A stretch of DNA of 64,000 nt from Balneola sp. EhC07. GTDB taxonomy: Bacteria > Bacteroidota > Rhodothermia > Balneolales > Balneolaceae. The position numbers and the translations under genes were made by a program. Shown here in pieces: positions 1 to 64,000 of the stretch (its first letter is position 1; each line of letters begins with the position of its first letter). The notes under the pieces are model-generated. The model was not told the DNA's origin. It searched no databases and was given only the letters and a program-made list of their open reading frames with translations. The stretch is taken from NCBI RefSeq assembly GCF_001650905.1, contig NZ_LXYG01000012.1, forward strand, positions 1 through 64,000, written 5' to 3'.

Positions 1-285
1 CCACACAAGCAGTTTGATTGTGAGGTATATGTACTAAGCAAAGATGAAGGTGGAAGACACACACCATTCTTCAAAGGATACCGTCCACAGTTTTACTTCC
101 GTACAACGGATGTAACGGGCTCCTGTGAGCTTCCGAGTGGAGTGGAGATGGTGATGCCGGGAGATAATGTAAAGCTCTCCGTAACACTGATCCAGCCGGT
201 AGCAATGGAAGAAGGCCTGCGTTTTGCGATCCGCGAAGGTGGACGTACCGTAGGTGCTGGTGTGGTAACTAAAATTTTAGACTAA
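1..285 (+). CDS. tuf: Elongation factor Tu, C-terminal part (5' end outside window)
   Basis: The reading frame is open from base 1 and ends with TAA at 283-285, giving the last 94 residues of EF-Tu. EF-Tu is the GTPase that carries aminoacyl-tRNA to the ribosome. What is visible is domain 3: [18 protein letters not shown], then [10 protein letters not shown], then the ending [14 protein letters not shown], which is the classic EF-Tu terminus. The GTPase domain lies before the window. The following tRNA-Trp, secE and nusG reproduce the usual bacterial tuf-secE-nusG order. Confidence 0.98.
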
Positions 286-308
286 GCACTACCAGCTAAG
301 CGAATTTA

Positions 309-347
309 CGGAAAAAAAGTAGGTGGTTTTTGCCATCTACTTTTCCG
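309..347 (+). terminator. Strong hairpin between tuf and tRNA-Trp
   Basis: CGGAAAAAAAGTAGGTGG (309-326) can pair with CCATCTACTTTTCCG (333-347) across a short TTTTTG loop, with one G-U pair and a few unpaired A. No clear T-run follows, so it may be a weak terminator or an RNA-processing stem that separates tuf from the downstream tRNA rather than a full rho-independent terminator. Confidence 0.5.
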
Positions 348-354
348 TGTATAA

Positions 355-427
355 ACGGGCGTAGCTCAGTTGGTAGAGCACTGGTCTCCAAAACCAGGTG
401 TCGGGAGTTCGAGTCTCTCCGCCCGTG
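355..427 (+). tRNA. trnW: tRNA-Trp (anticodon CCA)
   Basis: A full cloverleaf can be drawn. The acceptor stem ACGGGCG (355-361) pairs with CGCCCGT (420-426) and the discriminator is G427. The D arm is GCTC/GAGC. The anticodon arm is CTGGT/ACCAG with loop CTCCAAA, so the anticodon is CCA and the tRNA decodes UGG. The T arm is GGGAG/CTCTC around TTCGAGT. Only CA follows the discriminator, so a full CCA end is not encoded. A tRNA-Trp between tuf and secE is a common bacterial arrangement. Confidence 0.97.
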
Positions 428-452
428 CAATTAAATAAAACGAATAAGCATA

Positions 453-635
453 ATGGCTAAATTATCAGGAATTTTTGACGGTGTTGTAGGTGAGTTTAAG
501 AAAGTAGCTTGGCCTACACAGAAAGAACTTATTGACAGTACTATGATCGTTGTGGTTTTCTCGATAATTCTATCTGTATTTATATTTGGTGTTGATCAGG
601 TATATAGTACTGCTTTAGAATACATTTACAATTAA
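453..635 (+). CDS. secE: Preprotein translocase subunit SecE
   Basis: This 60-residue protein is the short single-helix form of SecE, the clamp subunit of the SecYEG protein-conducting channel in the inner membrane. The amphipathic segment (GEFKKVAWPTQKEL, about residues 13-26) carries the conserved W-P-T signature. It is followed by one transmembrane helix (about 30-52). It lies directly after tRNA-Trp and 4 bases before nusG, the universal secE-nusG arrangement. Its length is normal for the one-helix form. Confidence 0.97.
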   Translation: MAKLSGIFDGVVGEFKKVAWPTQKELIDSTMIVVVFSIILSVFIFGVDQVYSTALEYIYN

Positions 636-639
636 GAAC

Positions 640-1197
640 ATGAGTGTTGAACTAGTACATGATTGGTATGTAGTACGTTGTTTCTCCAGTCATGAAAATA
701 AAGTAAGAGATTTTCTTGAGCGTGAGATAGAAGAGCAAGGTTTAGAGGATAAAGTGAAAGAAGTGCTTGTTCCAACTGAAACCATTGTTGAGATCCGTGG
801 TGGAAAAAAGAAGACAAGAGAAAAGAATTTTTTCCCGGGATATATACTGCTCAACACCCATTATGATGAAGAGGTAAACAATTTAGTACAAAGCGCTCCT
901 TCTTGCTTAGGATTTTTGAAAGTAGGAAAGACGCAAACTGTACCGCATCCACTGAAAAAGCATGAAGTCCAAAGAATTATAGGACGTGTTAGAGAAGGTG
1001 GAGAAGAGAATGCAAATATTGAGATACCATTTAGTGAAGGTGATCTCGTAAAAGTTATTTCCGGTCCATTCAAAGATTTTGATGGCACCGTACAGGAGGT
1101 TAACACCGATAAGTTAAAACTGAGAGTGATGGTTTCCATTTTTGGACGCCGAACCCCTGTAGAAGTAGATGTGAACCAAGTGGAATCCACTACTTAA
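640..1197 (+). CDS. nusG: Transcription termination/antitermination factor NusG
   Basis: This 185-residue protein has the NGN domain that binds the RNA polymerase clamp (starts WYVVRCFSSHENKVRDFLE; FFPGYILL near residue 65-72) and a C-terminal KOW domain (FSEGDLVKVISGPFKDFDGTV, about 129-150) that contacts ribosomal protein S10 or Rho. NusG couples transcription to translation and modulates pausing. The length is standard. The ATG lies 4 bases after the secE stop, so the two genes are co-transcribed. Confidence 0.98.
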   Translation: MSVELVHDWYVVRCFSSHENKVRDFLEREIEEQGLEDKVKEVLVPTETIVEIRGGKKKTREKNFFPGYILLNTHYDEEVNNLVQSAPSCLGFLKVGKTQTVPHPLKKHEVQRIIGRVREGGEENANIEIPFSEGDLVKVISGPFKDFDGTVQEVNTDKLKLRVMVSIFGRRTPVEVDVNQVESTT

Positions 1198-1272
1198 ATT
1201 AAAGAAACTAGTTGATGCTAGCTATTACGCAACCAAACAGAAGTTACTAATCATTTAGGATCCTGATAATCC

Positions 1273-1704
1273 ATGGCTAAAAAAGTTGAAAGAATCCTGA
1301 AGCTCCAAATCGTTGGTGGACAGGCAAACCCTGCGCCCCCAGTTGGACCGGCTCTCGGTCAGGCTGGAATTAACATTATGGAGTTTTGTAAAGCCTTTAA
1401 TGCTAAGACTCAGGAAAAAGCCGGAACTGTAATTCCAGTTGAGATTACTGTATACGCTGACAAGTCTTTTTCATTTAAAACAAAGACACCTCCAGCGCCA
1501 GTATTGCTCAAGAAAGCTGCGAAAATAAAGTCCGGATCGGGTGAACCTAACCTTAAAAAGGTTGGAACAGTTACCTGGAGCCAATGCAAAGATATAGCAC
1601 AAGAAAAAATGGAAGACTTAAATGCGTTTGACATTGAAGCTGGTGCCGAAATGATTGCAGGAACGGCTCGGAGTATGGGTCTAAGAGTAAATCGCGATAA
1701 ATAA
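1273..1704 (+). CDS. rplK: 50S ribosomal protein L11
   Basis: This 143-residue protein starts [20 protein letters not shown] and contains the [23 protein letters not shown] block typical of L11. L11 binds 23S rRNA in the GTPase-associated centre, together with the L10-L12 stalk encoded just downstream. The C-terminal rRNA-binding domain ends [11 protein letters not shown]. The gap to nusG is 75 bases. The rplA ribosome binding site follows immediately after the stop. Confidence 0.98.
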
Positions 1705-1716
1705 GGAGTTGTGATT

Positions 1717-2415
1717 ATGGCAAAAAAAGGAAAGAAATACGAACAAGCCGTGGCATTAGTTAATCCGGAGATTGAATATTCTCTGGAGGAAGCATGTGAT
1801 CTGGTTAAAAAAACTTCAAACCGAAATTTCGATGCTTCGGTGGATATTGATGTCCGCTTAGGTGTTGATCCGCGACACGCCGATCAAATGGTACGTGGAA
1901 CTGTGAGCTTGCCTCATGGTACAGGTAAAGAAGTTCGAGTTTTAGCTTTGGTAAACGAAGCAAAACAAGATGAAGCCAGAGAAGCAGGTGCCGACCATGT
2001 TGGTATGGACGAATACATCAAAAAAATTGAAGAAGGTTGGGCGGATATCGATGTGATAATCGCTACACCTGATGCAATGGGAAAACTCGGTAAACTGGGA
2101 AGATTCCTGGGACCGCGTGGGCTTATGCCAAACCCAAAAAGTGGAACAGTTACTATGGATGTAGCTGACGCTGTTAAAACGGTGAAAGCCGGACAGATAG
2201 ATTTTCGTGTTGATAAATTCGGAATTCTACATACATCCGTAGGTAAAATAAGTTTTGACGCAACTGCAATTAAAGAAAACGCTGAAGCTTTTCTTTCAAC
2301 TGTAATGCGCTTAAGACCTGCATCCGCTAAAGGACTATACGTGAAATCAGTTTTCATGAGTAGTACTATGGGGCCAAGCATACCTATAAGTAGAACCGCA
2401 GTTACATCCCTATAA
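1717..2415 (+). CDS. rplA: 50S ribosomal protein L1
   Basis: This is ribosomal protein L1 (232 residues from ATG 1717), which forms the mobile L1 stalk that guides tRNA out of the E site. Characteristic blocks are [23 protein letters not shown] and [19 protein letters not shown] at 1711 is in frame, but AAGGAG at 1703-1708 sits 8 bases before ATG 1717, so the ATG is preferred. The C-terminus ([15 protein letters not shown]) extends the usual STMGPGI end by only a few residues. Confidence 0.98.
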
Positions 2416-2433
2416 TAGGAGGAATTAAGAATT

Positions 2434-2955
2434 ATGCCTACTGCAGAAAAAAAAGCAGTCTTAGACGAAATCACAGAAAAACTTAATAGTGCTAATGGTA
2501 TTTATATCACTAAGTACACCGGTATGTCTGTGGCAGATGCTAACGAACTGCGTGGAGAATTCCGCAAGGGAAATATCTTCTTCAAAGTTTACAAGAATAA
2601 GCTAATGAAACTTGCTATGCAGGAAGTTGGAGGCTACGATAAAGTACTTCCTTCTTTAGTAGAGCAAAATGCATTTGCATTCGTTGAAGATGAATTGTCC
2701 GCACCGGCTAAAGTATTAAAAGAGTTTACTAAGGATAAGAAGAAACCAGAATTTAAAGCCGCTTTTATAGATGGTGAATTCTATTCTTCTGATAAATTAG
2801 AAGCTCTCGCCGCAATGAAGTCTAAAAACGAAGTTATTGGCGATATACTTGGTCTGTTGATGTCACCTGCACAAACCGTAGTAAGTGCGCTTACTGCACA
2901 AGGGTCAAACCTTGTTGGTGCTGTGAAAACTATTGCCGAAAAAGGCGAAGAATAA
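2434..2955 (+). CDS. rplJ: 50S ribosomal protein L10
   Basis: This 173-residue protein has the L10 start (PTAEKKAVLDEITEKLNSAN), the KVYKNKLMKLAM core and a C-terminal helix that binds L7/L12 dimers. L10 is the base of the ribosomal stalk. A clean AGGAGG is present 13-18 bases before the start at 2434. In many bacteria L10 represses its own operon. The 18-base gap to rplA leaves no room for a local leader. Confidence 0.98.
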   Translation: MPTAEKKAVLDEITEKLNSANGIYITKYTGMSVADANELRGEFRKGNIFFKVYKNKLMKLAMQEVGGYDKVLPSLVEQNAFAFVEDELSAPAKVLKEFTKDKKKPEFKAAFIDGEFYSSDKLEALAAMKSKNEVIGDILGLLMSPAQTVVSALTAQGSNLVGAVKTIAEKGEE

Positions 2956-3017
2956 TATTTATACAACATGTCGCAAGACATTAAAAATTTTACTTTAAAA
3001 AACAACTGGAGATAAAA

Positions 3018-3395
3018 ATGGCTGACGTTAATAAACTAGCTGAAGAGCTTGTCAACCTAACTATCAAAGAAGCAAACGAACTAGCAAAAGTTCTTGAAGA
3101 AGAATACGATATCAAACCTGCAGCTGCAGCTGTTGCTGTTGCTGGACCAGCCGGAGGCGGAGACGCTGCTGGTGCTGAAGAGCAAACTGAGTTTGATGTA
3201 GTTCTTGAAGCTGCTGGTGGAAAGAAAATCGCTGTGATCAAAGAAGTTCGCGGAATCACTGGTCTTGGGCTTAAAGAAGCTAAAGAACTTGTTGATGGCG
3301 CGCCTAACACTATCAAAGAAGGTATTGCTAAGGCAGAAGCTGAAGAGATCAAAGCTAAGCTTGAAGAAGCTGGAGCTACAGTAGAGCTTAAATAA
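3018..3395 (+). CDS. rplL: 50S ribosomal protein L7/L12
   Basis: This 125-residue protein has an N-terminal dimerisation domain ([20 protein letters not shown]), an Ala/Gly-rich hinge (about residues 35-53), and the compact C-terminal domain that recruits translation factors ([20 protein letters not shown]). The architecture and length are standard. The gene follows rplJ by about 60 bases and is followed by two hairpins before rpoB. Confidence 0.99.
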
Positions 3396-3417
3396 GCTTT
3401 TTTACAATATTCGCACG

Positions 3418-3490
3418 TAGCCGATATCGTGAAAACGGTATTGGCTATTGGCGTCTATATTACTTAACCCTGTTATTTATAGGGTTTTTA
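3418..3490 (+). promoter_or_regulatory. Two tandem hairpins in the rplL-rpoB gap (attenuator or processing site)
   Basis: The 133-base gap holds TAGCCGATATCG (3418-3429) pairing with CGGTATTGGCTA (3436-3447, two G-U pairs) and a second stem AACCCT (3466-3471) with AGGGTT (3481-3486) followed by TTTTA. In Escherichia coli the same gap holds an attenuator and an RNase III site that lower rpoBC expression relative to the ribosomal genes. The position and structure here suggest a similar role, which is inferred. Confidence 0.55.
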
Positions 3491-3528
3491 CCGTTTAATT
3501 TACCTTCAACAAAAAGGAGAGGTTCCTT

Positions 3529-6500
3529 TTGAGCAAGAAGATGCAAACTATTCCAAATACGGATCGCCAATCTTTTGGGCGAACAAAAGAAGTTTTAGAA
3601 TATCCTGATTTCCTGGATATCCAATTAGAATCGTTCGAGAAATTCGTTCAGCTTGATATTGCACCAAATGAGCGTGCTAATCAAGGGCTGCAAAGAATTT
3701 TCTTGGAAAATTTCCCAATTCAGGATACCAGAGAAACTCATATACTCGAATTTTTATACTACAATGTTGATGTTCCAAGGTATACTATCAAAGAATGTCA
3801 GGATCGTGGATTAACCTATTCAGTTCCATTGAAAGCAAAGCTCAGATTATCATCTGTTGATGATAGTGATGAAGCCAGCGAAACAATTGAACAGGAAGTA
3901 TTTTTGGGTGACTTACCATGGATGACAGATCGTGGTACATTTATTATAAATGGCGCTGAGCGTGTGATTGTATCTCAGTTACACCGTTCGCCGGGCGTAT
4001 TTTTTGGCCAATCAGTTCACCCTAATGGTACTCAACTATATTCAGCTCGTGTAATTCCTTTTAAGGGATCATGGATCGAATTTACAACTGATATCAGAGA
4101 TGTGCTCTGGGCTTATATCGATCGTAAGAAAAAGATTCCTGCTACAACATTGTTACGTGCTCTTGGGTATTCAACAGATATGGACTTATTGAGTCTGTTT
4201 GAATTATCTGAAGATGTAAAAGTTGGAACTAAAGCAAACTTCAAGAAGAACCTTGTTGGTAAGCGACTTGCTCAGAACATCATCGTTGAAGAGATGGAAG
4301 AAGTTGTTGATGATGAGACAGGTGAAGTTACAGAAGCATTAAACCGTAAGATCATTTTTGAACGTGATCATGAATTGACTGAAGATGATTACGGAATGTT
4401 CGGTGAAGTTGATCAGAAAACTGTTCTTGTTCAGAAGATTACTTCAGAAGAATCTGAGCGTTCAGTAATGATGAATACGCTTCGTAAAGATCCAACCTGG
4501 GATGAAACTTCTGCACTTGGGGAAGTTTATCAGCAAATCAGATCCGGTGAAATGCCTGATCCTGAAACTGCTCGTTCTATCCTCGAAAGATTATTCTTTA
4601 GTGATAAGAAATATGATCTGGGTGAAGTTGGTCGTTACAGATTGAACAAACGACTTCGTTTAGAAGGTAATGAAGATGTACAGTATCTATTGAAGGAAGA
4701 TATTGTAGCTATTATCACAGAAGTTATTCGTCTTAAGAATATGAAATCTCAAGTTGATGATATTGATCATTTGAGTAACAGACGTGTAAGAACTGTAGGT
4801 GAGCAATTAGGACAGCAATTTGCGATTGGTCTTGCAAGAATGGCAAGAACGATCAAAGAGAGAATGAACTCTCGTGATGCTGAGCAGTTGACTCCGCAGG
4901 ATCTTGTGAATGCTCGTACCATTTCTAGTGTAATTAACACTTTCTTTGGTACAAACCAGCTATCACAGTTTATGGATCAAACGAATCCATTGGCAGAATT
5001 AACGCATAAGCGTCGTATGTCTGCTCTTGGACCTGGAGGTCTAACTCGTGAGCGTGCAGGTTTTGAGGTTCGTGATGTTCACTACACTCACTATGGTCGA
5101 CTTTGTCCAATTGAAACTCCTGAAGGTCCGAACATTGGACTGATCTCATCACTTTGTATTCATGCAAAAGTGAATGATTTTGGTTTTATTGAAACACCTT
5201 ACAGAAAAGTTAAAGACAAAAAAGTTTCTAAAAGTGTTGAGTATTTAGCAGCGGAGCAGGAAGATGAGACAGTAATTGCTCAGGCTAATGCTGAATTAGA
5301 TGATAATAACACTTTTGCTAACGATGCAGTATTCTCAAGAATGCGCGAAGGTAACTATCTAGTTGCTAAGGCAGAAGAGATCGAGTATATGGATGTGGCT
5401 ACAAACCAGATCACATCACTTGCAGCTGCATTGATTCCTTTTATTGAACATGATGATGCAAACCGTGCCTTGATGGGCTCGAACATGCAACGTCAAGCAG
5501 TTCCATTGTTAAGACCAGAAGCGCCGGTTGTAGGTACAGGATTGGAGCACAGAGCGGCTCGTGATTCTCGTGCTATTATTACTGCTGATGCTAAAGGTGA
5601 AGTTGTATACGTAAGCTCAACTGAAATTCGTATCAAGTACGAAAGAGATGAGTTGGATCAACATTGCTATTTTGATGGCGGTATTAAAACGTATGAGCTT
5701 GAAAAATTCAGCAGAACAAATCAGGATACCTGTACTAACCAACGTGCTATTGTAAAAGTAGGCGATAAGGTTAAAAAAGGACAGGCTATTGCTGATGGTT
5801 GTTCAACAGACGGTGGAGAGCTTGCTCTTGGTCGTAACTTACTCGTGGCTTTCATGCCTTGGAGAGGTTATAACTTTGAGGATGCAATCGTTGTAAGTGA
5901 GCGCATTGTTCAAGACGATATCTATACTTCTATCCACATTACAGAATTCGAACAACAAGTTCGTGACACTAAGCGTGGTGAAGAAGAGCTTACTCGTGAG
6001 ATTCCTAACGTAAGTGAAGAAGCAACTCGTAACCTTAATGAAAAAGGCATTATCCGAGTTGGAGCAAAAATTAATCCGGGCGACATTCTTGTTGGTAAGA
6101 TCACTCCAAAAGGTGAAACAGATCCAACACCGGAAGAAAAACTTCTTCGCGCAATCTTTGGTGATAAAGCCGGTGATGTAAAAGATGCTTCTTTGAAAAC
6201 ACCTCCGGGCGTTTCAGGAACCATTATCAACACTAAGCTTTTCAGCCGTAAGCGCGATGAGTTAATCTCAAGAAAAGAAGAGAAGAAAAGAGTAGAGCAA
6301 GAGCAGGAAAGACATGCTGAAAAACTTGCAGAATTGAATCAGCAATGGGCTGATAAAATGTATTCTCTACTAAGAGATAAAACTTCTCCTGGAGTACTCA
6401 ACTACAGTAATTATGAGTTGATTCCAAAAGGTGAGAAGTATAAAAAATCAGTATTTGAAGAATTAGATCCGGTAAATATCAATGAGAATATTGACTGGGC

Positions 6501-7356
6501 TACAGATCAGGATTTGGTAGAAAAAGTAAGACTACTGTTTGCTAACTATCGTGACCTTCGTCGTAAGATCGACAGTGAGGCTAAGCGTCGTACGTTTGCA
6601 ATCCAAGTAGGAGACGAACTACCTCCTGGAATCATCCAAAAAGCTAAGATCTACGTTGCTAAGAAGCGTAAGCTTCAGGTAGGTGATAAGATGGCGGGAC
6701 GTCACGGTAACAAAGGTGTTGTTGCTAAGATCGTACCACAGGAAGACATGCCGTTTATGGCTGATGGTACTCCTGTAGATATCTGTCTGAACCCACTTGG
6801 TGTACCTTCTCGTATGAACCTTGGTCAGATCTATGAAACGATCCTAGGTTGGGCAGCTAAGAAACTTGGCGTTACTTTCGCTTCTCCGATTTTTGATGGA
6901 GCAAGCATGGATGACGTAAAAGGAAAATTAAAGGAAGCAGGATTACCTGAAGATGGTCGTGTAAATCTTTACGACGGTCGTACCGGTGAAGCTTTCTCTC
7001 AAAAGACGACAGTAGGTTACATCTACATGATCAAGTTGAATCACTTGGTTCAAGATAAGATGCACTCTCGTTCTATTGGGCCATACTCATTAATTACGCA
7101 ACAGCCATTGGGTGGTAAAGCTCAGTTTGGTGGTCAGCGACTTGGTGAAATGGAGGTTTGGGCACTATATGCTTATGGTGCTTCAAGTATCCTGAAAGAA
7201 ATGCTCACTGTAAAAAGTGATGATGTGAAAGGGCGTTCAAAAGTATATGAAGCTATCGTTAAAGGTGAGAACCTTCCTGATGGTGATGTGCCTGAATCAT
7301 TCAAAGTATTGCTTCGAGAGCTTATGGGTCTCGGGCTTGAAATACATATTCAATAA
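3529..7356 (+). CDS. rpoB: DNA-directed RNA polymerase subunit beta
   Basis: This 1275-residue protein is the beta subunit of RNA polymerase. The rifampicin-pocket region is intact (GTNQLSQFMDQTNPLAE, then THKRRMSALGPGG), as are the GRLCPIETPEGPNIG block and the C-terminal KVGDKMAGRHGNKGV-type element. The key Asp, His and Ser positions of the rifampicin pocket carry the sensitive-type residues, and the usual Leu before SALG is Met. The start is TTG at 3529 with AAGGAG (3514-3519) 9 bases upstream. An ATG at 3541 is a worse fit to that ribosome binding site. rpoC follows after 31 bases. Confidence 0.99.
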   Translation: MSKKMQTIPNTDRQSFGRTKEVLEYPDFLDIQLESFEKFVQLDIAPNERANQGLQRIFLENFPIQDTRETHILEFLYYNVDVPRYTIKECQDRGLTYSVPLKAKLRLSSVDDSDEASETIEQEVFLGDLPWMTDRGTFIINGAERVIVSQLHRSPGVFFGQSVHPNGTQLYSARVIPFKGSWIEFTTDIRDVLWAYIDRKKKIPATTLLRALGYSTDMDLLSLFELSEDVKVGTKANFKKNLVGKRLAQNIIVEEMEEVVDDETGEVTEALNRKIIFERDHELTEDDYGMFGEVDQKTVLVQKITSEESERSVMMNTLRKDPTWDETSALGEVYQQIRSGEMPDPETARSILERLFFSDKKYDLGEVGRYRLNKRLRLEGNEDVQYLLKEDIVAIITEVIRLKNMKSQVDDIDHLSNRRVRTVGEQLGQQFAIGLARMARTIKERMNSRDAEQLTPQDLVNARTISSVINTFFGTNQLSQFMDQTNPLAELTHKRRMSALGPGGLTRERAGFEVRDVHYTHYGRLCPIETPEGPNIGLISSLCIHAKVNDFGFIETPYRKVKDKKVSKSVEYLAAEQEDETVIAQANAELDDNNTFANDAVFSRMREGNYLVAKAEEIEYMDVATNQITSLAAALIPFIEHDDANRALMGSNMQRQAVPLLRPEAPVVGTGLEHRAARDSRAIITADAKGEVVYVSSTEIRIKYERDELDQHCYFDGGIKTYELEKFSRTNQDTCTNQRAIVKVGDKVKKGQAIADGCSTDGGELALGRNLLVAFMPWRGYNFEDAIVVSERIVQDDIYTSIHITEFEQQVRDTKRGEEELTREIPNVSEEATRNLNEKGIIRVGAKINPGDILVGKITPKGETDPTPEEKLLRAIFGDKAGDVKDASLKTPPGVSGTIINTKLFSRKRDELISRKEEKKRVEQEQERHAEKLAELNQQWADKMYSLLRDKTSPGVLNYSNYELIPKGEKYKKSVFEELDPVNINENIDWATDQDLVEKVRLLFANYRDLRRKIDSEAKRRTFAIQVGDELPPGIIQKAKIYVAKKRKLQVGDKMAGRHGNKGVVAKIVPQEDMPFMADGTPVDICLNPLGVPSRMNLGQIYETILGWAAKKLGVTFASPIFDGASMDDVKGKLKEAGLPEDGRVNLYDGRTGEAFSQKTTVGYIYMIKLNHLVQDKMHSRSIGPYSLITQQPLGGKAQFGGQRLGEMEVWALYAYGASSILKEMLTVKSDDVKGRSKVYEAIVKGENLPDGDVPESFKVLLRELMGLGLEIHIQ

Positions 7357-7387
7357 TCACTGTTAATTATTTAATGGAGGAATACCC

Positions 7388-10300
7388 TTGCCAATAACAA
7401 AAACATTAACAGTTACCAACGACTTTAACAGTATCGGAGTATCACTTGCTTCGGCTGAGACAATTTTGTCACGTTCGCACGGTGAAGTCTTAACACCAGA
7501 AACAATAAACTACAGAACCTTTAAGCCTGAGATGGATGGTCTTTTCTGTGAAAAGATCTTCGGTCCGGTTAAAGATTATGAGTGCCATTGCGGTAAATAC
7601 AAGCGTATTCGCTACAAAGGCATTATCTGTGATCGTTGCGGTGTTGAAGTAACAAGAAAAGCTGTTCGTCGTGAGCGAATGGGTCATATTACCCTAACCG
7701 TTCCTGTAGTACACATTTGGTATTTCAAATCTTTACCAAACAAGATCGCATACCTATTAGGTATGTCTTCTAAGAATCTTGATAAGATCGTTTATTACGA
7801 AACTTTCGTGATCATCAATCCTGGTGTAGCTCGTGATTTGGGTTACGCTAAAGGTGATATGATCTCTGAAGAAGAGAAATACGATATTCTTGATCAGCTT
7901 CCGGAAGATAACTACGAACTTGATAACGACGACGAAGATAAGTTCATAGTAAAAGAAGGAGCAGATGCACTAGCTGCTATGCTTGCTGATCTTGATCTTG
8001 ATGAATTAGCTTACCAATTACGCTACGAAGTGAAGCATGAGACTTCACAGATGCGTAAGAAAAAGAAACTAAAACGCCTTCAGGTTATTGAGTCTTTCCG
8101 TGCTGCTGCAGAGCACACAGAAAACAAGCCAGAGTGGATGTGCCAGAGTGTGATCCCGGTAATTCCACCGGAACTACGTCCTCTTGTACCTCTTGAAGGT
8201 GGTAGATTTGCTACTTCTGATCTTAACGATCTATACAGAAGAGTGATCATCAGAAACAACCGTTTGAAGAGATTGATGGACATTAAAGCTCCTGATGTAA
8301 TTCTTCGAAATGAGAAGCGTATGCTTCAGGAAGCGGTTGATTCTTTATATGACAACTCAAGAAAATCAAACGCAGTTAGAAACAACAATCGTCCGCTAAA
8401 ATCTCTTAGCGACATGTTGAAAGGTAAAAGCGGTCGTTTCCGTCAAAACCTTCTTGGTAAGCGTGTTGATTATTCAGGTCGTTCTGTAATTGTGGTAGGA
8501 CCGGAACTCAAAATGCATGAGTGTGGCCTTCCAAAAGAAATGGCAGTCGAGCTTTACAAACCATTCATTATTCGCCGATTGATCGAACGCGGTTATGTTA
8601 AAACCGTTAAGAGTGCGAAGAAAGTAGTTGATCGCAGAGATGCGGTGGTTTGGGAAGTACTTGAAAATGTAATTGATGGACACCCGGTAATGCTTAACCG
8701 TGCTCCAACGCTTCACCGTTTAGGTATTCAAGCGTTCCAGCCGGTGCTTATCGAGGAAAAAGCGATCCGTCTTCACCCACTAGCGTGTACGGCATTCAAC
8801 GCCGATTTCGATGGTGACCAGATGGCGGTTCACTTACCACTTAGCCATGATGCAGTGCTTGAAGCTTCTGTATTGATGCTTGGTTCTCATAACATTATGA
8901 GTCCTGCAAGTGGTGGACCTATTGCAGTTCCGTCTCAGGATATGATCTTGGGTCTTTACTTCCTTACTAAGCCTGCAAATGGCAAGAAAGGAGAAGGAAA
9001 GACTTTCTCAGATATGGATGAGGTTCTTGTCGCTTTTGATCAGGGACAGATCGATCTGCATGCAAAAATTAATGTTCGTGTTGATGTAGTCAACGAAGAA
9101 GGCGAAACTGTAAAAGAAGTAGTTAAAACTTCTACAGGACGTGTGATCTTCAATCAGATCGTGCCTGAAGAAATCGGGTTCATGAACAAAACTCTCGGTA
9201 AAAAAGAGCTTAGAGTTCTGATTGGTGATATCCATTCTATTGTTGGAACTTCACGTTGTGCTGCATTCCTTGATGAAATGAAAAAACTTGGTTACGAAAA
9301 CGCTACTCTTGGTGGACTTTCATTCAGCCTTGACGACATCATCATCCCGGATGCTAAAGCAAAATTGATTGATGGAGCCAAAGACGAAGTAACTGACATT
9401 CAGGGTCGTTACGAAATGGGTTTCATTACAGATAATGAACGCTACAATCAGGTAATTGATAAGTGGACAAGTACTACTAACCGAGTTTCTGAAACTCTGT
9501 TCACGGCTCTTCAAGAAGATCGTGAAGGTTTCAACCCGGTATATATGATGGCTGACTCCGGAGCCCGTGGTTCTAAAGAGCAGATTCGTCAGTTAGGTGG
9601 TATGCGTGGTTTGATGGCTAAGCCTCAAAAGAGTTCAATGCAGCAGGGTAACGAAGTAATTGAGAATCCGATTCTTTCTTCTTTCAAAGAGGGACTTTCG
9701 GTACTTGAGTACTTTATCTCTACTCACGGTGCTCGTAAAGGTCTTGCCGATACCGCACTTAAAACTGCTGATGCAGGTTACTTAACTCGTCGTCTTGTTG
9801 ACGTTTCTCAGGATGTGATCATTACTGAAGATGATTGCGGTACTCTTCGTGGTATCAAGATGTCAGCTCTTAAGGATAATGAAGATATCATCGAAAGATT
9901 GGAAGATCGTATTATCGGTCGTTTCTCTCTGCATGATATTCATGATCCGATCACAGATGATCTTATCTGCGAAGCAAACCAGATGATCGATGAAGGAGTA
10001 GCTAAGAAAATTGCTGAAACTTCTATTGAAGAAGTGGATATCCGTTCGGTACTTACTTGTGAAACCGGTCGTGGTGTTTGTGCAAAATGTTATGGTCGTG
10101 ACTTAGCTCGCGGAACTGTTGTTGAGAAAGGTGAGGCCGTTGGTGTTATCGCTGCTCAATCAATTGGTGAGCCTGGTACACAGCTTACACTTCGTACTTT
10201 CCACGTTGGTGGTACGGCTTCTCGTCTTGAGGCAGATTCACAACATAAAACTAAATTCGACGGTAAAGTTGAATTCGAAAATGTACGTGTTGTAGAATAT

Positions 10301-11689
10301 AATGATGGCGAAGAAGAGCACAACATTGTATTGAGCCGTGCAGGTGAATTGAAAATTGTTAATGACGAAGGTCAAGTCTTAATCAGCTATAACGTACCTT
10401 ATGGTAGCGAGATGATGGTTGAAGAAGGCGATATGGTTCCAAAAGGAGCACAGCTTTGTAAGTGGGATCCATACAACGCACTGATCTTCTCTGAAATTGA
10501 TGGTACCGTTGAGTACAAAGATATTATCGATGGAGTTACTTCTACCGATGATACTGATGCTCAAACAGGTCACCGTGAAAAAGTTATTACTGACTCCAAG
10601 GATAGATCTCTTGTACCAACACTAGTTGTTAAAGGTGCAAAAGATGTGATCCGCGAAAGTACTCTTCCTGTTGATACTCACGTAGCTATCGACAATGGTG
10701 AGAAAGTTTCTGCAGGTCAGGTAATCGCTAAGATTCCTAGAGCAGCATCTAAATCTAAAGATATTACAGCGGGTCTTCCTCGTGTGACTGAGCTTTTTGA
10801 AGCTCGTTCTCCAAGTGAGCCGGCAGTAGTTTCTGAGATAGATGGTATTGTTGAAATGGGAGGCCGTAAGCGTGGTTCTCAGGAAGTATTTGTTAAATCA
10901 AAAGACGGTACTGATGAGAAGAAGTACTTGATCTCTTTGAGTAAGCATATTCTTGTACAAACCAACGACTTTGTGAAAGCAGGTCAGCCATTATCTGATG
11001 GTACAATTCCTGCACAGGACATTCTAAACATTCTAGGGCCATACGCTGTACAATCGTACTTAGTGAATGAGATTCAGGAAGTTTACCGTTTACAGGGTGT
11101 GAAGATCAATGATAAGCATATCGAGGTTATTGTTAGCACGATGATGCAGAAAGTTGAGATCACTGATCCGGGCGATACAATGTTCCTAGAAGGCGATAAA
11201 GTTGATCGTTTTGAAGTTAATACCAGAAATGACGAATTGATCGGTAAGTTTGTTGTAACCGAAGAAGGTGGCAGTGAGCTTAAGAAAGGAAAGATCCTTG
11301 ATCGTCGTCAGGTAAGAGACATCAACAACGAATTGATCAAAGAAGGCAAAGAAGAGATCCAAACTCGTGAAGCTGAACCTGCAATTTCTCGACCAATTTT
11401 ATTGGGTATTACGAGAGCTGCACTTTCTACTGAAAGTTGGTTATCAGCTGCTTCTTTCCAGGAAACAACGAAGGTACTTACTCAGGCTTCTATTGAAGCT
11501 AAGAAAGACTTCTTACGTGGACTGAAAGAAAACGTAGTTGTTGGACACAAAGTACCAGCCGGTACCGGTCTTCGTGAGTACAATGATCTTATCGTTGGAC
11601 CTACTGAGGAAGTTGATGAAAGTGACGCAGAAGTTGCAGAGATATTTGAAACTCTGGGCGGAAGCGATGAGGAGAAAACAGAAGCTTAG
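7388..11689 (+). CDS. rpoC: DNA-directed RNA polymerase subunit beta'
   Basis: This 1433-residue protein is the beta' subunit. The first zinc site ([20 protein letters not shown]) lies near the N-terminus. The catalytic motif [12 protein letters not shown] carries the three Asp that hold the active-site magnesium. The second zinc site ([17 protein letters not shown]) and the trigger-loop region follow. The start is TTG at 7388 with GGAGG at 7376-7380, matching the TTG start of rpoB. The operon ends at the terminator directly downstream. Confidence 0.99.
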
Positions 11690-11724
11690 GCTTTCTCCAA
11701 TTAACTTTTATCTAAGATAAATTG

Positions 11725-11757
11725 AAAAGCCCCTTCAGAAATGAAGGGGCTTTTTTT
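11725..11757 (+). terminator. Rho-independent terminator of the rpoBC operon
   Basis: AAAAGCCCCTTC pairs with GAAGGGGCTTTT around loop AGAAAT and runs into seven T. It is 35 bases after the rpoC stop. A near copy with the same six-base loop core lies at 14101. Confidence 0.95.
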
Positions 11758-11831
11758 ATGAAAGCCTATTTTCTAACTTGATTTAATAAAGTGATTTTTG
11801 TTTTGCTAGTCTCTAATTAGTAATCTGTGCT

Positions 11832-12668
11832 ATGGGAAAGTTGATTGCATATCAAAAATTAGGAAAAATAGAAAAGTGGTTCGCTTTAAATAAGAATAAG
11901 GCAAATCATTTCTTTGCATTAGCAGCTTTATTAGTTACTGCCAGTGCTATTTTTCAGGATTTTCTTTTTTCAGAAATCAATAATACAGGTTTCTATTTAA
12001 GGGAAGTGCTTCTATTTAAGATCTTTTGGTTATTCTTTATTCCATTCTCCTACATAATTTTTTTTCTGCATAATAAACTCTCTCAAGCATCAATCAAGTC
12101 TGTATATCGAGTTCTATTATTGATCTTGATAATTGCTTCATTGTTTGCAGTACAGGTTCTAAGTTCATCTGTTTTGATCTCAAGTCTTGGTACCGCTTGG
12201 TTTGGGTTTCGAATAACAGTTTGGCAGCTTATTACCACAAAACTGATAAATTACTTAGGAATAGGCTTCTTGTTTTATGTTCTGGCAATTTGGGTGGCAG
12301 AATACATATATCGAACAAACGAAAAATTAAAGAGAGATAAAAAGGTTAAGATTATCACAGTAAGAGAGGGTAAAAAAATTATCCCAATCAACGTTTCTGA
12401 GATAAAATGGATCAGCTCAGATAAACCATACATTTCAATACATACCGAGGAAGGAAAGTTTCTTCACAGTTCTACATTAAAGGAAATTCTGAAAGAATTA
12501 GACAATTCAAACTTCGTACGAATACATCGCTCCACTATTGTAAATGTTTTAGAAATAGAAAAGTTGGTTTCAAGACTAAATGGTGATTATGATGTTTTGA
12601 TGAAAGGGGGAAAAGAGTTGCGCTTAAGTCGAAATTATAAAGATAAACTGAATAGCCGTTTTTTTTGA
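11832..12668 (+). CDS. Membrane-anchored LytTR-family transcriptional regulator
   Basis: This 278-residue protein has four predicted membrane helices (about residues 28-46, 62-82, 92-116, 136-160), a short charged linker and a C-terminal LytTR DNA-binding domain (about 177-278). The LytTR domain is recognised by KWISSDKPYISIHTEEGKFL, FVRIHRSTIVN and the ending LRLSRNYKDKL. It has no response-regulator receiver domain, so it probably senses a membrane signal directly. It is transcribed alone, between the rpoC terminator and a secreted-protein pair, which are possible targets by position only. Confidence 0.85.
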   Translation: MGKLIAYQKLGKIEKWFALNKNKANHFFALAALLVTASAIFQDFLFSEINNTGFYLREVLLFKIFWLFFIPFSYIIFFLHNKLSQASIKSVYRVLLLILIIASLFAVQVLSSSVLISSLGTAWFGFRITVWQLITTKLINYLGIGFLFYVLAIWVAEYIYRTNEKLKRDKKVKIITVREGKKIIPINVSEIKWISSDKPYISIHTEEGKFLHSSTLKEILKELDNSNFVRIHRSTIVNVLEIEKLVSRLNGDYDVLMKGGKELRLSRNYKDKLNSRFF

Positions 12669-12768
12669 TTATCACCTTAGAGTATTAATTACACGTCTTA
12701 GCTTATCAGGGTTTGTTGAAGGTGTCACAATAGCGATAATGAGATGAATTCCAACAAATCTCATATAA

Positions 12769-13386
12769 ATGAAGCTATACCTTTTGATATTTTTCACTCT
12801 AGCCAGTGGGGTGACATGTGCACAATCACAATCTTCAAGTATCGTAGGAGGTCCTTGTGAAGGTTGCGAAGCCGCCTTGGATTATGGAAGTAAAGAACTA
12901 TCTGCAATCGATACCCTGCCTAACTTTGAAAACCATTCTCAAAAAATGAAAATTCAAGGCACTGTATATAAATTAGATGGTATAACGCCGGCAAAAGATG
13001 TGATCATCTATATATATCAGACAAATCAGAAGGGTGTTTACGAAAAGAAAGGTGATGAAACGGGCTTTGCCAGCTATCATGGTATTTACCGGGGATGGGT
13101 CAAAACAAATGAACTTGGCCACTATGCGTTCTATACATTTAAACCGGGTTCCTATCCGGGAAGAACCCAGGCTGCTCATGTTCATTTCACCATCAAAGAG
13201 CCGGATAAAAATGAATATTATATCGATGCAATTGAATTCGCTGATGATCCACTACTGAGTGAAGCGGATAGAGAGAGAAAAAATCCGCGGGGCGGAAATG
13301 GAATAATAGAGTTAACAAAGAAAGGTGATCTGCTTATTGCGGAAAGAGACATAATCCTAGGCTTAAATATTCCAAACTATGAATAA
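12769..13386 (+). CDS. Secreted intradiol ring-cleavage dioxygenase-like protein
   Basis: This 205-residue protein has a signal peptide (about 1-18, ending at TCAQ). The fold is that of the intradiol dioxygenase family (protocatechuate 3,4-dioxygenase beta type). QTNQKGVY gives Tyr91, KPGSYPGR gives Tyr129, and AAHVHF gives His137 and His139, so all four residues expected to bind Fe(III) are present. Known family members open catechol-type rings, but exported ones are poorly understood and the substrate here is unknown. It overlaps the following YceI-like gene by 8 bases, so the two are co-translated. Confidence 0.75.
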   Translation: MKLYLLIFFTLASGVTCAQSQSSSIVGGPCEGCEAALDYGSKELSAIDTLPNFENHSQKMKIQGTVYKLDGITPAKDVIIYIYQTNQKGVYEKKGDETGFASYHGIYRGWVKTNELGHYAFYTFKPGSYPGRTQAAHVHFTIKEPDKNEYYIDAIEFADDPLLSEADRERKNPRGGNGIIELTKKGDLLIAERDIILGLNIPNYE

Positions 13387-13972
13387 GTTAATATTAGTAA
13401 TGGCAGTGTTTCTATTTCTATCACAGTTAAGTGTAGCACAGGAAATCGTGCAAGTACCCATTGATATCAAAGAGTCTGAAGTGAAATGGAAAGGAACTAA
13501 AATGAGAGGTTTAGGAAAACACGAGGGAATTATATCTATAAAAAGCGGGCATTTTGAAACAAAAGATGGAGAGTTTTATGGCGGTAAAATAGTTTTTGAT
13601 ATGAATTCTATTTCGGTTACAGATATTCCTAAACGTGAACCAATTCCAAGAAGAAGATTAAACAATCATTTAAAAAGTGATGACTTTTTTGGAGTTGAAA
13701 AATATCCTGAAGCAGAATTTCTGATTTTGAAGGTACTTAAAAAAGAGAAACAGAATATAACCGTAGAAGGCGAGCTTTCTATACGCGATGTAAAAGATAG
13801 AATCACAGTTTATCTGGAAATAAGACGAGACAATTCAGAAATTAGATCAATAAGTTCTAAACTAGAATTCGACAGATTTAATTGGAATATTGGATATAAA
13901 GGAAGCTGGGCGGATCGTACTTTAGTAGATAAGGAAATTGAGATCACCTTATTATTACATGCAAACAATTAG
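13379..13972 (+). CDS. YceI-family periplasmic lipid-binding protein
   Basis: This 197-residue protein has a signal peptide (about 1-20) and one YceI lipocalin-like domain: SEVKWKGTKMRGLGKHEGII at the start, SDDFFGVEKYPEAEF in the middle and the ending VDKEIEITLLLHA. YceI proteins bind long-chain isoprenoids or amphiphiles in a beta-barrel. It overlaps the dioxygenase-like gene by 8 bases. A shared role in handling a hydrophobic aromatic compound is a reasonable inference but is not shown. Confidence 0.85.
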   Translation: MNKLILVMAVFLFLSQLSVAQEIVQVPIDIKESEVKWKGTKMRGLGKHEGIISIKSGHFETKDGEFYGGKIVFDMNSISVTDIPKREPIPRRRLNNHLKSDDFFGVEKYPEAEFLILKVLKKEKQNITVEGELSIRDVKDRITVYLEIRRDNSEIRSISSKLEFDRFNWNIGYKGSWADRTLVDKEIEITLLLHANN

Positions 13973-14000
13973 CTTTGAGATTAATAATGGAGACTCACCA

Positions 14001-14100
14001 ACTCAGTCCTCCTTGTTTTGAATATGAAATAACCGGAGCTATAATCACTAAAGTTCTTGTACATTTTTTTCGGGAATATATCTTACTGATGATCGATACC
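14001..14100 (-). pseudogene. Decayed fragment of the Asp-box propeller gene found at 19308-20351
   Basis: This intergenic stretch aligns along its whole length with bases about 19422-19522 inside the propeller gene, on the same strand. The run 14071-14099 is identical to 19493-19521 over 29 consecutive bases. Read on the minus strand it gives YRSSVRYIP, as in the intact gene, then diverges. One base is missing after the Gln-Glu-Leu codons, and stop codons follow. It is therefore a dead remnant of a duplicated gene, not a functional ORF. Confidence 0.8.
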
Positions 14101-14134
14101 AAGCCCCTTTAGAAATGAAGGGGCTTATTTATTT
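14101..14134 (+). terminator. Terminator downstream of the dioxygenase/YceI pair
   Basis: AAGCCCCTT (14101-14109) pairs with AAGGGGCTT (14118-14126), followed by ATTTATTT. The loop contains AGAAAT exactly as in the rpoC terminator at 11725. It abuts the decayed gene fragment. Confidence 0.7.
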
Positions 14135-14172
14135 AAAGACCCATTATAAAATATCAAATAGAAGACGTTAGA

Positions 14173-14312
14173 TGTTGATAACTTTGAACTTCAAGCAAAA
14201 AGAGTTAAAAAAATTAGCTTAAATCAATAAATAATATTATTGTTGTCAAGAATTAATAAAAAATCTGATTCAACAAAATTGTGGATAACTTTTTGTTGAA
14301 ATATTATCTACA
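14173..14312. promoter_or_regulatory. AT-rich leader of the motor operon with DnaA-box-like sites
   Basis: The region 14135-14326 has no gene and is very AT-rich. It contains TGTTGATAA (14173-14181, one mismatch to the DnaA box), TGTGGATAA (14280-14288, perfect reverse DnaA box) and TTATCTACA (14304-14312, one mismatch, opposite orientation). These could be a DnaA-responsive control site for the operon that starts at 14327, a weak origin-like cluster, or chance in AT-rich DNA. Confidence 0.3.
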
Positions 14313-14326
14313 GATCGGGGGGTGAA

Positions 14327-16129
14327 ATGAGAAGATCAATAAGTTTCATACTTTTATTAGGGTTTTTTACCCTTAATAATTCTATTGCTCAAATTCCCAG
14401 AAGCAATTCGAATTCACCTGATAAACAATCAGAAGAAACTAAATATGAGCGTTATTACGAAATAGTGCTCGAAAATGCTCTTTCAGAGTATTATGAAAAC
14501 GGCTCTTTTTTGGTGGATGTTCAAGCTGAGGTTGAGCGGGTGTTGGTAGCCAGTGAATACGAAGTAGTGGAAGAATTACCTCCTCTTGAGATAGAAAACC
14601 TTCCGGGTTTACCCGTAATACCTCCCGGTTTAAAAGCTACCAGAACGGGCAGAGATAGTATAAAAGTTACTGGTTTTAACTCCAGTTTCAGATTGAATCA
14701 GCTTACCATACGCATCCTTATAGATACATCCTATACACAGGAAGACTCGGAGTTTATAAATGAAATGGCAGGAATGGTTGCAAATGCCGATCGATTTCGG
14801 GGTGATATCGTAACAGTAGAGAGAAAAATATTTCCAAATCAACAAAGAGGAACTACTTTAACTGCAACAACAAAAGCGGATACTGTATTTATAGGCCAAT
14901 CAAATGATGGAGTTGAGTTAGCGGAAAATAAATTTTTAGGTATAGATTGGAATAATCCTAAACACTTGATGTATGTGATACTTGGTTTATTTATCCTTGC
15001 AATAGCTCTTCTGATTTGGGCACTAATGAAGAGATCAAACTCTGAAAATCAAGACTATAGTGCTGTAAGCGAAGAATTAAAAAATCTTCAGGCAAGTTTA
15101 GAATCAGATGAGAGACCGAAAGACGAACTGAGAGAGTTTAAAAATGATAAACAGGCGAAATTCGAAGAAGAGAAGATGTTCATCATTAACAGAACGGTTA
15201 GTCAGCCCGAAACAATTGCAAAATTAATCGAAGATCTGATAAATGATAATGAAGATGAAGGTCTTGTAAAAGCTGTACGAGCAATATTCAGTACCGACCC
15301 AAAGATTATAGATGTTCTTCAACCTTACCTTGACGATAAGATACATGATTCAATTCTGTTCGGATTAACGAACATAGAAACGATACCGGTCAGTGAAAAA
15401 GCAGAAGAAGTTACTGAGTTCAAGAAGAAATTATTAGCTCTAAAAGTATCAAAAAATAAAGGAGATGATGATAATCACCTTTTTGAATTTCTGAATCAGC
15501 TTACTAATCAGCAGCTTTTGCATCTTATTAGAGGAGAGTCGGATGAAATGATTGCGATTTTACTTGCTCAGCTATCCGGTGACAGATCAAGCTTCGTGTT
15601 ACAAAAACTGGATGAGAATAAGAGAATTCCTATTGTTCTTAAAATGGGAAAAATAGCAAACATACCAATCTCAATTTACAAGAAAGTAGCTGCTCATTTT
15701 TCTCACAAGGCTCTTACAGTTTCAGATATGAAATATGTGGCCGCTGATGGTGTTGAGAGCATTCTGGATACCATTGATAATTTACCTGTAACGGAACAGC
15801 AGAGTTTTGTTAACTCAATAGCAGAGAAGGATTTGAATCTCGCCAAGAAAATACGGAAGTACTTTGTAGCTTTTGATGACATCCCAAATGTTAACGATGA
15901 GATTCTTCAGACTGCTTTAGAAGATTCGACCACCGATGATTTAATAAAAGCTCTCTATAATGCAAAAGAACCTGTAAAGGCTAAAATATTGAGTGTCAGA
16001 CCTGATCGTGAAAAGGAACTCATTTTAAGTGAATTAAAGAATAATCAGGAATTCACATCCATTGAAATTGAAGGGGCCAAAAAGAATATTCTTTTACTAA
16101 TAAGAAAAGTTCTCAAAAGCAGGGGGTAG
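14327..16129 (+). CDS. FliF-FliG-like fusion protein: periplasmic ring domain, one TM helix, cytoplasmic switch/torque domain
   Basis: This 600-residue protein has a signal peptide (1-21). A periplasmic segment (about 42-170) resembles the end of FliF: QLTIRILIDTSYTQED, then RFRGDIVTVERKIF, as in the FliF ring-building motif just before its second membrane helix. One TM helix follows (about 214-233), then a linker and a cytoplasmic region with FliG-like middle (about 388-460) and C-terminal (about 468-595) domains. The last 62 residues align with E. coli FliG without gaps through the torque helix. Arg561 sits at FliG Arg281 and Glu569 at Asp289, while Lys264, Asp288 and Arg297 are replaced by Tyr, Ser and Thr. 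The FliM-binding EHPQ motif is replaced by ESDE (404-407). It heads an operon ending in motA- and motB-like genes. Function as a ring-plus-rotor is inferred. Confidence 0.85.
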   Translation: MRRSISFILLLGFFTLNNSIAQIPRSNSNSPDKQSEETKYERYYEIVLENALSEYYENGSFLVDVQAEVERVLVASEYEVVEELPPLEIENLPGLPVIPPGLKATRTGRDSIKVTGFNSSFRLNQLTIRILIDTSYTQEDSEFINEMAGMVANADRFRGDIVTVERKIFPNQQRGTTLTATTKADTVFIGQSNDGVELAENKFLGIDWNNPKHLMYVILGLFILAIALLIWALMKRSNSENQDYSAVSEELKNLQASLESDERPKDELREFKNDKQAKFEEEKMFIINRTVSQPETIAKLIEDLINDNEDEGLVKAVRAIFSTDPKIIDVLQPYLDDKIHDSILFGLTNIETIPVSEKAEEVTEFKKKLLALKVSKNKGDDDNHLFEFLNQLTNQQLLHLIRGESDEMIAILLAQLSGDRSSFVLQKLDENKRIPIVLKMGKIANIPISIYKKVAAHFSHKALTVSDMKYVAADGVESILDTIDNLPVTEQQSFVNSIAEKDLNLAKKIRKYFVAFDDIPNVNDEILQTALEDSTTDDLIKALYNAKEPVKAKILSVRPDREKELILSELKNNQEFTSIEIEGAKKNILLLIRKVLKSRG

Positions 16130-16132
16130 AAA

Positions 16133-17206
16133 ATGAATGTTAAAGTACTTCCTGTTATTAGAGTTATAGCATTTTTGTTTTTCATTTCTCTGATGGGTAG
16201 AAATGTATTTGCACAGTCTGATGCAGTTTTGGTAGAGAAAGCTGTGGCTAAATTGCAGGATATGACATCTGATATACCTTCTGATGTAAGGCGAGTAACG
16301 GTGTACCGATTAAACTACAATGAAAATTACCTGTCAGAAGAAACAGTAGGATATATAGTTTCTCGTATAGAACAAACATTCAGGGAATATTCAGCTCTTA
16401 CCATTATATCCCCACCTGAATTAAAGCCCACGAATGAACTCAAAATATTTGGAAGAGATTCTACTATCCAAATTTCAAATACGAAAGGGCGAAGTCTTGC
16501 CGAGTCCAATAGTGAATTGCTTTTAGAAACTGCTCAAAAGTACTCATTGCATGCATTAATTGAAGTCTCTGTTCAAAAAAAGGCTATAGAGGGTTTTATA
16601 ATTAATATAAGAATGATAAGACCTGAATCTCAGGAAGTTGTTTGGGTGAAAACTCTTATATCAAATCAGGTATTTCCAAAAGAGGATATAGATAAAGGGA
16701 AACTTATCTTTATAAATGTAGGGGTAGAAACAATTATTGGGGAGAGTTTTAAAGTAGACAGCATTACTACAGACGCTGAACAACAAATACTTAATTTTAA
16801 TGCATCTGTAACTTTCCGGCAGCCCATTGATAATTCTGTTTCTTCTTATTTTGGGATCAGGAGTGGATTAAACATTTATAAAGGAACCCAAGATAGTCTA
16901 TACAATGCTACATTGTTAAATCTCGGTGTTGTTTTTCACTATGGTTTGGGAGAAGAGAACGAGTCAATAAATGCAAATCGTTTGTTGCTTACTCTTGACG
17001 CTGATGTTCGTTTTGCACTAACAAAGTATGAAGGCAGTATTTTTACGATATCACCGGGATTACAATTTAATTTCACAGAATCAATATCAGTAGCACTATA
17101 TGCCAGAAATATAATATCAGGTGATGAGCTAAGGCAGAAAGACGTAAATCAAAGTATAACATTTAATCGGTTAAGTTATGGCTTACAATGTGTCTTTAGA
17201 TTTTAG
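16133..17206 (+). CDS. Motor-operon envelope protein: FlgO/CsgG-like N-domain, probable outer-membrane C-domain
   Basis: This 357-residue protein has a signal peptide (1-27, ending VFAQ). Residues about 30-215 form a soluble alpha/beta domain that loosely resembles the FlgO/CsgG/TolB-N group (VRRVTVYRLNYNENYLSEE, then a helix and a TIISPPEL strand). The family call is tentative. Residues about 225-357 alternate polar and hydrophobic residues in strands and end in Phe, as outer-membrane barrels do. It starts 3 bases after the FliF-FliG-like gene and overlaps the next gene by 29 bases. It may anchor the motor to the outer membrane or transmit its output. Confidence 0.6.
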   Translation: MNVKVLPVIRVIAFLFFISLMGRNVFAQSDAVLVEKAVAKLQDMTSDIPSDVRRVTVYRLNYNENYLSEETVGYIVSRIEQTFREYSALTIISPPELKPTNELKIFGRDSTIQISNTKGRSLAESNSELLLETAQKYSLHALIEVSVQKKAIEGFIINIRMIRPESQEVVWVKTLISNQVFPKEDIDKGKLIFINVGVETIIGESFKVDSITTDAEQQILNFNASVTFRQPIDNSVSSYFGIRSGLNIYKGTQDSLYNATLLNLGVVFHYGLGEENESINANRLLLTLDADVRFALTKYEGSIFTISPGLQFNFTESISVALYARNIISGDELRQKDVNQSITFNRLSYGLQCVFRF

Positions 17207-17813
17207 AACAAAACTTATTATAGCAGCCGTAGCTGTGGTTTGTTTAGCTATTACCGGTTGTGCTACAACAGAGCAAACACCTGAAGAGAGTAGCTCAGCG
17301 GGAATTACGCCTGAAACACCAGCAGAGGATTCTTCTTCTTTAGTTAAGGAAGAAGCCGGTGAGAGCAGGGTTTCAAATTCAATAAAAGTTATCTACAAGA
17401 ACAAGAATACAGATTTGGAAGTAACACTAGATCCAAACAAAGAAGACTTTTTTCTGGATCTTAGTGGAATGAGTCCGGCGGAGAAAGATACTATCACTAT
17501 TGCTGATTCTACACTTATAAAACAACGGGCAGTTGATATGCAAAAATTACTGTCCTCATTCAGGGCAGCTCAGGATCTGTTTTACAAAGGAGAGTACAAC
17601 GAAGCTTTACTAAAGGTGAACGAATCACTAAGAGTTCAGGAAACTGCAGACGCTTATGGCCTTAAAGGGACGATCTATTTTATGTTGAATAGAAAATCAG
17701 CGACCAGAGAAAACTGGGATAAAGCAGTTAAAATGAATCCTGATATCATGATACCGAATATTCCTGAACTTGAAGATATTATTAAAGATATAAAAGGGGA
17801 TACAGAACAATGA
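17178..17813 (+). CDS. TPR-containing lipoprotein of the motor operon
   Basis: This 211-residue protein has a lipoprotein signal peptide with lipobox ITGC (Cys28), a Ser/Glu-rich low-complexity stretch (about 30-60), and a helical C-terminal half (about 110-195). That half has TPR-type helix pairs (LFYKGEYNEALLKVNESLRV, then AYGLKGTIYFMLNRKSATRE). TPR lipoproteins usually scaffold envelope complexes. It overlaps the upstream gene by 29 bases and the motA-like gene by 4 bases, showing tight coupling. A GTG at 17190 is an alternative start. I do not recognise a named family. Confidence 0.7.
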   Translation: MAYNVSLDFRTKLIIAAVAVVCLAITGCATTEQTPEESSSAGITPETPAEDSSSLVKEEAGESRVSNSIKVIYKNKNTDLEVTLDPNKEDFFLDLSGMSPAEKDTITIADSTLIKQRAVDMQKLLSSFRAAQDLFYKGEYNEALLKVNESLRVQETADAYGLKGTIYFMLNRKSATRENWDKAVKMNPDIMIPNIPELEDIIKDIKGDTEQ

Positions 17814-18634
17814 GATTATCGCTTACAAATATTTTAGGAGTATTTTTTAGTGTAGGGATTTTAATTTTTGGAGTCACAGAAATCACCGGTGCTACAGGAT
17901 ATATAAACTCGATTCCTACGTTAAGTAAATATCAGTTTTTGAATATCCCAAGTTTGTTTATAGTTCTTGGTGGGGTTTTAAATGCTGCATTTATTACTTA
18001 TCAGCCTAAATATGTGGGGCAGGCACTGGTTAGTGTGTTTTATTTGTTCAACCAATCCAGAATATCACATAAAAAGCTAAGTGAAGATCTGAATAATATT
18101 CTTGAATGGAGTGATCAGGTTAAAGCAAACCGAATAAAGGCAATGAGCTCGTTGGAAAAAGAGAATGGAGATGAAGTAACCGGGTATTTTTTTTCTTTGA
18201 TAAATACGAATTATACCAATGATGAGATCAAGGAATTTGCAGGAGTAAGTATTGAAGAGCATTACTTCCGTAAAATGGTAGTAGTTGATGTTCTACGTGC
18301 TATGGGTGGAGCGGCACCTTCATTTGGGATGTTTGGTACACTGTTTGGTTTGGTAGTAATGTTAGGTCAATTAGAAAACCCTTCCGGTATGGGGCCTGGT
18401 CTTGCGGCAGCATTAATTACAACATTGTATGGTATTTCTTTGGCCAGATTTATTTTTTATCCAATGTCAGAGAAGTTGAAAAATATTGCTCAGCAAAATC
18501 GGTATCGTGAATACTTCATGCTTGAAGGTGTGTTACTTATTAATTCAAAGAAATCGAGTTTTTACATTCAGGATAAGCTAAAAACATATTTAAGAAGAGA
18601 CCTTAGAGGGCAGCAAAAAAAAGATAAGGTATAA
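17810..18634 (+). CDS. MotA-like stator (ion channel) subunit
   Basis: This 274-residue protein has the full MotA architecture: four TM helices (about 8-28, 44-64, 162-184, 195-217) with a cytoplasmic loop between helices 2 and 3. Signatures are PSLFIVLGG in helix 2, AAPSFGMFGTLFGLVVML in helix 3 and the helix-4 block ending YPMSEKLK. Pro170 and Pro218 match the E. coli MotA prolines 173 and 222. In the loop, NRIKAMSSLEK places Arg108 and Glu116 with the same spacing as MotA Arg90 and Glu98, which contact FliG. The start ATG overlaps the upstream stop (ATGA). It is more like flagellar MotA than TolQ/ExbB. Confidence 0.92.
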   Translation: MRLSLTNILGVFFSVGILIFGVTEITGATGYINSIPTLSKYQFLNIPSLFIVLGGVLNAAFITYQPKYVGQALVSVFYLFNQSRISHKKLSEDLNNILEWSDQVKANRIKAMSSLEKENGDEVTGYFFSLINTNYTNDEIKEFAGVSIEEHYFRKMVVVDVLRAMGGAAPSFGMFGTLFGLVVMLGQLENPSGMGPGLAAALITTLYGISLARFIFYPMSEKLKNIAQQNRYREYFMLEGVLLINSKKSSFYIQDKLKTYLRRDLRGQQKKDKV

Positions 18635-18639
18635 ATCTG

Positions 18640-19314
18640 TTGGATTTTAAGAACCTCCATAGAAAAACTGAATTAGATACCCATGAGGAAGATCAGGAAT
18701 GGCTATTAACGTACAGTGATATGATTACGTTATTATTAGCATTTTTCGCTGTATTAATTGCAGTGTCATATGTAGATCTAAACTTATGGGAGCAAATGAA
18801 GCAGGGTCTAAGATCTGAAATAAATAAACAGGAGAATGTTCAGACTCCTCTGGCTGAGGTTAAAAAAGACCTTGACGAAAAACTTGCAGAGGAAAGAGAG
18901 GCTGAACTGGTTGATATTACTTTAGACCGGGAAGGAATAAAATTATTTTTCAATTCAAGCTCATTTTATAACTCAGGAGAAGCTAATCTGCTGCCTACAG
19001 GACAACAAATCATTGATAAAGTAACTCAGGCAATGAATGATCTGGGCTACTATAAATTTAAAGTAGATGTGGAAGGGCACACTGACAATGTCCCGATCAA
19101 TACTCCTGTTTATCCATCAAATTGGGAACTGTCTGTTGCAAGAGCATCCGGAGTTGTGAAGTATTTTATCCAGGAAGGTATTGAGCCTGAAAGAATTAAA
19201 GCATCGGGTTATGCGGATACAAAGCCTATCGTCCCTCATGTAGATGAAACCGGAAACGATATAGTTGAAAACAGAGCTTTAAACCGAAGAATTGTGATTA
19301 GAATTTACTACTGA
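18640..19314 (+). CDS. MotB-like stator subunit with OmpA peptidoglycan-binding domain
   Basis: This 224-residue protein has one TM helix after a short cytoplasmic tail. WLLTYSDMITLLLAFFAVLI contains the ion-carrying aspartate, Asp27 (MotB Asp32 in E. coli). A plug/linker region (about 50-95) precedes an OmpA-like peptidoglycan-binding domain (about 96-224: VEGHTDNVPI, NWELSVARASGVVKYF, ALNRRIVIRI). MotB-type proteins tether the stator to the cell wall and gate ion flow with MotA. The start is TTG at 18640, 5 bases after the motA-like stop, with AAGG 10 bases upstream. The 3' end overlaps the convergent gene by 7 bases. Confidence 0.95.
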   Translation: MDFKNLHRKTELDTHEEDQEWLLTYSDMITLLLAFFAVLIAVSYVDLNLWEQMKQGLRSEINKQENVQTPLAEVKKDLDEKLAEEREAELVDITLDREGIKLFFNSSSFYNSGEANLLPTGQQIIDKVTQAMNDLGYYKFKVDVEGHTDNVPINTPVYPSNWELSVARASGVVKYFIQEGIEPERIKASGYADTKPIVPHVDETGNDIVENRALNRRIVIRIYY

Positions 19315-20351
19315 TCAGTCAGTTCCAATTTCCCAATCTTTCCTGAGCCTGCAAGCCAAGCAGCCTTTCCATCTTTGGTAAAACGAACAGTATAAAAAGA
19401 CTCTTCACTGACTTTCTTCCAGCTTAGTCCTCCGTCTTTTGAATATGATATACCCGGAGTTCCAACCGCTACAAGTTCCTGTCCATTACTACCGGGAATA
19501 TATCTTACTGATGATCGATACGAGGGCCCTTCACCTTCTGCCGTTAGAGTCCATGTTCTTCCACCGTCAGATGTAATGGCTTTGTTCTCTGTGTTTTTAT
19601 CTTTCTGATTCCAGTCTCCACCGACTATTATCCCATTTTTTGAATCATAAAAGTGGCTTGAGAAAATTCCCGTCATTTGACCTCCCTGAACAATGGGAGT
19701 ATTATACACTCTCCAGGTTTCTCCTTTATTTTCACTATGAAAAACCCGTGCTCTTGTTCCGCCTGAAACCAGCCAAACGTTATCTCCGATAATATTCACA
19801 TTTGAGTTACTTGCTGCAAATCCCGCTTCTCCATTTACTACGATGGGAAGAGAGTCACAGGAAATTTTCCTCCAGTTATCACCACTATTTTCGGTAATTA
19901 TTACAGAAAGGCATTCATCAATAGGATCACCTACAGCCACACCAAAACCGTTTTTGGAAATAGCCATAGCATTGTAGAATGCTGAAGGATCATCTTCCTT
20001 ATAAACCAATTTCCAATTTTTCCCTTCATCTGTACTTTTATATAACAAGGCGGGTGAAGCTATACTCAGGACGAAAACGGCACTATCTGTTACAGCGATG
20101 GATCGAAACTCGGGCTTTAAGGTATCATAGCTAATCGTGTCAATCTCAAAACTTACACCTTCAGTTTTAGTGAATCCAACCTGACCATTTGACCCTGCAA
20201 ACCACATGGTGTTTTTATCAATAGCTTCGATTGCCCGGATACTTATGTCAGGAATTTCGAAAGTAGTGACCTGAAAATTCTTTTCTTTATTTACAGTACA
20301 TGAAAGAAACAAAAGTGAAACAGATAGAACGGTAAGAATGGTTTTCATCAT
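19308..20351 (-). CDS. Asp-box (BNR/Ycf48-like) beta-propeller lipoprotein
   Basis: This 347-residue protein has a lipoprotein signal peptide (LFLSC, Cys18). The body has at least five Asp-box repeats: STDEGKNW, TENSGDNW, SENKGETW, TSDGGRTW and SKDGGLSW. This defines a beta-propeller of the sialidase/Ycf48/Hcf136 type. Proteins like this are often misnamed oxidoreductase or photosystem assembly factor. No catalytic sialidase residues are evident and the function is unknown. It is convergent with the motor operon (7-base overlap). A decayed duplicate of one of its segments lies about 5 kb away at 14001-14100. ATG at 20346 is an equally good start. Confidence 0.8.
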   Translation of the reverse strand: MMKTILTVLSVSLLFLSCTVNKEKNFQVTTFEIPDISIRAIEAIDKNTMWFAGSNGQVGFTKTEGVSFEIDTISYDTLKPEFRSIAVTDSAVFVLSIASPALLYKSTDEGKNWKLVYKEDDPSAFYNAMAISKNGFGVAVGDPIDECLSVIITENSGDNWRKISCDSLPIVVNGEAGFAASNSNVNIIGDNVWLVSGGTRARVFHSENKGETWRVYNTPIVQGGQMTGIFSSHFYDSKNGIIVGGDWNQKDKNTENKAITSDGGRTWTLTAEGEGPSYRSSVRYIPGSNGQELVAVGTPGISYSKDGGLSWKKVSEESFYTVRFTKDGKAAWLAGSGKIGKLELTDQ

Positions 20352-20388
20352 AAAGTGAATTTATTAATCAGGACAATATCAGATTAGG

Positions 20389-20416
20389 AAACAGAATTCA
20401 AGTAAGAATTCTGTTT
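20389..20416. terminator. Perfect 11-bp hairpin downstream of fadJ
   Basis: AAACAGAATTC (20389-20399) pairs with GAATTCTGTTT (20406-20416) around AAGTAA. It lies between the start of the propeller lipoprotein and the 3' end of fadJ, both minus strand. On the minus strand only TTT follows the stem. A T-rich tail is better on the plus side. Probably the fadJ terminator, but orientation is uncertain. Confidence 0.5.
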
Positions 20417-20523
20417 TAATTTCTTTTCACACAATGGGTTATCTGCCAGATGGATTCCGGAGAGAAGAAAATATACAAGAAGAGACTTCAGATATTATCA
20501 ATATCTAGAGGGAAATTGAGAGA

Positions 20524-22641
20524 TCAGTCTTTATGAAAAGTTTCTCCTTTTTTAGCTTTATCCATTAAAATTGATGCTGGTTTGAATCTTGGACCAAATT
20601 CTTCAGCAAAGCCATTTAGTTTTTTGACAATCACATCGGCTCCTAAACGATCAATGTACCTGAAAGGACCGCCAAGGAATGGAGGGAATCCTAAGCCTAA
20701 AATTGCTCCAAGATCCCCATCAGTTGCTGATTTAAGAATTCCTTCTTCCAGACAATATGCAGCTTCATTGATCATGGTCAATGCCATTCGGAACTGAGCA
20801 GTTTCCATATCAGGTTTTGTTCTGTTTGTACCACCGAAGTATTTATAGATTCCGGTATTCACTTCTTTTTTCTTTCCGCCTGAATATGAATACATCCCTT
20901 TTTTATTCTTGCGACCCAAATAACCTTCATCAACGAGCTCCTGAGCTTTTTCTGAAGATCTTGCTCCTCTTTTATCAAACATTGGCTTCATAGTTTCTCC
21001 AACATGAGCGCCTACATCAAATCCAACTTCATCTAAAAGAGCCATTGGGCCAACGGGGTATCCAAACTGTTTCATAGCTTTGTCCAGAAATTCAATGGAT
21101 GCTCCTTCTTCAAGCAAAAGCAAAGCTTCATTCATAAATGGAGCTAATATTCTGGTGGTATAAAATCCGGGACCGTCATTTACAACGATTACGGTCTTTC
21201 CCTGCTTTACGCCTACTTCATAAGCAGTGGCAGTAACCCAATCAGCAGTTTGTTCAGTAGTAATGATCTCCAGTAGGGGCATCTTCTGCACCGGAGAGAA
21301 ATAGTGCATGCCGATAACGTTTTTCGGATGTGATGATGCTTTAGCGATTTCAGAAATAGGAAGCGAAGAAGTATTAGAAGCAAAAATTGTATCATCAGAA
21401 GTCACTTCTTCCACTTCTTTTATGATTTTATGCTTGAGGTTCAGATCTTCAAACACAGCTTCTATAACAAGGTTCAATCCATCGAAACCGGCATATGAAT
21501 CTACACCGGTAACCCGGCTGGCAATTTCATCTCTTTCAAACTTAGTGATGATCCTTTTTTCCGATTTTTTATTCAGATCTTCCCAGATGCCTTGTTCGCC
21601 TTTTGCTGCGGATTCTAGATCACGATCTTTTAGTAGTACGGAGTATTTACCCTTGTTAATACTTACATCAGCAATTCCCGACCCCATTAGTCCTGCTCCA
21701 AGAACACCGATCTTGTTAACAGGTTTTACCAGATCTTTTTGAGGGTTTTTCTTGGCGTTGTTCATTGCAAAAAACAGATTCACCAAAGCTCTGGATTCCT
21801 GAGTTGCTCCCAGTTCACCAAAGAGTTTAGCTTCATTTAGTAAACCTTTTTCTTTGCCGTGCTTGTAGCCATATTCAACAGCATCTAAGATCTTTTCAGG
21901 AGCAGGGTAATTTCCTTTTGTTTGAGCGAGTGTTTGTTTAAGAGCCTGCGAAAAAACGATCTTACGTCCGAGGCCATTACCCTCGATCATCTTTTCCATA
22001 GAAGTTCTTTTATCTGTTCGCTCAAATTTGCCTGATGAAACACTATGAACAGCTTTTATGGCAGCTTCTTCCAGAGCGTCTTTGTGAACAAGCTCATCTA
22101 CTAATCCCATTTTATAAGCTTGACGCCCATAAATATTTTTTCCGGTTAACATATAATTCAGTGATTTCTGAATCCCGATCAATCTCGGTAGACGTTGAGT
22201 TCCTCCCGTTCCGGGCAGAATACCCAGTTTCACTTCAGGCAATGCCATAATAGTTTTGGAATGTCCGGAGGCAATTCGATAATGACAGGCCAAAGAAAGC
22301 TCTAGGCCGCCTCCCATACAACTTCCGTGTATTGCCACCACTATTGGTTTTGAAGAGCTCTCAACTCTGTTTAATATCTTATGTCCGTCCAGGCTTAATT
22401 GCTCTATTTCTTCAGCTGTTTCCCGGGCTTTGAACATTTCTATATCAGCACCGGCAATAAAGTTATTTTCCTTTCCGCTGATGAGGACAGCACCTTTTAG
22501 AGAGGGATCAGAATCTAGATCATCCAGAAAGCTTGCAAACTGATCCATCATCGCTTCATTCAATGTGTTTACTTTTTCTCCCGGTTGATCAAGAGTTATA
22601 ATAGCGACGTTTTCTTTTTTTGTGATGTTTAAGTAACTCAT
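20524..22641 (-). CDS. fadJ: Fatty-acid oxidation complex alpha subunit (enoyl-CoA hydratase / 3-hydroxyacyl-CoA dehydrogenase)
   Basis: This 705-residue bifunctional protein begins with an enoyl-CoA hydratase domain (about 1-190: NFIAGADIEMF, MGGGLELSLACHYRIA with one catalytic Glu, LPEVKLGILPGTGGTQRLPR with the other). A Rossmann NAD domain follows (about 310-490: KIGVLGAGLMGSGIADV, GMHYFSPVQKMPLLEII), then the dehydrogenase C-terminal domain (GPGFYTTRILAPFMNEA). It catalyses hydration and NAD-dependent oxidation in beta-oxidation. It lies downstream of the thiolase gene on the same strand and is probably transcribed with it. FadJ versus FadB is assigned from the partner thiolase type. Confidence 0.93.
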   Translation of the reverse strand: MSYLNITKKENVAIITLDQPGEKVNTLNEAMMDQFASFLDDLDSDPSLKGAVLISGKENNFIAGADIEMFKARETAEEIEQLSLDGHKILNRVESSSKPIVVAIHGSCMGGGLELSLACHYRIASGHSKTIMALPEVKLGILPGTGGTQRLPRLIGIQKSLNYMLTGKNIYGRQAYKMGLVDELVHKDALEEAAIKAVHSVSSGKFERTDKRTSMEKMIEGNGLGRKIVFSQALKQTLAQTKGNYPAPEKILDAVEYGYKHGKEKGLLNEAKLFGELGATQESRALVNLFFAMNNAKKNPQKDLVKPVNKIGVLGAGLMGSGIADVSINKGKYSVLLKDRDLESAAKGEQGIWEDLNKKSEKRIITKFERDEIASRVTGVDSYAGFDGLNLVIEAVFEDLNLKHKIIKEVEEVTSDDTIFASNTSSLPISEIAKASSHPKNVIGMHYFSPVQKMPLLEIITTEQTADWVTATAYEVGVKQGKTVIVVNDGPGFYTTRILAPFMNEALLLLEEGASIEFLDKAMKQFGYPVGPMALLDEVGFDVGAHVGETMKPMFDKRGARSSEKAQELVDEGYLGRKNKKGMYSYSGGKKKEVNTGIYKYFGGTNRTKPDMETAQFRMALTMINEAAYCLEEGILKSATDGDLGAILGLGFPPFLGGPFRYIDRLGADVIVKKLNGFAEEFGPRFKPASILMDKAKKGETFHKD

Positions 22642-22745
22642 AAGTAGATATTAGAATGTATATAAAACCTATTGCTGAATCCCTTCTATGTAAAGAAAAG
22701 CTCAGGTACTAATTTCTTGTAATTTGAAAAATTGATCATTGTCAT

Positions 22746-24092
22746 TTATCCTTGATATCTCTCAAGGATTATCGCATGTCCTTGTCCACCTGCGGCGCAA
22801 GCAGTAACCAAGGCGTATCTTCCCCCTTCAAGATGAAGGCGATTAGCAGCAGTTGTAACAAGTCTTACTCCGGTAGCACCAAAAGGATGTCCTAATGAAA
22901 GAGAACCGCCCATGGTGTTAATTTTATCCATTGGAATCTGTCCAACTTTGGAGTCTCTGTTTAAAGACTCTTTAGTAAATTTCTCAGAATCCAAAGCAGC
23001 CAATACGGCAAGAACCTGCCCGGCAAAGGCTTCATGAATTTCAAAAACGTCAATATCTTCAAGTTTAAGATTCATTTTATCCAACACTTTTGGCGTTGCA
23101 TATGCAGGACCAAGTAGCAATTCATCTTTAGGATCCTGAGATACAAAATTATATTCTCTCAAATACGCTTTTGGTTTTAGACCTAAGGATAATGCCGTTT
23201 GTTCTTCCATTATAAAAGATGCAGAAGCCCCATCCGTTAAAAAAGAAGCATTTCCGGCTGTAATAGTTCCGTGAGGTTTTATAAAAGCAGGTCTTAACTT
23301 TGCCAGTTTTTCAATTGAAGTGTCTGAACGAAATCCATTGTCATTGTTAACAACAGAAAATTTTGGTGGTACTTTTACGGGGAAGATTTCATCATCCAGC
23401 AGACCTTCCTGAGTAGCTTTTGCTGCTAAATGATGTGAGCGCATTGCAAATTCATCCTGATCCTTCCGCGAGACCCCAAACCTTGCTGCCATTCGGTCTG
23501 CACTTTTGCCCATAGTTTCTCCGGTAGAAAATTCTGCAATAGCAGGTAATTCAGGGAGAAGGTCTTTGGGACGAAGTCCTTTTAAGAATTTTAGAAAATC
23601 TAAAGGAGATTTATACTTTCGTGCTTCCAGCACTTTTTGGCGAAATTTTTTCTTAAATCGAACCGGAATGTCTGACATCGTTTCCGTTCCTCCGGCTAAA
23701 ATGATCTTGGCTTGTCCTGATCTTATCAGGTCAACTCCACTGGCAACAGCTTGATTGGAAGAAATACAAGCCAATGCTATTGTAAACGCTGGGACTGTGT
23801 TGGGGATGCCTGCACCTAAAGCACTTTCTCTGGCCACATTACTGGTACGAACTTCCTGGATGACATTTCCCATAATGACCCGGTCGATGCTCGAAGGATC
23901 AACAGCATTACGTGCTAATAGTCCTTGAATGGCATAACGTCCGAGGTCATAAGCCATAAGATCGTTGTAATCTGTACCGGATTTTAAAAAGGGAGTTCTG
24001 ATTCCGTCAACCAGCACTGCAGTAAAAGGATAATCTTTCAAAATAGTTGGATTTATTTCAGCTTTCAGCCATAAGTTAACAGTGTTAACCAA
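22746..24092 (-). CDS. fadI: 3-ketoacyl-CoA thiolase (acetyl-CoA acyltransferase)
   Basis: This protein (up to 448 residues) is a FadI-type thiolase, which performs the last cleavage step of beta-oxidation. The nucleophilic Cys is in ALACISSNQAVASG. LSLGHPFGATGVRL and CAAGGQGHAIILE supply the active-site His and second Cys. The start is uncertain. The frame opens at TTG 24092, but the conserved region begins at DYPFTAVLVDGIRTPF, some 20 residues later. A 15-base near-palindrome falls in the intervening N-terminal codons, so the true start may be downstream at another non-ATG codon. fadJ follows after about 100 bases. Confidence 0.92.
   Translation of the reverse strand: MVNTVNLWLKAEINPTILKDYPFTAVLVDGIRTPFLKSGTDYNDLMAYDLGRYAIQGLLARNAVDPSSIDRVIMGNVIQEVRTSNVARESALGAGIPNTVPAFTIALACISSNQAVASGVDLIRSGQAKIILAGGTETMSDIPVRFKKKFRQKVLEARKYKSPLDFLKFLKGLRPKDLLPELPAIAEFSTGETMGKSADRMAARFGVSRKDQDEFAMRSHHLAAKATQEGLLDDEIFPVKVPPKFSVVNNDNGFRSDTSIEKLAKLRPAFIKPHGTITAGNASFLTDGASASFIMEEQTALSLGLKPKAYLREYNFVSQDPKDELLLGPAYATPKVLDKMNLKLEDIDVFEIHEAFAGQVLAVLAALDSEKFTKESLNRDSKVGQIPMDKINTMGGSLSLGHPFGATGVRLVTTAANRLHLEGGRYALVTACAAGGQGHAIILERYQG
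24075..24089. promoter_or_regulatory. GTTAAC inverted repeat at the fadI start (possible operator)
   Basis: GTTAACAGTGTTAAC has two 6-base self-complementary arms around AGT. It sits where a repressor of fadI-fadJ could bind, but if TTG 24092 is the real start it lies inside the coding region. No regulator gene is adjacent. Confidence 0.25.
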
Positions 24093-24161
24093 ATAATCAA
24101 TATTTGTTGAAATATTTCTTTGTCTGCATTGTAAATGTTCATATATTTGTCGCCCTTGTTA

Positions 24162-24236
24162 GGGCGATTAGCTCAGTTGGTTTAGAGCACCTCGTTTACA
24201 CCGAGGGGGTCGGGGGTTCGAGTCCCTCATCGCCCA
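24162..24236 (+). tRNA. trnV: tRNA-Val (anticodon TAC)
   Basis: The acceptor stem GGGCGAT (24162-24168) pairs with ATCGCCC (24229-24235), with discriminator A24236 and an encoded CCA at 24237-24239. The anticodon stem CCTCG/CGAGG encloses TTTACAC, giving anticodon TAC. The T loop is TTCGAGT. It is a single tRNA followed by a terminator. Confidence 0.97.
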
Positions 24237-24269
24237 CCACTTGTTTTAAATAACAAACACCAAATTCCA

Positions 24270-24306
24270 AAAGCCACATTGATTTCGAAACAATGTGGCT
24301 TTTTTT
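24270..24306 (+). terminator. Rho-independent terminator after tRNA-Val
   Basis: AAAGCCACATTG (24270-24281) pairs with CAATGTGGCTTT (24291-24302) around ATTTCGAAA, followed by a T-run. It lies about 30 bases downstream of the tRNA. Confidence 0.93.
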
Positions 24307-24445
24307 GTTTTATAGCAAGGTTAGTTAGTAGCTCTTCTTTCTCCAATGAAACCAAACATGCTATAAAAACATTAATGGTTGATATAGTAATTATGACTAA
24401 ATTAAAGTAATGTAGCACAATCATTAATCCTGCTCAGAAATCAGT

Positions 24446-26437
24446 TTGAGATCTAATAACAGTTCTATAGGTTTTGGGGAAACAGAGAAGCGACTTCAGC
24501 TTCTGTATCAGATCACGTCTCAGTCCAAAAAAGACTTAAACGAGCAACTTGATAATGCACTTGAATTAACTACGAAGTTACTGGGGATGGAAATAGGTAT
24601 TATCAGTTCCATTTCTAAAGAGTCGGAAACGTATTCAATCAGAAATTTCTTTCCGGAAGATTCAGGGCTCTCTGTGGGACAAACTTTCGATCTGGGAAAT
24701 ACCTACTGCAGTATAACGCTGGAAAGTGATGATGTGATTGCGATCAATCATATGAAGGAATCAGCATATGAGCGTCACCCTTGCTACAATGCTTTTTCTC
24801 TGGAAGCCTATATCGGGATTCCAATAATCATTGATGGAGAATTATACGGAACTATAAATTTTTCGAGCCCAAATCCAAAAGAAGGGGGGTTTGTTCCGTC
24901 AGATTATACATTGATTAAGCTTTTGAGTGAATGGGTTGCAGCTACAATTAAGAGAGCAAGAACGGTCAAAGCTTTAAAAGAAAAGAATGACCGACTTGAA
25001 CTGATCTCTAAAAATAGTGCTGATCTGATCTGTTTACATGATTTGGAAGGGGTGTATACATTCATATCGCCATCCGTAGAGAATATTTTAGGCTTTACTT
25101 ATGAGGAGCTACTGGGAAAAAATCATGCTGACCTGATCCATAAAGAAGATCTGAAAATGTTAATGGAAGATTCCCGAAAAGAATTAGAAAAGAATGGGGT
25201 TGTAACTAATGCCGGATACAGAATTCGGAATAAAAAAGGTGAATATATCTGGTTCGAAAGTTCCGTTTCAACCGTTAAGGATCTTGATGACAAACCAATA
25301 GGCCTGCAATCAATTTCAAGAGATGTAACAGCCAGAAAGAAACTGGAGTTGATGTTCGAGAATGCTCAGGAAATGGCACATGTTGGTGGCTGGGAGTTTG
25401 ATTTAATAACCGGAGAGATTTTCTGGACAGATGAAGTGTACCGGATTCATGACAAAGAAATAGGATCAGAACTAATACTGGAAGAGGGAATGGATCATTT
25501 TCCCGGAGAAAGCAGAGATAAACTTGCAATGGCTATCAACAAAGCCACTATGAATCACGAAAAGTACGATCTTGTACTTCCGTTTATTTCAGAGAAAAAA
25601 GTTTTTAAGTGGGTGCGTGCAATTGGCGAGCCACATATAGTTGATGGGAATGTAGTAAGGCTGAGCGGTACATTTCAAGACATCAGCAAGCAGGTTAATT
25701 ATGAAAAGAGAATAATCGCTCAAAATGAAGAAATGCTCAAACTTACAGAAACAAGAGATAAACTCTATTCTATTATTGCGCATGATCTTAAGAGCGCTTT
25801 TTTTGGAATTAATGGAATGATCGATCTATTAATTGAAGAGCTGGAAGAAGACAAGAGTGAAAGAGGGATAGAAAGAAGTTTAAAGAATTTGTCCTTGATA
25901 CATGTTTCTTCTCAGAATGCATATGAACTGCTCGAAAATCTCCTTGAATGGATCAGGGTTCAGAATGGTGAAATTAGTGTTGACAAAGAAAAAATAAATA
26001 TTGCTCAGCTATTGTCTGACAGCATTTCCATTTTTGAAACATCTGCAGCGAAAAAAAGAGTAACAATAAGTCTACAGACATCTGATATACATATTATGGG
26101 GGATGTCAATATGCTGTCCACTGTTTTTCGAAACTTAATATCGAATGCAATTAAGTACTCTGAAAAAGAAGGTGAGATAAATGTGTACATAGAAGAAAGT
26201 GGGCATTCGGTAGCTATCGTCATTAAGGATTCCGGAATTGGAATGACTGCAGATATTAAAGATCAGCTTTTTGATAAAGAAAACAGGCCGCAAAGAAGAG
26301 GGACTTTATCTGAGAAAGGTACCGGATTGGGATTGCTGTTATGTAAAGATCTTGTAGAGGCACATAACGGAACAATTACAGTTGTTTCAGAAGAAGATAA
26401 AGGATCAGAATTTATCGTAAACTTGCCTAAACTCTGA
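24446..26437 (+). CDS. GAF-PAS-PAS sensor histidine kinase
   Basis: This 663-residue protein has no TM segment and is probably cytosolic. In order: a GAF domain (about 15-180), a PAS domain (about 185-295, ending GLQSISRDVTARKKLE), a second PAS/PAC domain (about 300-415), HisKA (SIIAHDLKSAFFGI, phosphoacceptor His446) and HATPase_c (NLISNAIKYSEKEG N-box, KDSGIGM G1 box, KGTGLGLLLCKDL G2 box). The start is TTG at 24446. No response regulator is adjacent, so it is an orphan kinase. The GAF segment resembles those that read light or redox in other kinases, but no chromophore Cys can be assigned. Confidence 0.92.
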   Translation: MRSNNSSIGFGETEKRLQLLYQITSQSKKDLNEQLDNALELTTKLLGMEIGIISSISKESETYSIRNFFPEDSGLSVGQTFDLGNTYCSITLESDDVIAINHMKESAYERHPCYNAFSLEAYIGIPIIIDGELYGTINFSSPNPKEGGFVPSDYTLIKLLSEWVAATIKRARTVKALKEKNDRLELISKNSADLICLHDLEGVYTFISPSVENILGFTYEELLGKNHADLIHKEDLKMLMEDSRKELEKNGVVTNAGYRIRNKKGEYIWFESSVSTVKDLDDKPIGLQSISRDVTARKKLELMFENAQEMAHVGGWEFDLITGEIFWTDEVYRIHDKEIGSELILEEGMDHFPGESRDKLAMAINKATMNHEKYDLVLPFISEKKVFKWVRAIGEPHIVDGNVVRLSGTFQDISKQVNYEKRIIAQNEEMLKLTETRDKLYSIIAHDLKSAFFGINGMIDLLIEELEEDKSERGIERSLKNLSLIHVSSQNAYELLENLLEWIRVQNGEISVDKEKINIAQLLSDSISIFETSAAKKRVTISLQTSDIHIMGDVNMLSTVFRNLISNAIKYSEKEGEINVYIEESGHSVAIVIKDSGIGMTADIKDQLFDKENRPQRRGTLSEKGTGLGLLLCKDLVEAHNGTITVVSEEDKGSEFIVNLPKL

Positions 26438-26513
26438 CAGAGGTCATTAAAAGGATTTTTTATAAAAAAAAACTATATTAAACAATGCACTCTCTATCTA
26501 ATGGCGTGTTATT

Positions 26514-26765
26514 ATGGAAATTAAATTTGTTAAACGTTCGGCAATAAACTCTTCTAAGAAAAGAAATTCGAAGTTTAAACCTCTTCTTGAAGCTATCGAT
26601 AAGCTGAAACCTGGGGGGCAAGCACTCGAGGTATCTTATACAAGTGATAAAAATGTAAACTCAATGCGCACAGCAGTTTACCAACACAGCAGAGTTAAAA
26701 ATATTAAGATCAAGAGTAAAAAAGATCCATCCATAAAAAAAATTCACTTTTACAGAGAAGAATAA
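26514..26765 (+). CDS. Small basic hypothetical protein
   Basis: This 83-residue Lys-rich protein (MEIKFVKRSAINSSKKRNSK start, KIHFYREE end) has no signal peptide and no recognisable domain. The spacing of short strands and basic residues (TAVYQHSRVKNIKIKSKKD) would suit a small nucleic-acid-binding fold, but that is only an impression. It stands alone between the histidine kinase and egtB on the same strand. Its coding character is moderate. Confidence 0.55.
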   Translation: MEIKFVKRSAINSSKKRNSKFKPLLEAIDKLKPGGQALEVSYTSDKNVNSMRTAVYQHSRVKNIKIKSKKDPSIKKIHFYREE

Positions 26766-26832
26766 GGAATGAGTTTTTTGGCTTTGGTGTTGATTCCCTA
26801 CATTATGAGGAGACACCAAACTGCCCTGAACT

Positions 26833-28119
26833 ATGAGTGAAATTACTACAAAAGCAGAGACAAAGAACACCAGGTTTTTGAGAGAAAATGTGGAACTTCA
26901 ATACTTGAAAGTCAGAAGCTTCACAAACAAAATAGTTGAGCCTTTAGAGACGGAAGACTTTGTAATCCAACCTATGGAAAACACAAGTCCGGCTAAATGG
27001 CATTTGGCTCATACTAGTTGGTTTTTTGAGACCTTTGTTTTAGAAAAGTTTCAGCCGGGTTTTGAAAGCTTACATCCTCAATACGCGTATTTTTTTAACT
27101 CATATTACTTGCAAACAGGAGTGCCGTTTTCCAGAGCTAATCGGGGTCTATTATCCCGACCTACAGTAAAAGAGGTGTTCGAATATCGCGAGTATGTAAA
27201 TGAAAAAGTTGTAGATTTTATACAGAATTGCGATGACAAAATTTGGGAAGAAGCATCAAAAGTAGTTGAGATCGGGATAAATCACGAGCAACAACATCAG
27301 GAATTGATCCTTACTGATATAAAGTACTTACTTGCGCAAAACCCGTTGCTTCCCATTTACAAAGAAAGAGAAACACTGGACTCAGAGACTCCGGGAGAAC
27401 TGGAATGGATCACTTTTGAAGAATGTATCGTAGAAATCGGAAATAAAGGTGATGAATTCACCTATGATAATGAACATCCGGTTCACCGAACTTTTATACA
27501 GAATTTTGAACTTGCAGACCGCTTGATCACGAATAATGAATTTCTTGAGTTTATGAATGATGATGGATATAGACGTTCAGAACTTTGGTTGGATGAGGGG
27601 TGGAGCAAAGTGAAGTCAGAAGAATGGAATGCGCCACTTTATTGGTTTACCAGAGATGGATCATGGTTCAATTTTACACTTTCAGGAGCCAGAAAAGTAG
27701 CACTTAATGAACCTGTAACTCATATAAGCTATTATGAAGCAGATGCTTTTGCAAGATGGAAAGGATGTCGTCTACCAACTGAACAGGAGTGGGAATATGC
27801 TTGTGGTGACCGTGAAATAACCGGAAATTTTGTAGATGGAAATACTTTTCATCCTTTAGTTTTAAAAAATAATGAAGGTGGATTAAAACAAATGTATGGA
27901 GACGTTTGGGAATGGACCCAAAGCAGTTATTCTCCTTATCCCGGCTATAAACCGTTACCGGGAGCACTAGGTGAATACAACGGAAAGTTTATGGCCAATC
28001 AGTACGTTCTGCGTGGCGGCTCTTGCGCAACTTCAAACTCTCATATCAGAAAAACGTACCGCAATTTTTTTCATGCTGATGCAAGGTGGCAATTCTCAGG
28101 AATAAGATTGGCAAAATAG
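26833..28119 (+). CDS. egtB: Ergothioneine biosynthesis sulfoxide synthase EgtB
   Basis: This 428-residue protein has an N-terminal DinB-like domain (about 15-165) and a C-terminal FGE-sulfatase domain (about 195-428). EgtB joins a thiol donor to hercynine with O2 at a non-haem iron. The three expected iron ligands are visible: His60 in KWHLAHTSWFFETF, and His151 and His155 in INHEQQHQEL. The C-terminal domain has GCRLPTEQEWEYAC and LRGGSCATSNSHIRKTYRNF, and ends GIRLAK. egtD begins 5 bases after the stop. No egtC or egtE is adjacent, which fits a shortened pathway or a donor that does not need EgtC. Confidence 0.93.
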   Translation: MSEITTKAETKNTRFLRENVELQYLKVRSFTNKIVEPLETEDFVIQPMENTSPAKWHLAHTSWFFETFVLEKFQPGFESLHPQYAYFFNSYYLQTGVPFSRANRGLLSRPTVKEVFEYREYVNEKVVDFIQNCDDKIWEEASKVVEIGINHEQQHQELILTDIKYLLAQNPLLPIYKERETLDSETPGELEWITFEECIVEIGNKGDEFTYDNEHPVHRTFIQNFELADRLITNNEFLEFMNDDGYRRSELWLDEGWSKVKSEEWNAPLYWFTRDGSWFNFTLSGARKVALNEPVTHISYYEADAFARWKGCRLPTEQEWEYACGDREITGNFVDGNTFHPLVLKNNEGGLKQMYGDVWEWTQSSYSPYPGYKPLPGALGEYNGKFMANQYVLRGGSCATSNSHIRKTYRNFFHADARWQFSGIRLAK

Positions 28120-28124
28120 ATCCA

Positions 28125-29069
28125 ATGACAGAAACAGAACTATTATCCAAAAAAACTTCAATGCTTGAGGAAGTGATCTCAGGATTGTCTCAGGAACAAA
28201 AAACACTTCCGAGTAAATTTTTCTATGATGAAAGAGGCTCTAAGTTATTCGACGATATAACCGAGTTGGATGAATACTACCCAACTCGCACAGAAAGAAA
28301 GATTCTGGAAGAGAATGTGAATGAAATAGCAGAATATTTAGGAGAGAAAGTTTTACTGATAGAGCCCGGCAGCGGAAGCAGCTCAAAAACGAAGATCCTG
28401 CTAGGGAATATGGAAAATATCTGTTGTTATATTCCAATGGATATTTCTGGCGACTATCTGTATAAAGTTGCTGAACAATTACGATTGGAATTCCCCAATA
28501 TTCAGATCTTACCTCTTTCTGCAGATTATACTAAGCCATTCGAGCTGCCTGAAAGTAGCCCCGATGCAAGAAAAATAGTTTTTTACCCCGGCTCTACCAT
28601 TGGGAATTTCAAAATGGAAAAAGTAGAACAATTCTTAAAAGTGATACATGACATTATTGAAGATGACGGGGCTTTCCTGATCGGGGCAGATCTTAAAAAA
28701 GAGATCAGTGTTCTGGAAGCTGCATATAACGATTCCGAGGGAGTAACCGCTGAATTCAATAAGAATATTCTTACTCATCTGAATAAAGAATTGGGGACTT
28801 CATTCAATACGGATCTATTCGATCATAAGTCGATCTGGAATGAAGAAAAAGGACGTATCGAGATGCACCTTTTTGTGAAAGAAGATCATGATGTTGTTCT
28901 AGGAGAAGAGATGATACACTTTCAAAAAGGAGAATCTATTCATACTGAAAACTCACATAAATATACTTTAGATGGGTTTGCCGAGATGGTATCTGAATGG
29001 TTTGAGGTGAAAAAAGTATGGACAGATGAGAGGGATTATTTTAGTTTACAATATTTGGTTCCGAGGTAA
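28125..29069 (+). CDS. egtD: L-histidine N-alpha-methyltransferase EgtD
   Basis: This SAM-dependent methyltransferase (314 residues from ATG 28125) converts histidine to hercynine, the first step of ergothioneine synthesis. FFYDERGSKLFDDITEL and DEYYPTRTERKIL are diagnostic of the family. LIEPGSGSSSKTKILL is the SAM-binding glycine loop, and FYPGSTIGNF follows. An in-frame GTG at 28086 would overlap egtB by 34 bases. The ATG 5 bases after the egtB stop is preferred. Confidence 0.95.
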   Translation: MTETELLSKKTSMLEEVISGLSQEQKTLPSKFFYDERGSKLFDDITELDEYYPTRTERKILEENVNEIAEYLGEKVLLIEPGSGSSSKTKILLGNMENICCYIPMDISGDYLYKVAEQLRLEFPNIQILPLSADYTKPFELPESSPDARKIVFYPGSTIGNFKMEKVEQFLKVIHDIIEDDGAFLIGADLKKEISVLEAAYNDSEGVTAEFNKNILTHLNKELGTSFNTDLFDHKSIWNEEKGRIEMHLFVKEDHDVVLGEEMIHFQKGESIHTENSHKYTLDGFAEMVSEWFEVKKVWTDERDYFSLQYLVPR

Positions 29070-29149
29070 CAATAGGTCATTCATTAAATGTTACGTACAT
29101 CGACGAAAAAATGTGCCCTTAGTATTTAAGATGAGATAGAGAACAAAAT

Positions 29150-29178
29150 CCGTCAGCCGTGCAAAGCCCGACAGACGG
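29150..29178. repeat. GC-rich imperfect palindrome (REP-like)
   Basis: CCGTCAGCCGTGC (29150-29162) and GCCCGACAGACGG (29166-29178) form an imperfect 13-base hairpin with an AAA loop, in the 275-base gap between egtD and the convergent plsC-like gene. It is far more GC-rich than its surroundings. The rest of the gap (29070-29344) shows no gene I can support. Such elements are usually dispersed repeats, but I see only one copy of this type here. Confidence 0.45.
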
Positions 29179-29344
29179 AGTAGTAGATATCCATCATTTC
29201 GCTGAAAGAGGGGTGATGGAGTTAGTTGAAATAATTCTAAAGGTCGGTGTAGTTGGAAGCTTTTCCTAAAATCGTCAGGATTATAAACAGGGGTAAGTTT
29301 TGTAAGTGAACTATCTAACATCTACAAGGATAACCTCAATCACA

Positions 29345-30082
29345 CTAAACCCCAGCCCAATCCAAAAACATGTTTCTCACTTCTTCAATGTGTTCTTCAA
29401 TAGTATCAATTTTCCAAGAGGAGGTATCGATCTGAGGATGAATGGTAGCTGTGATCTCGCCTTGCTTTGCCATCAAAGATCCACCCTTACTTAGTCTGTC
29501 ATTCCCATCAAAATAAATCGGGACAATAGGATATCCCAAGTCAATAGCCATTCTAAATGCTCCTTTTTTGAAAGGTCCGATCTTTCCTTCGTGCTTCCGC
29601 GAACCTTCAGGAGCTAAAATCAGATTTAGATTGTTCTCTCTGAGCCTGTCATACGTTTTTTGAAGTGTAGATATGGCATGTTGTTTATCAGAGCGTTTGA
29701 TAAAAACCTGTCCTGTTAATCGTCCGATAATAAAAAAGAAAGGGATGTATTGGAGCTCCCACTTTATTACAATTCGGAAGCGCTCAAGTGCTAACATCAA
29801 AACAGCGGGTATGTCAAGGGTTGAGCAGTGGTTAAAAATAAAAATGACGGGTTTGGAAGTATCTTTTCTCAGATCGTTAAGATGGTAATCTATTCCAAGT
29901 AAAAAGAAGATCGGTTTCCCCATATATTTCGGAAAGGTTTTAACGATCCAGTTGGTAGCCTTTCCGAAGGTAAGAAGTACTAAAATAGTTACGAGTAAAG
30001 AAACCAGTAGCAGAATTAACATGAATACGATCATCGTAATGATGCTTCGCACATATTCAAAAAAAGTCAGGGTTGTTTGCAT
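29345..30082 (-). CDS. plsC: 1-acyl-sn-glycerol-3-phosphate acyltransferase (PlsC family)
   Basis: This 245-residue protein has an N-terminal hydrophobic helix pair (about 15-45). The acyltransferase motif I is FNHCSTLDIP (NHx4D), the glycerol-phosphate-binding region follows, and motif III is LAPEGSRKHEGKIGPFKKGA. PlsC makes phosphatidic acid at the inner membrane. Family members can act on other lipids, so exact substrate assignment is moderate. It is the last gene of a minus-strand run after yraN. Confidence 0.85.
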   Translation of the reverse strand: MQTTLTFFEYVRSIITMIVFMLILLLVSLLVTILVLLTFGKATNWIVKTFPKYMGKPIFFLLGIDYHLNDLRKDTSKPVIFIFNHCSTLDIPAVLMLALERFRIVIKWELQYIPFFFIIGRLTGQVFIKRSDKQHAISTLQKTYDRLRENNLNLILAPEGSRKHEGKIGPFKKGAFRMAIDLGYPIVPIYFDGNDRLSKGGSLMAKQGEITATIHPQIDTSSWKIDTIEEHIEEVRNMFLDWAGV

Positions 30083-30116
30083 AGTGGAAAATCAATATTC
30101 AAAGGTACATTTCCAA

Positions 30117-30482
30117 CTATCGAAACGCATCCTGAATGTGGTTAAATTCGGGGGCTTCATTTTTTTTCTGTAGAATGCCGATCACGTCAAACCGCATGGG
30201 AGAGCCGTCCATTTTTCGCTCATACATCCAGGCTTCTGCAGCTTTAAAAACGTGTTCCACTTTTACTTCAGAGACATATTCTTCGGGTCGTCCGTATTTA
30301 TCGGAAGATCTTAACTTTACCTCGATAAACACAATAGCGGTGTCATCATAAGCGATAATATCAACTTCTGACTTTTCGAAAAAATAATTTCTTTCCAGAA
30401 TTCTCCAACCTTTGCTTTCCAGATAAGCACAAGCCAGTTCCTCGCCTTCATTTCCAATTTCACGGGTAGTTTTTTTAGTCAT
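30117..30482 (-). CDS. YraN/UPF0102 family endonuclease-like protein
   Basis: This 121-residue protein has the whole UPF0102 fold: GNEGEELACAYLESKGWRIL, then the nuclease-like core SEVDIIAYDDTAIVFIEVKLR with Asp and Glu-x-Lys residues of a PD-(D/E)xK site, and YVSEVKVEHVFKAAEAWM. The function is not settled and a role in DNA processing is assumed from the fold. Its ATG overlaps the 3' end of the upstream GbsR-like gene by 8 bases. Confidence 0.9.
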   Translation of the reverse strand: MTKKTTREIGNEGEELACAYLESKGWRILERNYFFEKSEVDIIAYDDTAIVFIEVKLRSSDKYGRPEEYVSEVKVEHVFKAAEAWMYERKMDGSPMRFDVIGILQKKNEAPEFNHIQDAFR

Positions 30483-31044
30483 CAGACTTTTTTCCTATCA
30501 ATGATTCTTTCACTTCCACTAATTTTATGAGCTGTTTCAAAAAGCCGAGATTCTTTTTGTTGATGTATGGGAGGAGGGCTCCGGTAAATCGTTCAAACAT
30601 TTCCAGAAACTCATTATAATTTTCGATGCGTTGTTTGAAGGCTTTGCTTTCTTCATCATTTAACCCGCCAGATTCCAACGTAGCGATGCATTCTTTCAAT
30701 TCAGCTCTGATGGGCTCGATTTCTTTTTGTTGCCGTTCCCGTATAATTGTCGATACTATTTTCCAGACGTCGGTTTCGGCAGTATAAAAATCTTTGCGTG
30801 TTCCGGATTTTTGAACTTTATGGATCAATTCCCATTCCACCAATCTATGCAGATTCATATTGGCATTTCCACGACTTATATCAAGCTTATCCATTATAGA
30901 GTCGGTATCCAGCGGATGTGATTCAGCATACAGCAGTGCGTGAATTTGTGACATCGTTTTATTGATGCCCCAAGCGGAAGCCATATCTCCCCAAAGCTGA
31001 ACAAATTGATCTAAGGCATCGGTATAAGCTTGCGTTCTTTTCAT
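30475..31044 (-). CDS. GbsR/MarR-family transcriptional regulator
   Basis: This 189-residue protein has a winged helix (about 22-95: MSQIHALLYAESHPLDTDSI, LDISRGNANMNLHRLVEWEL) preceded by the WGDMASAWGINKT segment typical of GbsR-like regulators. A helical C-terminal dimerisation region follows. GbsR senses choline/betaine in Bacillus, but Bacteroidota members have unknown ligands. It overlaps the yraN-like gene by 8 bases. No betaine genes are nearby. Confidence 0.82.
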   Translation of the reverse strand: MKRTQAYTDALDQFVQLWGDMASAWGINKTMSQIHALLYAESHPLDTDSIMDKLDISRGNANMNLHRLVEWELIHKVQKSGTRKDFYTAETDVWKIVSTIIRERQQKEIEPIRAELKECIATLESGGLNDEESKAFKQRIENYNEFLEMFERFTGALLPYINKKNLGFLKQLIKLVEVKESLIGKKSDD

Positions 31045-31088
31045 GTGGAGAAAATAATCAGAATTACACTGAAAGAAAGATTTCTTTA

Positions 31089-31835
31089 TTAGCTATTTCT
31101 CAATTGATCAAACAACCGCTTTACCTGAAGATCTCCAAAACCATAAATGCTTTCTCTTTTATGAAACTCCCGGAAAACAAGACCAAATTCATCAGAACCT
31201 GTTTCTTTCATTATGTCCAGAAGTGTTTGTTCCGGCCTTCCCGGTGAACCATCACTCGGAAACCGTTCAAGGTTCGCTTGTGCTGCATCTTCCAAGAAAG
31301 GAAATTCTTTAGAGTGTTTCACAGCGAGTTCTAAAATTTCCGTATGGTTTTGATCCTGATATAACTCCCAAAGAGAAGAGAAAAGCTTCACTTCATCAAC
31401 AGATAACCGGACTTTTGATCTAAAAGCGTTTTCTAGACCATCAGAGTTTAAACCGCCGAAACCATACTGAATATCGGTATGTGGGCGAACAAGAAAGACT
31501 TGGGTAGGAGTTACGAAATTGAGAATTAAATGAGACACAAACCATAAGTTAACCTGACAAAAAAGATCATCTTCAAACCAAAGATTGATAACTGAATGTT
31601 CAGGTAAAGAAATAATTTTTTTAAACTCGGGAATAACTTCATTATGGTAAAATCCTTTTTCTGAATCGTAAGCATTACTTAAATATTCCGCTCTTAGCTC
31701 AAAAAGTTGATCCAAAGAATCCGCAGATACATCACCATTCACTAAACATTCTCTGGCTACGATTAGCTCGCCATTTAAAGAATCAGGAAATTGATCTTTT
31801 AAAGCATCGCCATTAAGGATGTGGAATTCTTTCAT
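31089..31835 (-). CDS. DUF1835 domain protein
   Basis: This 248-residue cytosolic protein starts with the DUF1835 pattern FHILNGDALKDQFPDSLNGE, IVARECLVNGDV. A central INLWFEDDLFCQVNLWF stretch precedes a helical C-terminal half. The molecular function of the family is unknown. It is followed on the same strand by the VOC and DUF1304 genes with short gaps (about 50 bases upstream of the regulator, 6 bases to the VOC gene). Confidence 0.78.
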   Translation of the reverse strand: MKEFHILNGDALKDQFPDSLNGELIVARECLVNGDVSADSLDQLFELRAEYLSNAYDSEKGFYHNEVIPEFKKIISLPEHSVINLWFEDDLFCQVNLWFVSHLILNFVTPTQVFLVRPHTDIQYGFGGLNSDGLENAFRSKVRLSVDEVKLFSSLWELYQDQNHTEILELAVKHSKEFPFLEDAAQANLERFPSDGSPGRPEQTLLDIMKETGSDEFGLVFREFHKRESIYGFGDLQVKRLFDQLRNS

Positions 31836-31841
31836 GTCTGT

Positions 31842-32225
31842 TCAGAGATCTTCAAGAAAGGTGATGCGGTTTTTGCTTAATATGAAGAAACTGACTTCTG
31901 AAGTATTCCAGGAAGTTTGTCTGCGTATTTGTTCCTCTTTTATAACTCCTGAGTCGATCAATTCTTGATACAAGAGTTCAATATTTTCTACTTCAAATTT
32001 CACATCAGTTGAGATCATGTCTTCCGGAAATTGAAACTGAAGATGCATGTATAAATTGTCTCGTCCAATTACAGCATAATCGATCTTTCCATCCTGATAT
32101 GCGGAGCTGTCATACACATTTTTAAATCCCAGTTTCTCTTCATACCACTTAACATCTCTATCAACATCTGCAGAAGCAAGAACGGGACTTATGAATTTAA
32201 GCTTTGCTGTTGCGGGTTTGCTCAT
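31842..32225 (-). CDS. Glyoxalase/bleomycin-resistance (VOC) family protein
   Basis: This 127-residue single-domain VOC protein has KFISPVLASADVDRDVKWYE at the start, EKLGFKNVYDS after it, and a beta-strand with LYMHLQFQFPE. VOC proteins use paired beta-alpha-beta modules for metal-dependent chemistry or ligand binding. Only part of the metal-ligand pattern is visible, so enzymatic activity is not certain. It sits 3 bases from the DUF1304 gene and 6 from the DUF1835 gene. Confidence 0.82.
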   Translation of the reverse strand: MSKPATAKLKFISPVLASADVDRDVKWYEEKLGFKNVYDSSAYQDGKIDYAVIGRDNLYMHLQFQFPEDMISTDVKFEVENIELLYQELIDSGVIKEEQIRRQTSWNTSEVSFFILSKNRITFLEDL

Positions 32226-32228
32226 ATC

Positions 32229-32591
32229 TCAAATATATATTAATAGAAGAATCCCGATAAGTGCGGGCAAACCTTGTACGAAGAATATCTTTTTGCTGAC
32301 TGTAGCGGCTCCAAAGATTCCTGCGGCAGCTACACAGCTCAGAAAAAATAAAGCCACATTGACCCACCAATAAGGGTTTTCTATAAAAAAAGACCAAATG
32401 AGGCCGGCTGCAAGAAACCCATTATAAAGTCCTTGATTGGCGGCCATATTTTTAGTCTTTTCAAAGAAATCAGGTGAAAATCCTGTGAATACTTTCTTTG
32501 CGCGTGTTGTCCAGGCAAACATTTCTAACCACAAAAAATAAAGGTGTAGAATGGCGACAAATCCGATGAGTATTTTAGCTGCTAGTTCCAT
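32229..32591 (-). CDS. DUF1304 family membrane protein
   Basis: This 120-residue protein has four predicted TM helices. The start (AAKILIGFVAILHLYFLWLE, then MFAWTTRAKKVF) and the NQGLYNGFLAAGLIWSF block are the DUF1304 signature. It is an inner-membrane protein of unknown function, transcribed with the VOC protein. Confidence 0.88.
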   Translation of the reverse strand: MELAAKILIGFVAILHLYFLWLEMFAWTTRAKKVFTGFSPDFFEKTKNMAANQGLYNGFLAAGLIWSFFIENPYWWVNVALFFLSCVAAAGIFGAATVSKKIFFVQGLPALIGILLLIYI

Positions 32592-32601
32592 GAGTTTTTA
32601 G

Positions 32602-32931
32602 TTAATATAGTTCAAGACAACCTATTTCAGACTTTATAAAGCTTTTTATGGTGTCAATATGATTTTTTAAAATGGTACTAAGTTGGTCTCTAGTTGTATT
32701 ACCAAATCTCAACCATATTATTTTCGGAGGGAATCCATTAAGTGTTTGCAGTTCATAAAAATCACCATCAAATGTAACAATAGTAAAGGCGTTTCTTTTT
32801 GCAAATTCCCATATTTCAAGGTCAGGCTTATTTTGCAATCTTACTTCATTAACGTGAACAAATTGTAGGTCCGGATGCTCAAAAATTTTTGCTACTCTAT
32901 AGGAAATATTCTGGTCCAAGAGTAACTTCAT
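32602..32931 (-). CDS. DUF5615 PIN-like putative toxin
   Basis: This 109-residue protein starts MKLLLDQNISYRVAKIFEHP and contains FTIVTFDGDFYELQTLNGFP and PPKIIWLRFGNTT. Acidic residues sit at the usual PIN-like positions (Asp6, Asp55, Asp57 region). DUF5615 proteins are thought to be mRNA-cleaving toxins of VapC-like systems. Its start overlaps the DUF433 stop by one base (TAATG), the normal antitoxin-then-toxin order. Confidence 0.85.
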   Translation of the reverse strand: MKLLLDQNISYRVAKIFEHPDLQFVHVNEVRLQNKPDLEIWEFAKRNAFTIVTFDGDFYELQTLNGFPPKIIWLRFGNTTRDQLSTILKNHIDTIKSFIKSEIGCLELY

Positions 32932-33152
32932 TAAGCAACTCGAATATTATGTTCTCGGTCGGCGGCAAAAGAAAGGCATGCCTTGATATCCTCTTCTGTA
33001 AGCTCCGGAAAGTCCTCTATAATTTTTTCTTTCGACATGTCCTTGGCTAGCCAAGCTAAAACATCGTAAACTGAAATTCGTGTATCACGGATACAAGGTT
33101 TTCCAAATCTCTTAGAAGAATCGATTTTGATTATTTTTTTATAAGAGTCCAT
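32931..33152 (-). CDS. DUF433 domain putative antitoxin
   Basis: This 73-residue protein has the DUF433 core: FGKPCIRDTRISVYDVLAWL, then EKIIEDFPELTEEDIKACL. It is a short helical DNA-binding domain that acts as antitoxin and autoregulator in VapB-like pairs. It is translationally coupled (TAATG) to the DUF5615 gene. Confidence 0.88.
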   Translation of the reverse strand: MDSYKKIIKIDSSKRFGKPCIRDTRISVYDVLAWLAKDMSKEKIIEDFPELTEEDIKACLSFAADREHNIRVA

Positions 33153-33194
33153 AACTACAATATCAATAATCGTAATATTACTTACAAAAATTGA

Positions 33195-33971
33195 TCAGAA
33201 ATTATTTATCAAGCTTAAAGCCCATTCATCATTCTTCTTCCGAAGATTCCGGAGTGCGTGTTTGATGATCCAGATTCTTTCTTTTGAAGCATCTGTACTC
33301 CATTTTTCAATAATCCTTTTGGCAACTTCAGGATTGTCTTTCAAAATATCATTCAGACAGTTAGCAACAGATTTCTGAACGTATTTTGAAGGATCATCTT
33401 TAAGGATTTCCAGAATAGGAAATAACGGATTCGGATTGTCTATAAACATCTGAAGTTTGGTGGCCCAAGGCAACCTCGGTCGACCGCCTTCACTTGATAA
33501 CCTTCGGATGTGTTTATTGGAATCCATCGACCAAGTTTTCATCCTTGCCATTGTTTGTTCCGGATATTTTTCAATAAAGGGACGGATGGCATATTCACCG
33601 GTATTTCTCTTGGTGATCTCTTCAATGGCTCTCATGGAAATATCAAAGTGATCTAACCCATACTTTTCTACAAATTTTGCAATGGGCATGATCCAGTAAT
33701 ATTCTTTAAACATTCCGGTTTCTTCATCGTTTTCCGGTCCAAGTATTTGAAGCAAAACTTCAACTTGTTGTGGATAATCGCTTTCCAAATGGTTGTTTAG
33801 CTCATCGGCTATTAACTCGACCCTGTCTTTGAGTTCTAACCCATCAACTCCTGTATCTACTTTTTTGATGAAAGCAGTTGAGTTAAAATCAGATCTAACA
33901 GAAAGTAGTTTTTCCGAAAGCTGTTCTGCCAGTTCATTATCGAACCAAAGTTTAAGAGGTTTGTAGGGCAT
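33195..33971 (-). CDS. DNA alkylation repair protein, AlkC-like HEAT-repeat family
   Basis: This 258-residue all-helical protein resembles the AlkC/AlkD alkylpurine glycosylase family. HIRRLSSEGGRPRLPWA is the conserved AlkC-type block, followed by HEAT-like helices (ILKDDPSKYVQKSVANCLND). These enzymes excise 3-methyladenine-type lesions. It is placed between the DUF433 gene and the GxxExxY gene. No ada or alkB gene is adjacent. Confidence 0.85.
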   Translation of the reverse strand: MPYKPLKLWFDNELAEQLSEKLLSVRSDFNSTAFIKKVDTGVDGLELKDRVELIADELNNHLESDYPQQVEVLLQILGPENDEETGMFKEYYWIMPIAKFVEKYGLDHFDISMRAIEEITKRNTGEYAIRPFIEKYPEQTMARMKTWSMDSNKHIRRLSSEGGRPRLPWATKLQMFIDNPNPLFPILEILKDDPSKYVQKSVANCLNDILKDNPEVAKRIIEKWSTDASKERIWIIKHALRNLRKKNDEWALSLINNF

Positions 33972-33983
33972 ATAAAGGCGGGT

Positions 33984-33996
33984 GAAACAGAATTAT
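33984..33996. repeat. Left copy of an inverted repeat flanking the GxxExxY gene
   Basis: GAAACAGAATTAT. The reverse complement recurs exactly at 34487-34499, on the other side of the 381-base GxxExxY ORF. Both copies continue into related GGATTA-rich sequence. Confidence 0.55.
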
Positions 33997-34026
33997 CTGG
34001 ATTAAAGGATTGTCAGAATGCTTGAA

Positions 34027-34407
34027 TTACTTTGGATGATATTTGGGATCGAACAACAATTTATATTCCATGCTTTTGCTTCCAAAATTAATCAATAATC
34101 CTAAAGGAAAATCATAAGCAACGGTATAGTTTTTTGCTTGTGCAAGATGAACATCTTCAAGCTTTGTAACGGCTTTTATTTCAACAATTACTTTTTCTTC
34201 TACTACAAAATCTGCTCTTCTTGTTCCTACTTGTACATCTTTATAAAATATGGCTTGATTCTTCTCTCTTTCGAAATTCAATCCGCTTTCTTCTAGCTCC
34301 ATTTTAAGACAACGCTGGTATATAACTTCCTGAAAGCCCGGACCAATAGTATTATGAACATTCATTGCACAACCTATAATCTTATAAGTGAGCTCATTTT
34401 TAATCAT
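34027..34407 (-). CDS. GxxExxY family PD-(D/E)xK-like protein
   Basis: This 126-residue protein has the defining GPGFQEVIY (GxxExxY) block. A nuclease-like core RRADFVVEEKVIVEIKAV (Asp, then Glu-x-Lys) and QAKNYTVAYDFPLGLLINFG follow. The family is widespread in Bacteroidota with unknown function. The gene is bracketed by inverted 13-base repeats, suggesting it moves or spreads as a small unit. Confidence 0.9.
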   Translation of the reverse strand: MIKNELTYKIIGCAMNVHNTIGPGFQEVIYQRCLKMELEESGLNFEREKNQAIFYKDVQVGTRRADFVVEEKVIVEIKAVTKLEDVHLAQAKNYTVAYDFPLGLLINFGSKSMEYKLLFDPKYHPK

Positions 34408-34486
34408 AGCAATCTGAAGCAGAATTTACAGGATTAAAGAATTACTTTAATTAAGCAAAGTAAATCCTGCAAATCCAGTAATCTTA

Positions 34487-34499
34487 ATAATTCTGTTTC
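34487..34499. repeat. Right copy of an inverted repeat flanking the GxxExxY gene
   Basis: ATAATTCTGTTTC is the exact reverse complement of 33984-33996. Between the gene start and this copy lie further related motifs (CAGGATTAAAG at 34429-34439, AAATCCTGCAAATCC at 34462-34476). Confidence 0.55.
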
Positions 34500-34520
34500 A
34501 AATTTTATTGGATTATCGTA

Positions 34521-35714
34521 CTACCCCAAACTCCCCAATCCTTTCTTAAATCTCTCCATTGCATCTTCAAGATCATTCATCGAAGCGGCGTAACTCATTC
34601 TCAATCCATTGGGTTCGCCAAAAGCATCTCCCGGAACCAGAGCTAATCCGAATTCTTCCAGCAAGTACATACAGAGTTCTGTTGAGGATGCAATCTTGTT
34701 TCCGTCCGGTTTTTCAGAATTCAGATAATGAGAGATATCAGGAAATACATAAAAAGCTCCGCCGGGTGAAAAGCAACTTACTCCTTCAATAGCATTCAAT
34801 GAATTAACCATGAAATCGCGACGCTTTTTAAACTGATCACGCATGGCTTTAACTTCATCCAACGAGCCATTATATGCTGCTTCTGCTGCTTTTTGAGATA
34901 TAGAAGAAGGCGCAGACGTTTCTTGACTTTGAATCTTAGACACAGCACTTACAACTTCATTACTTGCGGCAAGGTAACCTAATCTCCAGCCGGTCATTGC
35001 AAACCCTTTTGAAAATCCGTTTACCAATAATACACGATCTTTAAGATCCGGCGCTACATTTAAAATGCTGACATGATCGCCGTCAAAAACGATGTACTCA
35101 TAGATCTCATCCGAAAGAATATAAATTTCCGGGTGATTACGAAGTACGTTTGCCAAACCTTCCAGCTCTTCTTTAGAATAACAAGCTCCGGTAGGATTTG
35201 AAGGTGAGCACAGAATGATGGCTTTAGTTTTATCGGTGATAGAATCTTCAAGCTGCTGTGGTGTAAATTTAAAATCATTTTCAAAAGACGTTCTTACCAG
35301 CACAGATTCTCCTTCTGCCAAACGAACCATTTCAGGATAAGAAACCCAGAAAGGAGCAGGAATAATTACTTCATCGCCTTTATTTACGATGGCTAATAAA
35401 CCAAAACCAACCGATTGTTTTGCACCATTAGAGCAGATGATCTGTGATGGATCGTAATCCAAGCCATTATCTCTTTTAAGCTTTGCAACAATTGCTTCAC
35501 GTAACTCCGGGGTTCCGGTATTCATAGTATATCCGTGGAATCCATCATTAATTGCCTTTATAGCCGCATCGCAAATATGTCGCGGAGTTTTAAAGTCAGG
35601 TTCTCCGGCACTGAGGGAAACTACAGACTTTCCTTGTCTTTTTAGCTCTTTGGCTTTTCCGGTGATCTTTAAAGTTTCTGATGGCTGAAGGTTTTGTGCC
35701 CTGTTGGATATCAT
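34521..35714 (-). CDS. aspC: Aspartate aminotransferase, PLP-dependent class I/II
   Basis: This 397-residue fold-type I aminotransferase has LSAGEPDFKTPRHICDAA at the N-terminus, NPTGACYS and SDEIYEYIVFDG (PLP-contacting Asp), and NGFSKGFAMTGWRLGYLAA with the PLP Lys. GLRMSYAAS near the end holds the substrate carboxylate-binding Arg. It interconverts aspartate/2-oxoglutarate and oxaloacetate/glutamate, and close relatives also use prephenate. It is monocistronic with a long upstream gap. Confidence 0.9.
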   Translation of the reverse strand: MISNRAQNLQPSETLKITGKAKELKRQGKSVVSLSAGEPDFKTPRHICDAAIKAINDGFHGYTMNTGTPELREAIVAKLKRDNGLDYDPSQIICSNGAKQSVGFGLLAIVNKGDEVIIPAPFWVSYPEMVRLAEGESVLVRTSFENDFKFTPQQLEDSITDKTKAIILCSPSNPTGACYSKEELEGLANVLRNHPEIYILSDEIYEYIVFDGDHVSILNVAPDLKDRVLLVNGFSKGFAMTGWRLGYLAASNEVVSAVSKIQSQETSAPSSISQKAAEAAYNGSLDEVKAMRDQFKKRRDFMVNSLNAIEGVSCFSPGGAFYVFPDISHYLNSEKPDGNKIASSTELCMYLLEEFGLALVPGDAFGEPNGLRMSYAASMNDLEDAMERFKKGLGSLG

Positions 35715-35846
35715 GCGCGGGATGATTGGAGTGTAGTTATTGTGCAGGCGGAAAATCCCAAATAGTTAGGTAAAAGGGAAACGTTATTTCAAGAACAAAA
35801 AACAAAGTTCAATTTTAAAATCACAGATAACATAGAAAGTGCCGTC

Positions 35847-35917
35847 AGGGTTGAAACCCTTCCTAGCTTATGAACGGGCTAAAAACAAGAACATAAACAA
35901 GTAAGGACTTTAGTCCT
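35847..35917. repeat. Pair of short palindromes in the aminotransferase-coaD gap (dispersed-repeat type)
   Basis: AGGGTTGAAACCCT (35847-35860) and AGGACTTTAGTCCT (35904-35917) are both perfect palindromes with two-base centres, separated by an ACGGGCTAA segment. This combination resembles the GGTTGAAACC / AAGGACTTTAGTCC repeats scattered in Bacteroidota genomes. The remainder of the gap 35715-35924 is AT-rich and has no gene. Confidence 0.5.
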
Positions 35918-35924
35918 GAGTAAT

Positions 35925-36416
35925 TCAACTGTTCAATTTTTCCAACAGTGCCTTAGCGACGCGTTCTGGCACAAAGGATGAAAGATCACCATTCCAGTGA
36001 GCAACTTCTTTTACCAGTGATGCGGAAATGAAAGTGAAGTGTTCATCGGGCATTAGAAATACTGTGTCGACTTCAGGGGCTAATCTTTTGTTGGTAAGCG
36101 CCATTCGGAATTCGTACTCAAAGTCAGAAATTTGCCGAACGCCTCGGATAAGTGTATTGGCTTTTACTTTCTTGGCATGATTTACCAGTAATCCTGTAAA
36201 CTGATCTACTTCCACATTTCTTGCCCATTCTTTTCCTTTCAGGCATTCTTTAATGAGCTCGACTCTTTCATCGCCTGAAAAAACCGCATTCTTTCTGTGA
36301 TTCACGGCTACAGTCACCAAAACCTTATCAAAAAGATTAGTAGCACGTTCTAAAATATCTAGATGTCCAAAAGTGATGGGATCAAAAGAACCGGGATATA
36401 AGGCAATGTGTTTCAT
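35925..36416 (-). CDS. coaD: Pantetheine-phosphate adenylyltransferase
   Basis: This 163-residue enzyme catalyses the penultimate step of coenzyme A synthesis. YPGSFDPITFGHLDILERA contains the nucleotidyltransferase (T/H)xGH motif. NTLIRGVRQISDFEYEFRMA and FTFISASLVKEVAHWNGDLS are diagnostic blocks. rsmD lies 9 bases upstream on the same strand, a very common coaD-rsmD arrangement. Confidence 0.97.
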   Translation of the reverse strand: MKHIALYPGSFDPITFGHLDILERATNLFDKVLVTVAVNHRKNAVFSGDERVELIKECLKGKEWARNVEVDQFTGLLVNHAKKVKANTLIRGVRQISDFEYEFRMALTNKRLAPEVDTVFLMPDEHFTFISASLVKEVAHWNGDLSSFVPERVAKALLEKLNS

Positions 36417-36425
36417 AAAAGTAGT

Positions 36426-36980
36426 TTATTTAGAATCTACCGGATGCTTTTCAAAAATACTAACGGTTGTTCTTCCGTAAGCTTTGCTGAAGAAATGATG
36501 GGGATGCTTTTCGTAATTATGATATTTATCATGTTCCAGAATAAACCATCCATCTTCGTTCAGCCAATCATTATCTATAATTTCGGCGATCATTTCATCC
36601 ATCCATTCATACCAATATGGTGGGTCGCAAAAAATAAAATCGTAGCTCATAGTTCTGTTTTCTAGAAATTGTTGAACATCGGAAACCACAGTCCTGATAT
36701 TCTTTTCGATCTCGAAATCAGTAGCTACTTTTTCAATCAGTTTAATATTCTCCGGTTTAATATCGACGAAAGTAACCTGCTTGGCTCCGCGTGAAATTGC
36801 TTCAAAACCCAAATTTCCTGAACCACCAAAAAGATCCAGTATCACAGAATTCTCCAGATATTTGTAGGCTACGATCTTGTTAAAGATGCTTTCTTTGGTT
36901 CGATCGGTAGTTGGACGTACATCCAGTCCTTTTGGAATTGAAAATCGGCGTCCTTTAAGTTTTCCGGTAATTATTCGCAT
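36426..36980 (-). CDS. rsmD: 16S rRNA (guanine966-N2)-methyltransferase RsmD
   Basis: This 184-residue SAM methyltransferase starts MRIITGKLKGRRFSIPKGLD. It has ILDLFGGSGNLGFEAISRGA for SAM binding and FIFCDPPYW, the catalytic DPPY motif. It modifies G966 of 16S rRNA. It forms an operon with coaD. Confidence 0.95.
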   Translation of the reverse strand: MRIITGKLKGRRFSIPKGLDVRPTTDRTKESIFNKIVAYKYLENSVILDLFGGSGNLGFEAISRGAKQVTFVDIKPENIKLIEKVATDFEIEKNIRTVVSDVQQFLENRTMSYDFIFCDPPYWYEWMDEMIAEIIDNDWLNEDGWFILEHDKYHNYEKHPHHFFSKAYGRTTVSIFEKHPVDSK

Positions 36981-37023
36981 GAAGTAATTTTTGAGTAAAT
37001 ATAAGGCAAACTACTATAACACC

Positions 37024-37068
37024 GTAACACCATCACACTAATTAAGTGTTATAGTGTGATGGTGTTAC
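37024..37068. repeat. Long perfect hairpin upstream of rsmD
   Basis: GTAACACCATCACACTA (37024-37040) and TAGTGTGATGGTGTTAC (37052-37068) form a perfect 17-bp stem with an 11-base loop. Overlapping CTATAACAC and GTGTTATAG offer an alternative pairing. It lies in the 103-base gap between rsmD and the DUF3822-like gene, both minus strand. It could be a terminator, a processing stem or a mobile palindrome. Confidence 0.7.
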
Positions 37069-37083
37069 AGGTTTGTTTTGTTT

Positions 37084-37944
37084 TTAAAAATCTAGGCTCA
37101 ACAGAATTGCCGGAAAAGCTGCTGCCAGATCAAATCCGTAAGTTTCTTCTTCTGCTTCAACGCCGATAGACTCTAAAGAATTCAAATGTGTTATTTCAGA
37201 AGATGGATCCCAAAAACTTTGAAGTGTTTGTTCAGTTTCATGAGTATGATGTCCGAATAAAAATATGTTTTCATGTAAACCATTCATCCAGGAAGAATTT
37301 GTAGCTTGCTGTAACCAATGGTAAGGGGCATCAGAAATTTGATCGAACTGGAAGTAAGTTGCTGCTCTGAATTTGCCTAACATAAAAGAAGTCACTGTTA
37401 ACACGTTTTTGTGACAACCTACCATCAGAAACGAACCGCCGGGTTTTTGAAAAGCTGACCATTTTTGTGCAATCTCAAAATCACTGGCAAAATCAGTAAT
37501 TGCAATTCTTTCAGTAAGGTCATTGAACCCCTGCATAACTGCTCTTCTTCTTAAACAAAGAAATTTAAAGGAAGACTTGCTCAATCCATGCCATGTAGGT
37601 TCTACATCCTCACGGTCAATACCTTTCATTAAAATTGAAAGATGATCTTCTCGCTCATCGGCATTATCGTATACAACTTTTGGTAGTGCTGTCCAGCATT
37701 CTTCTCCCGGATGCGTGAGAGCGCGAACAGATTGAATACTATTCTCTTTGAAAATGCGCTCAAAAGTTGTTTGGAGGATAGGAAAGTACTCTTCATTTCG
37801 TGTAGTAATGGCTCGGTTTACATCAAAATTAAAGTCAAACGAGCCTATACGAAAAAGGTGCTTGCTGTTTTGCGGATCGTTGAGAGCATAAAAAAGACGA
37901 TCAGCAAAAAAACAAACACCTAAGTTTGAGGTGGATTCGCTCAT
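37084..37944 (-). CDS. DUF3822-like protein (PilM-like fold suspected)
   Basis: This 286-residue cytosolic protein has segments LGVCFFADRLFYALND near the start and FLMVGCHKNVLTVTSFMLGK, which look like paired beta-hairpins of an actin-like (ASKHA/PilM-type) fold. In Bacteroidota a DUF3822 gene is often next to rsmD and coaD, as here, so the family call rests on both pattern and neighbourhood. It is translationally coupled (TAATG) to the upstream pseudopilin-like gene. Confidence 0.6.
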   Translation of the reverse strand: MSESTSNLGVCFFADRLFYALNDPQNSKHLFRIGSFDFNFDVNRAITTRNEEYFPILQTTFERIFKENSIQSVRALTHPGEECWTALPKVVYDNADEREDHLSILMKGIDREDVEPTWHGLSKSSFKFLCLRRRAVMQGFNDLTERIAITDFASDFEIAQKWSAFQKPGGSFLMVGCHKNVLTVTSFMLGKFRAATYFQFDQISDAPYHWLQQATNSSWMNGLHENIFLFGHHTHETEQTLQSFWDPSSEITHLNSLESIGVEAEEETYGFDLAAAFPAILLSLDF

Positions 37945-38420
37945 TAATTCCAGCTAGGAGCGTTTCTCATTGTGGTTCTGGATAAACTACCAATTGCATC
38001 ATCAGAATCTTCGCTTGGGTCTTCAAGCAGATATAGAGGAGGACGAATAGTATCGTTTACAGAATAGATAAAACGTTGTTGGTCTCTAGGCGAGTAAATC
38101 AGCTGACCTGCAGCAAAAGCCTCACCCTTATAAGAAAGTAAGCTGTCTGAAATTGCCATCATAGCAGAGTCAGTTTGGACAAATTGAACAACAGAATCTA
38201 AACCGCCTTCAGCAGGAGGATATTTTCCATGACGCACATCGTATTGGATAAGAACGTCTTTAACGGTGCTCATATGATAGCGAACACGCTCAGTCATAGC
38301 CTCACGTTCAAGAACTTCTTGGTATGGTGTAACGATTGAATCATATAGCAACCAGGAAAGGGCTAAAATTACGATCCCTAAAACGATGCTTAAAACTTTA
38401 TTGCGCGTATCAATATTCAT
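37944..38420 (-). CDS. Small membrane-anchored pseudopilin-like protein
   Basis: This 158-residue protein has one N-terminal TM helix (about 9-27), then a long helix. A segment VKDVLIQYDVRHGKYPPAEG followed by GLDSVVQF resembles the GspG major-pseudopilin pattern (helix, YxxDxGxYPxxxxGLxxLV). It lacks a recognisable prepilin-peptidase site, so it may be a pilin-like protein held in the inner membrane. It overlaps the PilM-like DUF3822 gene by one base, suggesting the two proteins work together. Confidence 0.55.
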   Translation of the reverse strand: MNIDTRNKVLSIVLGIVILALSWLLYDSIVTPYQEVLEREAMTERVRYHMSTVKDVLIQYDVRHGKYPPAEGGLDSVVQFVQTDSAMMAISDSLLSYKGEAFAAGQLIYSPRDQQRFIYSVNDTIRPPLYLLEDPSEDSDDAIGSLSRTTMRNAPSWN

Positions 38421-38591
38421 TTGAAATAAAAGTCAGTTAATTGTAAAGAATTTTGGAACTTTGAGAGGGTAAAAATACATTCGCACCTATATATATGCAA
38501 CCATTGTAACGGATGTAAATGTAAATCTGTAATTAAGTAATGTCTGCTTTGCATTAAAGGTGTTTTTAATACGTAAAAAAACAAAAATCAT

Positions 38592-39902
38592 TTGAATAAA
38601 AGAGTACTTCAACTAGCCATACCCAATATTATCAGCAATATTTCCGTGCCTTTGCTGGGAGCTGTGGATACAGCTGTAATTGGACATTTAGAACATGTTT
38701 ATTATTTGGGAGCGATAGCGGTTGGGAGTATTATCTTTGATTTTATTTTTTGGGGATTCGGTTTTTTGAGAATGGGAACTACCGGTTTGGTCGCTCAAGC
38801 GTACGGTGCAGAAAATATTCACAGGACGAAAGTAATTCTGATAAGAGTACTATTGGTAGCTCTGGCAGGATCGGCAGCTATACTGCTGCTGCAATATCCT
38901 TTAATTGAATTTTCTTTATGGGTTATAGATGCAAGTCCTGAAGTTGAGCAATACACTCGTATTTACTATAAGATCAGGGTGTTTTCGGCACCGGCTACTT
39001 TAAGCCTGTTTGCTATAAACGGTTGGTTTCTTGGAATGCAAAATGCACGATACCCAATGATCATAACCATATTCCTCAATATTCTGAATATAGCATTGAA
39101 CCTGACTTTTGTGTTCTATTTTGGAATGAATGTTGACGGCGTTGCATGGGGAAGCTTGCTTTCCAGTTATTTAGCAGTTGTGCTGGCAATAGTTCTATAC
39201 ATGAGTACATATAATAAAGTAAAACTTAAAGTTTCATGGAGCGATCTGATCGAGCTTGAGGAATTGAAAAAATTCTTCAGCGTGAACAGGGATATTTTTA
39301 TCAGAACTTTGTGTCTTATTTTTTCATATGGTTTTTTTACCGCATCATCAGCTGAAATGGGAGATGTTTGGCTGGCTTCAAATACGATATTACTTCAGCT
39401 TTGGTATATAAGTGCTTATGCAGTTGACGGTTTTGCATATGCTGCAGAAAGCTTGGTAGGAAAATATGTTGGAGCTATGGACTTTAAAAAAATGAGGAAA
39501 GCTATTTGGATATGTATGGCATGGGGATTGGGATTCGGTGTTGTGGGGACATTATTTTATGCCGTATTTGATCGCGAGTTGTTGTCCATTTTCACAGACA
39601 AACCTTTGGTCATTGAAACAGCTATGATAGTAGCCATCTGGTTAATTATTGCACCATTGATCAATAGCATTTGTTTTATTTGGGATGGAGTGTATATCGG
39701 TGCAACTTCAACGGGTGCTATGCGAAATTCAATGCTGATCGCTACGATCATATTTTTCGTTCCTGTATATTATTTAGTGAAACCTTATGCGGGGAATCAT
39801 GCTTTATGGATCGCAATGACATCTTTTATGGTTATAAGAGGGGTTACGTTGACACTATTTGCGAAAAAGGAGTTATTCCTAAAATTTCAACATAAACAAT
39901 GA
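38592..39902 (+). CDS. MATE family efflux transporter (DinF-like)
   Basis: This 436-residue protein has about 12 TM helices in two homologous halves. The first helix block LAIPNIISNISVPLLGAVDT and TTGLVAQAYGAEN are typical of the DinF branch of MATE transporters, which export drugs or metabolites using Na+ or H+. The start is TTG at 38592. It runs into the SixA-like gene with a 4-base gap. The substrate is unknown. Confidence 0.9.
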   Translation: MNKRVLQLAIPNIISNISVPLLGAVDTAVIGHLEHVYYLGAIAVGSIIFDFIFWGFGFLRMGTTGLVAQAYGAENIHRTKVILIRVLLVALAGSAAILLLQYPLIEFSLWVIDASPEVEQYTRIYYKIRVFSAPATLSLFAINGWFLGMQNARYPMIITIFLNILNIALNLTFVFYFGMNVDGVAWGSLLSSYLAVVLAIVLYMSTYNKVKLKVSWSDLIELEELKKFFSVNRDIFIRTLCLIFSYGFFTASSAEMGDVWLASNTILLQLWYISAYAVDGFAYAAESLVGKYVGAMDFKKMRKAIWICMAWGLGFGVVGTLFYAVFDRELLSIFTDKPLVIETAMIVAIWLIIAPLINSICFIWDGVYIGATSTGAMRNSMLIATIIFFVPVYYLVKPYAGNHALWIAMTSFMVIRGVTLTLFAKKELFLKFQHKQ

Positions 39903-39906
39903 GCTC

Positions 39907-40416
39907 ATGAAACAGATACTATTACTTAGGCATGCAAAATCGAGTTGGGATCACCCCGGACTAGATGATTTTGACAGACCCTTAGCCAAAAGGGGTTTAA
40001 AAGATGCACCGAGAATGGGAAAGTTTCTAAGAAAGACAGGAAGAACTCCGGATCTTATCATTTCATCCACCGCACAAAGAGCTAAAGAAACTTCTCAGCT
40101 TGCTGTAGAAGGAATGAAAGAAGATGAAAGTATCATCATGTGGAATAGCGATTTGTATTATGGAAGTATGAGAGATTATTTGAAAGCTATTCAATCAGCC
40201 GATGAAGATGTTGAACGTGTAATGATTGTAGGACACAATCCTAAGATGGAAGATACAGCCGGGGCGTTGATCGGTTCTGAACGATCTTCTGATATTCGCA
40301 TGCCTACAGCAGCTTTAGTATGTGTTAATTCATATGCAGCTAGCTGGGATCAAGTACAATGGGGAGGGTGCGAGCTGGAGTGGATGATGATTCCCAAGGT
40401 GCTAAAAGAAATCTGA
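39907..40416 (+). CDS. SixA-like histidine phosphatase
   Basis: This 169-residue histidine-phosphatase-superfamily protein has LLRHAKSSWDHPGLDDFDRP with the catalytic His (RHA motif), DLIISSTAQRAKET and VMIVGHNPKMED with the second His. SixA in E. coli dephosphorylates phosphohistidine on phosphotransfer proteins. The target here is unknown. It follows the MATE gene closely and is likely co-transcribed. Confidence 0.9.
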   Translation: MKQILLLRHAKSSWDHPGLDDFDRPLAKRGLKDAPRMGKFLRKTGRTPDLIISSTAQRAKETSQLAVEGMKEDESIIMWNSDLYYGSMRDYLKAIQSADEDVERVMIVGHNPKMEDTAGALIGSERSSDIRMPTAALVCVNSYAASWDQVQWGGCELEWMMIPKVLKEI

Positions 40417-40503
40417 TATCGGCACGAACTTGCTAAACATTTATATGCACTTTGTTTATATTCAAAAACGAAAACCAATCTACAATTCAAGAATTAATTA
40501 AGA

Positions 40504-40851
40504 ATGAATTTTCAGCAAAACTACTTTTTTCTATGTAAAACTCCACTAAGCGCAGAAGGTGCTGATGATGTTGAGGTGATAACCAGAGCTGAAGACAGTA
40601 CAGATTTTTCTCGAGTTTTTAAGGAATACGAAGAGAAAAGATCACATGCGTTTAACAGTGATAACATCTATAGTGTGGTTCGCGCTGATGATATATATGA
40701 TCTGATCCGAATGCCAAATGAAAAAGAAGCTAAAGAAGAAGCTTACGAAAGAGCTACTCCTGAGATCATTACTAACCTTCAGCATCGTGCAATGCAAGGT
40801 AAAGATGCCAATGCTAAAGCTATTTTGAAAGAAGTTTACGATCTGGAGTAA
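40504..40851 (+). CDS. Hypothetical cytosolic protein
   Basis: This 115-residue acidic, helical protein (MNFQQNYFFLCKTPL start; SVVRADDIYDLIRM centre; AILKEVYDLE end) has no recognised domain. It lies about 90 bases after the SixA-like gene on the same strand. Its composition and codon use look like a normal gene, so it is reported as real but of unknown function. Confidence 0.65.
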   Translation: MNFQQNYFFLCKTPLSAEGADDVEVITRAEDSTDFSRVFKEYEEKRSHAFNSDNIYSVVRADDIYDLIRMPNEKEAKEEAYERATPEIITNLQHRAMQGKDANAKAILKEVYDLE

Positions 40852-40936
40852 AAAGGCCTTTCCGAACTAAATCGGAACATTTTCTTTCTTTTGGGAGTTG
40901 TAATAGTAGCAGAAATGATAATCAAAGCTAATTATT

Positions 40937-41122
40937 ATGAATGACTTAACGATCGAAGGAAATTGGAATCAGGTAAAGGGTAAATTAAAGCAAAAATACT
41001 CTGACCTTACAGATGACGATCTGAAGTTTCAGGAAGGAAAAGAAGATGAACTGTATGGTAGATTACAAGAGAAGCTTGGCAAATCAAAAGATGAAGTTAA
41101 GCAGATGATCGCTTCACTATAA
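40937..41122 (+). CDS. CsbD family stress-response protein
   Basis: This 61-residue protein has the CsbD pattern: [20 protein letters not shown] near the start, [20 protein letters not shown] in the middle and the ending [11 protein letters not shown]. CsbD-type proteins are small, abundant general-stress proteins of unknown mechanism. It is followed by a terminator and then an MscS channel, a pairing that suggests osmotic or general stress. Confidence 0.92.
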
Positions 41123-41145
41123 CAGCATCTGCATTGAATAATATT

Positions 41146-41174
41146 AGGAAGTTGTAACAGACTTCCTTTTTTTT
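41146..41174 (+). terminator. Terminator after the CsbD gene
   Basis: AGGAAGT (41146-41152) pairs with ACTTCCT (41161-41167) around TGTAACAG, followed by an eight-T run. Confidence 0.88.
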
Positions 41175-41263
41175 TATCTCTAAATTTGGGTTTAAAGGAA
41201 TGGCGGATAGATTAAAATGCTTTTCCAAAAAGCAGCTATCACTAACTATTGAGGAATAATGAC

Positions 41264-42082
41264 ATGGAAGATTTTGAGTTTAGCACAGATGTATTCTTAG
41301 ATTTTGCTTATACATATGGTCCAAATTTATTAAAAGCTATTGCAGTATTAGTACTTGGGCTTTGGGTAGTAAAGATGATAGGCAGTTTCGTAAAAAAAGT
41401 GCTTAATAAAAGCAATGTAGACCCATCACTTCAGGGATTTCTTAGAACGTTAGTAACCATTACGCTTAAAATTATGGTATACATCACAGCATTAGGAATG
41501 CTTGGTGTAGAAATGACTTCTTTTATTGCGATACTCGGAGCAGCCGGTTTGGCTGTAGGTTTAGCGCTTTCAGGAACACTTCAAAATTTTGCCGGCGGGG
41601 TTATGATTTTGTTCTTCAAACCAATGAAAGTAGGTGATTTCATAGAAGCTCAAGGACACTCCGGAACAGTTAAAGAAATTCAGATTTTTGTGACTATCCT
41701 AACAACACCGGATAATAAGACGATCATTATTCCTAACGGACCTCTTGCTACAAGCTCAATGACGAATTATTCTACACAGCCAACTCGTCGTGTAGATTGG
41801 ACATTCGGAATTGGTTATGGCGATGATGTAGATAAGGCATACGAAGTATTAAAAAGATTAATTGACGCTGATGAAAGGATTCTAAAAGATCCGGAACCTT
41901 TCTTTGCTGTAAAAGAACTTGGTGACAGTTCAGTTAATTTCGCGGTACGTGCTTGGGTAAACGCTCCGGATTATTGGGCAGTGTTTTTTAGAATGAATGA
42001 AGAAGTGTATAAGACATTTGATAAAGAAGGTCTTAGCATTCCTTATCCACAAACCGATGTACATCTTCATAAAGCTGATTAA
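41264..42082 (+). CDS. Small-conductance mechanosensitive channel, MscS family
   Basis: This 272-residue protein (from ATG 41264) has three TM helices. The pore helix AILGAAGLAVGLALSGTLQN with Gly/Ala repeats is the MscS signature. FKPMKVGDFIE and IIIPNGPLATSSMTNYS from the beta domain follow. It opens under membrane tension to relieve osmotic shock. An in-frame TTG at 41249 exists, but GAGG at 41251-41254 points to the ATG. Confidence 0.95.
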   Translation: MEDFEFSTDVFLDFAYTYGPNLLKAIAVLVLGLWVVKMIGSFVKKVLNKSNVDPSLQGFLRTLVTITLKIMVYITALGMLGVEMTSFIAILGAAGLAVGLALSGTLQNFAGGVMILFFKPMKVGDFIEAQGHSGTVKEIQIFVTILTTPDNKTIIIPNGPLATSSMTNYSTQPTRRVDWTFGIGYGDDVDKAYEVLKRLIDADERILKDPEPFFAVKELGDSSVNFAVRAWVNAPDYWAVFFRMNEEVYKTFDKEGLSIPYPQTDVHLHKAD

Positions 42083-42104
42083 ATAGTTTTTGAGCTAAAA
42101 AGTT

Positions 42105-42134
42105 AAAAGCCGGATCTTTGAATCGGCTTTTTTT
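42105..42134 (+). terminator. Terminator after the MscS gene
   Basis: AAAAGCCG (42105-42112) pairs with CGGCTTTT (42124-42131), extended by GAT/AT with a bulged G, and followed by further T. Confidence 0.88.
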
Positions 42135-42246
42135 ATATCAGAAAACTGATTATAAAAAAAAGTTTATAAATACTATCTTATTCAACTTATATATAATGCA
42201 GGCATGAGCCGAATCAATGAACCAAGTGGAAAGGAAGGTTGCTATT

Positions 42247-44217
42247 ATGAACCTGGAGCAAGATAAAAATACAGACAAAGACACAAAAGATTCACCAGAG
42301 AATCCTGAAGTAACAAACGAAGAGAATTTAGCTGAGGAGAAAGCAGAAGCTCCTGAAGCAAAAGAGGAAGAAAAGATTGAGGAACCGGTTTCTTCAGAAC
42401 AAGATGAGAAAGCCGCAGTAGAGGCAGAACCTTCATCAGAAGAAAAGGATGAAGTAGAAGAAGTTGCAGAAAGTGAGAATGAGGTTGCTTCTGAAAAAGA
42501 TGAAGAAACAGAATCTCCTGATTCTGATGCCGATGATAATTCTAAGGAATATTACACGAAGATCTTAAGTAAGATCAAGGAAGTTCTGGAAACTAAAGAT
42601 TGGGGATTGATCTCAAATGAATTCTCAAACCTCTCTTTGCATATTGGTGAAGGCCCGGAACCTGATGATGAATCAAAAGCCCTGCTGAAAGAATTTGAAG
42701 AGCTAAGATCAGATTTTGAAGAACGGAAAAAAGCTCATTATGAAGAGCTGAACCGGAAGAGAGAAGAAAATCTGAAGAAAAAGAAAGAGCTTTTAAAGCA
42801 GTTTGCTGATATAGTTAATGAAGAAAAGTGGACAGCCACAAAAGAAGTTTCTCAGATAAAAAATAGTTGGGACAGAATTACTCAAATCCCAAGAGATGAA
42901 ATTGATGCTTTGAATGAAAGATTCGATTCGTTCATGAAAGAATTTGATAGCCACAAAGTAGATCGTCTGGTAAAGAAACTTGAGAAAGAAGAAGATAACC
43001 TGACATTGAAGCTTCTTTTACTGGATAAAATGGAAGCTTTGAATAAGCGTAGTGATGATTCCAAAGCTGATTTTAAGGCTTTAACAAAAGAATTCGACGA
43101 TCTTCACAGTCAATGGAGGAAAATCGGCAGAGTACCCAATGAAAAGAATCAAATGGTCTGGGACCGATTCAATGCTGCTGAAGACGCCTTCAATCAACTT
43201 CGTTTTAAGAATGATAAAGCCTACCGGGAAAAGATCGAGAAGTCTTTAAAAAAGAAGAAAAAACTGATTGCCGAAGCAGAGGCTCTGGTTGACAACGAAA
43301 ATATTGCAAAAGCGGCGCGTAAGGTTAATAAACTTCATAATGCGTGGAAAAAAGCCGGTAATCTTCCTCAAAAAGATGAAAATGAATTATGGGATAAGTT
43401 TAAAGCTGCAACCGACGCTTTCAATGAAAAGAAATCTGAAAACATTGATGTTCTCAGAGAGCAGGAAGAAAAAAACTACGACAAGAAGCTCCAGTTAATA
43501 GAACAAGCTGAGGAGATTCAGGACACTGAAGATTTTGATAAAGGTCATCAGAAAATGCAAAGCCTGATGGATCAGTGGAAGAAGATAGGTCCGGTTCAAC
43601 GAAAGAAATCTTCCAAGATCTGGAAGAAATTCAAGGCTGCAATGGATGTGTTCTATGAGCGACGCAGAGATCACTTTAAAGATCGACGTGGAGAAGAGAA
43701 GGAGAACCTTGAAAAGAAGAAAGAAATTCTAAGCAAGCTAAATGAACTAGGGTCTCATGAAGATCCGGTAAAAGCCGTTGAAGAAGCTAAGAAACTGCAG
43801 GAAGATTTTAAAAATGCCGGTTATGTCCCTATTAAATCCAAGAATAAGATATGGAAACAATACAGGGAAGCTTGCGATGTGATCTATGAACGATTCAGAT
43901 CCAGTGGTTCTGATTTGGGAATGGAAAGAGAGTTGGCCTCAGAAGGAGTGGAGCCTGCCGATCGTAAACAGGTAATAAAGCTTCGCAAAGAAAAAAGTGC
44001 TGTCCAGAAGGAAGTTTCGAAACTAGAATCAGAAAGTATTCAGTACGAGGAAGCTAAAACATACTTTAAACCAACAAATAAAGGGAATAAACTCAGAGAT
44101 GAGTTACAGGAAAAGATCGATAAAGTTGGAGAAAAGTTGGACACTAAGAAACAAAGGATATCTGAAATAAATAGAACTCTAAGAGATCTTATGAGTTCAG
44201 ACGATGAAGAAGAATAG
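42247..44217 (+). CDS. DUF349 repeat coiled-coil protein
   Basis: This 656-residue protein (from ATG 42247) begins with a very acidic Glu/Ser/Ala-rich region (about 1-105). Several DUF349 repeats of about 70-75 residues follow, each with a Trp-containing WKKIGxVP-type core (HSQWRKIGRVPNEKNQMVW, WKKAGNLPQKDENELW, WKKIGPVQRKKSSKIW, FKNAGYVPIKSKNKIW). A C-terminal coiled coil ends the protein. AAGGAAGG 9 bases before 42247 favours that start over ATG 42217. Function is unknown in most bacteria. The repeats form helical bundles that probably act as a scaffold. Confidence 0.85.
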   Translation: MNLEQDKNTDKDTKDSPENPEVTNEENLAEEKAEAPEAKEEEKIEEPVSSEQDEKAAVEAEPSSEEKDEVEEVAESENEVASEKDEETESPDSDADDNSKEYYTKILSKIKEVLETKDWGLISNEFSNLSLHIGEGPEPDDESKALLKEFEELRSDFEERKKAHYEELNRKREENLKKKKELLKQFADIVNEEKWTATKEVSQIKNSWDRITQIPRDEIDALNERFDSFMKEFDSHKVDRLVKKLEKEEDNLTLKLLLLDKMEALNKRSDDSKADFKALTKEFDDLHSQWRKIGRVPNEKNQMVWDRFNAAEDAFNQLRFKNDKAYREKIEKSLKKKKKLIAEAEALVDNENIAKAARKVNKLHNAWKKAGNLPQKDENELWDKFKAATDAFNEKKSENIDVLREQEEKNYDKKLQLIEQAEEIQDTEDFDKGHQKMQSLMDQWKKIGPVQRKKSSKIWKKFKAAMDVFYERRRDHFKDRRGEEKENLEKKKEILSKLNELGSHEDPVKAVEEAKKLQEDFKNAGYVPIKSKNKIWKQYREACDVIYERFRSSGSDLGMERELASEGVEPADRKQVIKLRKEKSAVQKEVSKLESESIQYEEAKTYFKPTNKGNKLRDELQEKIDKVGEKLDTKKQRISEINRTLRDLMSSDDEEE

Positions 44218-44281
44218 GCAGGATTTATTTGGTAGTGATAGTTAGATTTACTTATTATTACATTTAACAATACGTTGATAT

Positions 44282-45145
44282 TTGGAAAGCAACATCAAAA
44301 TAAAACTTTGGGGAGTAAGAGGTTCAACGCCATGCGCTAACCCTGAAAATATGAGGTATGGTGGTAACACCTCTTGTATTCAGATATCAATTCCTGGAAT
44401 GGACGAGTTGCTTATCGCCGATTGTGGTACAGGTTTTAGAAACCTTGGTAATGAATTAGACTCTAACGGAAATAGCTTGATGGGACGTGTATTTATTACT
44501 CATCCTCATTGGGATCATTTGCAGGGATTTCCTTTTTTCAAGCCATTCTACGATCCCAGAAACCGTTTTGAAGTGTACATGCCTCCTCAGGATGGGATAG
44601 GATGTAAAGAAATTCTTCAAGGACATCTGTCGAACACCTTTTTTCCCGTTTCTATTGATATGCTCGAGTCAGAACTTGATTGCATCACATTTGAAAAAGA
44701 GAAACTGAACTTCACTAATTATACCGTTGAGTTTATGTGGGCAAATCATACTGTGCCAACAGCAATTTTTAAATTTACCATTGGAGAGTCCGTAATCGTT
44801 TTCGCTCCTGATAACGAGCTTCCTGTTAATATAGATTCTGATAACAAAGCGTTTGTAGATGAGTTCCGGGCTTTCGTAAAAGGAGCTAATGTTTTAATTC
44901 ACGATGCTCAATTTACCAAAGAACAACATTTGGAAAGATTAGGTTGGGGACATTCGAACTGGGAAACAGTGATTGAATTGACGAAAGATCTCGGGATAAA
45001 AAGGTTGTGTTTATCTCACCATGACCCGGATCATAGCGATGATACTCTGGACAGGATAAATTCTAAAATTGCGAGTATCAAAGGTACTTCATATGTAGAA
45101 GCAACGGTGATACAAGAAGGACAGGAATTATACCTGCCCAACTAA
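44282..45145 (+). CDS. Metallo-beta-lactamase fold hydrolase (PhnP/cyclic-phosphodiesterase-like)
   Basis: This 287-residue protein has the start IKLWGVRGSTPCANPENMRY and NTSCIQI. The zinc motif is THPHWDHLQGF (HxHxDH), and LCLSHHDPDHSD supplies a late His. This subgroup includes phosphodiesterases such as PhnP and tRNA-processing-like enzymes, but the substrate here is not evident. The start is TTG at 44282. It ends 20 bases before a convergent gene. Confidence 0.87.
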   Translation: MESNIKIKLWGVRGSTPCANPENMRYGGNTSCIQISIPGMDELLIADCGTGFRNLGNELDSNGNSLMGRVFITHPHWDHLQGFPFFKPFYDPRNRFEVYMPPQDGIGCKEILQGHLSNTFFPVSIDMLESELDCITFEKEKLNFTNYTVEFMWANHTVPTAIFKFTIGESVIVFAPDNELPVNIDSDNKAFVDEFRAFVKGANVLIHDAQFTKEQHLERLGWGHSNWETVIELTKDLGIKRLCLSHHDPDHSDDTLDRINSKIASIKGTSYVEATVIQEGQELYLPN

Positions 45146-45165
45146 ATATCATTAAATGATGATTC

Positions 45166-45636
45166 TTAGAAGTAGTATCTGATACCAATTCCACCATCAG
45201 CATCGCCATCTGTATCCGGAATCAAATTAATTACCGGAGCAACTTCCAAATAGAATTCTAAGGGAGCTTCAGGTGCTAAATATGACAAACCGAGTGGGAT
45301 ACGTGCTCCAAAAAAAGTATCGTTTGAAAATATCGCTCGAGCACCGATACCATAAAAGAATGCCAAACTACCTTTTTCAACTTCAAGAGGCTTATGCCAT
45401 TGATGATCAGCGTGCACGTAAATATCATCATTCCCAGATAGTGACCAAGCCAAACCAACATCAAATGCTGTATTTTGACTGGTCCATGATTTAAGCGTAA
45501 TTCCGGTTGGTTCACCGATCATTACACCTAGTCCGGTTTTCCCCGCATTGGTATTTTGAGCAGTAGAATCGACGGTTAAAAGGCCTATAAAGACTAAGGT
45601 GAAAATTAGAAGAAACGATTTTTTGATTGTTTTCAT
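45166..45636 (-). CDS. Small outer-membrane beta-barrel-like protein
   Basis: This 156-residue protein has a signal peptide (about 1-26). The mature part consists of alternating strands (GLGVMIGEPTGITLKSWTSQ, FFYGIGARAIFSNDTFFGAR, IPLGLSYLAP) and ends GIGIRYYF with a terminal Phe, as in outer-membrane barrels. The GxMIGEPTGI motif is shared with small Bacteroidota barrel proteins such as the DUF3996 type. The function is unknown. Confidence 0.7.
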   Translation of the reverse strand: MKTIKKSFLLIFTLVFIGLLTVDSTAQNTNAGKTGLGVMIGEPTGITLKSWTSQNTAFDVGLAWSLSGNDDIYVHADHQWHKPLEVEKGSLAFFYGIGARAIFSNDTFFGARIPLGLSYLAPEAPLEFYLEVAPVINLIPDTDGDADGGIGIRYYF

Positions 45637-45719
45637 TTTTTGGTTAGTTAGTTCGTATTCAAAGAGTTAAAGGATATATTTAAGATTTTAGTTCCAAATA
45701 TTAACAACAACTAATACTC

Positions 45720-46319
45720 GTGAAAAACAAGAAAATCGTCGTATTTGTAAAAAATGCAGTTCCGGGAAAAGTGAAAACACGTTTGGCCAAAACAATTGGG
45801 GACCAAGAAGCACTGGAAGTATATTTGAGATTGCTGGAGATCACAAAAAGAGAGGTTTTAAAGGTTGATGCGAATAAAGAAGTTTGGTATGCATGGGATA
45901 TTGGTAAAGATGATATTTGGGAGGAGGAGCTGTTTTCTAAAAAGATCCAGATTGATGGTGATCTTGGAGAAAAAATGAAAAATGCATTTGAGGATTCTTT
46001 TAAAAATGGCCGCAATAAAATGGTGTTGATCGGTAGTGATTGCCCAACTTTAACAAGTAAAATTATAGAAGAAGCTTTTGCCAAGCTGGATGAGAATGAT
46101 GTTGTTTTTGGGCCATCAGAAGATGGAGGATATTATTTAATCGGAATGAGTTCGTACAAGCCTGAAGTTTTGGAAGGTATTGACTGGAGTACAGAAAGAG
46201 TTATGGAGCAAACAGAATTAAGAGCTCAAGAGAATGAAATCAAACTGGCTAAACTGCAGGTGCTGAATGATATTGACAACGAACATGATTGGAATGAGTA
46301 TTTAGCTAATCTTGATTAG
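45720..46319 (+). CDS. TIGR04282-type glycosyltransferase (DUF2064, nucleotidyltransferase fold)
   Basis: This 199-residue protein has VFVKNAVPGKVKTRLAKTIG at the start (the NTP-binding KTRL element), IGSDCPTLTSKIIEEAF and VFGPSEDGGYYLIGMS. The family occurs in arsenosugar biosynthesis clusters (TIGR04282). The start is GTG at 45720. The partner TIGR04283-type gene begins one base after its stop. No arsS radical-SAM gene is in the window, so the arsenosugar link is by family name only. Confidence 0.88.
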   Translation: MKNKKIVVFVKNAVPGKVKTRLAKTIGDQEALEVYLRLLEITKREVLKVDANKEVWYAWDIGKDDIWEEELFSKKIQIDGDLGEKMKNAFEDSFKNGRNKMVLIGSDCPTLTSKIIEEAFAKLDENDVVFGPSEDGGYYLIGMSSYKPEVLEGIDWSTERVMEQTELRAQENEIKLAKLQVLNDIDNEHDWNEYLANLD

Positions 46320-46320
46320 A

Positions 46321-47001
46321 ATGGTCAGCATTATAGTTCCGGTTTATAATGAAGAAGCAGGTTTAAAAACATTTATTTCATACCTGCAGAAACACACTTC
46401 TGGTGAAAGAGCTGAATTGATTTTTATAGATGGGGGAAGCACCGATAAGACTGTAGAAATCTGTAAGGAATTTGGTATAAAAATATACACATCACCAATA
46501 AAAGGAAGAGCGTCACAAATGAATTATGGTGCGGAAAAAAGCACCGGCGATATATTATACTTTTTACATGCAGATTCACTGCCTCCGAAAAACTTTATCA
46601 AGGATATTTTGAAAAGCATTGACGAAGATTATATAGCAGGTTGTTATCGTCTGGCTTTTGAACCGGAACTTCCATTGTTAAAGCTGTATGCCTGGTTTAC
46701 TAAGTTTGATTATGATCTGTTCAGGTTCGGAGACCAAAGTCTTTTTGTAACCAGAAAAGCGTTTGATAAGGTGGATGGTTTTGATCAAAGATTGAAAGTG
46801 ATGGAAGATCAGCAGATTGTAGTTGACTTGAAAAAAGAAGGGAAATTTAAGATTATGAATAACTCAATTATTACTTCTTCCCGCAAGTATATGAAAGTAG
46901 GGATTTTAAAACTTCAGCTGATATTTACAATTATCGTAATTTTTTACTATTTAGGAGTGAGTCAAAAGGTTATGGCAGATTTTTACTCTAAACAAGTTTA
47001 A
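46321..47001 (+). CDS. TIGR04283-type family 2 glycosyltransferase
   Basis: This 226-residue protein (from ATG 46321; TTG at 46312 is in frame but unlikely) has the GT2 fold: SIIVPVYNEEAGLKTFI, FIDGGSTDKTVEICKEF, GRASQMNYGAEKSTGDILYF and LHADSLPPKNF as the DxD-like site. A C-terminal hydrophobic helix follows (about 198-215). It pairs with the preceding TIGR04282 gene. A terminator follows. Confidence 0.9.
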   Translation: MVSIIVPVYNEEAGLKTFISYLQKHTSGERAELIFIDGGSTDKTVEICKEFGIKIYTSPIKGRASQMNYGAEKSTGDILYFLHADSLPPKNFIKDILKSIDEDYIAGCYRLAFEPELPLLKLYAWFTKFDYDLFRFGDQSLFVTRKAFDKVDGFDQRLKVMEDQQIVVDLKKEGKFKIMNNSIITSSRKYMKVGILKLQLIFTIIVIFYYLGVSQKVMADFYSKQV

Positions 47002-47029
47002 TAACGTGTTATCAAACTGTAAAACCTTC

Positions 47030-47061
47030 AATTCTAACTTCGTTTAAGTTAGAATTTTCTT
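47030..47061 (+). terminator. Terminator after the glycosyltransferase pair
   Basis: AATTCTAACTT (47030-47040) pairs perfectly with AAGTTAGAATT (47046-47056) around CGTTT and is followed by TTCTT. Confidence 0.85.
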
Positions 47062-47101
47062 ATAATTGTGCTCATTATAATCGTTAGCAATTTATCCTTA
47101 T

Positions 47102-49204
47102 TTGAAGAAGTTAATCCTACTCCTGTTAGTATTCCTGATTCCATTGTGTGTAACCGCACAAGTTCCATTTGAAAGAGCCGAGACGGACGCCGGAATTATA
47201 GGTTTATCAATTACAAACTTTGGAACATTAGGTAAACCTGATGTCCGAAATAACCCTGAAAGTGGATCAAGTATGCGCTTTCCAAGATCTACGGGAACTG
47301 AACATTTGTTCGAGGCCGGAATCTGGATAGGTGCTGACGTTGGAGGGCAAATCAGGTTATCTTCATCTTCTGTGACGAATCCTGCAGGATACTCCAGAGG
47401 CGCAAGTGGTTTTGAATTTACCTCTGAATCGGTTATTACCCGTAGGAGTTCGGATCCTGATAACGAATTCTTTTCTGTATCGGCAGTAAGTGAGCGTGAT
47501 ATTTTGGCAAGTTTTACAGATCGAAGAAGAAGCGTGAATGGAACCGAGATAACCGGACATGATAACCCGTTGTTTACAGATGTGAAATTAGAGAGCTACA
47601 ACTGGGGTTTTCCTTTTACTGAAAATTTTTCCATTCTTAAATATGATATTACAAATAACAGTGATATCCATGCACTTCCCGAGACTTGGGATAGTGTTTA
47701 TGTTGGAATGTATGCTGACCTGGTAGTGCGAAATGTAAACAGTACTACTGAAACCGGAGGAGCCTTTTTCAATAAGAACGGTGTTGGTTTTATGGATTCA
47801 CTGAATACCATGTATGCATTTGATGCAGGTTCACCGGACGACCCCAGCATTAACACATATGGGGCTGTTTCTATAGTTGGGGCGGAGTACAGAGATTCTT
47901 TTTTCCATCCTGATAATCCTGACACGCTGGATGGCAAGTTTACGGAAACCGGGTTTAATGTTCCTGATCTGGGACCAAGTTATTGGTTGTTTAGTGCCGG
48001 AGCCGGAGCTTTCACAGCGCCTTCAAACGACAATGACCGTTATGATAGAATGGCTCAGCAATTTCCATATGAAGATAATGAGAATGCGTTGAGAACAGAT
48101 GGTCAAAGCGGTAATGGAAATTATATTTCATTTATTTCCATGGGACCTTTTCCTCAGGTTGAGCCGGGGGAAACAATTACAGTATATTTCGTTTTTAGCG
48201 CTGCTTTAAAGCCGGATCAATTTCAGGGGCAAGCGGGCAAGTCTGTTGATAATGAAGATTCCAGAGTAGAGATGGTGAGCACTATAAACTCAGCCAATAG
48301 TGTATTCAGAGGCGAAGATAAAAACAAGAATGGAGTTCTTGATCCCGGTGAAGATACAGATGGAAATGGTGAATTAACTCGATATCTGTTTCCAACTCCA
48401 CCTGATAACCCAAAAACAAAAATTGTATTAGAGGCGGGTAAAGTTTCTATTTATTGGGATAAAACGGCTGAAGAGTCTGTGGATAGAGTATCAGGAGAAA
48501 TGGATTTTGAGGGGTATCGTGTTTATAGTTCAGATCTGGGGCAGGACATAAATCCAAACGCTCGATTGATCAGAGAATTTGACAAGCCAAACAACAACAT
48601 TGGTTTTGATGTGGGCTTTAATGAGGTTGAACTAGATGAGCCGGTTACTTTTGAGGGAGATACAGTTGAATATTACTATCGCTACGACCTGACTAACTTA
48701 TTAAGTGGTTGGCAATATCAGGTATCAGTAACCGCTTTTGACAGAGGAGATTCTGAGTTTGGAGTTGAAAGTTTAGAAACCAGTACAAATTCGAATGCGG
48801 TTCGTGTATTTCCCGGAACGCCTGTAAACGAAAACTTTGGTGATGATGGGTTTGAAGTAGGGGTTTATCCAAATCCTTACAAGGTAAATGCAGCATGGGA
48901 CGGACCAAATGAAGGAGACCGAAAACTTTACTTTTATAATCTTCCATCAAAAGCAGAAATAAGAATTTATACCATAGCAGGAGATATAGTTGCAGAATTA
49001 GATCACGATTCTGAAACATACAATGGAGATGTTTCCTGGTTTGATGATTTTAGTGACGACCCAAGAGTGCTTCCCGGTGGTGAGCATGCATGGGATCTGC
49101 AAAGTGAAGCAAACCAAATCTTAACAACGGGTTTATATCTATTTACCGTTAAAGATTTAACTACTGGAGAAATAGAAAAAGGAAAACTTACAATAATCAA
49201 ATAA
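47102..49204 (+). CDS. Large secreted protein with T9SS-type C-terminal tail
   Basis: This 700-residue protein has a signal peptide (about 1-19, ending CVTAQ) and no transmembrane segment. The body has several Gly/Asn/Asp-rich beta segments and a fibronectin-like region (about 440-575: YSSDLGQDIN, YRYDLTNLLSG). The tail has GVYPNPYKVNAAW, RIYTIAGDIV and the ending GLYLFTVKDLTTGEIEKGKL. This matches the type A T9SS sorting domain pattern (YPNPx ... IYxxxGxxV ... GxYxxxV). The start is TTG at 47102. It is the first gene of the locus, 11 bases from the next. The ligand is unknown. Confidence 0.75.
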   Translation: MKKLILLLLVFLIPLCVTAQVPFERAETDAGIIGLSITNFGTLGKPDVRNNPESGSSMRFPRSTGTEHLFEAGIWIGADVGGQIRLSSSSVTNPAGYSRGASGFEFTSESVITRRSSDPDNEFFSVSAVSERDILASFTDRRRSVNGTEITGHDNPLFTDVKLESYNWGFPFTENFSILKYDITNNSDIHALPETWDSVYVGMYADLVVRNVNSTTETGGAFFNKNGVGFMDSLNTMYAFDAGSPDDPSINTYGAVSIVGAEYRDSFFHPDNPDTLDGKFTETGFNVPDLGPSYWLFSAGAGAFTAPSNDNDRYDRMAQQFPYEDNENALRTDGQSGNGNYISFISMGPFPQVEPGETITVYFVFSAALKPDQFQGQAGKSVDNEDSRVEMVSTINSANSVFRGEDKNKNGVLDPGEDTDGNGELTRYLFPTPPDNPKTKIVLEAGKVSIYWDKTAEESVDRVSGEMDFEGYRVYSSDLGQDINPNARLIREFDKPNNNIGFDVGFNEVELDEPVTFEGDTVEYYYRYDLTNLLSGWQYQVSVTAFDRGDSEFGVESLETSTNSNAVRVFPGTPVNENFGDDGFEVGVYPNPYKVNAAWDGPNEGDRKLYFYNLPSKAEIRIYTIAGDIVAELDHDSETYNGDVSWFDDFSDDPRVLPGGEHAWDLQSEANQILTTGLYLFTVKDLTTGEIEKGKLTIIK

Positions 49205-49215
49205 TACTTATTACT

Positions 49216-51903
49216 ATGAAAAAACTGATACAATTTTTTGCAGTTGCTATGTTAGTAGCTTTGCCGATGTTTGTGCAAGCTCAGGACACAGTTTCTGTGA
49301 AAGAATTAAATACGTACGATGGACTTACTGAGTATTCGCAAAATGCTCTGCAAGCGCACCCTTTAAATGGGGTTACGGTAACTTATACCGGTGTAATCGT
49401 TTCAAACCCGAAAACGTCAGGTAATGCAACACCTAATGATACCAATAGTGACGGTGTAATCGATGACATTGGAAGAATACATGTTTTCATTACTGATACT
49501 GCTGCTGTTACCCAAGGTAGAGCAGGAATGTCGATTCAAATTGTAGAGAGTGATTATGAAATACTGGAAGGTTTCCAGAGAGGCGATGTAGTTACTTTTG
49601 TAGGTCGAATGACATTTTTTAACTCAACGGTTCAAATGACTGCTGATGAAGCTTCTCTCCAGGGAACTACATCTATCAACTTTCCGGAATACGCAGAATT
49701 GCTGGATCCTTGGGAAGTAACTGTAGATGAGCTTGTTACTGCAAATGGCGATGGCACTTTTCAGATGGATATTGAAAGCTATCAAAAGTATAACAATGCT
49801 TATGCAAAAATTACCGGTGCAACCGTAAGTAATATTTCGCTGGGAAGCAGAGTGGACTGGGCATTAAATCAAAATGGTTCAAGAATTTACATGTATGATA
49901 TCTCTCTTCGTTTCAGAAATGACAGAGGCCTAGGATATTTACCGGATTGGAACTATAGAAGATTACCGGGTCTTGAAGATGGATCTGATGGAAACTTTGA
50001 ACCACCTGCAGCAGGAGCGGTTGTAAACGTAAGTGGATTCTTAAATCTGCAAGGTGATGATCCTGATGGAACGGTTGCAGCAAACCAAATTTCATGGAGC
50101 ATGAGTCCGTTTGAAGATGGTGTTCTTTGGACAACCGATGACAATTCAGGAGAGCCGTTGAGATGTGTGGATGGAGAACTTTGTAATGGTGAAACTCTAA
50201 ATTGGCCAAGTGATGTTGAAGTTGTGGGTCTTCCTCCAAGTTTCAGTAATGCTGCACTATCTGACTCTACTGTAACCTCTTCAGATGCTGTTACTGTGAG
50301 TGTTGATATTACTGCTGATGGTGCTGCTACTGTTACAGGTGCAAATGTTGTGTACTCCAATGGAGACACTACAATTACTGCTGCAATGACAAATTCAGTG
50401 GGTAGTACTTATGAGTTTACATTGCCTGCTTTCGATAACTTTACACCGGTTTCATTTTATTTTGAAGCTACTGACAGCGAAGGTTTAACCGGTAGAGATC
50501 CTATTTCCGGAAACTATGGTTTCTTTGTACAGGATGAGCCTATCAATTCTATTGCTGTAATTCAAACTACGGCTGATGGAAAAGCAGGTGCAAGTCCACT
50601 TGAAGGAGCAGGACAACTTCCGGTTGATATCTCAGGAATTATTGTTTCTGACAATTCTGATGGAGTTATTATTCTTCAGGAAGCTGCTGCAGCATGGAGC
50701 GGAATTTTCTTAGAAAGAACTTCTGCAACACAAGCATTAGTTAAAGGAGACTCTATTACTGTAACATCTGCTCAAGTAGCTGAAGCTGCGGTTGCAAGTA
50801 ACTCTTTAACTCTAACTCAGCTTGTAAATCTTGAATTTACAGTTAATTCTTCAGGTAATGATACGGAACAGGTAATACCTGTGATAAGTTCTGATACAGT
50901 TCAGGCTCTGCAAAATGGCGGTGAACTTGAGAACTATGAAGGTATGGTTGTTAAGTTTGAAGATGTTCAGCTTACAGCAAGAGGTTCTTTTGGTGAGTAT
51001 ACTATGCAGAACACTGATGCTGATTCTTCAAATGGCGCCATCTTTAATGAAGATATCAGATCAACTGCTGTAGGTAACACTCAGGCAAGAGGAGATTATA
51101 ATGAGTCAGTAAGAGAAGGCAAAACTATGGATGCTTATGCTGTAGTTGCAGCTTCTTTCGGAGCTCCTAAATTCCACCCTAGAACTGCCGCTGATCTAGT
51201 TACTGAAGACAATAACTCATTTAAACCATTATTAGACTTCTCCTTAACCGGGCCGGCTGATAGTGCAAGTGTTGTAGTAGATACGGAGACCATTGAGTTT
51301 ACATGGAACTCAACGACAGATTATGATGGAGACGATGTAACTTATGGGTGGAGACTTTATAGCAACGACACTACCTCAGTTCTTTTAGATCTTGAATCGA
51401 ATTCTGATGGTACTGTGAATGCTTCATCTCCAACTTTTGAAGCAGTCGATGCAGCACTCGTTGCTCAGGGACTAGATGTTGGACAGTCAGCTGATTTCTT
51501 ATGGACTGTAGTAGTATCTGATGGTTCAGATACACTGCAAGTAAGAACTGATTTCTTTGCAGACTTTTCAGCAATGTTCAGAGTTGTTACTTTGGAAAGA
51601 GGATTGCTTACTTCAAACGATTTTGAAGAAGGAACGCCTAACACTTTTGCTTTAGAGCAAAACTATCCTAACCCTTTTAACCCAACAACAAATATTAAAT
51701 TCGCACTTCCTAAAACGGCAGATGTGACTCTTACTATTTATAACATGCTGGGGCAAAAAGTAAACACACTGATCAACGAAAAAATGACTTCCGGATTCCA
51801 TATCGTACCATTTGATGCAAGTAACCTATCAAGTGGAATGTATATTTACAGAATTCAAGCAGGTTCATTCACTAGCACTAAGAAAATGCTATTGATCAAA
51901 TAA
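49216..51903 (+). CDS. Large secreted protein with T9SS type A sorting domain
   Basis: This 895-residue protein has a signal peptide (about 1-22, ending VQAQ). Two similar OB-like segments are visible (about 33-150 and 445-540), marked by RGDVVTFVGRMTFFNSTVQ and KGDSITVTSAQVAEA, with Ig-like stretches between them. The tail is EQNYPNPFNPTTNIKFALPK, IYNMLGQKVNTL and MYIYRIQAG, a textbook T9SS type A sorting domain, so the protein should be exported to the cell surface or medium. A terminator follows. Its function is unknown. The neighbouring receptor suggests uptake or surface capture. Confidence 0.85.
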   Translation: MKKLIQFFAVAMLVALPMFVQAQDTVSVKELNTYDGLTEYSQNALQAHPLNGVTVTYTGVIVSNPKTSGNATPNDTNSDGVIDDIGRIHVFITDTAAVTQGRAGMSIQIVESDYEILEGFQRGDVVTFVGRMTFFNSTVQMTADEASLQGTTSINFPEYAELLDPWEVTVDELVTANGDGTFQMDIESYQKYNNAYAKITGATVSNISLGSRVDWALNQNGSRIYMYDISLRFRNDRGLGYLPDWNYRRLPGLEDGSDGNFEPPAAGAVVNVSGFLNLQGDDPDGTVAANQISWSMSPFEDGVLWTTDDNSGEPLRCVDGELCNGETLNWPSDVEVVGLPPSFSNAALSDSTVTSSDAVTVSVDITADGAATVTGANVVYSNGDTTITAAMTNSVGSTYEFTLPAFDNFTPVSFYFEATDSEGLTGRDPISGNYGFFVQDEPINSIAVIQTTADGKAGASPLEGAGQLPVDISGIIVSDNSDGVIILQEAAAAWSGIFLERTSATQALVKGDSITVTSAQVAEAAVASNSLTLTQLVNLEFTVNSSGNDTEQVIPVISSDTVQALQNGGELENYEGMVVKFEDVQLTARGSFGEYTMQNTDADSSNGAIFNEDIRSTAVGNTQARGDYNESVREGKTMDAYAVVAASFGAPKFHPRTAADLVTEDNNSFKPLLDFSLTGPADSASVVVDTETIEFTWNSTTDYDGDDVTYGWRLYSNDTTSVLLDLESNSDGTVNASSPTFEAVDAALVAQGLDVGQSADFLWTVVVSDGSDTLQVRTDFFADFSAMFRVVTLERGLLTSNDFEEGTPNTFALEQNYPNPFNPTTNIKFALPKTADVTLTIYNMLGQKVNTLINEKMTSGFHIVPFDASNLSSGMYIYRIQAGSFTSTKKMLLIK

Positions 51904-51917
51904 GTATATTTTGAAAT

Positions 51918-51953
51918 GGAGCTACCTTATTCTAGGTAGCTCCTTTCTTTTTT
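51918..51953 (+). terminator. Terminator or attenuator inside the envelope locus
   Basis: GGAGCTACCT (51918-51927) pairs perfectly with AGGTAGCTCC (51934-51943), followed by TTTCTTTTTT. It separates the two T9SS-tail genes from the lipoprotein and receptor genes, and could lower expression of the latter. Confidence 0.92.
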
Positions 51954-51966
51954 AATAATTTATCTC

Positions 51967-53475
51967 TTGAAAACACACGTACTTTTACTTCTCTCTTTAT
52001 TTTTAACTTCCGTTTATTTTAATGGTTGTGATGACACTATAAGCGGAGAACTTGCAGAAAACCAACCACCATCAACAAATTTGACTGTAGAAAGGATAAA
52101 TCGCGGAAGTGATTTTCGTTTGTCCAGCCAAATTCAAATTTCTTGGTTCGGTAATGATCCCGACGGATTTGTTGCAGGTTTTGAATATGCTATCAATGAT
52201 ACTTCAGAAAGTAATTTCACTTTTACCACTAAGACAGATAGTATTTTCATTCTCCCTATTACCCCCGGTCAACAAACGGATGATGTTTTATTTAAGGTAA
52301 GAGCTGTTGACGATAAAGGACTGGCAGATCCGGTAGGAGCATCATTGGTTTATCCAATAGTGAATTCTACACCTCAGGTATCTATCAATACTAATCAATC
52401 ACCACCTGATACATTATTTTCGGTTTCAAGTTTTGGGTGGAATTTCAGCGACCCTGATGGAATATTAAATCTTGCAAGTACAGAAATTGCTATTAACGAT
52501 ACTATTAATGGTTGGACTGAAATCCCTTTTACAGAAGATGATGATGGTCAACTGTTTATCTCTCTTGAAGTAGATAATACAACTTCAGGAACCACCGATG
52601 CACAAGTCTTTTTGGGAAGAAGCTATTCAACTCTTCAGGCAAATGGAGAAAATTTAACCATTCCGGTTAATGTTGGAGCTCGAAATACATTTTATGTAAG
52701 AGCGGTAGATGCAGCGGGTTCGGCTAGTGAAATAGATTCTTTATCATGGTATATAAAAGAGCAAACATCCAATACATTGTTCTTAAATGATTTCTCAGGT
52801 CCAAGCTCATCAGACAAACAACAATTTCATTTAGACTTATTACAGCAAAACGGAATTTCACCGGATATATGGATTATTAATGATGGAGAAGTTTCACAAG
52901 ATAAGGTAGCCCTTTCTAGTGCATTTCCGACAGTAATTGATCCAACTTTAATAAAGACACTTTCTAAATGGGATCATGTATACTGGATCTCAAATGACTT
53001 GGATAGAAATATTACATACGCTCAGGAAATATTAGATGAATTTTTTGATAACGGAGGTACTTCGTTTGTAAATATTCCGATGAAGAATTTAGATAGAGAA
53101 GATCCTGTTTTTAATTTCTTACCAGTGGATTCAATTCAAACAGGGCAATTTCTGATATTAGAAGATTCCTTGGTGACTCCAACCAATGTGTCAATATCAA
53201 ATACTCTAAGGGTGGAATCAGGTTCATTTGCTTTAAGTGGGGTGTTTCCGATCAAGGGAGTAAATGGCAGTACAAGTTTATATCAGGCTAATTTTGTAAG
53301 AAGAACAGCTACAGGTGGTGTTCGTCCTTATAATGATTATCAGTTTGTTACTATTGAAAACGCAGAAGGCAACCTTATTTACTTTAGTCTTGACTTGTCA
53401 AATCTGGATGGCAATAACAACATTAGTAATATGATACAAGAAGTAGTAATAGATCGTTTAGGCTTTAAACAATAG
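51967..53475 (+). CDS. Surface lipoprotein with fibronectin-like repeats
   Basis: This 502-residue protein starts at TTG with a lipoprotein signal peptide (VYFNGC, Cys21). Two Ig/fibronectin-like modules follow (about 40-135 and 140-260: IQISWFGNDPDGFVAGFEYA, SFGWNFSDPDGILNLASTE). An alpha/beta domain is next (about 268-390), starting TLFLNDFSGPSSSDKQQFHL and including FDNGGTSFVNIP. It precedes the TonB-dependent receptor by 4 bases and may act as its surface partner, as SusD-type lipoproteins do, but it does not look like SusD. The family is not recognised. Confidence 0.75.
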   Translation: MKTHVLLLLSLFLTSVYFNGCDDTISGELAENQPPSTNLTVERINRGSDFRLSSQIQISWFGNDPDGFVAGFEYAINDTSESNFTFTTKTDSIFILPITPGQQTDDVLFKVRAVDDKGLADPVGASLVYPIVNSTPQVSINTNQSPPDTLFSVSSFGWNFSDPDGILNLASTEIAINDTINGWTEIPFTEDDDGQLFISLEVDNTTSGTTDAQVFLGRSYSTLQANGENLTIPVNVGARNTFYVRAVDAAGSASEIDSLSWYIKEQTSNTLFLNDFSGPSSSDKQQFHLDLLQQNGISPDIWIINDGEVSQDKVALSSAFPTVIDPTLIKTLSKWDHVYWISNDLDRNITYAQEILDEFFDNGGTSFVNIPMKNLDREDPVFNFLPVDSIQTGQFLILEDSLVTPTNVSISNTLRVESGSFALSGVFPIKGVNGSTSLYQANFVRRTATGGVRPYNDYQFVTIENAEGNLIYFSLDLSNLDGNNNISNMIQEVVIDRLGFKQ

Positions 53476-53479
53476 AATT

Positions 53480-56434
53480 ATGAAAAATTTATACAGTTTA
53501 TGTACAGCCTTATTTGTGTTTGCAGTTAGTACATCAGCATTTGCGCAAACAGGTGGAATTAAAGGAATAATTACTGACGCTGAGACGGGAGAAACCTTAA
53601 TTGGTGCAACGGTACTTATTACTGGAACTAGCTTTGGTACAGCTACCGGTATTGATGGAGATTATGAAATTGATAACATTCGTCCGGGTGAATATTCAGT
53701 AAGAATCACGTACATCGGGTTCGAAACAGTACTTTTAACGGCAATCAAAGTTGAAGCCGGAGAATTTACAGAGCTTAATTACAAGCTAAAGCCTAAAGTT
53801 TTGACTTCAGGAGAAGAAATAGTTGTAATCGGAGAACGCCCTATTTTTGATGTAGAAAAATCGACTACTTCTTCAACTATCTCAAGAAAAGATATTGAAG
53901 CAGCTCCGGTTAGAAAAGTAGAGGACGCGGTTTCGCTACAGTCCGGTGTAATTAAAGATCCAACGGGTTTATACATTAAAGGTGGTCGTGCTTATGAAAC
54001 CGGCTATGTAGTTGACGGAGTTTCGGCACAAGATCCTTTAGCGGGAACTGGTTTTGGTCTGGATCTTGGAGCAAATTCTTTCAGCAATATTGAAGTAATA
54101 ACCGGAGGTGTTGGAGCTGAATATGGAGATGTTACTTCAGGTGTAGTTTCTGTAAAAACCAGAAACGGTGGAGATAATTACGAAGGAAGCTTTTCACATA
54201 AAAGAGATAATTTCGGTTCCAACGTAATGGACCATCAAGCTAATTATTTTCAGGATGTTTACGAATTAAGCATTGGTGGACCCGGAATTCTTGCGGAGAA
54301 AATATTACCAAAGCTGGGACTTGATCTGCCCGGAAAAATCACTTTTTATGCTACAGCTCAAGTTGCTTTAGAAGATGGATATACTAAATTATCAGCTGAT
54401 CAGATCCAGTCTTCTATTGTAGGTTCTGATTTTTGGTCGCCTCGTCAGGGAAATCGTTGGAATGGTATGATGAAACTTACCTACAATATAAAACCCGGAG
54501 TGAGGTTGCAGGCTGCTTATCAGCGATCCCTCACGATCAATCAAAACACCAGGATGCTTCAGATCACAGGTGCGGATACTCAGGTTCAGCCCGGTTTCCA
54601 GTTTGCATTTTCGAATGGGTTTTTGGACAATGCCAATACATATACTCACGATTCAAACCTTTCGTATTTAAAGTGGACTCAAACACTTTCGACTTCTTCT
54701 TTTTATGAAGTTCAGGTAAGTAGATTATTTACTCAATTGCGTGCAGATGCTAATGGGAGAAATTGGAGACCTGATATTGTAGATGGTGAATTTGATCCTG
54801 AAAGTATTGTGACTTTTCCGGGAGATGAATTTGAAGGAACAGGTGACTTTACTTATATCTTAGCTGGCCCCGGATATTTTAATAACGGTGGAATTGCGAC
54901 GCTGTGGCACGACCATTTTGCTGAAGAAATTACAGTCAGATCAAGTTACACTAAGTTATTTGGTGGACAAGAAAATCAGTTGGTGATAGGAATTGAGTCA
55001 AAGTTCAATGATTATCAGTGGATTGACATTACCCGTCCTTGGATCGGAGCTCCAATCAGAATTGATGAAAATACGGTTTCAGAAACTTTCAGAGTTGGAG
55101 AAAATTTTGATGCCTGGAGAGTAAAGCCAAAACGAGGAGCCTTGTTTATTACAGATAAGATTCGTTACAACGGATTGATTGCAAATATTGGTGGTAGATT
55201 CGAATATTGGGCTCCGGGAAGATATGTGGATGAACGAGTGGAAGAAGCGCTTGATCCGGATGTATTTTCAACGATCCCAACATTTGTTGCAGAAGAGTAT
55301 CAGAAAGACAGTAAAGAAATACTTGGCCTGAGATATAAATTTATTTTCTTGCCTAAAATTAATGTGTCTTTCCCTGTAAGAGAGAATCAGGTATTGTTCT
55401 TTAACTATGGGCATTCAGCAAGAATCCCTCACCCGAGTTTTGTATATGCAGGTTTAGATCCATTCTTTCAGGATCAGTCTGATCTCCCAAGTTTAGGAAA
55501 CCCGAATCTTAACAGAGAAGTTGATATCTCGTATGAGATCGGTCTCAGAAATCAGATCACATCAAATGATGCATTGAATATTTCTGCATTCTGGAGAGAT
55601 AAATATGATTTTGTTACTTCACAAAGTATCCGGGTAAATGATGTTGACGGCAGACCAGTTACCAAAGCATTCAGAATAAATGGTGACTATGCAAGATCTC
55701 GTGGTGTTGAAATCTCTTATCTGAAGCGTTATCAAGATCTGTTAAGAGGTCAACTTTCAGTAACCTATAGCCGAGCAGAAGGATTGAGCTCTACTAATGA
55801 TGATAACCTGAGTGGAATTTCAGGAAGTCAAAACGTTGGAAATAACATTGAAACCCCTCTTGCCTGGGACAGACCTTTTGATGTAAAAGGAAATGTTACT
55901 TTTACTCATGCCAGAGAAAAAGGGATATTAGACAGCCCTGTGTTAAATAATTTTCAGATATTTCTTTCTGCGGTATGGAGAAGTGGAGCGCGGTATACTC
56001 CTTATGAAAGAGTTGGTACAGAAAGAAATCCTATAACCGGAGAAGAAAACTGGAGACCAATTTATGAGCAGGTTAACGACCCTGCACAAAGATACAGTGA
56101 AGTTGGTCCGGCTTGGTTTTACATGGATTTCAATCTACAGAAATGGTTTACAATAGGAGAAACCCGGATTTCAACCTTCCTTGAGATTTCAAACTTCTTG
56201 AATAATAAAAGCGCAGTTGTTATAAATCCGGTAACCGGTGAAGGTTATAAGAACTACCCAAGTAACCAGTCCGAATTAGTAGCACTAAGAGATGACAGAT
56301 CATACGATGTGCCTAATGGTGTTCGTGATCCAAGATATTTAGATCCAACAGACAACGGATTACCTAACTACGAAAACCCCGCAAACTTTTTACAACAAAG
56401 ACATATTGTCTTTGGCCTTTCAATCAACTTTTGA
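53480..56434 (+). CDS. TonB-dependent outer-membrane receptor with carboxypeptidase-like N-terminal domain
   Basis: This 984-residue protein has a signal peptide (about 1-22). A CarboxypepD-reg-like domain follows (about 25-110: GIKGIITDAETGETLIGATV, GIDGDYEIDNIRPGEYSVRI), then a plug domain (about 125-240: VRKVEDAVSLQSGVI, GLYIKGGRAYETGYVVDGVS). A 22-strand-type barrel ends IVFGLSINF. Such receptors move large substrates using TonB energy. No FecR, SusD or typical siderophore gene is nearby, so the substrate is unknown. The stop overlaps the PorV-like start by 4 bases. Confidence 0.93.
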   Translation: MKNLYSLCTALFVFAVSTSAFAQTGGIKGIITDAETGETLIGATVLITGTSFGTATGIDGDYEIDNIRPGEYSVRITYIGFETVLLTAIKVEAGEFTELNYKLKPKVLTSGEEIVVIGERPIFDVEKSTTSSTISRKDIEAAPVRKVEDAVSLQSGVIKDPTGLYIKGGRAYETGYVVDGVSAQDPLAGTGFGLDLGANSFSNIEVITGGVGAEYGDVTSGVVSVKTRNGGDNYEGSFSHKRDNFGSNVMDHQANYFQDVYELSIGGPGILAEKILPKLGLDLPGKITFYATAQVALEDGYTKLSADQIQSSIVGSDFWSPRQGNRWNGMMKLTYNIKPGVRLQAAYQRSLTINQNTRMLQITGADTQVQPGFQFAFSNGFLDNANTYTHDSNLSYLKWTQTLSTSSFYEVQVSRLFTQLRADANGRNWRPDIVDGEFDPESIVTFPGDEFEGTGDFTYILAGPGYFNNGGIATLWHDHFAEEITVRSSYTKLFGGQENQLVIGIESKFNDYQWIDITRPWIGAPIRIDENTVSETFRVGENFDAWRVKPKRGALFITDKIRYNGLIANIGGRFEYWAPGRYVDERVEEALDPDVFSTIPTFVAEEYQKDSKEILGLRYKFIFLPKINVSFPVRENQVLFFNYGHSARIPHPSFVYAGLDPFFQDQSDLPSLGNPNLNREVDISYEIGLRNQITSNDALNISAFWRDKYDFVTSQSIRVNDVDGRPVTKAFRINGDYARSRGVEISYLKRYQDLLRGQLSVTYSRAEGLSSTNDDNLSGISGSQNVGNNIETPLAWDRPFDVKGNVTFTHAREKGILDSPVLNNFQIFLSAVWRSGARYTPYERVGTERNPITGEENWRPIYEQVNDPAQRYSEVGPAWFYMDFNLQKWFTIGETRISTFLEISNFLNNKSAVVINPVTGEGYKNYPSNQSELVALRDDRSYDVPNGVRDPRYLDPTDNGLPNYENPANFLQQRHIVFGLSINF

Positions 56435-57432
56435 TGAAAAATTACTCTAAACTTATTTCGTTTTTTATAGCCGGACTGATCTTATATCCTGGTGCGCAAA
56501 CATTTGGTCAAACATCTTATGGTGATGATCGATCGGGAACTGAAGGCTTTCAGTTTACCAAAATCACAGTGGATGCAAGAAGTGCAGGAATGGGGAATTC
56601 CAACATGGCTGATGCTACAGATGGATCCAGTTTATACTGGAACCCGGCAATGGCTTCAAAAATAGGTACTTCGTTTGCAAACCTTTCCCACACCTCTTAC
56701 TTAGTTGAAACGAGTCAACAGTACTTCAGCTATATTCATAAATACAACGATTTCGCTATTGGTGGTTCGGTTCAATATTTCACATCAGGAGATCAGAAGG
56801 TAACAACTGAAACACAACCGTTTGGCGATGGGCGTACTTTCAGAACTCATCATCTTTCTGCCGGATTAACAGGTTCTCACAAGATCACAGATCTTTTTAG
56901 TTATGGAATATCCCTTAGATACTATTATCTGAATTTCTATGATGTAACGTATCAAACTGGAGCCATAGATTTCGGTTTTTCATACGACGTTGGTGATACA
57001 GGATTAAGGTTTGGTGTGAGCGTAAACAACTTCGGTTTTGAAGCATCACCTGATGGGGAAGTAACAAACTCATCACCTGATGGAGAAACTACACAGGAAC
57101 CTGAAACTGAACTTTCATTGCCAACACGTTTTATTATTGCTGCTGCTTACGACCTGTACGAAACTGAGCAGAATAAGCTTGTAGTAACGGCTCAGGTCAA
57201 TAACCCAAGTGATAATTCGGAAGAGCTGAATATTGGTGGCGAATATAGTTTTATGGATCAGTTCTTTTTCAGAGCCGGATATGAATTCGGAAATGAAGAG
57301 AGAATTCTTCCGAGTTTTGGAGCAGGAATTAAAGTTCCATTTTCAGGGAAAACACTTAAAGCTGATTATGGCTTTACTAATTTTGATCGTTTAGGAACAA
57401 TACACAGAATTTCGTTAGGATTTAGTTTATGA
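56431..57432 (+). CDS. PorV/PorQ-family outer-membrane protein
   Basis: This 333-residue protein has a signal peptide (about 1-26) and the PorV/PorQ signature AGMGNSNMADATDGSSLYWN followed by NPAMASK. A FadL-like barrel follows, ending GTIHRISLGFSL. PorV carries T9SS cargo from the translocon to the attachment complex in Porphyromonas. A paralogue in this locus may serve the two T9SS-tail proteins upstream. It overlaps both neighbours by 4 bases. Confidence 0.9.
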   Translation: MMKNYSKLISFFIAGLILYPGAQTFGQTSYGDDRSGTEGFQFTKITVDARSAGMGNSNMADATDGSSLYWNPAMASKIGTSFANLSHTSYLVETSQQYFSYIHKYNDFAIGGSVQYFTSGDQKVTTETQPFGDGRTFRTHHLSAGLTGSHKITDLFSYGISLRYYYLNFYDVTYQTGAIDFGFSYDVGDTGLRFGVSVNNFGFEASPDGEVTNSSPDGETTQEPETELSLPTRFIIAAAYDLYETEQNKLVVTAQVNNPSDNSEELNIGGEYSFMDQFFFRAGYEFGNEERILPSFGAGIKVPFSGKTLKADYGFTNFDRLGTIHRISLGFSL

Positions 57433-58718
57433 GAGCAATGAAGAAATTAGGATTTTTATTAGCACTTTTTGTTGTTGCAGGAGTAGGTTGTGACAATATC
57501 TTTGGTTCCAAGAATGACGAAACAAATGAAGAAATTTTCGACGAAGGAAAGATAGATCCGCGCCTGGAGAACGTAGATGGTTATGCTCCTGTACTTCCTT
57601 TCTGGGGAGAGTTTGATGCACCAAATGATGTGCATATTGGCTTTGACACTTTTGTATATGTTACCGACAATGAAGGTGTTCATTTGCTTGACAGAGCAGA
57701 TCTTTCACCCAGAAGGACCATACAGTTGCAAGGGGCTAATGCAGTAACTCAGGATCGCTTATTAAACATTTATGTATCAGCACGAATTGATACAACGATC
57801 GACAAAAACGGAACACCAACTACCTTCAATCTTCCGGCTGTCTTTAAGATCAAGAATATGAATGGGGCCGGTGATATTCAATTTGTTGACACACTCATTT
57901 TTCCTTTTGATGATGCCAGCTTAAGTACTTCAGCTGCACAAAATGCCAGACTGAATAAAAGCTCATCAAATAATTATGAAAACGTTGAAATTACGGGTTT
58001 AACAATTTTAGCTGATAATTCTGTTTACATATCCCGAAGAGGACCCCAGAATAATACCAATCAAATTGCAGCACCGGATAATACAGTTCTTGAATTTGCC
58101 AGAATTGAAGTGAATGGCGTGCCTACAAATAAAATGACTAACGTTCGTCAGATCACTACGTTGAATCCAACTAATCCTTCACTTAGAAGTGCTGTTCGAT
58201 TAAGTTCTGTAGCTTCATTTGTTACCCCTCCTCAAAGAGATCGGTTAACTGATGACAGAAGCTTTTTAATTGCTCAGGCTTCTCAGGCCCAGGATATTGA
58301 TTTCAGAGTTCTTTGGATAAATGCTGTAGAAACGACTGATGGGCTGATATTTGAACAAAACTCGTCACTTCTTGCTCAGGACACTTCTCAGGCAAATGGG
58401 TTTTTATATGAACCCGGAAAATTTCAATTGCCTACTGACATTGCATTTTCCGGTGATGACGATGCTTTTATTTTTGTTGTTGATTCTGAAACCGACTCGC
58501 TTTATCAGTTTCAATCTAACGGACAGGAAGGAGTTAATCCTCCGGTTGGAGCTGATGCGGACAGCAAGAAAATAATCGTTTCGTTTGGTGGAGAAGGAGC
58601 GGGTCCAAAGCAGTTTATGAACCCAAGTGGAGTTGCTTACTACAGAACTATCGTATATGTAGCAGATACAGGGAATAACAGGATCGCCCGATTTAAACTA
58701 ACGACCGATTTCGAATAA
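57429..58718 (+). CDS. NHL-type beta-propeller lipoprotein
   Basis: This 429-residue protein has a lipoprotein signal peptide (GVGC, Cys21). Its repeats resemble NHL or six-bladed propeller blades: APNDVHIGFDTFVYVTDNEG, LPTDIAFSGDDDAFIFVVDS and PSGVAYYRTIVYVADTGNNR. It closes the receptor/PorV operon with a 4-base overlap. It may be a surface-exposed binding protein. An in-frame ATG at 57438 is a plausible alternative start. Confidence 0.8.
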   Translation: MRAMKKLGFLLALFVVAGVGCDNIFGSKNDETNEEIFDEGKIDPRLENVDGYAPVLPFWGEFDAPNDVHIGFDTFVYVTDNEGVHLLDRADLSPRRTIQLQGANAVTQDRLLNIYVSARIDTTIDKNGTPTTFNLPAVFKIKNMNGAGDIQFVDTLIFPFDDASLSTSAAQNARLNKSSSNNYENVEITGLTILADNSVYISRRGPQNNTNQIAAPDNTVLEFARIEVNGVPTNKMTNVRQITTLNPTNPSLRSAVRLSSVASFVTPPQRDRLTDDRSFLIAQASQAQDIDFRVLWINAVETTDGLIFEQNSSLLAQDTSQANGFLYEPGKFQLPTDIAFSGDDDAFIFVVDSETDSLYQFQSNGQEGVNPPVGADADSKKIIVSFGGEGAGPKQFMNPSGVAYYRTIVYVADTGNNRIARFKLTTDFE

Positions 58719-58755
58719 TCTATCACTTAAGTTGATCTTCTTTCATTCAAAAACA

Positions 58756-59955
58756 ATGAAAAATTTTCTATTAGCACTTTCGGTTTTACTTCTATTTGGT
58801 TGTTCACCTGAAAAAGAGCAACCACAGGTATTACTGATTTCCTTTGACGGATTTCGGGCAGATTATTTAACGAAAACAGAAACACCAAATTTTGATCGCC
58901 TGATCAAAAATGGTGCAACTGCAGATGGTCTGATACCGATCTTCCCAACGAAAACCTTTCCAAACCACTATGCCATTGCTACGGGTTTATATCCCGAGAA
59001 CAATGGATTGATCGGTAACAACATGTATGATCCTGAAATGGATGCCAGATATTCTATGGGGAACAGAGATGCAGTTGAAAATCCGGATTGGTATTTGGGT
59101 GAACCGATTTGGAATACGGTAGAAAAAGCAGGGAAAAAGGCAGGAACAATGTTCTGGATAGGGTCCGAAGCTCCTATTCAAAATATGAGACCGAATCATT
59201 GGAAAAGTTATGACGGAAGTATTGCTAACGAAGCCAGAATTGATACTGTGGTTAATTGGATGACCCGCGAGCAAGATCCTGTAGATTTTGGAACACTCTA
59301 TTTTAGTTTTGTTGACAGCCAGGGACATCGTCACGGACCGGATTCAGAAGAAGTAATTGAAGCTATTAAGCAGGCTGATGAGTTAGTTGGATATTTAATG
59401 GAAAAGCTGGAAAGCAACGAGTCCATTAATTTAATGATCGTTTCAGATCACGGGATGATCGAAGTATCGCCATCAAGAAAAGTTACTTTGGATGACTACA
59501 TCGACGTGAATAAAATTGAGATCATATCGTACTCTCCTGCACTCATGTTTAATGTAGAAGGTGAAGGCGAGGTAGAGGCTTTTGAAAGCCTGAAAAAGAA
59601 CGAAGAAAATTTCAAAGTATATCTCAAAGAAAATATTCCGGACCGTTATCATTTAAAAAATAATATCAGAGTTCCGGAAGTTCTTATGGTCGCTGATGAA
59701 GGTTACACGATAAATACGAAGCAGTTTTTTGAATCAAGAGGTAATGATTATCCAAGTGGTGGCGCGCACGGTTTTGACAATGCTAATCCCAAAATGGATG
59801 CGATCTTTGTAGCTTATGGACCTGCATTCAAAAAAGAAGTAAAGCTTGGTCGCTTCGAAAACATTCATCTTTATGAAGTTATGGCGAAAATATTGAATAT
59901 TGAACCGGCTCCGAATGATGGAGATATTGATGCTGTTATGGAGATACTTGAATAA
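58756..59955 (+). CDS. Ectonucleotide pyrophosphatase/phosphodiesterase-type lipoprotein
   Basis: This 399-residue protein (from ATG 58756) has a lipoprotein signal (LLFGC, Cys16) and the NPP/alkaline-phosphatase-superfamily core. LLISFDGFRADYL holds the first metal Asp, IFPTKTFPNHYAIATGLYPE the catalytic Thr, SFVDSQGHRHGPDS and MIVSDHGM the other metal ligands, and GGAHGFDN a late His. Members cleave nucleotide or phospholipid phosphodiesters outside the cytoplasm. A TTG at 58732 would add 8 residues before the signal peptide and is unlikely. Confidence 0.9.
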   Translation: MKNFLLALSVLLLFGCSPEKEQPQVLLISFDGFRADYLTKTETPNFDRLIKNGATADGLIPIFPTKTFPNHYAIATGLYPENNGLIGNNMYDPEMDARYSMGNRDAVENPDWYLGEPIWNTVEKAGKKAGTMFWIGSEAPIQNMRPNHWKSYDGSIANEARIDTVVNWMTREQDPVDFGTLYFSFVDSQGHRHGPDSEEVIEAIKQADELVGYLMEKLESNESINLMIVSDHGMIEVSPSRKVTLDDYIDVNKIEIISYSPALMFNVEGEGEVEAFESLKKNEENFKVYLKENIPDRYHLKNNIRVPEVLMVADEGYTINTKQFFESRGNDYPSGGAHGFDNANPKMDAIFVAYGPAFKKEVKLGRFENIHLYEVMAKILNIEPAPNDGDIDAVMEILE

Positions 59956-60024
59956 TTTGAATTGCATCTAATGCTTCAGCCTAAGATATTCCGAATCATC
60001 TAATGAAAATACAAAAATAACATA

Positions 60025-60360
60025 ATGCCCTACATTGTAACTGAACCTTGTGTTCAATGTAAATATACTAATTGCGCTGCTGTTTGCCCTGTAGACGCTT
60101 TTCGGGAAGGACCTAATTTTTTGACTATCGATCCCAACGAATGCATTGATTGCGATGCATGTGTTTCTGAATGTCCGGTAGAAGCTATTTATCCGGATGA
60201 CGAAGTACCTGAAAAGTGGGAACACTATATTGAGCTGAATGAACGTCTTGCTGAACAGTGGGAAGACAGAGTAATCAATGAAACTCAAGACGCGCTCCCT
60301 GATGCAGATGAATGGGCAACCAAAGAAGATAAATTAGACGAGCTTCAGGAAGAGTGGTAG
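60025..60360 (+). CDS. fdxA: Ferredoxin, FdxA type (two iron-sulfur clusters)
   Basis: This 111-residue ferredoxin starts PYIVTEPCVQCKYTNCAAVC and continues PVDAF. The second motif CIDCDACVSECPVEAIYPDD is a classical CxxCxxCxxxCP [4Fe-4S] site. The first motif (Cx2Cx4Cx3CP) is of the FdxA/7Fe type. The Cys usually seen after PVD (PVDCF) is Ala here. The C-terminal acidic helix (EEWATKEDK-like region) is also typical. It carries low-potential electrons; its partners are unknown. Confidence 0.92.
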   Translation: MPYIVTEPCVQCKYTNCAAVCPVDAFREGPNFLTIDPNECIDCDACVSECPVEAIYPDDEVPEKWEHYIELNERLAEQWEDRVINETQDALPDADEWATKEDKLDELQEEW

Positions 60361-60366
60361 TTTTAC

Positions 60367-60449
60367 GTCATTCCGAACTTGTTTCGGAATCTTATACTTT
60401 TTGAAGCCTTGATTAAACATTAAAGATCCTGAAACAAGTTCAGGATGAC
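60367..60449. repeat. Inverted pair of palindromic repeats between fdxA and folP
   Basis: Arm 1 (60367-60393) contains ATTCCGAACTTGTTTCGGAAT and arm 2 (60423-60449) contains ATCCTGAAACAAGTTCAGGAT. Each arm is a hairpin by itself, and the two arms are inverted copies of each other with a few changes. This is a dispersed-repeat form common in environmental bacteria. It fills most of the gap and ends just before the folP N-terminal codons. Confidence 0.8.
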
Positions 60450-60503
60450 CTATTTTTATTTGACATCTCAAAACTTGATTTAAACTTTACCACTCCCCAA
60501 ATA

Positions 60504-61286
60504 ATGGGGATTATAAATGCCACTCCGGATTCTTTTAGTGATGGTGGTAAGTATATCCATGTAGAACGCGCACTCGACAGGATCCATATTATGCGCAGAG
60601 ATGGAGCTTCTATCATTGATATTGGTGGCGAGTCTACCCGTCCGGGATCGGATCCGGTTTCTGAACAGGAAGAAATAGATCGGGTTATTCCTGTTCTTGA
60701 AAAAGCTGCACAGACATTCCCTGATCTCGTTTATTCAATTGACACAACCAAGTTCAAAGTAGCTGAAGAAGCACTAAAAGCCGGAGCCGGTATAATAAAT
60801 GACGTAAGCGGGTTACAGAAATCTCCCGCTATGGCTGAACTGGCAGCCAAGCATGACGCAGCCTATGTGATAATGCATTCTCAGGGAGATCCAAAAACAA
60901 TGCAGGATGCTCCAAAATACGATAATGTGATAGAAGATTTACTTCAGTTTTTTGAAAACAAGATCGCTTTTGCCCGGTCAAAAGGAGTTCAGGAAATAAT
61001 TATTGATCCGGGTATTGGCTTTGGTAAAACTCTGGAGCATAATTTAAAATTACTCGCCCACCTTGATAAATTCACAAAAATTGGCGTTCCTGTGTTAATT
61101 GGAGCATCACGAAAATCGATGATCGGAAAAATTCTGGATGAGAGACCTGCTGATGATCGGTTGATCGGAACGGTTTCAGTTCACTATGATGCACTCATGA
61201 AAGGAGTAAAAATACTTCGTGTGCATGATGTTAAGGAAGCTTCCGATTCATTACGTATATTCCAAGCAATTCAATCACAACGCTAG
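60504..61286 (+). CDS. folP: Dihydropteroate synthase (start codon unclear)
   Basis: This enzyme joins para-aminobenzoate to the pterin in folate synthesis. GIINATPDSFSDGG, GESTRPGSDPVSEQEE, NDVSGLQ, DPGIGFGKTLEHNLKLL and GASRKSM are the family blocks. From ATG 60504 the protein has 260 residues, but the conserved region begins immediately at that Met. The 15 codons just upstream, in frame, read FDISKLDLNFTTPQI, the expected FolP N-terminus. That frame contains no ATG, GTG or TTG. An ATG at 60445 is out of frame by one base. Either a rare start is used or a one-base deletion sits near the T-run at 60453. dacA follows after 12 bases. Confidence 0.95.
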   Translation: MGIINATPDSFSDGGKYIHVERALDRIHIMRRDGASIIDIGGESTRPGSDPVSEQEEIDRVIPVLEKAAQTFPDLVYSIDTTKFKVAEEALKAGAGIINDVSGLQKSPAMAELAAKHDAAYVIMHSQGDPKTMQDAPKYDNVIEDLLQFFENKIAFARSKGVQEIIIDPGIGFGKTLEHNLKLLAHLDKFTKIGVPVLIGASRKSMIGKILDERPADDRLIGTVSVHYDALMKGVKILRVHDVKEASDSLRIFQAIQSQR

Positions 61287-61298
61287 ACGGCCACTACA

Positions 61299-62114
61299 TT
61301 GTTTCCCATCGGATTTTTAGAATTCGGAATTAAGGATTTCATCGAAACCCTCATTATTGCAGGGGTTCTGGTATATCTGTATCGATGGATTAAAGGGACT
61401 TTTGCAATTCAGGCTACCATCGGGATCTTTTTTGTGATCCTGATCAATTTTATAATTCGTTTACTGGGTTTTGAAACGATCAATTTCATTCTCAAAAGTA
61501 TTCTGGATGTAGGTATTCTGGCGGTATTCATTCTTTTCCAACCGGAAATCAGAAAGCTTTTATACAGAATTGGTAATAACACTAGCTTCGATCGCTTCTT
61601 TACCAGAACGGGATCTAATGAAATGATCGATGAGGTAATTGATGCCACTAAAAAAATGGCAAAAGACAGAACCGGAGCGCTGATCGTGTTTGCCCGTTCT
61701 TCTTCGTTGCAGGACTTGGTAGATGCCGGAGTAAAAATTGATTCTGCGGTAAAAGCCGAATTACTTACCACAATTTTTCAGAAAGACACCCCACTTCATG
61801 ATGGTGCGGTGGTGATCCGAAGCAATAGAATTGTAGCTGCCAGTTGTTATTTACCCATCTCACAAAATCCGAATATTGCTCAGTCTTTTGGTACACGTCA
61901 CCGTGCAGCGGTAGGAATAAGTGAAACCAATAATGTATTAGTATTGATCGTCTCTGAAGAAACAGGACGTGTTTCTCTTGCCAGAAACGGAACCCTGAAA
62001 AGTGGATTAACCATTCAAAAACTCCGTGCCGAAATGGAAGAAATCTTCGGAAAAGGCGAGTTTGATTCAGATCTGAGTTTTGGTACTTCCCAGACTGAGA
62101 TGAATTTGAAGTGA
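61299..62114 (+). CDS. dacA: Diadenylate cyclase CdaA/DacA (cyclic-di-AMP synthase)
   Basis: This 271-residue protein has three N-terminal TM helices (about 14-32, 37-58, 63-82) and a DAC domain (about 95-235). TPLHDGAVVIRSNRIVAASC has the DGA motif, and FGTRHRAAVG the RHR motif, which bind and cyclise two ATP. It makes the second messenger c-di-AMP. The start is TTG at 61299. It follows folP with 12 bases between, a conserved folP-dacA link in Bacteroidota-type genomes. It ends flush with a convergent gene. Confidence 0.95.
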   Translation: MFPIGFLEFGIKDFIETLIIAGVLVYLYRWIKGTFAIQATIGIFFVILINFIIRLLGFETINFILKSILDVGILAVFILFQPEIRKLLYRIGNNTSFDRFFTRTGSNEMIDEVIDATKKMAKDRTGALIVFARSSSLQDLVDAGVKIDSAVKAELLTTIFQKDTPLHDGAVVIRSNRIVAASCYLPISQNPNIAQSFGTRHRAAVGISETNNVLVLIVSEETGRVSLARNGTLKSGLTIQKLRAEMEEIFGKGEFDSDLSFGTSQTEMNLK

Positions 62115-62726
62115 CTATCTGTTTATTAAAAGATGTTCTCTTACACCTCCCTCTAACCATTGTCTTATTCCAATAATTTCATCTTCATATACTGCTAAAG
62201 AGTTTTGCTCAATTATAAGAGTGTCAACCACATTATTAGATAAAAAGTAAGTACCTTTATTAATGATGAAAGCTTTTCTATCCAGTAAATGATAGTGAGT
62301 TCCTGATGTGCTGTATTCCAAATTTTCCATTTCGAGCGAATTTTCGTTCAAACCAACTTCAGATCCAAAAATAATAACAGTTGAAGTATAATAGTTAAAG
62401 TGATCAGAGTTCGGTGGAGGATCGTATTTCAAAGAATATATTTCTAAGTAATAGTCATCGTATCCGTCACTATTAAAATCATAAACCTGAAGATGAGTTT
62501 GAGAAGTCTTTTCTAAATGAATAATAGAACCCTCAAAAGGATTTACTTTATTGAATAAATCGGGTTTTGGGAAATCATCAGGAAATAATTCGTAACCTGG
62601 ATAAAATTCCTCTAAATAATTTTCGATTTCTTCTTCAATACTTTGATTATTTGAGGTCGTGCAACCTGCTATTCCTAGAAAAGAAATCAAAAAGATAAAT
62701 GAAATATTTTTTAATAAAGTATTCAA
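62115..62726 (-). CDS. Hypothetical lipoprotein
   Basis: This 203-residue protein has a lipoprotein signal peptide (LGIAGC, Cys22) and an acidic, Tyr-rich mature region (LQVYDFNSDGYDDYYLEIYS has a calcium-loop-like DxNxDGxDD stretch). No family is recognised. It is convergent with dacA, with no bases between the stops. Confidence 0.65.
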   Translation of the reverse strand: MNTLLKNISFIFLISFLGIAGCTTSNNQSIEEEIENYLEEFYPGYELFPDDFPKPDLFNKVNPFEGSIIHLEKTSQTHLQVYDFNSDGYDDYYLEIYSLKYDPPPNSDHFNYYTSTVIIFGSEVGLNENSLEMENLEYSTSGTHYHLLDRKAFIINKGTYFLSNNVVDTLIIEQNSLAVYEDEIIGIRQWLEGGVREHLLINR

Positions 62727-62791
62727 AAGTCGCAGTTTTTATATTTCTTAAGGTATATAATAATACTCTGGTTATACACATTCACCTCAAA

Positions 62792-62817
62792 TTCTCTTTT
62801 TACTTTCGAAAAGAGAA
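62792..62817. other. Hairpin upstream of the methylmalonyl-CoA mutase gene
   Basis: TTCTCTTTT (62792-62800) pairs with AAAAGAGAA (62809-62817) around TACTTTCG. It lies in the 137-base divergent gap between the lipoprotein and the mutase gene. No T-tail follows, so it may be a leader structure. Confidence 0.4.
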
Positions 62818-62863
62818 AACCTTACATTAGTTCAGATAAAGGTTTCCATAAAAAACTAACTCC

Positions 62864-64000
62864 ATGTCAGATAATAGTTCCGGTAAAGAAAATTGGAAGA
62901 AAGGTGTAGAAAAGCTTTTAAAAGGTGATAAAGCAGAATCTTTGAACCGACAAAGTCCTGAGGGTTTTGAAATTCAGGCATTGTACGATTCAGAAGATGT
63001 TTCGAACAGAAATGTCGATCCGGGATATCCGGGAGAGTTTCCTTTTACGCGCGGACCGTATTCCAGTATGTATACACAGCGTCCATGGACGATTCGTCAA
63101 TACGCCGGATTTTCAACTGCAGAAGAATCGAACAAATTTTATCGTCAGGCGCTCGAAAAAGGGCAAAAGGGGCTAAGTGTGGCTTTTGACCTTGCAACGC
63201 ATCGGGGCTATGATTCTGACCATCCACGGGTAGTTGGTGATGTTGGTAAAGCCGGAGTTGCCATTGATTCAGTGGAAGACATGAAGATTTTGTTCGACGG
63301 AATTCCTTTGGACAAAATGTCCGTTTCCATGACTATGAATGGAGCAGTGATTCCGATCATGGCAGCGTACATAGTTGCAGCAGAAGAACAAGGAGTTTCA
63401 ACAGAGAAATTAAGTGGAACTATTCAGAACGATATTCTGAAAGAGTTCATGGTTCGCAATACTTATATCTACCCTCCGCAGGAGTCTATGCGATTGGTTT
63501 CGGATATCATCGAATATACCAGCGAAAAAATGCCTCGCTTTAATTCGATATCTATTTCCGGATATCATATGCAGGAAGCCGGAGCTGATTCAGCGCTTGA
63601 ATTGGCTTTTACGCTGGCTGATGGTTTGGAATATGTTAAAACAGCGGTGGAAAGCGGTTTAGATGTGGATGCTTTTGCCCCACGATTATCTTTCTTTTTT
63701 GCGATCGGAATGAACTTCCTTATGGAAGTGAGCAAGCTCAGGGCTGCCAGAACACTTTGGGCAGAATTGATGAAAGAACATTTTGAGCCAAAGAATCAAA
63801 AGTCATTGATGTTGAGAACACATTGCCAAACATCAGGTTGGTCATTAACTGCTCAGGATCCATTGAATAATGTGGTAAGAACTACCATCGAAGCTATGGC
63901 AGCAGTTCTCGGCGGAACTCAATCGCTACATACCAACAGTTACGACGAAGCAATTTCTCTGCCGACAGAAACGTCATCCAGAATTGCCAGAAATACACAG
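62864..64000 (+). CDS. scpA: Methylmalonyl-CoA mutase large subunit, N-terminal part (runs off the window)
   Basis: The frame is open from ATG 62864 to the window edge (379 codons). [20 protein letters not shown] and [20 protein letters not shown] form the substrate-channel start. [40 protein letters not shown] and [17 protein letters not shown] are the catalytic TIM-barrel blocks. The enzyme interconverts methylmalonyl-CoA and succinyl-CoA with vitamin B12. The B12-binding C-terminal domain lies beyond the window. Confidence 0.97.

Follow-up and report, generated by a model that had tools for sequence, protein, structure and literature searches.

Gene content and conservation of the operon

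The window analysed here, a stretch of 64,000 nucleotides, carries on its + strand (positions 14327-19314) a tightly packed five-gene operon that encodes, in this order, a FliF–FliG fusion of 600 aa (14327..16129), an outer-membrane barrel protein of 357 aa (16133..17206), a TPR lipoprotein of 211 aa (17178..17813), a MotA-like stator subunit of 274 aa (17810..18634) and a MotB-like stator subunit of 224 aa with a TTG start (18640..19314). All five ORFs and the domains that identify them were confirmed where a sequence-only reading of the same DNA had placed them. That reading had also described four of the junctions as short or overlapping, which is true of every one, since the first and fourth junctions are gaps of 3 and 5 nt and the second and third are overlaps of 29 and 4 nt. 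The 354-bp intergenic region directly upstream of the fusion gene (13973..14326, + strand) must hold the operon promoter. It contains one Bacteroidota-like −7 element, TAACTTTG at 14179, a weak candidate by position only and without a clear −33 element, and a Rfam scan of the operon and this upstream region gave zero matches.

The second and third genes have envelope features. The 357-aa protein starts with a signal peptide and ends in a C-terminal Phe (...FRF), and its predicted model combines a TolB-N/LpoB/PelC-like periplasmic domain (residues about 29-180) with an OmpX/PagL-like barrel (residues about 192-357), which bears out the earlier suggestion of a secreted protein with a probable outer-membrane C-terminus. 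The outer-membrane protein that this system has in another class is its homologue (hhalign E 9.4e-6, 267 columns). The 211-aa lipoprotein carries a lipobox (AITG-C28) and TPR, and is conserved in every locus.

In 15/15 loci taken from named Balneolaceae/Rhodothermia records, several of them metagenome-assembled genomes, the five genes stand in the same order, which is kept also in genomes without FlhA. Gene 1 identity ranges from 41 to 96% across these loci. Ka/Ks values of 0.02-0.13 reveal strong purifying selection on the operon. A set with this order and this degree of constraint is far beyond chance. In a family of another class, the same five parts occur in a different gene order. The subfamily of the window operon (system I) is patchy, as it is found in 3/8 genomes of the genus. 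No conserved adhesin gene lies beside system I in the 15 loci, and the window operon contains no propeller or filament gene, nor any gene for a moved part.

The FliF–FliG fusion and its stator proteins

The fusion consists of a signal peptide, a periplasmic RBM3-like (S-ring) domain, one TM helix and a cytoplasmic FliG N/M/C portion. The periplasmic region (residues about 30-175; 14414..14851, + strand), which resembles the RBM3/beta-collar of FliF and displays an FxRGDxxxV signature, was recognized by hhalign and, in paralogues, by PF08345. Alignment of the fusion with genuine FliF gave an E of 7.7e-7 over 149 columns (FliF columns 227-419), whereas five control families reached 8e-4 at best; system I alone matched FliF weakly (E 0.002). 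PF08345, the FliF C-terminal/RBM3 model, matched fusions of three families weakly at a consistent place, with one match above the cut-off, and the predicted model of the periplasmic part is of low confidence. RBM1, RBM2 and the first TM helix of FliF are missing. Judged from these profile comparisons, the FliF part is real but reduced, its periplasmic match being limited to the S-ring (RBM3) region. The TM helix that follows (residues 211-235; 14957..15031, + strand) is helical in the model and has its hydrophobicity maximum from residue 213.

The cytoplasmic portion is related to FliG. Foldseek aligned the fusion with full-length FliG (8wiw) at E 2.6e-10 over 316 columns, on a chain of 310 residues, a PDB sequence search with gene 1 returned FliG matches, and TIGR00207 fliG reached E 2.5e-23, yet below its equivalog cut-off. 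The FliG_N-like helical domain (residues 273-371; 15143..15439, + strand) is assigned by structure only because Pfam gives no match there. FliG_M (15476..15724, + strand; Pfam E 2e-10) carries ESDE at residues 404-407 (15536-15547), where flagellar FliG has its FliM-binding EHPQ, a motif present in 13/13 flagellar FliG versus 0/27 fusions. The FliG_C torque domain (15815..16111, + strand; Pfam E 2e-18), already proposed from the sequence, also superimposes on FliG of 8ucs (TMt 0.77, rmsd 1.7). Its residues R561 (16007-16009) and E569 (16031-16033) align with R281 and D289 of E. coli FliG; in systems I and II (the latter a paralogous set described below), the first is Arg in 23/23 and the second D/E in 23/23. 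Other elements of the torque surface differ, K264 and R297 not being kept, and system III is devoid of the D289 acid. In the FliG tree, a 100/100 branch separates all 27 fusions from flagellar FliG. The relationship of gene 1 to FliF and FliG, on which the sequence-only reading depended, thus stands by HMM, profile–profile and fold comparison.

The stator is of the MotA/MotB type. The MotA-like protein matches MotA_ExbB (E 9e-19), and its best NCBIfam model is MotP (E 1e-35), compared with E 0.002 for TolQ and 0.02 for ExbB. Its loop R108...E116 resembles R90...E98 of E. coli MotA; the automatic alignment shifts this pair by three residues, and system II keeps it only in part. A 95/94 branch parts the fusion-linked stators from flagellar MotA. 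The MotB-like protein has a TM segment, a MotB plug and an OmpA peptidoglycan-binding domain; the channel residue Asp27 (18718-18720) singled out previously lies in the TM segment, and this Asp is kept in all related MotB proteins. The genome encodes just two MotA genes, one in the window operon and one in the paralogous operon. An ordinary TolQR/ExbBD energiser was rejected on the grounds of the stator type.

Flagellar genes in the host and its family

The sequence-only reading had named a full flagellar gene set elsewhere in the genome as what would overturn it, and this possibility was rejected. In the marine, Balneola-like host, whose genome (98.6% complete) was covered by family searches and selected stretches, FlhA is absent, being present in 0/8 genomes of the genus; FliM has no match, FliN/SpoA gives nothing above noise, and no flagellin N domain appears at E <= 1. 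There is no separate FliF either, the sole FliF_C match being the paralogous fusion; instead of the complete FliF of a flagellum, with two TM helices and RBM1-3, an RBM3-like region and one TM helix are present.

At the family level, FlhA occurs in 32/92 genomes. A flagellar loss has been proposed in Balneolaceae (PMC9909488), and with FlhA left in about a third of the family, the operon might be read as a decaying remnant or a fragment of a flagellum without present function. We consider this very improbable and rejected it. The operon is under strong purifying selection, its rotor and stator form a long separate lineage in the FliG and MotA trees, it has acquired conserved new partners in the outer-membrane protein and the TPR lipoprotein, and the fusion system coexists with flagellar genes in three genomes (G017, G031 and G082) that have FlhA and a true FliF alongside it. 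Such coexistence could also suggest an accessory module that swaps places with a true flagellar motor wherever one exists, since FlhA is present in 11 of the 24 genomes of the family that carry a full-length fusion. Its probability is close to negligible: the other 13 are without FlhA, ten of them near-complete, and none of the fusions retains the FliM-binding motif. For the window's own genome, an accessory role is contradicted.

The same genome encodes 60 Por_Secre_tail (T9SS-sorted) surface proteins. The GldM model TIGR03517 had no match in it, nor in the control genomes. A function of the window operon as the general T9SS motor was rejected on account of the patchiness of system I. Gliding, which the sequence-only reading had put forward as a use, would imply that the rotor moves an outer-membrane-linked track or adhesin so that cells glide without flagella. 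Rotary motors do power gliding in other Bacteroidota (PMC13104615), and the host is non-flagellated and rich in sorted surface proteins. However, gliding is unreported for Balneolaeota (PMC5167729), system I is present in a minority of the genus and no conserved adhesin accompanies it. With nothing specific to support it, this use is improbable.

A proposed envelope motor and its relation to known systems

What does stand of the former interpretation is its core, a minimal ion-driven rotor/stator acting on the envelope, which is the best-supported reading because no flagellar set is found, the FliF/FliG homology holds and the gene order is conserved. A second locus of the same genome (system II, contig C15) gives an indication of its output. 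There, FliF–FliG, TPR, MotA and MotB genes are joined to usher-, chaperone- and pilin-like genes, an arrangement that recurs in another class. The usher-like outer-membrane protein matches PF00577 in 2/12 members (E 7e-8), the PapD-like chaperone gives a weak Pfam match in 2/9 members (E 0.003), and the small, secreted pilin-like genes were called by position and a weak DUF4402 match; searching PDB sequences with profiles of the usher and the chaperone returned nothing useful, and Pfam on the members did better. These three putative components resemble those of chaperone–usher pili. The paralogous system differs from such pili by a C-terminal TPR on the usher-like protein and by the FliF–FliG, TPR lipoprotein, MotA and MotB genes in the same row. 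Since the usher-like outer-membrane end adjoins chaperone- and pilin-like genes, the paralogous motor most likely acts on a chaperone–usher-type pilus. This usher-linked second copy points to a pilus or outer-membrane output.

We propose that the product of the window operon is probably a rotor/stator that spans the envelope, runs on ion flow and drives outer-membrane machinery, being of flagellar ancestry without belonging to a flagellum. Ring formation, rotation, ion type and output are inferred from homology, gene sets, motifs and selection. The fusion would form an inner-membrane ring, with the S-ring (RBM3) as its sole FliF part and a FliG ring of its own, which would make a FliM/FliN C-ring and a direction switch unneeded. 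MotA/MotB units would be anchored to peptidoglycan via the OmpA domain of MotB, and ion flow through Asp27 would push on the FliG torque helix. At the outer membrane, the force may be received or guided by the 357-aa protein together with the TPR lipoprotein; in the paralogous system, this place is taken by the usher-like protein, which carries a TPR itself. As for the window system, it most likely powers a related process of the outer membrane or the surface, and the part set in motion would be encoded outside the operon. Artificial FliF–FliG fusions are able to assemble and rotate in Salmonella (PMC4768692).

The same parts could alternatively work as an energiser rather than as a rotary propeller, the MotAB units and the FliF–FliG ring passing force to the outer membrane in the manner of Tol-Pal/Ton to secrete, assemble or maintain outer-membrane components, with limited or no full rotation. 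The TolB-N-, LpoB- and PelC-like domain of the outer-membrane protein, the usher and pilin-like genes of the sister system and an operon devoid of propeller or filament genes agree with this option. We regard it as rather unlikely, given that TolQR/ExbBD-type systems have no FliG-like rotor, that systems I and II retain FliG_C with its R281/D289-type charges, and that MotA/MotB give much better matches to flagellar stators than to TolQ/ExbB.

Returning to the rotor/stator motor, chances are about even that such systems form a separate ancient class of FliG/MotAB envelope rotors that turn or energise a chaperone–usher-type pilus in one branch and an outer-membrane barrel ring in the other. With a sister set tied to pilus assembly, it is probable that other surface machines, too, are driven by motors of the flagellar type. 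To our knowledge, the only known role of FliG with MotAB is as the torque core of the flagellum, and the assembly of chaperone–usher pili is generally considered independent of ion-motive force. If the class is real, FliG/MotAB torque would not be exclusive to flagella, and a pilus acted on by the sister system would be the first ion-driven one of the chaperone–usher type. More generally, a conserved rotor-plus-stator without switch, export gate, rod, hook or filament would demonstrate that the torque module can exist independently, which bears on the question of what use half a flagellar motor can be. The five-gene set is also small enough to be rebuilt and tested in a laboratory host.

Among known machines, Tol-Pal/ExbBD and Agl-Glt likewise couple ion flow to the envelope through MotA/MotB-like channel proteins, and the outer-membrane partner found here shares the TolB-like fold. 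We know of no FliF/FliG ring in these energisers or in the Agl-Glt gliding motor, whereas the window stators are of the flagellar type. The T9SS/gliding motor GldLM is also ion-driven, belongs to the same broad bacterial group and links the inner to the outer membrane; it lacks a FliG-type rotor and is described as non-homologous to MotAB (PMC13104615). A survey reported at least one rotor protein and no filament in 11% of non-motile species and raised a possible alternative function, a question on which the present system bears; we know of no fusion, operon, partners or system described in that survey (PMC12199754). Searching the open-access literature for FliG/MotAB systems that lack a flagellum, or for natural FliF–FliG fusions accompanied by stators, retrieved the Chlamydia fusion alone. 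In the Chlamydiaceae, which have no flagella either, FliF is likewise naturally joined to a FliG domain, in a protein of about 330 aa made of RBM2 and FliG_M alone, and the Chlamydia flagellar genes, FliF, FliL and FlhA only, are associated with the injectisome (PMC4768692). The window system has neither the RBM2-type region, nor FliG_M alone, nor FlhA; it combines RBM3 and a full FliG with stators and outer-membrane parts, and has no export gate. Another close relative is the bacterial flagellar motor, with which it shares FliG N/M/C, the FliF RBM3, MotA, and a MotB that has the plug, the Asp and the OmpA domain, together with the equivalents of R281 and D/E289 in systems I and II. It differs by fusing FliF to FliG, by the loss of RBM1, RBM2, the first TM helix and EHPQ, by a genome without FliM, FliN, FlhA and flagellin, and by two new operon members, an outer-membrane barrel protein and a TPR lipoprotein.

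The operon and its proteins

As the sequence-only reading had described, five genes lie on the same strand with short or overlapping junctions: on the forward strand, genes for a FliF-FliG fusion (gene 1, 14327-16129), an outer-membrane (OM) protein (gene 2, 16133-17206), a TPR lipoprotein (gene 3, 17178-17813), a MotA-like protein (gene 4, 17810-18634) and a MotB-like protein (gene 5, 18640-19314) follow one another at +3, -29, -4 and +5 nt. The flanking genes include none of flagellar type on either side: a LytTR regulator, an intradiol-dioxygenase-like gene and a YceI gene lie 5' of the operon, and a BNR/YCF48-like gene and a fatty-acid oxidation gene lie 3' on the opposite strand. The membrane-bound LytTR-type transcription regulator (11832-12668), 5' of the operon's neighbours, is a candidate regulator.

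The FliF-FliG likeness proposed for gene 1 held up in both halves, with the FliF comparison weak for system I (the window-type five-gene set) alone. On the FliG side, FliG_M (E 2.4e-10) and FliG_C (E 1.9e-18) are accompanied by a TIGR00207 fliG match across 212 residues (E 2.5e-23, under the equivalog cut-off) and by PDB FliG chains (best E 1e-14). In the AlphaFold model (mean pLDDT 59 overall), the cytoplasmic part alone is confident, and its fold resembles complete FliG 8wiw (E 2.6e-10, 316 columns), including a FliG N-terminal domain that is invisible to Pfam; the C domain resembles FliG from 8ucs, a MotAB-FliG complex (TM 0.77 by target, rmsd 1.7). On the FliF side, PF08345 gives weak matches to fusions from three families (E about 0.002-0.05, one match over cut-off), always with the profile's C-terminal half and directly before the TM helix. 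A profile of 27 fusion N-termini detected genuine FliF with E 7.7e-7 in an alignment of 149 columns (FliF 227-419) that terminates in a common RGD motif, while five unrelated control profiles gave E 8e-4 or worse. The system I subfamily by itself reached FliF at E 0.002 only, but it is linked to both remaining fusion subfamilies (E 2.5e-26 and 2.3e-14). In FliF, the S-ring is formed by RBM3/beta-collar and the export gate is held by the RBM2 ring (PMC11481574); an RBM3-only FliF is self-consistent in a genome devoid of an export gate.

The assignment of genes 4 and 5 as MotA-like and MotB-like stators with an ion-carrying Asp was likewise confirmed. Gene 4 is best described by MotP (E 1e-35), TolQ (E 0.002) and ExbB (E 0.02) being far weaker; gene 5 matches the MotD, MotS and MotB models, with plug and OmpA domains, and the channel Asp is kept in all related MotB proteins. 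The R-x7-E loop of system I MotA (R108...E116 in the window, RIKAMSSLE) resembles R90...E98 of E. coli (RQMGMFSLE), but since automatic alignment sets this loop three residues off, R108/E116 as its putative counterpart is treated as a lead. The gene 2 model (pLDDT 77) predicts two domains: the periplasmic one resembles LpoB (TM 0.68 by target) as well as TolB-N and PelC, and after it comes a barrel of 8-10 strands similar to OmpX or PagL. Gene 3 combines a lipobox with TPRs.

A conserved lineage independent of flagella

Conservation of the gene order among relatives, a check raised by the earlier reading, was found in 15/15 loci from named records, with flanks that vary between genera. Among named relatives, Balneola sp. 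HXMU1428-10 is closest, its gene 1 being 96% identical. Compared with two relatives, the five genes give Ka/Ks ratios of 0.02-0.13, which are rough given that some Ks values are saturated. A family of another class (f40) carries the same five parts in the order OM protein-TPR-MotA-MotB-fusion (three loci, L041, L043 and L044), and the f40 OM protein can be aligned to gene 2 (267 columns, E 9.4e-6).

A flagellar set elsewhere in the genome was one refuting case put forward earlier, and none is present: the 3.62-Mb assembly (98.6% complete, the window lying in contig 12) yielded no FlhA, FliM or flagellin, no real FliN/SpoA match, and FliF_C solely in a second fusion on contig 15. It holds only two MotA genes, one per motor system, and FlhA was found in 0/8 genomes of the genus. 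Published work is in accord: flagellar assembly genes are missing from Balneola (PMC9909488), and a proteome study pointed to B. vulgaris being non-motile and having no flagellum (PMC9027524), contrary to one taxonomic table that enters flagella for this species (PMC5167729); given these conflicting records, any appendage seen on it by microscopy is perhaps worth re-examining. The genome also encodes 60 Por_Secre_tail (T9SS-type) sorting domains, and the GldM model matched neither this nor any control genome. Across the family, the full-length fusion occurs in 24 of 92 genomes, 11 with FlhA and 13 without (10 of these 13 near-complete); the motor set is therefore independent of flagella.

In an unrooted FliG tree, a 100/100 branch divides 27 fusions from 13 flagellar FliG, those of flagellated Balneolaceae included, and in an unrooted MotA tree a 95/94 branch divides fusion-linked stators from flagellar MotA of the same genomes; being unrooted, these trees give neither age nor direction, and they contain some long branches. 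All 13 flagellar FliG have the FliM-binding motif EHPQ (PMC7355467), against 0/27 fusions. At the positions of the E. coli torque residues R281 and D289, all 23 fusions of system I and the usher-linked system II have Arg and Asp/Glu, respectively, and the further group, system III, has Lys and Arg/His. Judged from these residues, the window's lineage has lost the switch interface and retained the torque interface.

An usher-linked sister system

Contig 15 carries pilin-like genes, a chaperone-like gene, an usher-like protein (993 aa, TPR at its C-terminus), the second FliF-FliG fusion, a TPR lipoprotein, MotA and MotB, in a minus-strand operon at about 7912-18676 of locus L018 (record bases 14000-33000). 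In its MotB (L018:7912-9645, minus strand), a long C-terminal extension contains SPOR domains. SPOR domains of other proteins bind denuded septal peptidoglycan and, by analogy, this MotB may localise the machine to division sites or cell poles. Among the usher-like proteins, 2/12 members match PF00577 (E 7e-8) and one matches a PefC-type usher model (E 4e-4); of the chaperone-like proteins, 2/9 match PapD_N (E 0.003). The pilin-like assignment draws on size, signal peptide, position and a single weak DUF4402 match. This gene arrangement is also seen in further genera of Balneolaceae and, as locus L110, in the other class, in an f40 genome (G534) that carries the OM-barrel type (L111) as well. 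It hints at a tie between the motor and surface-fibre export, the strongest functional clue, and perhaps the second operon tells more than that of the window.

Two variants adjoin usher-like sequences. A short protein in L039 (genome G189; 7857-8888, minus strand), with the fusion's periplasmic domain and no FliG, is possibly a motor-less variant. A 512-aa fusion variant in L040 (genome G420; 8892-10430, minus strand) combines LysM with FliG_M; it gave no FliG_C match, and neither MotA nor MotB was seen beside it.

Mechanism and comparison with known machines

If the motor works as is established for flagella, ions flowing through MotAB would push the FliG ring. Judging by how they are built, the OM protein and the TPR lipoprotein may take up or guide the motion; in system II, the moved part is probably a pilus or its usher. 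The machine may perform either full rotation or a stroke-like energising. By analogy, a fused rotor should be workable, since in Salmonella artificially joined FliF and FliG assemble and rotate (work cited in PMC4768692); lacking FliM/FliN, it would turn one way only.

In the open-licence literature, covering 5.4 million papers, a natural FliF-FliG fusion was found in Chlamydia only, which work outside that literature could change; the Chlamydia fusion differs in domain make-up and has no stators. One survey detected rotor genes in 11% of non-motile species, and raises another function for them only as a possibility (PMC12199754). The torque module of the window system is homologous to that of the flagellum, but the system fails most of the features that define a flagellum. 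Because of this, and because no other known machine matches it, we consider the motor system categorically new as judged against the open-licence literature.
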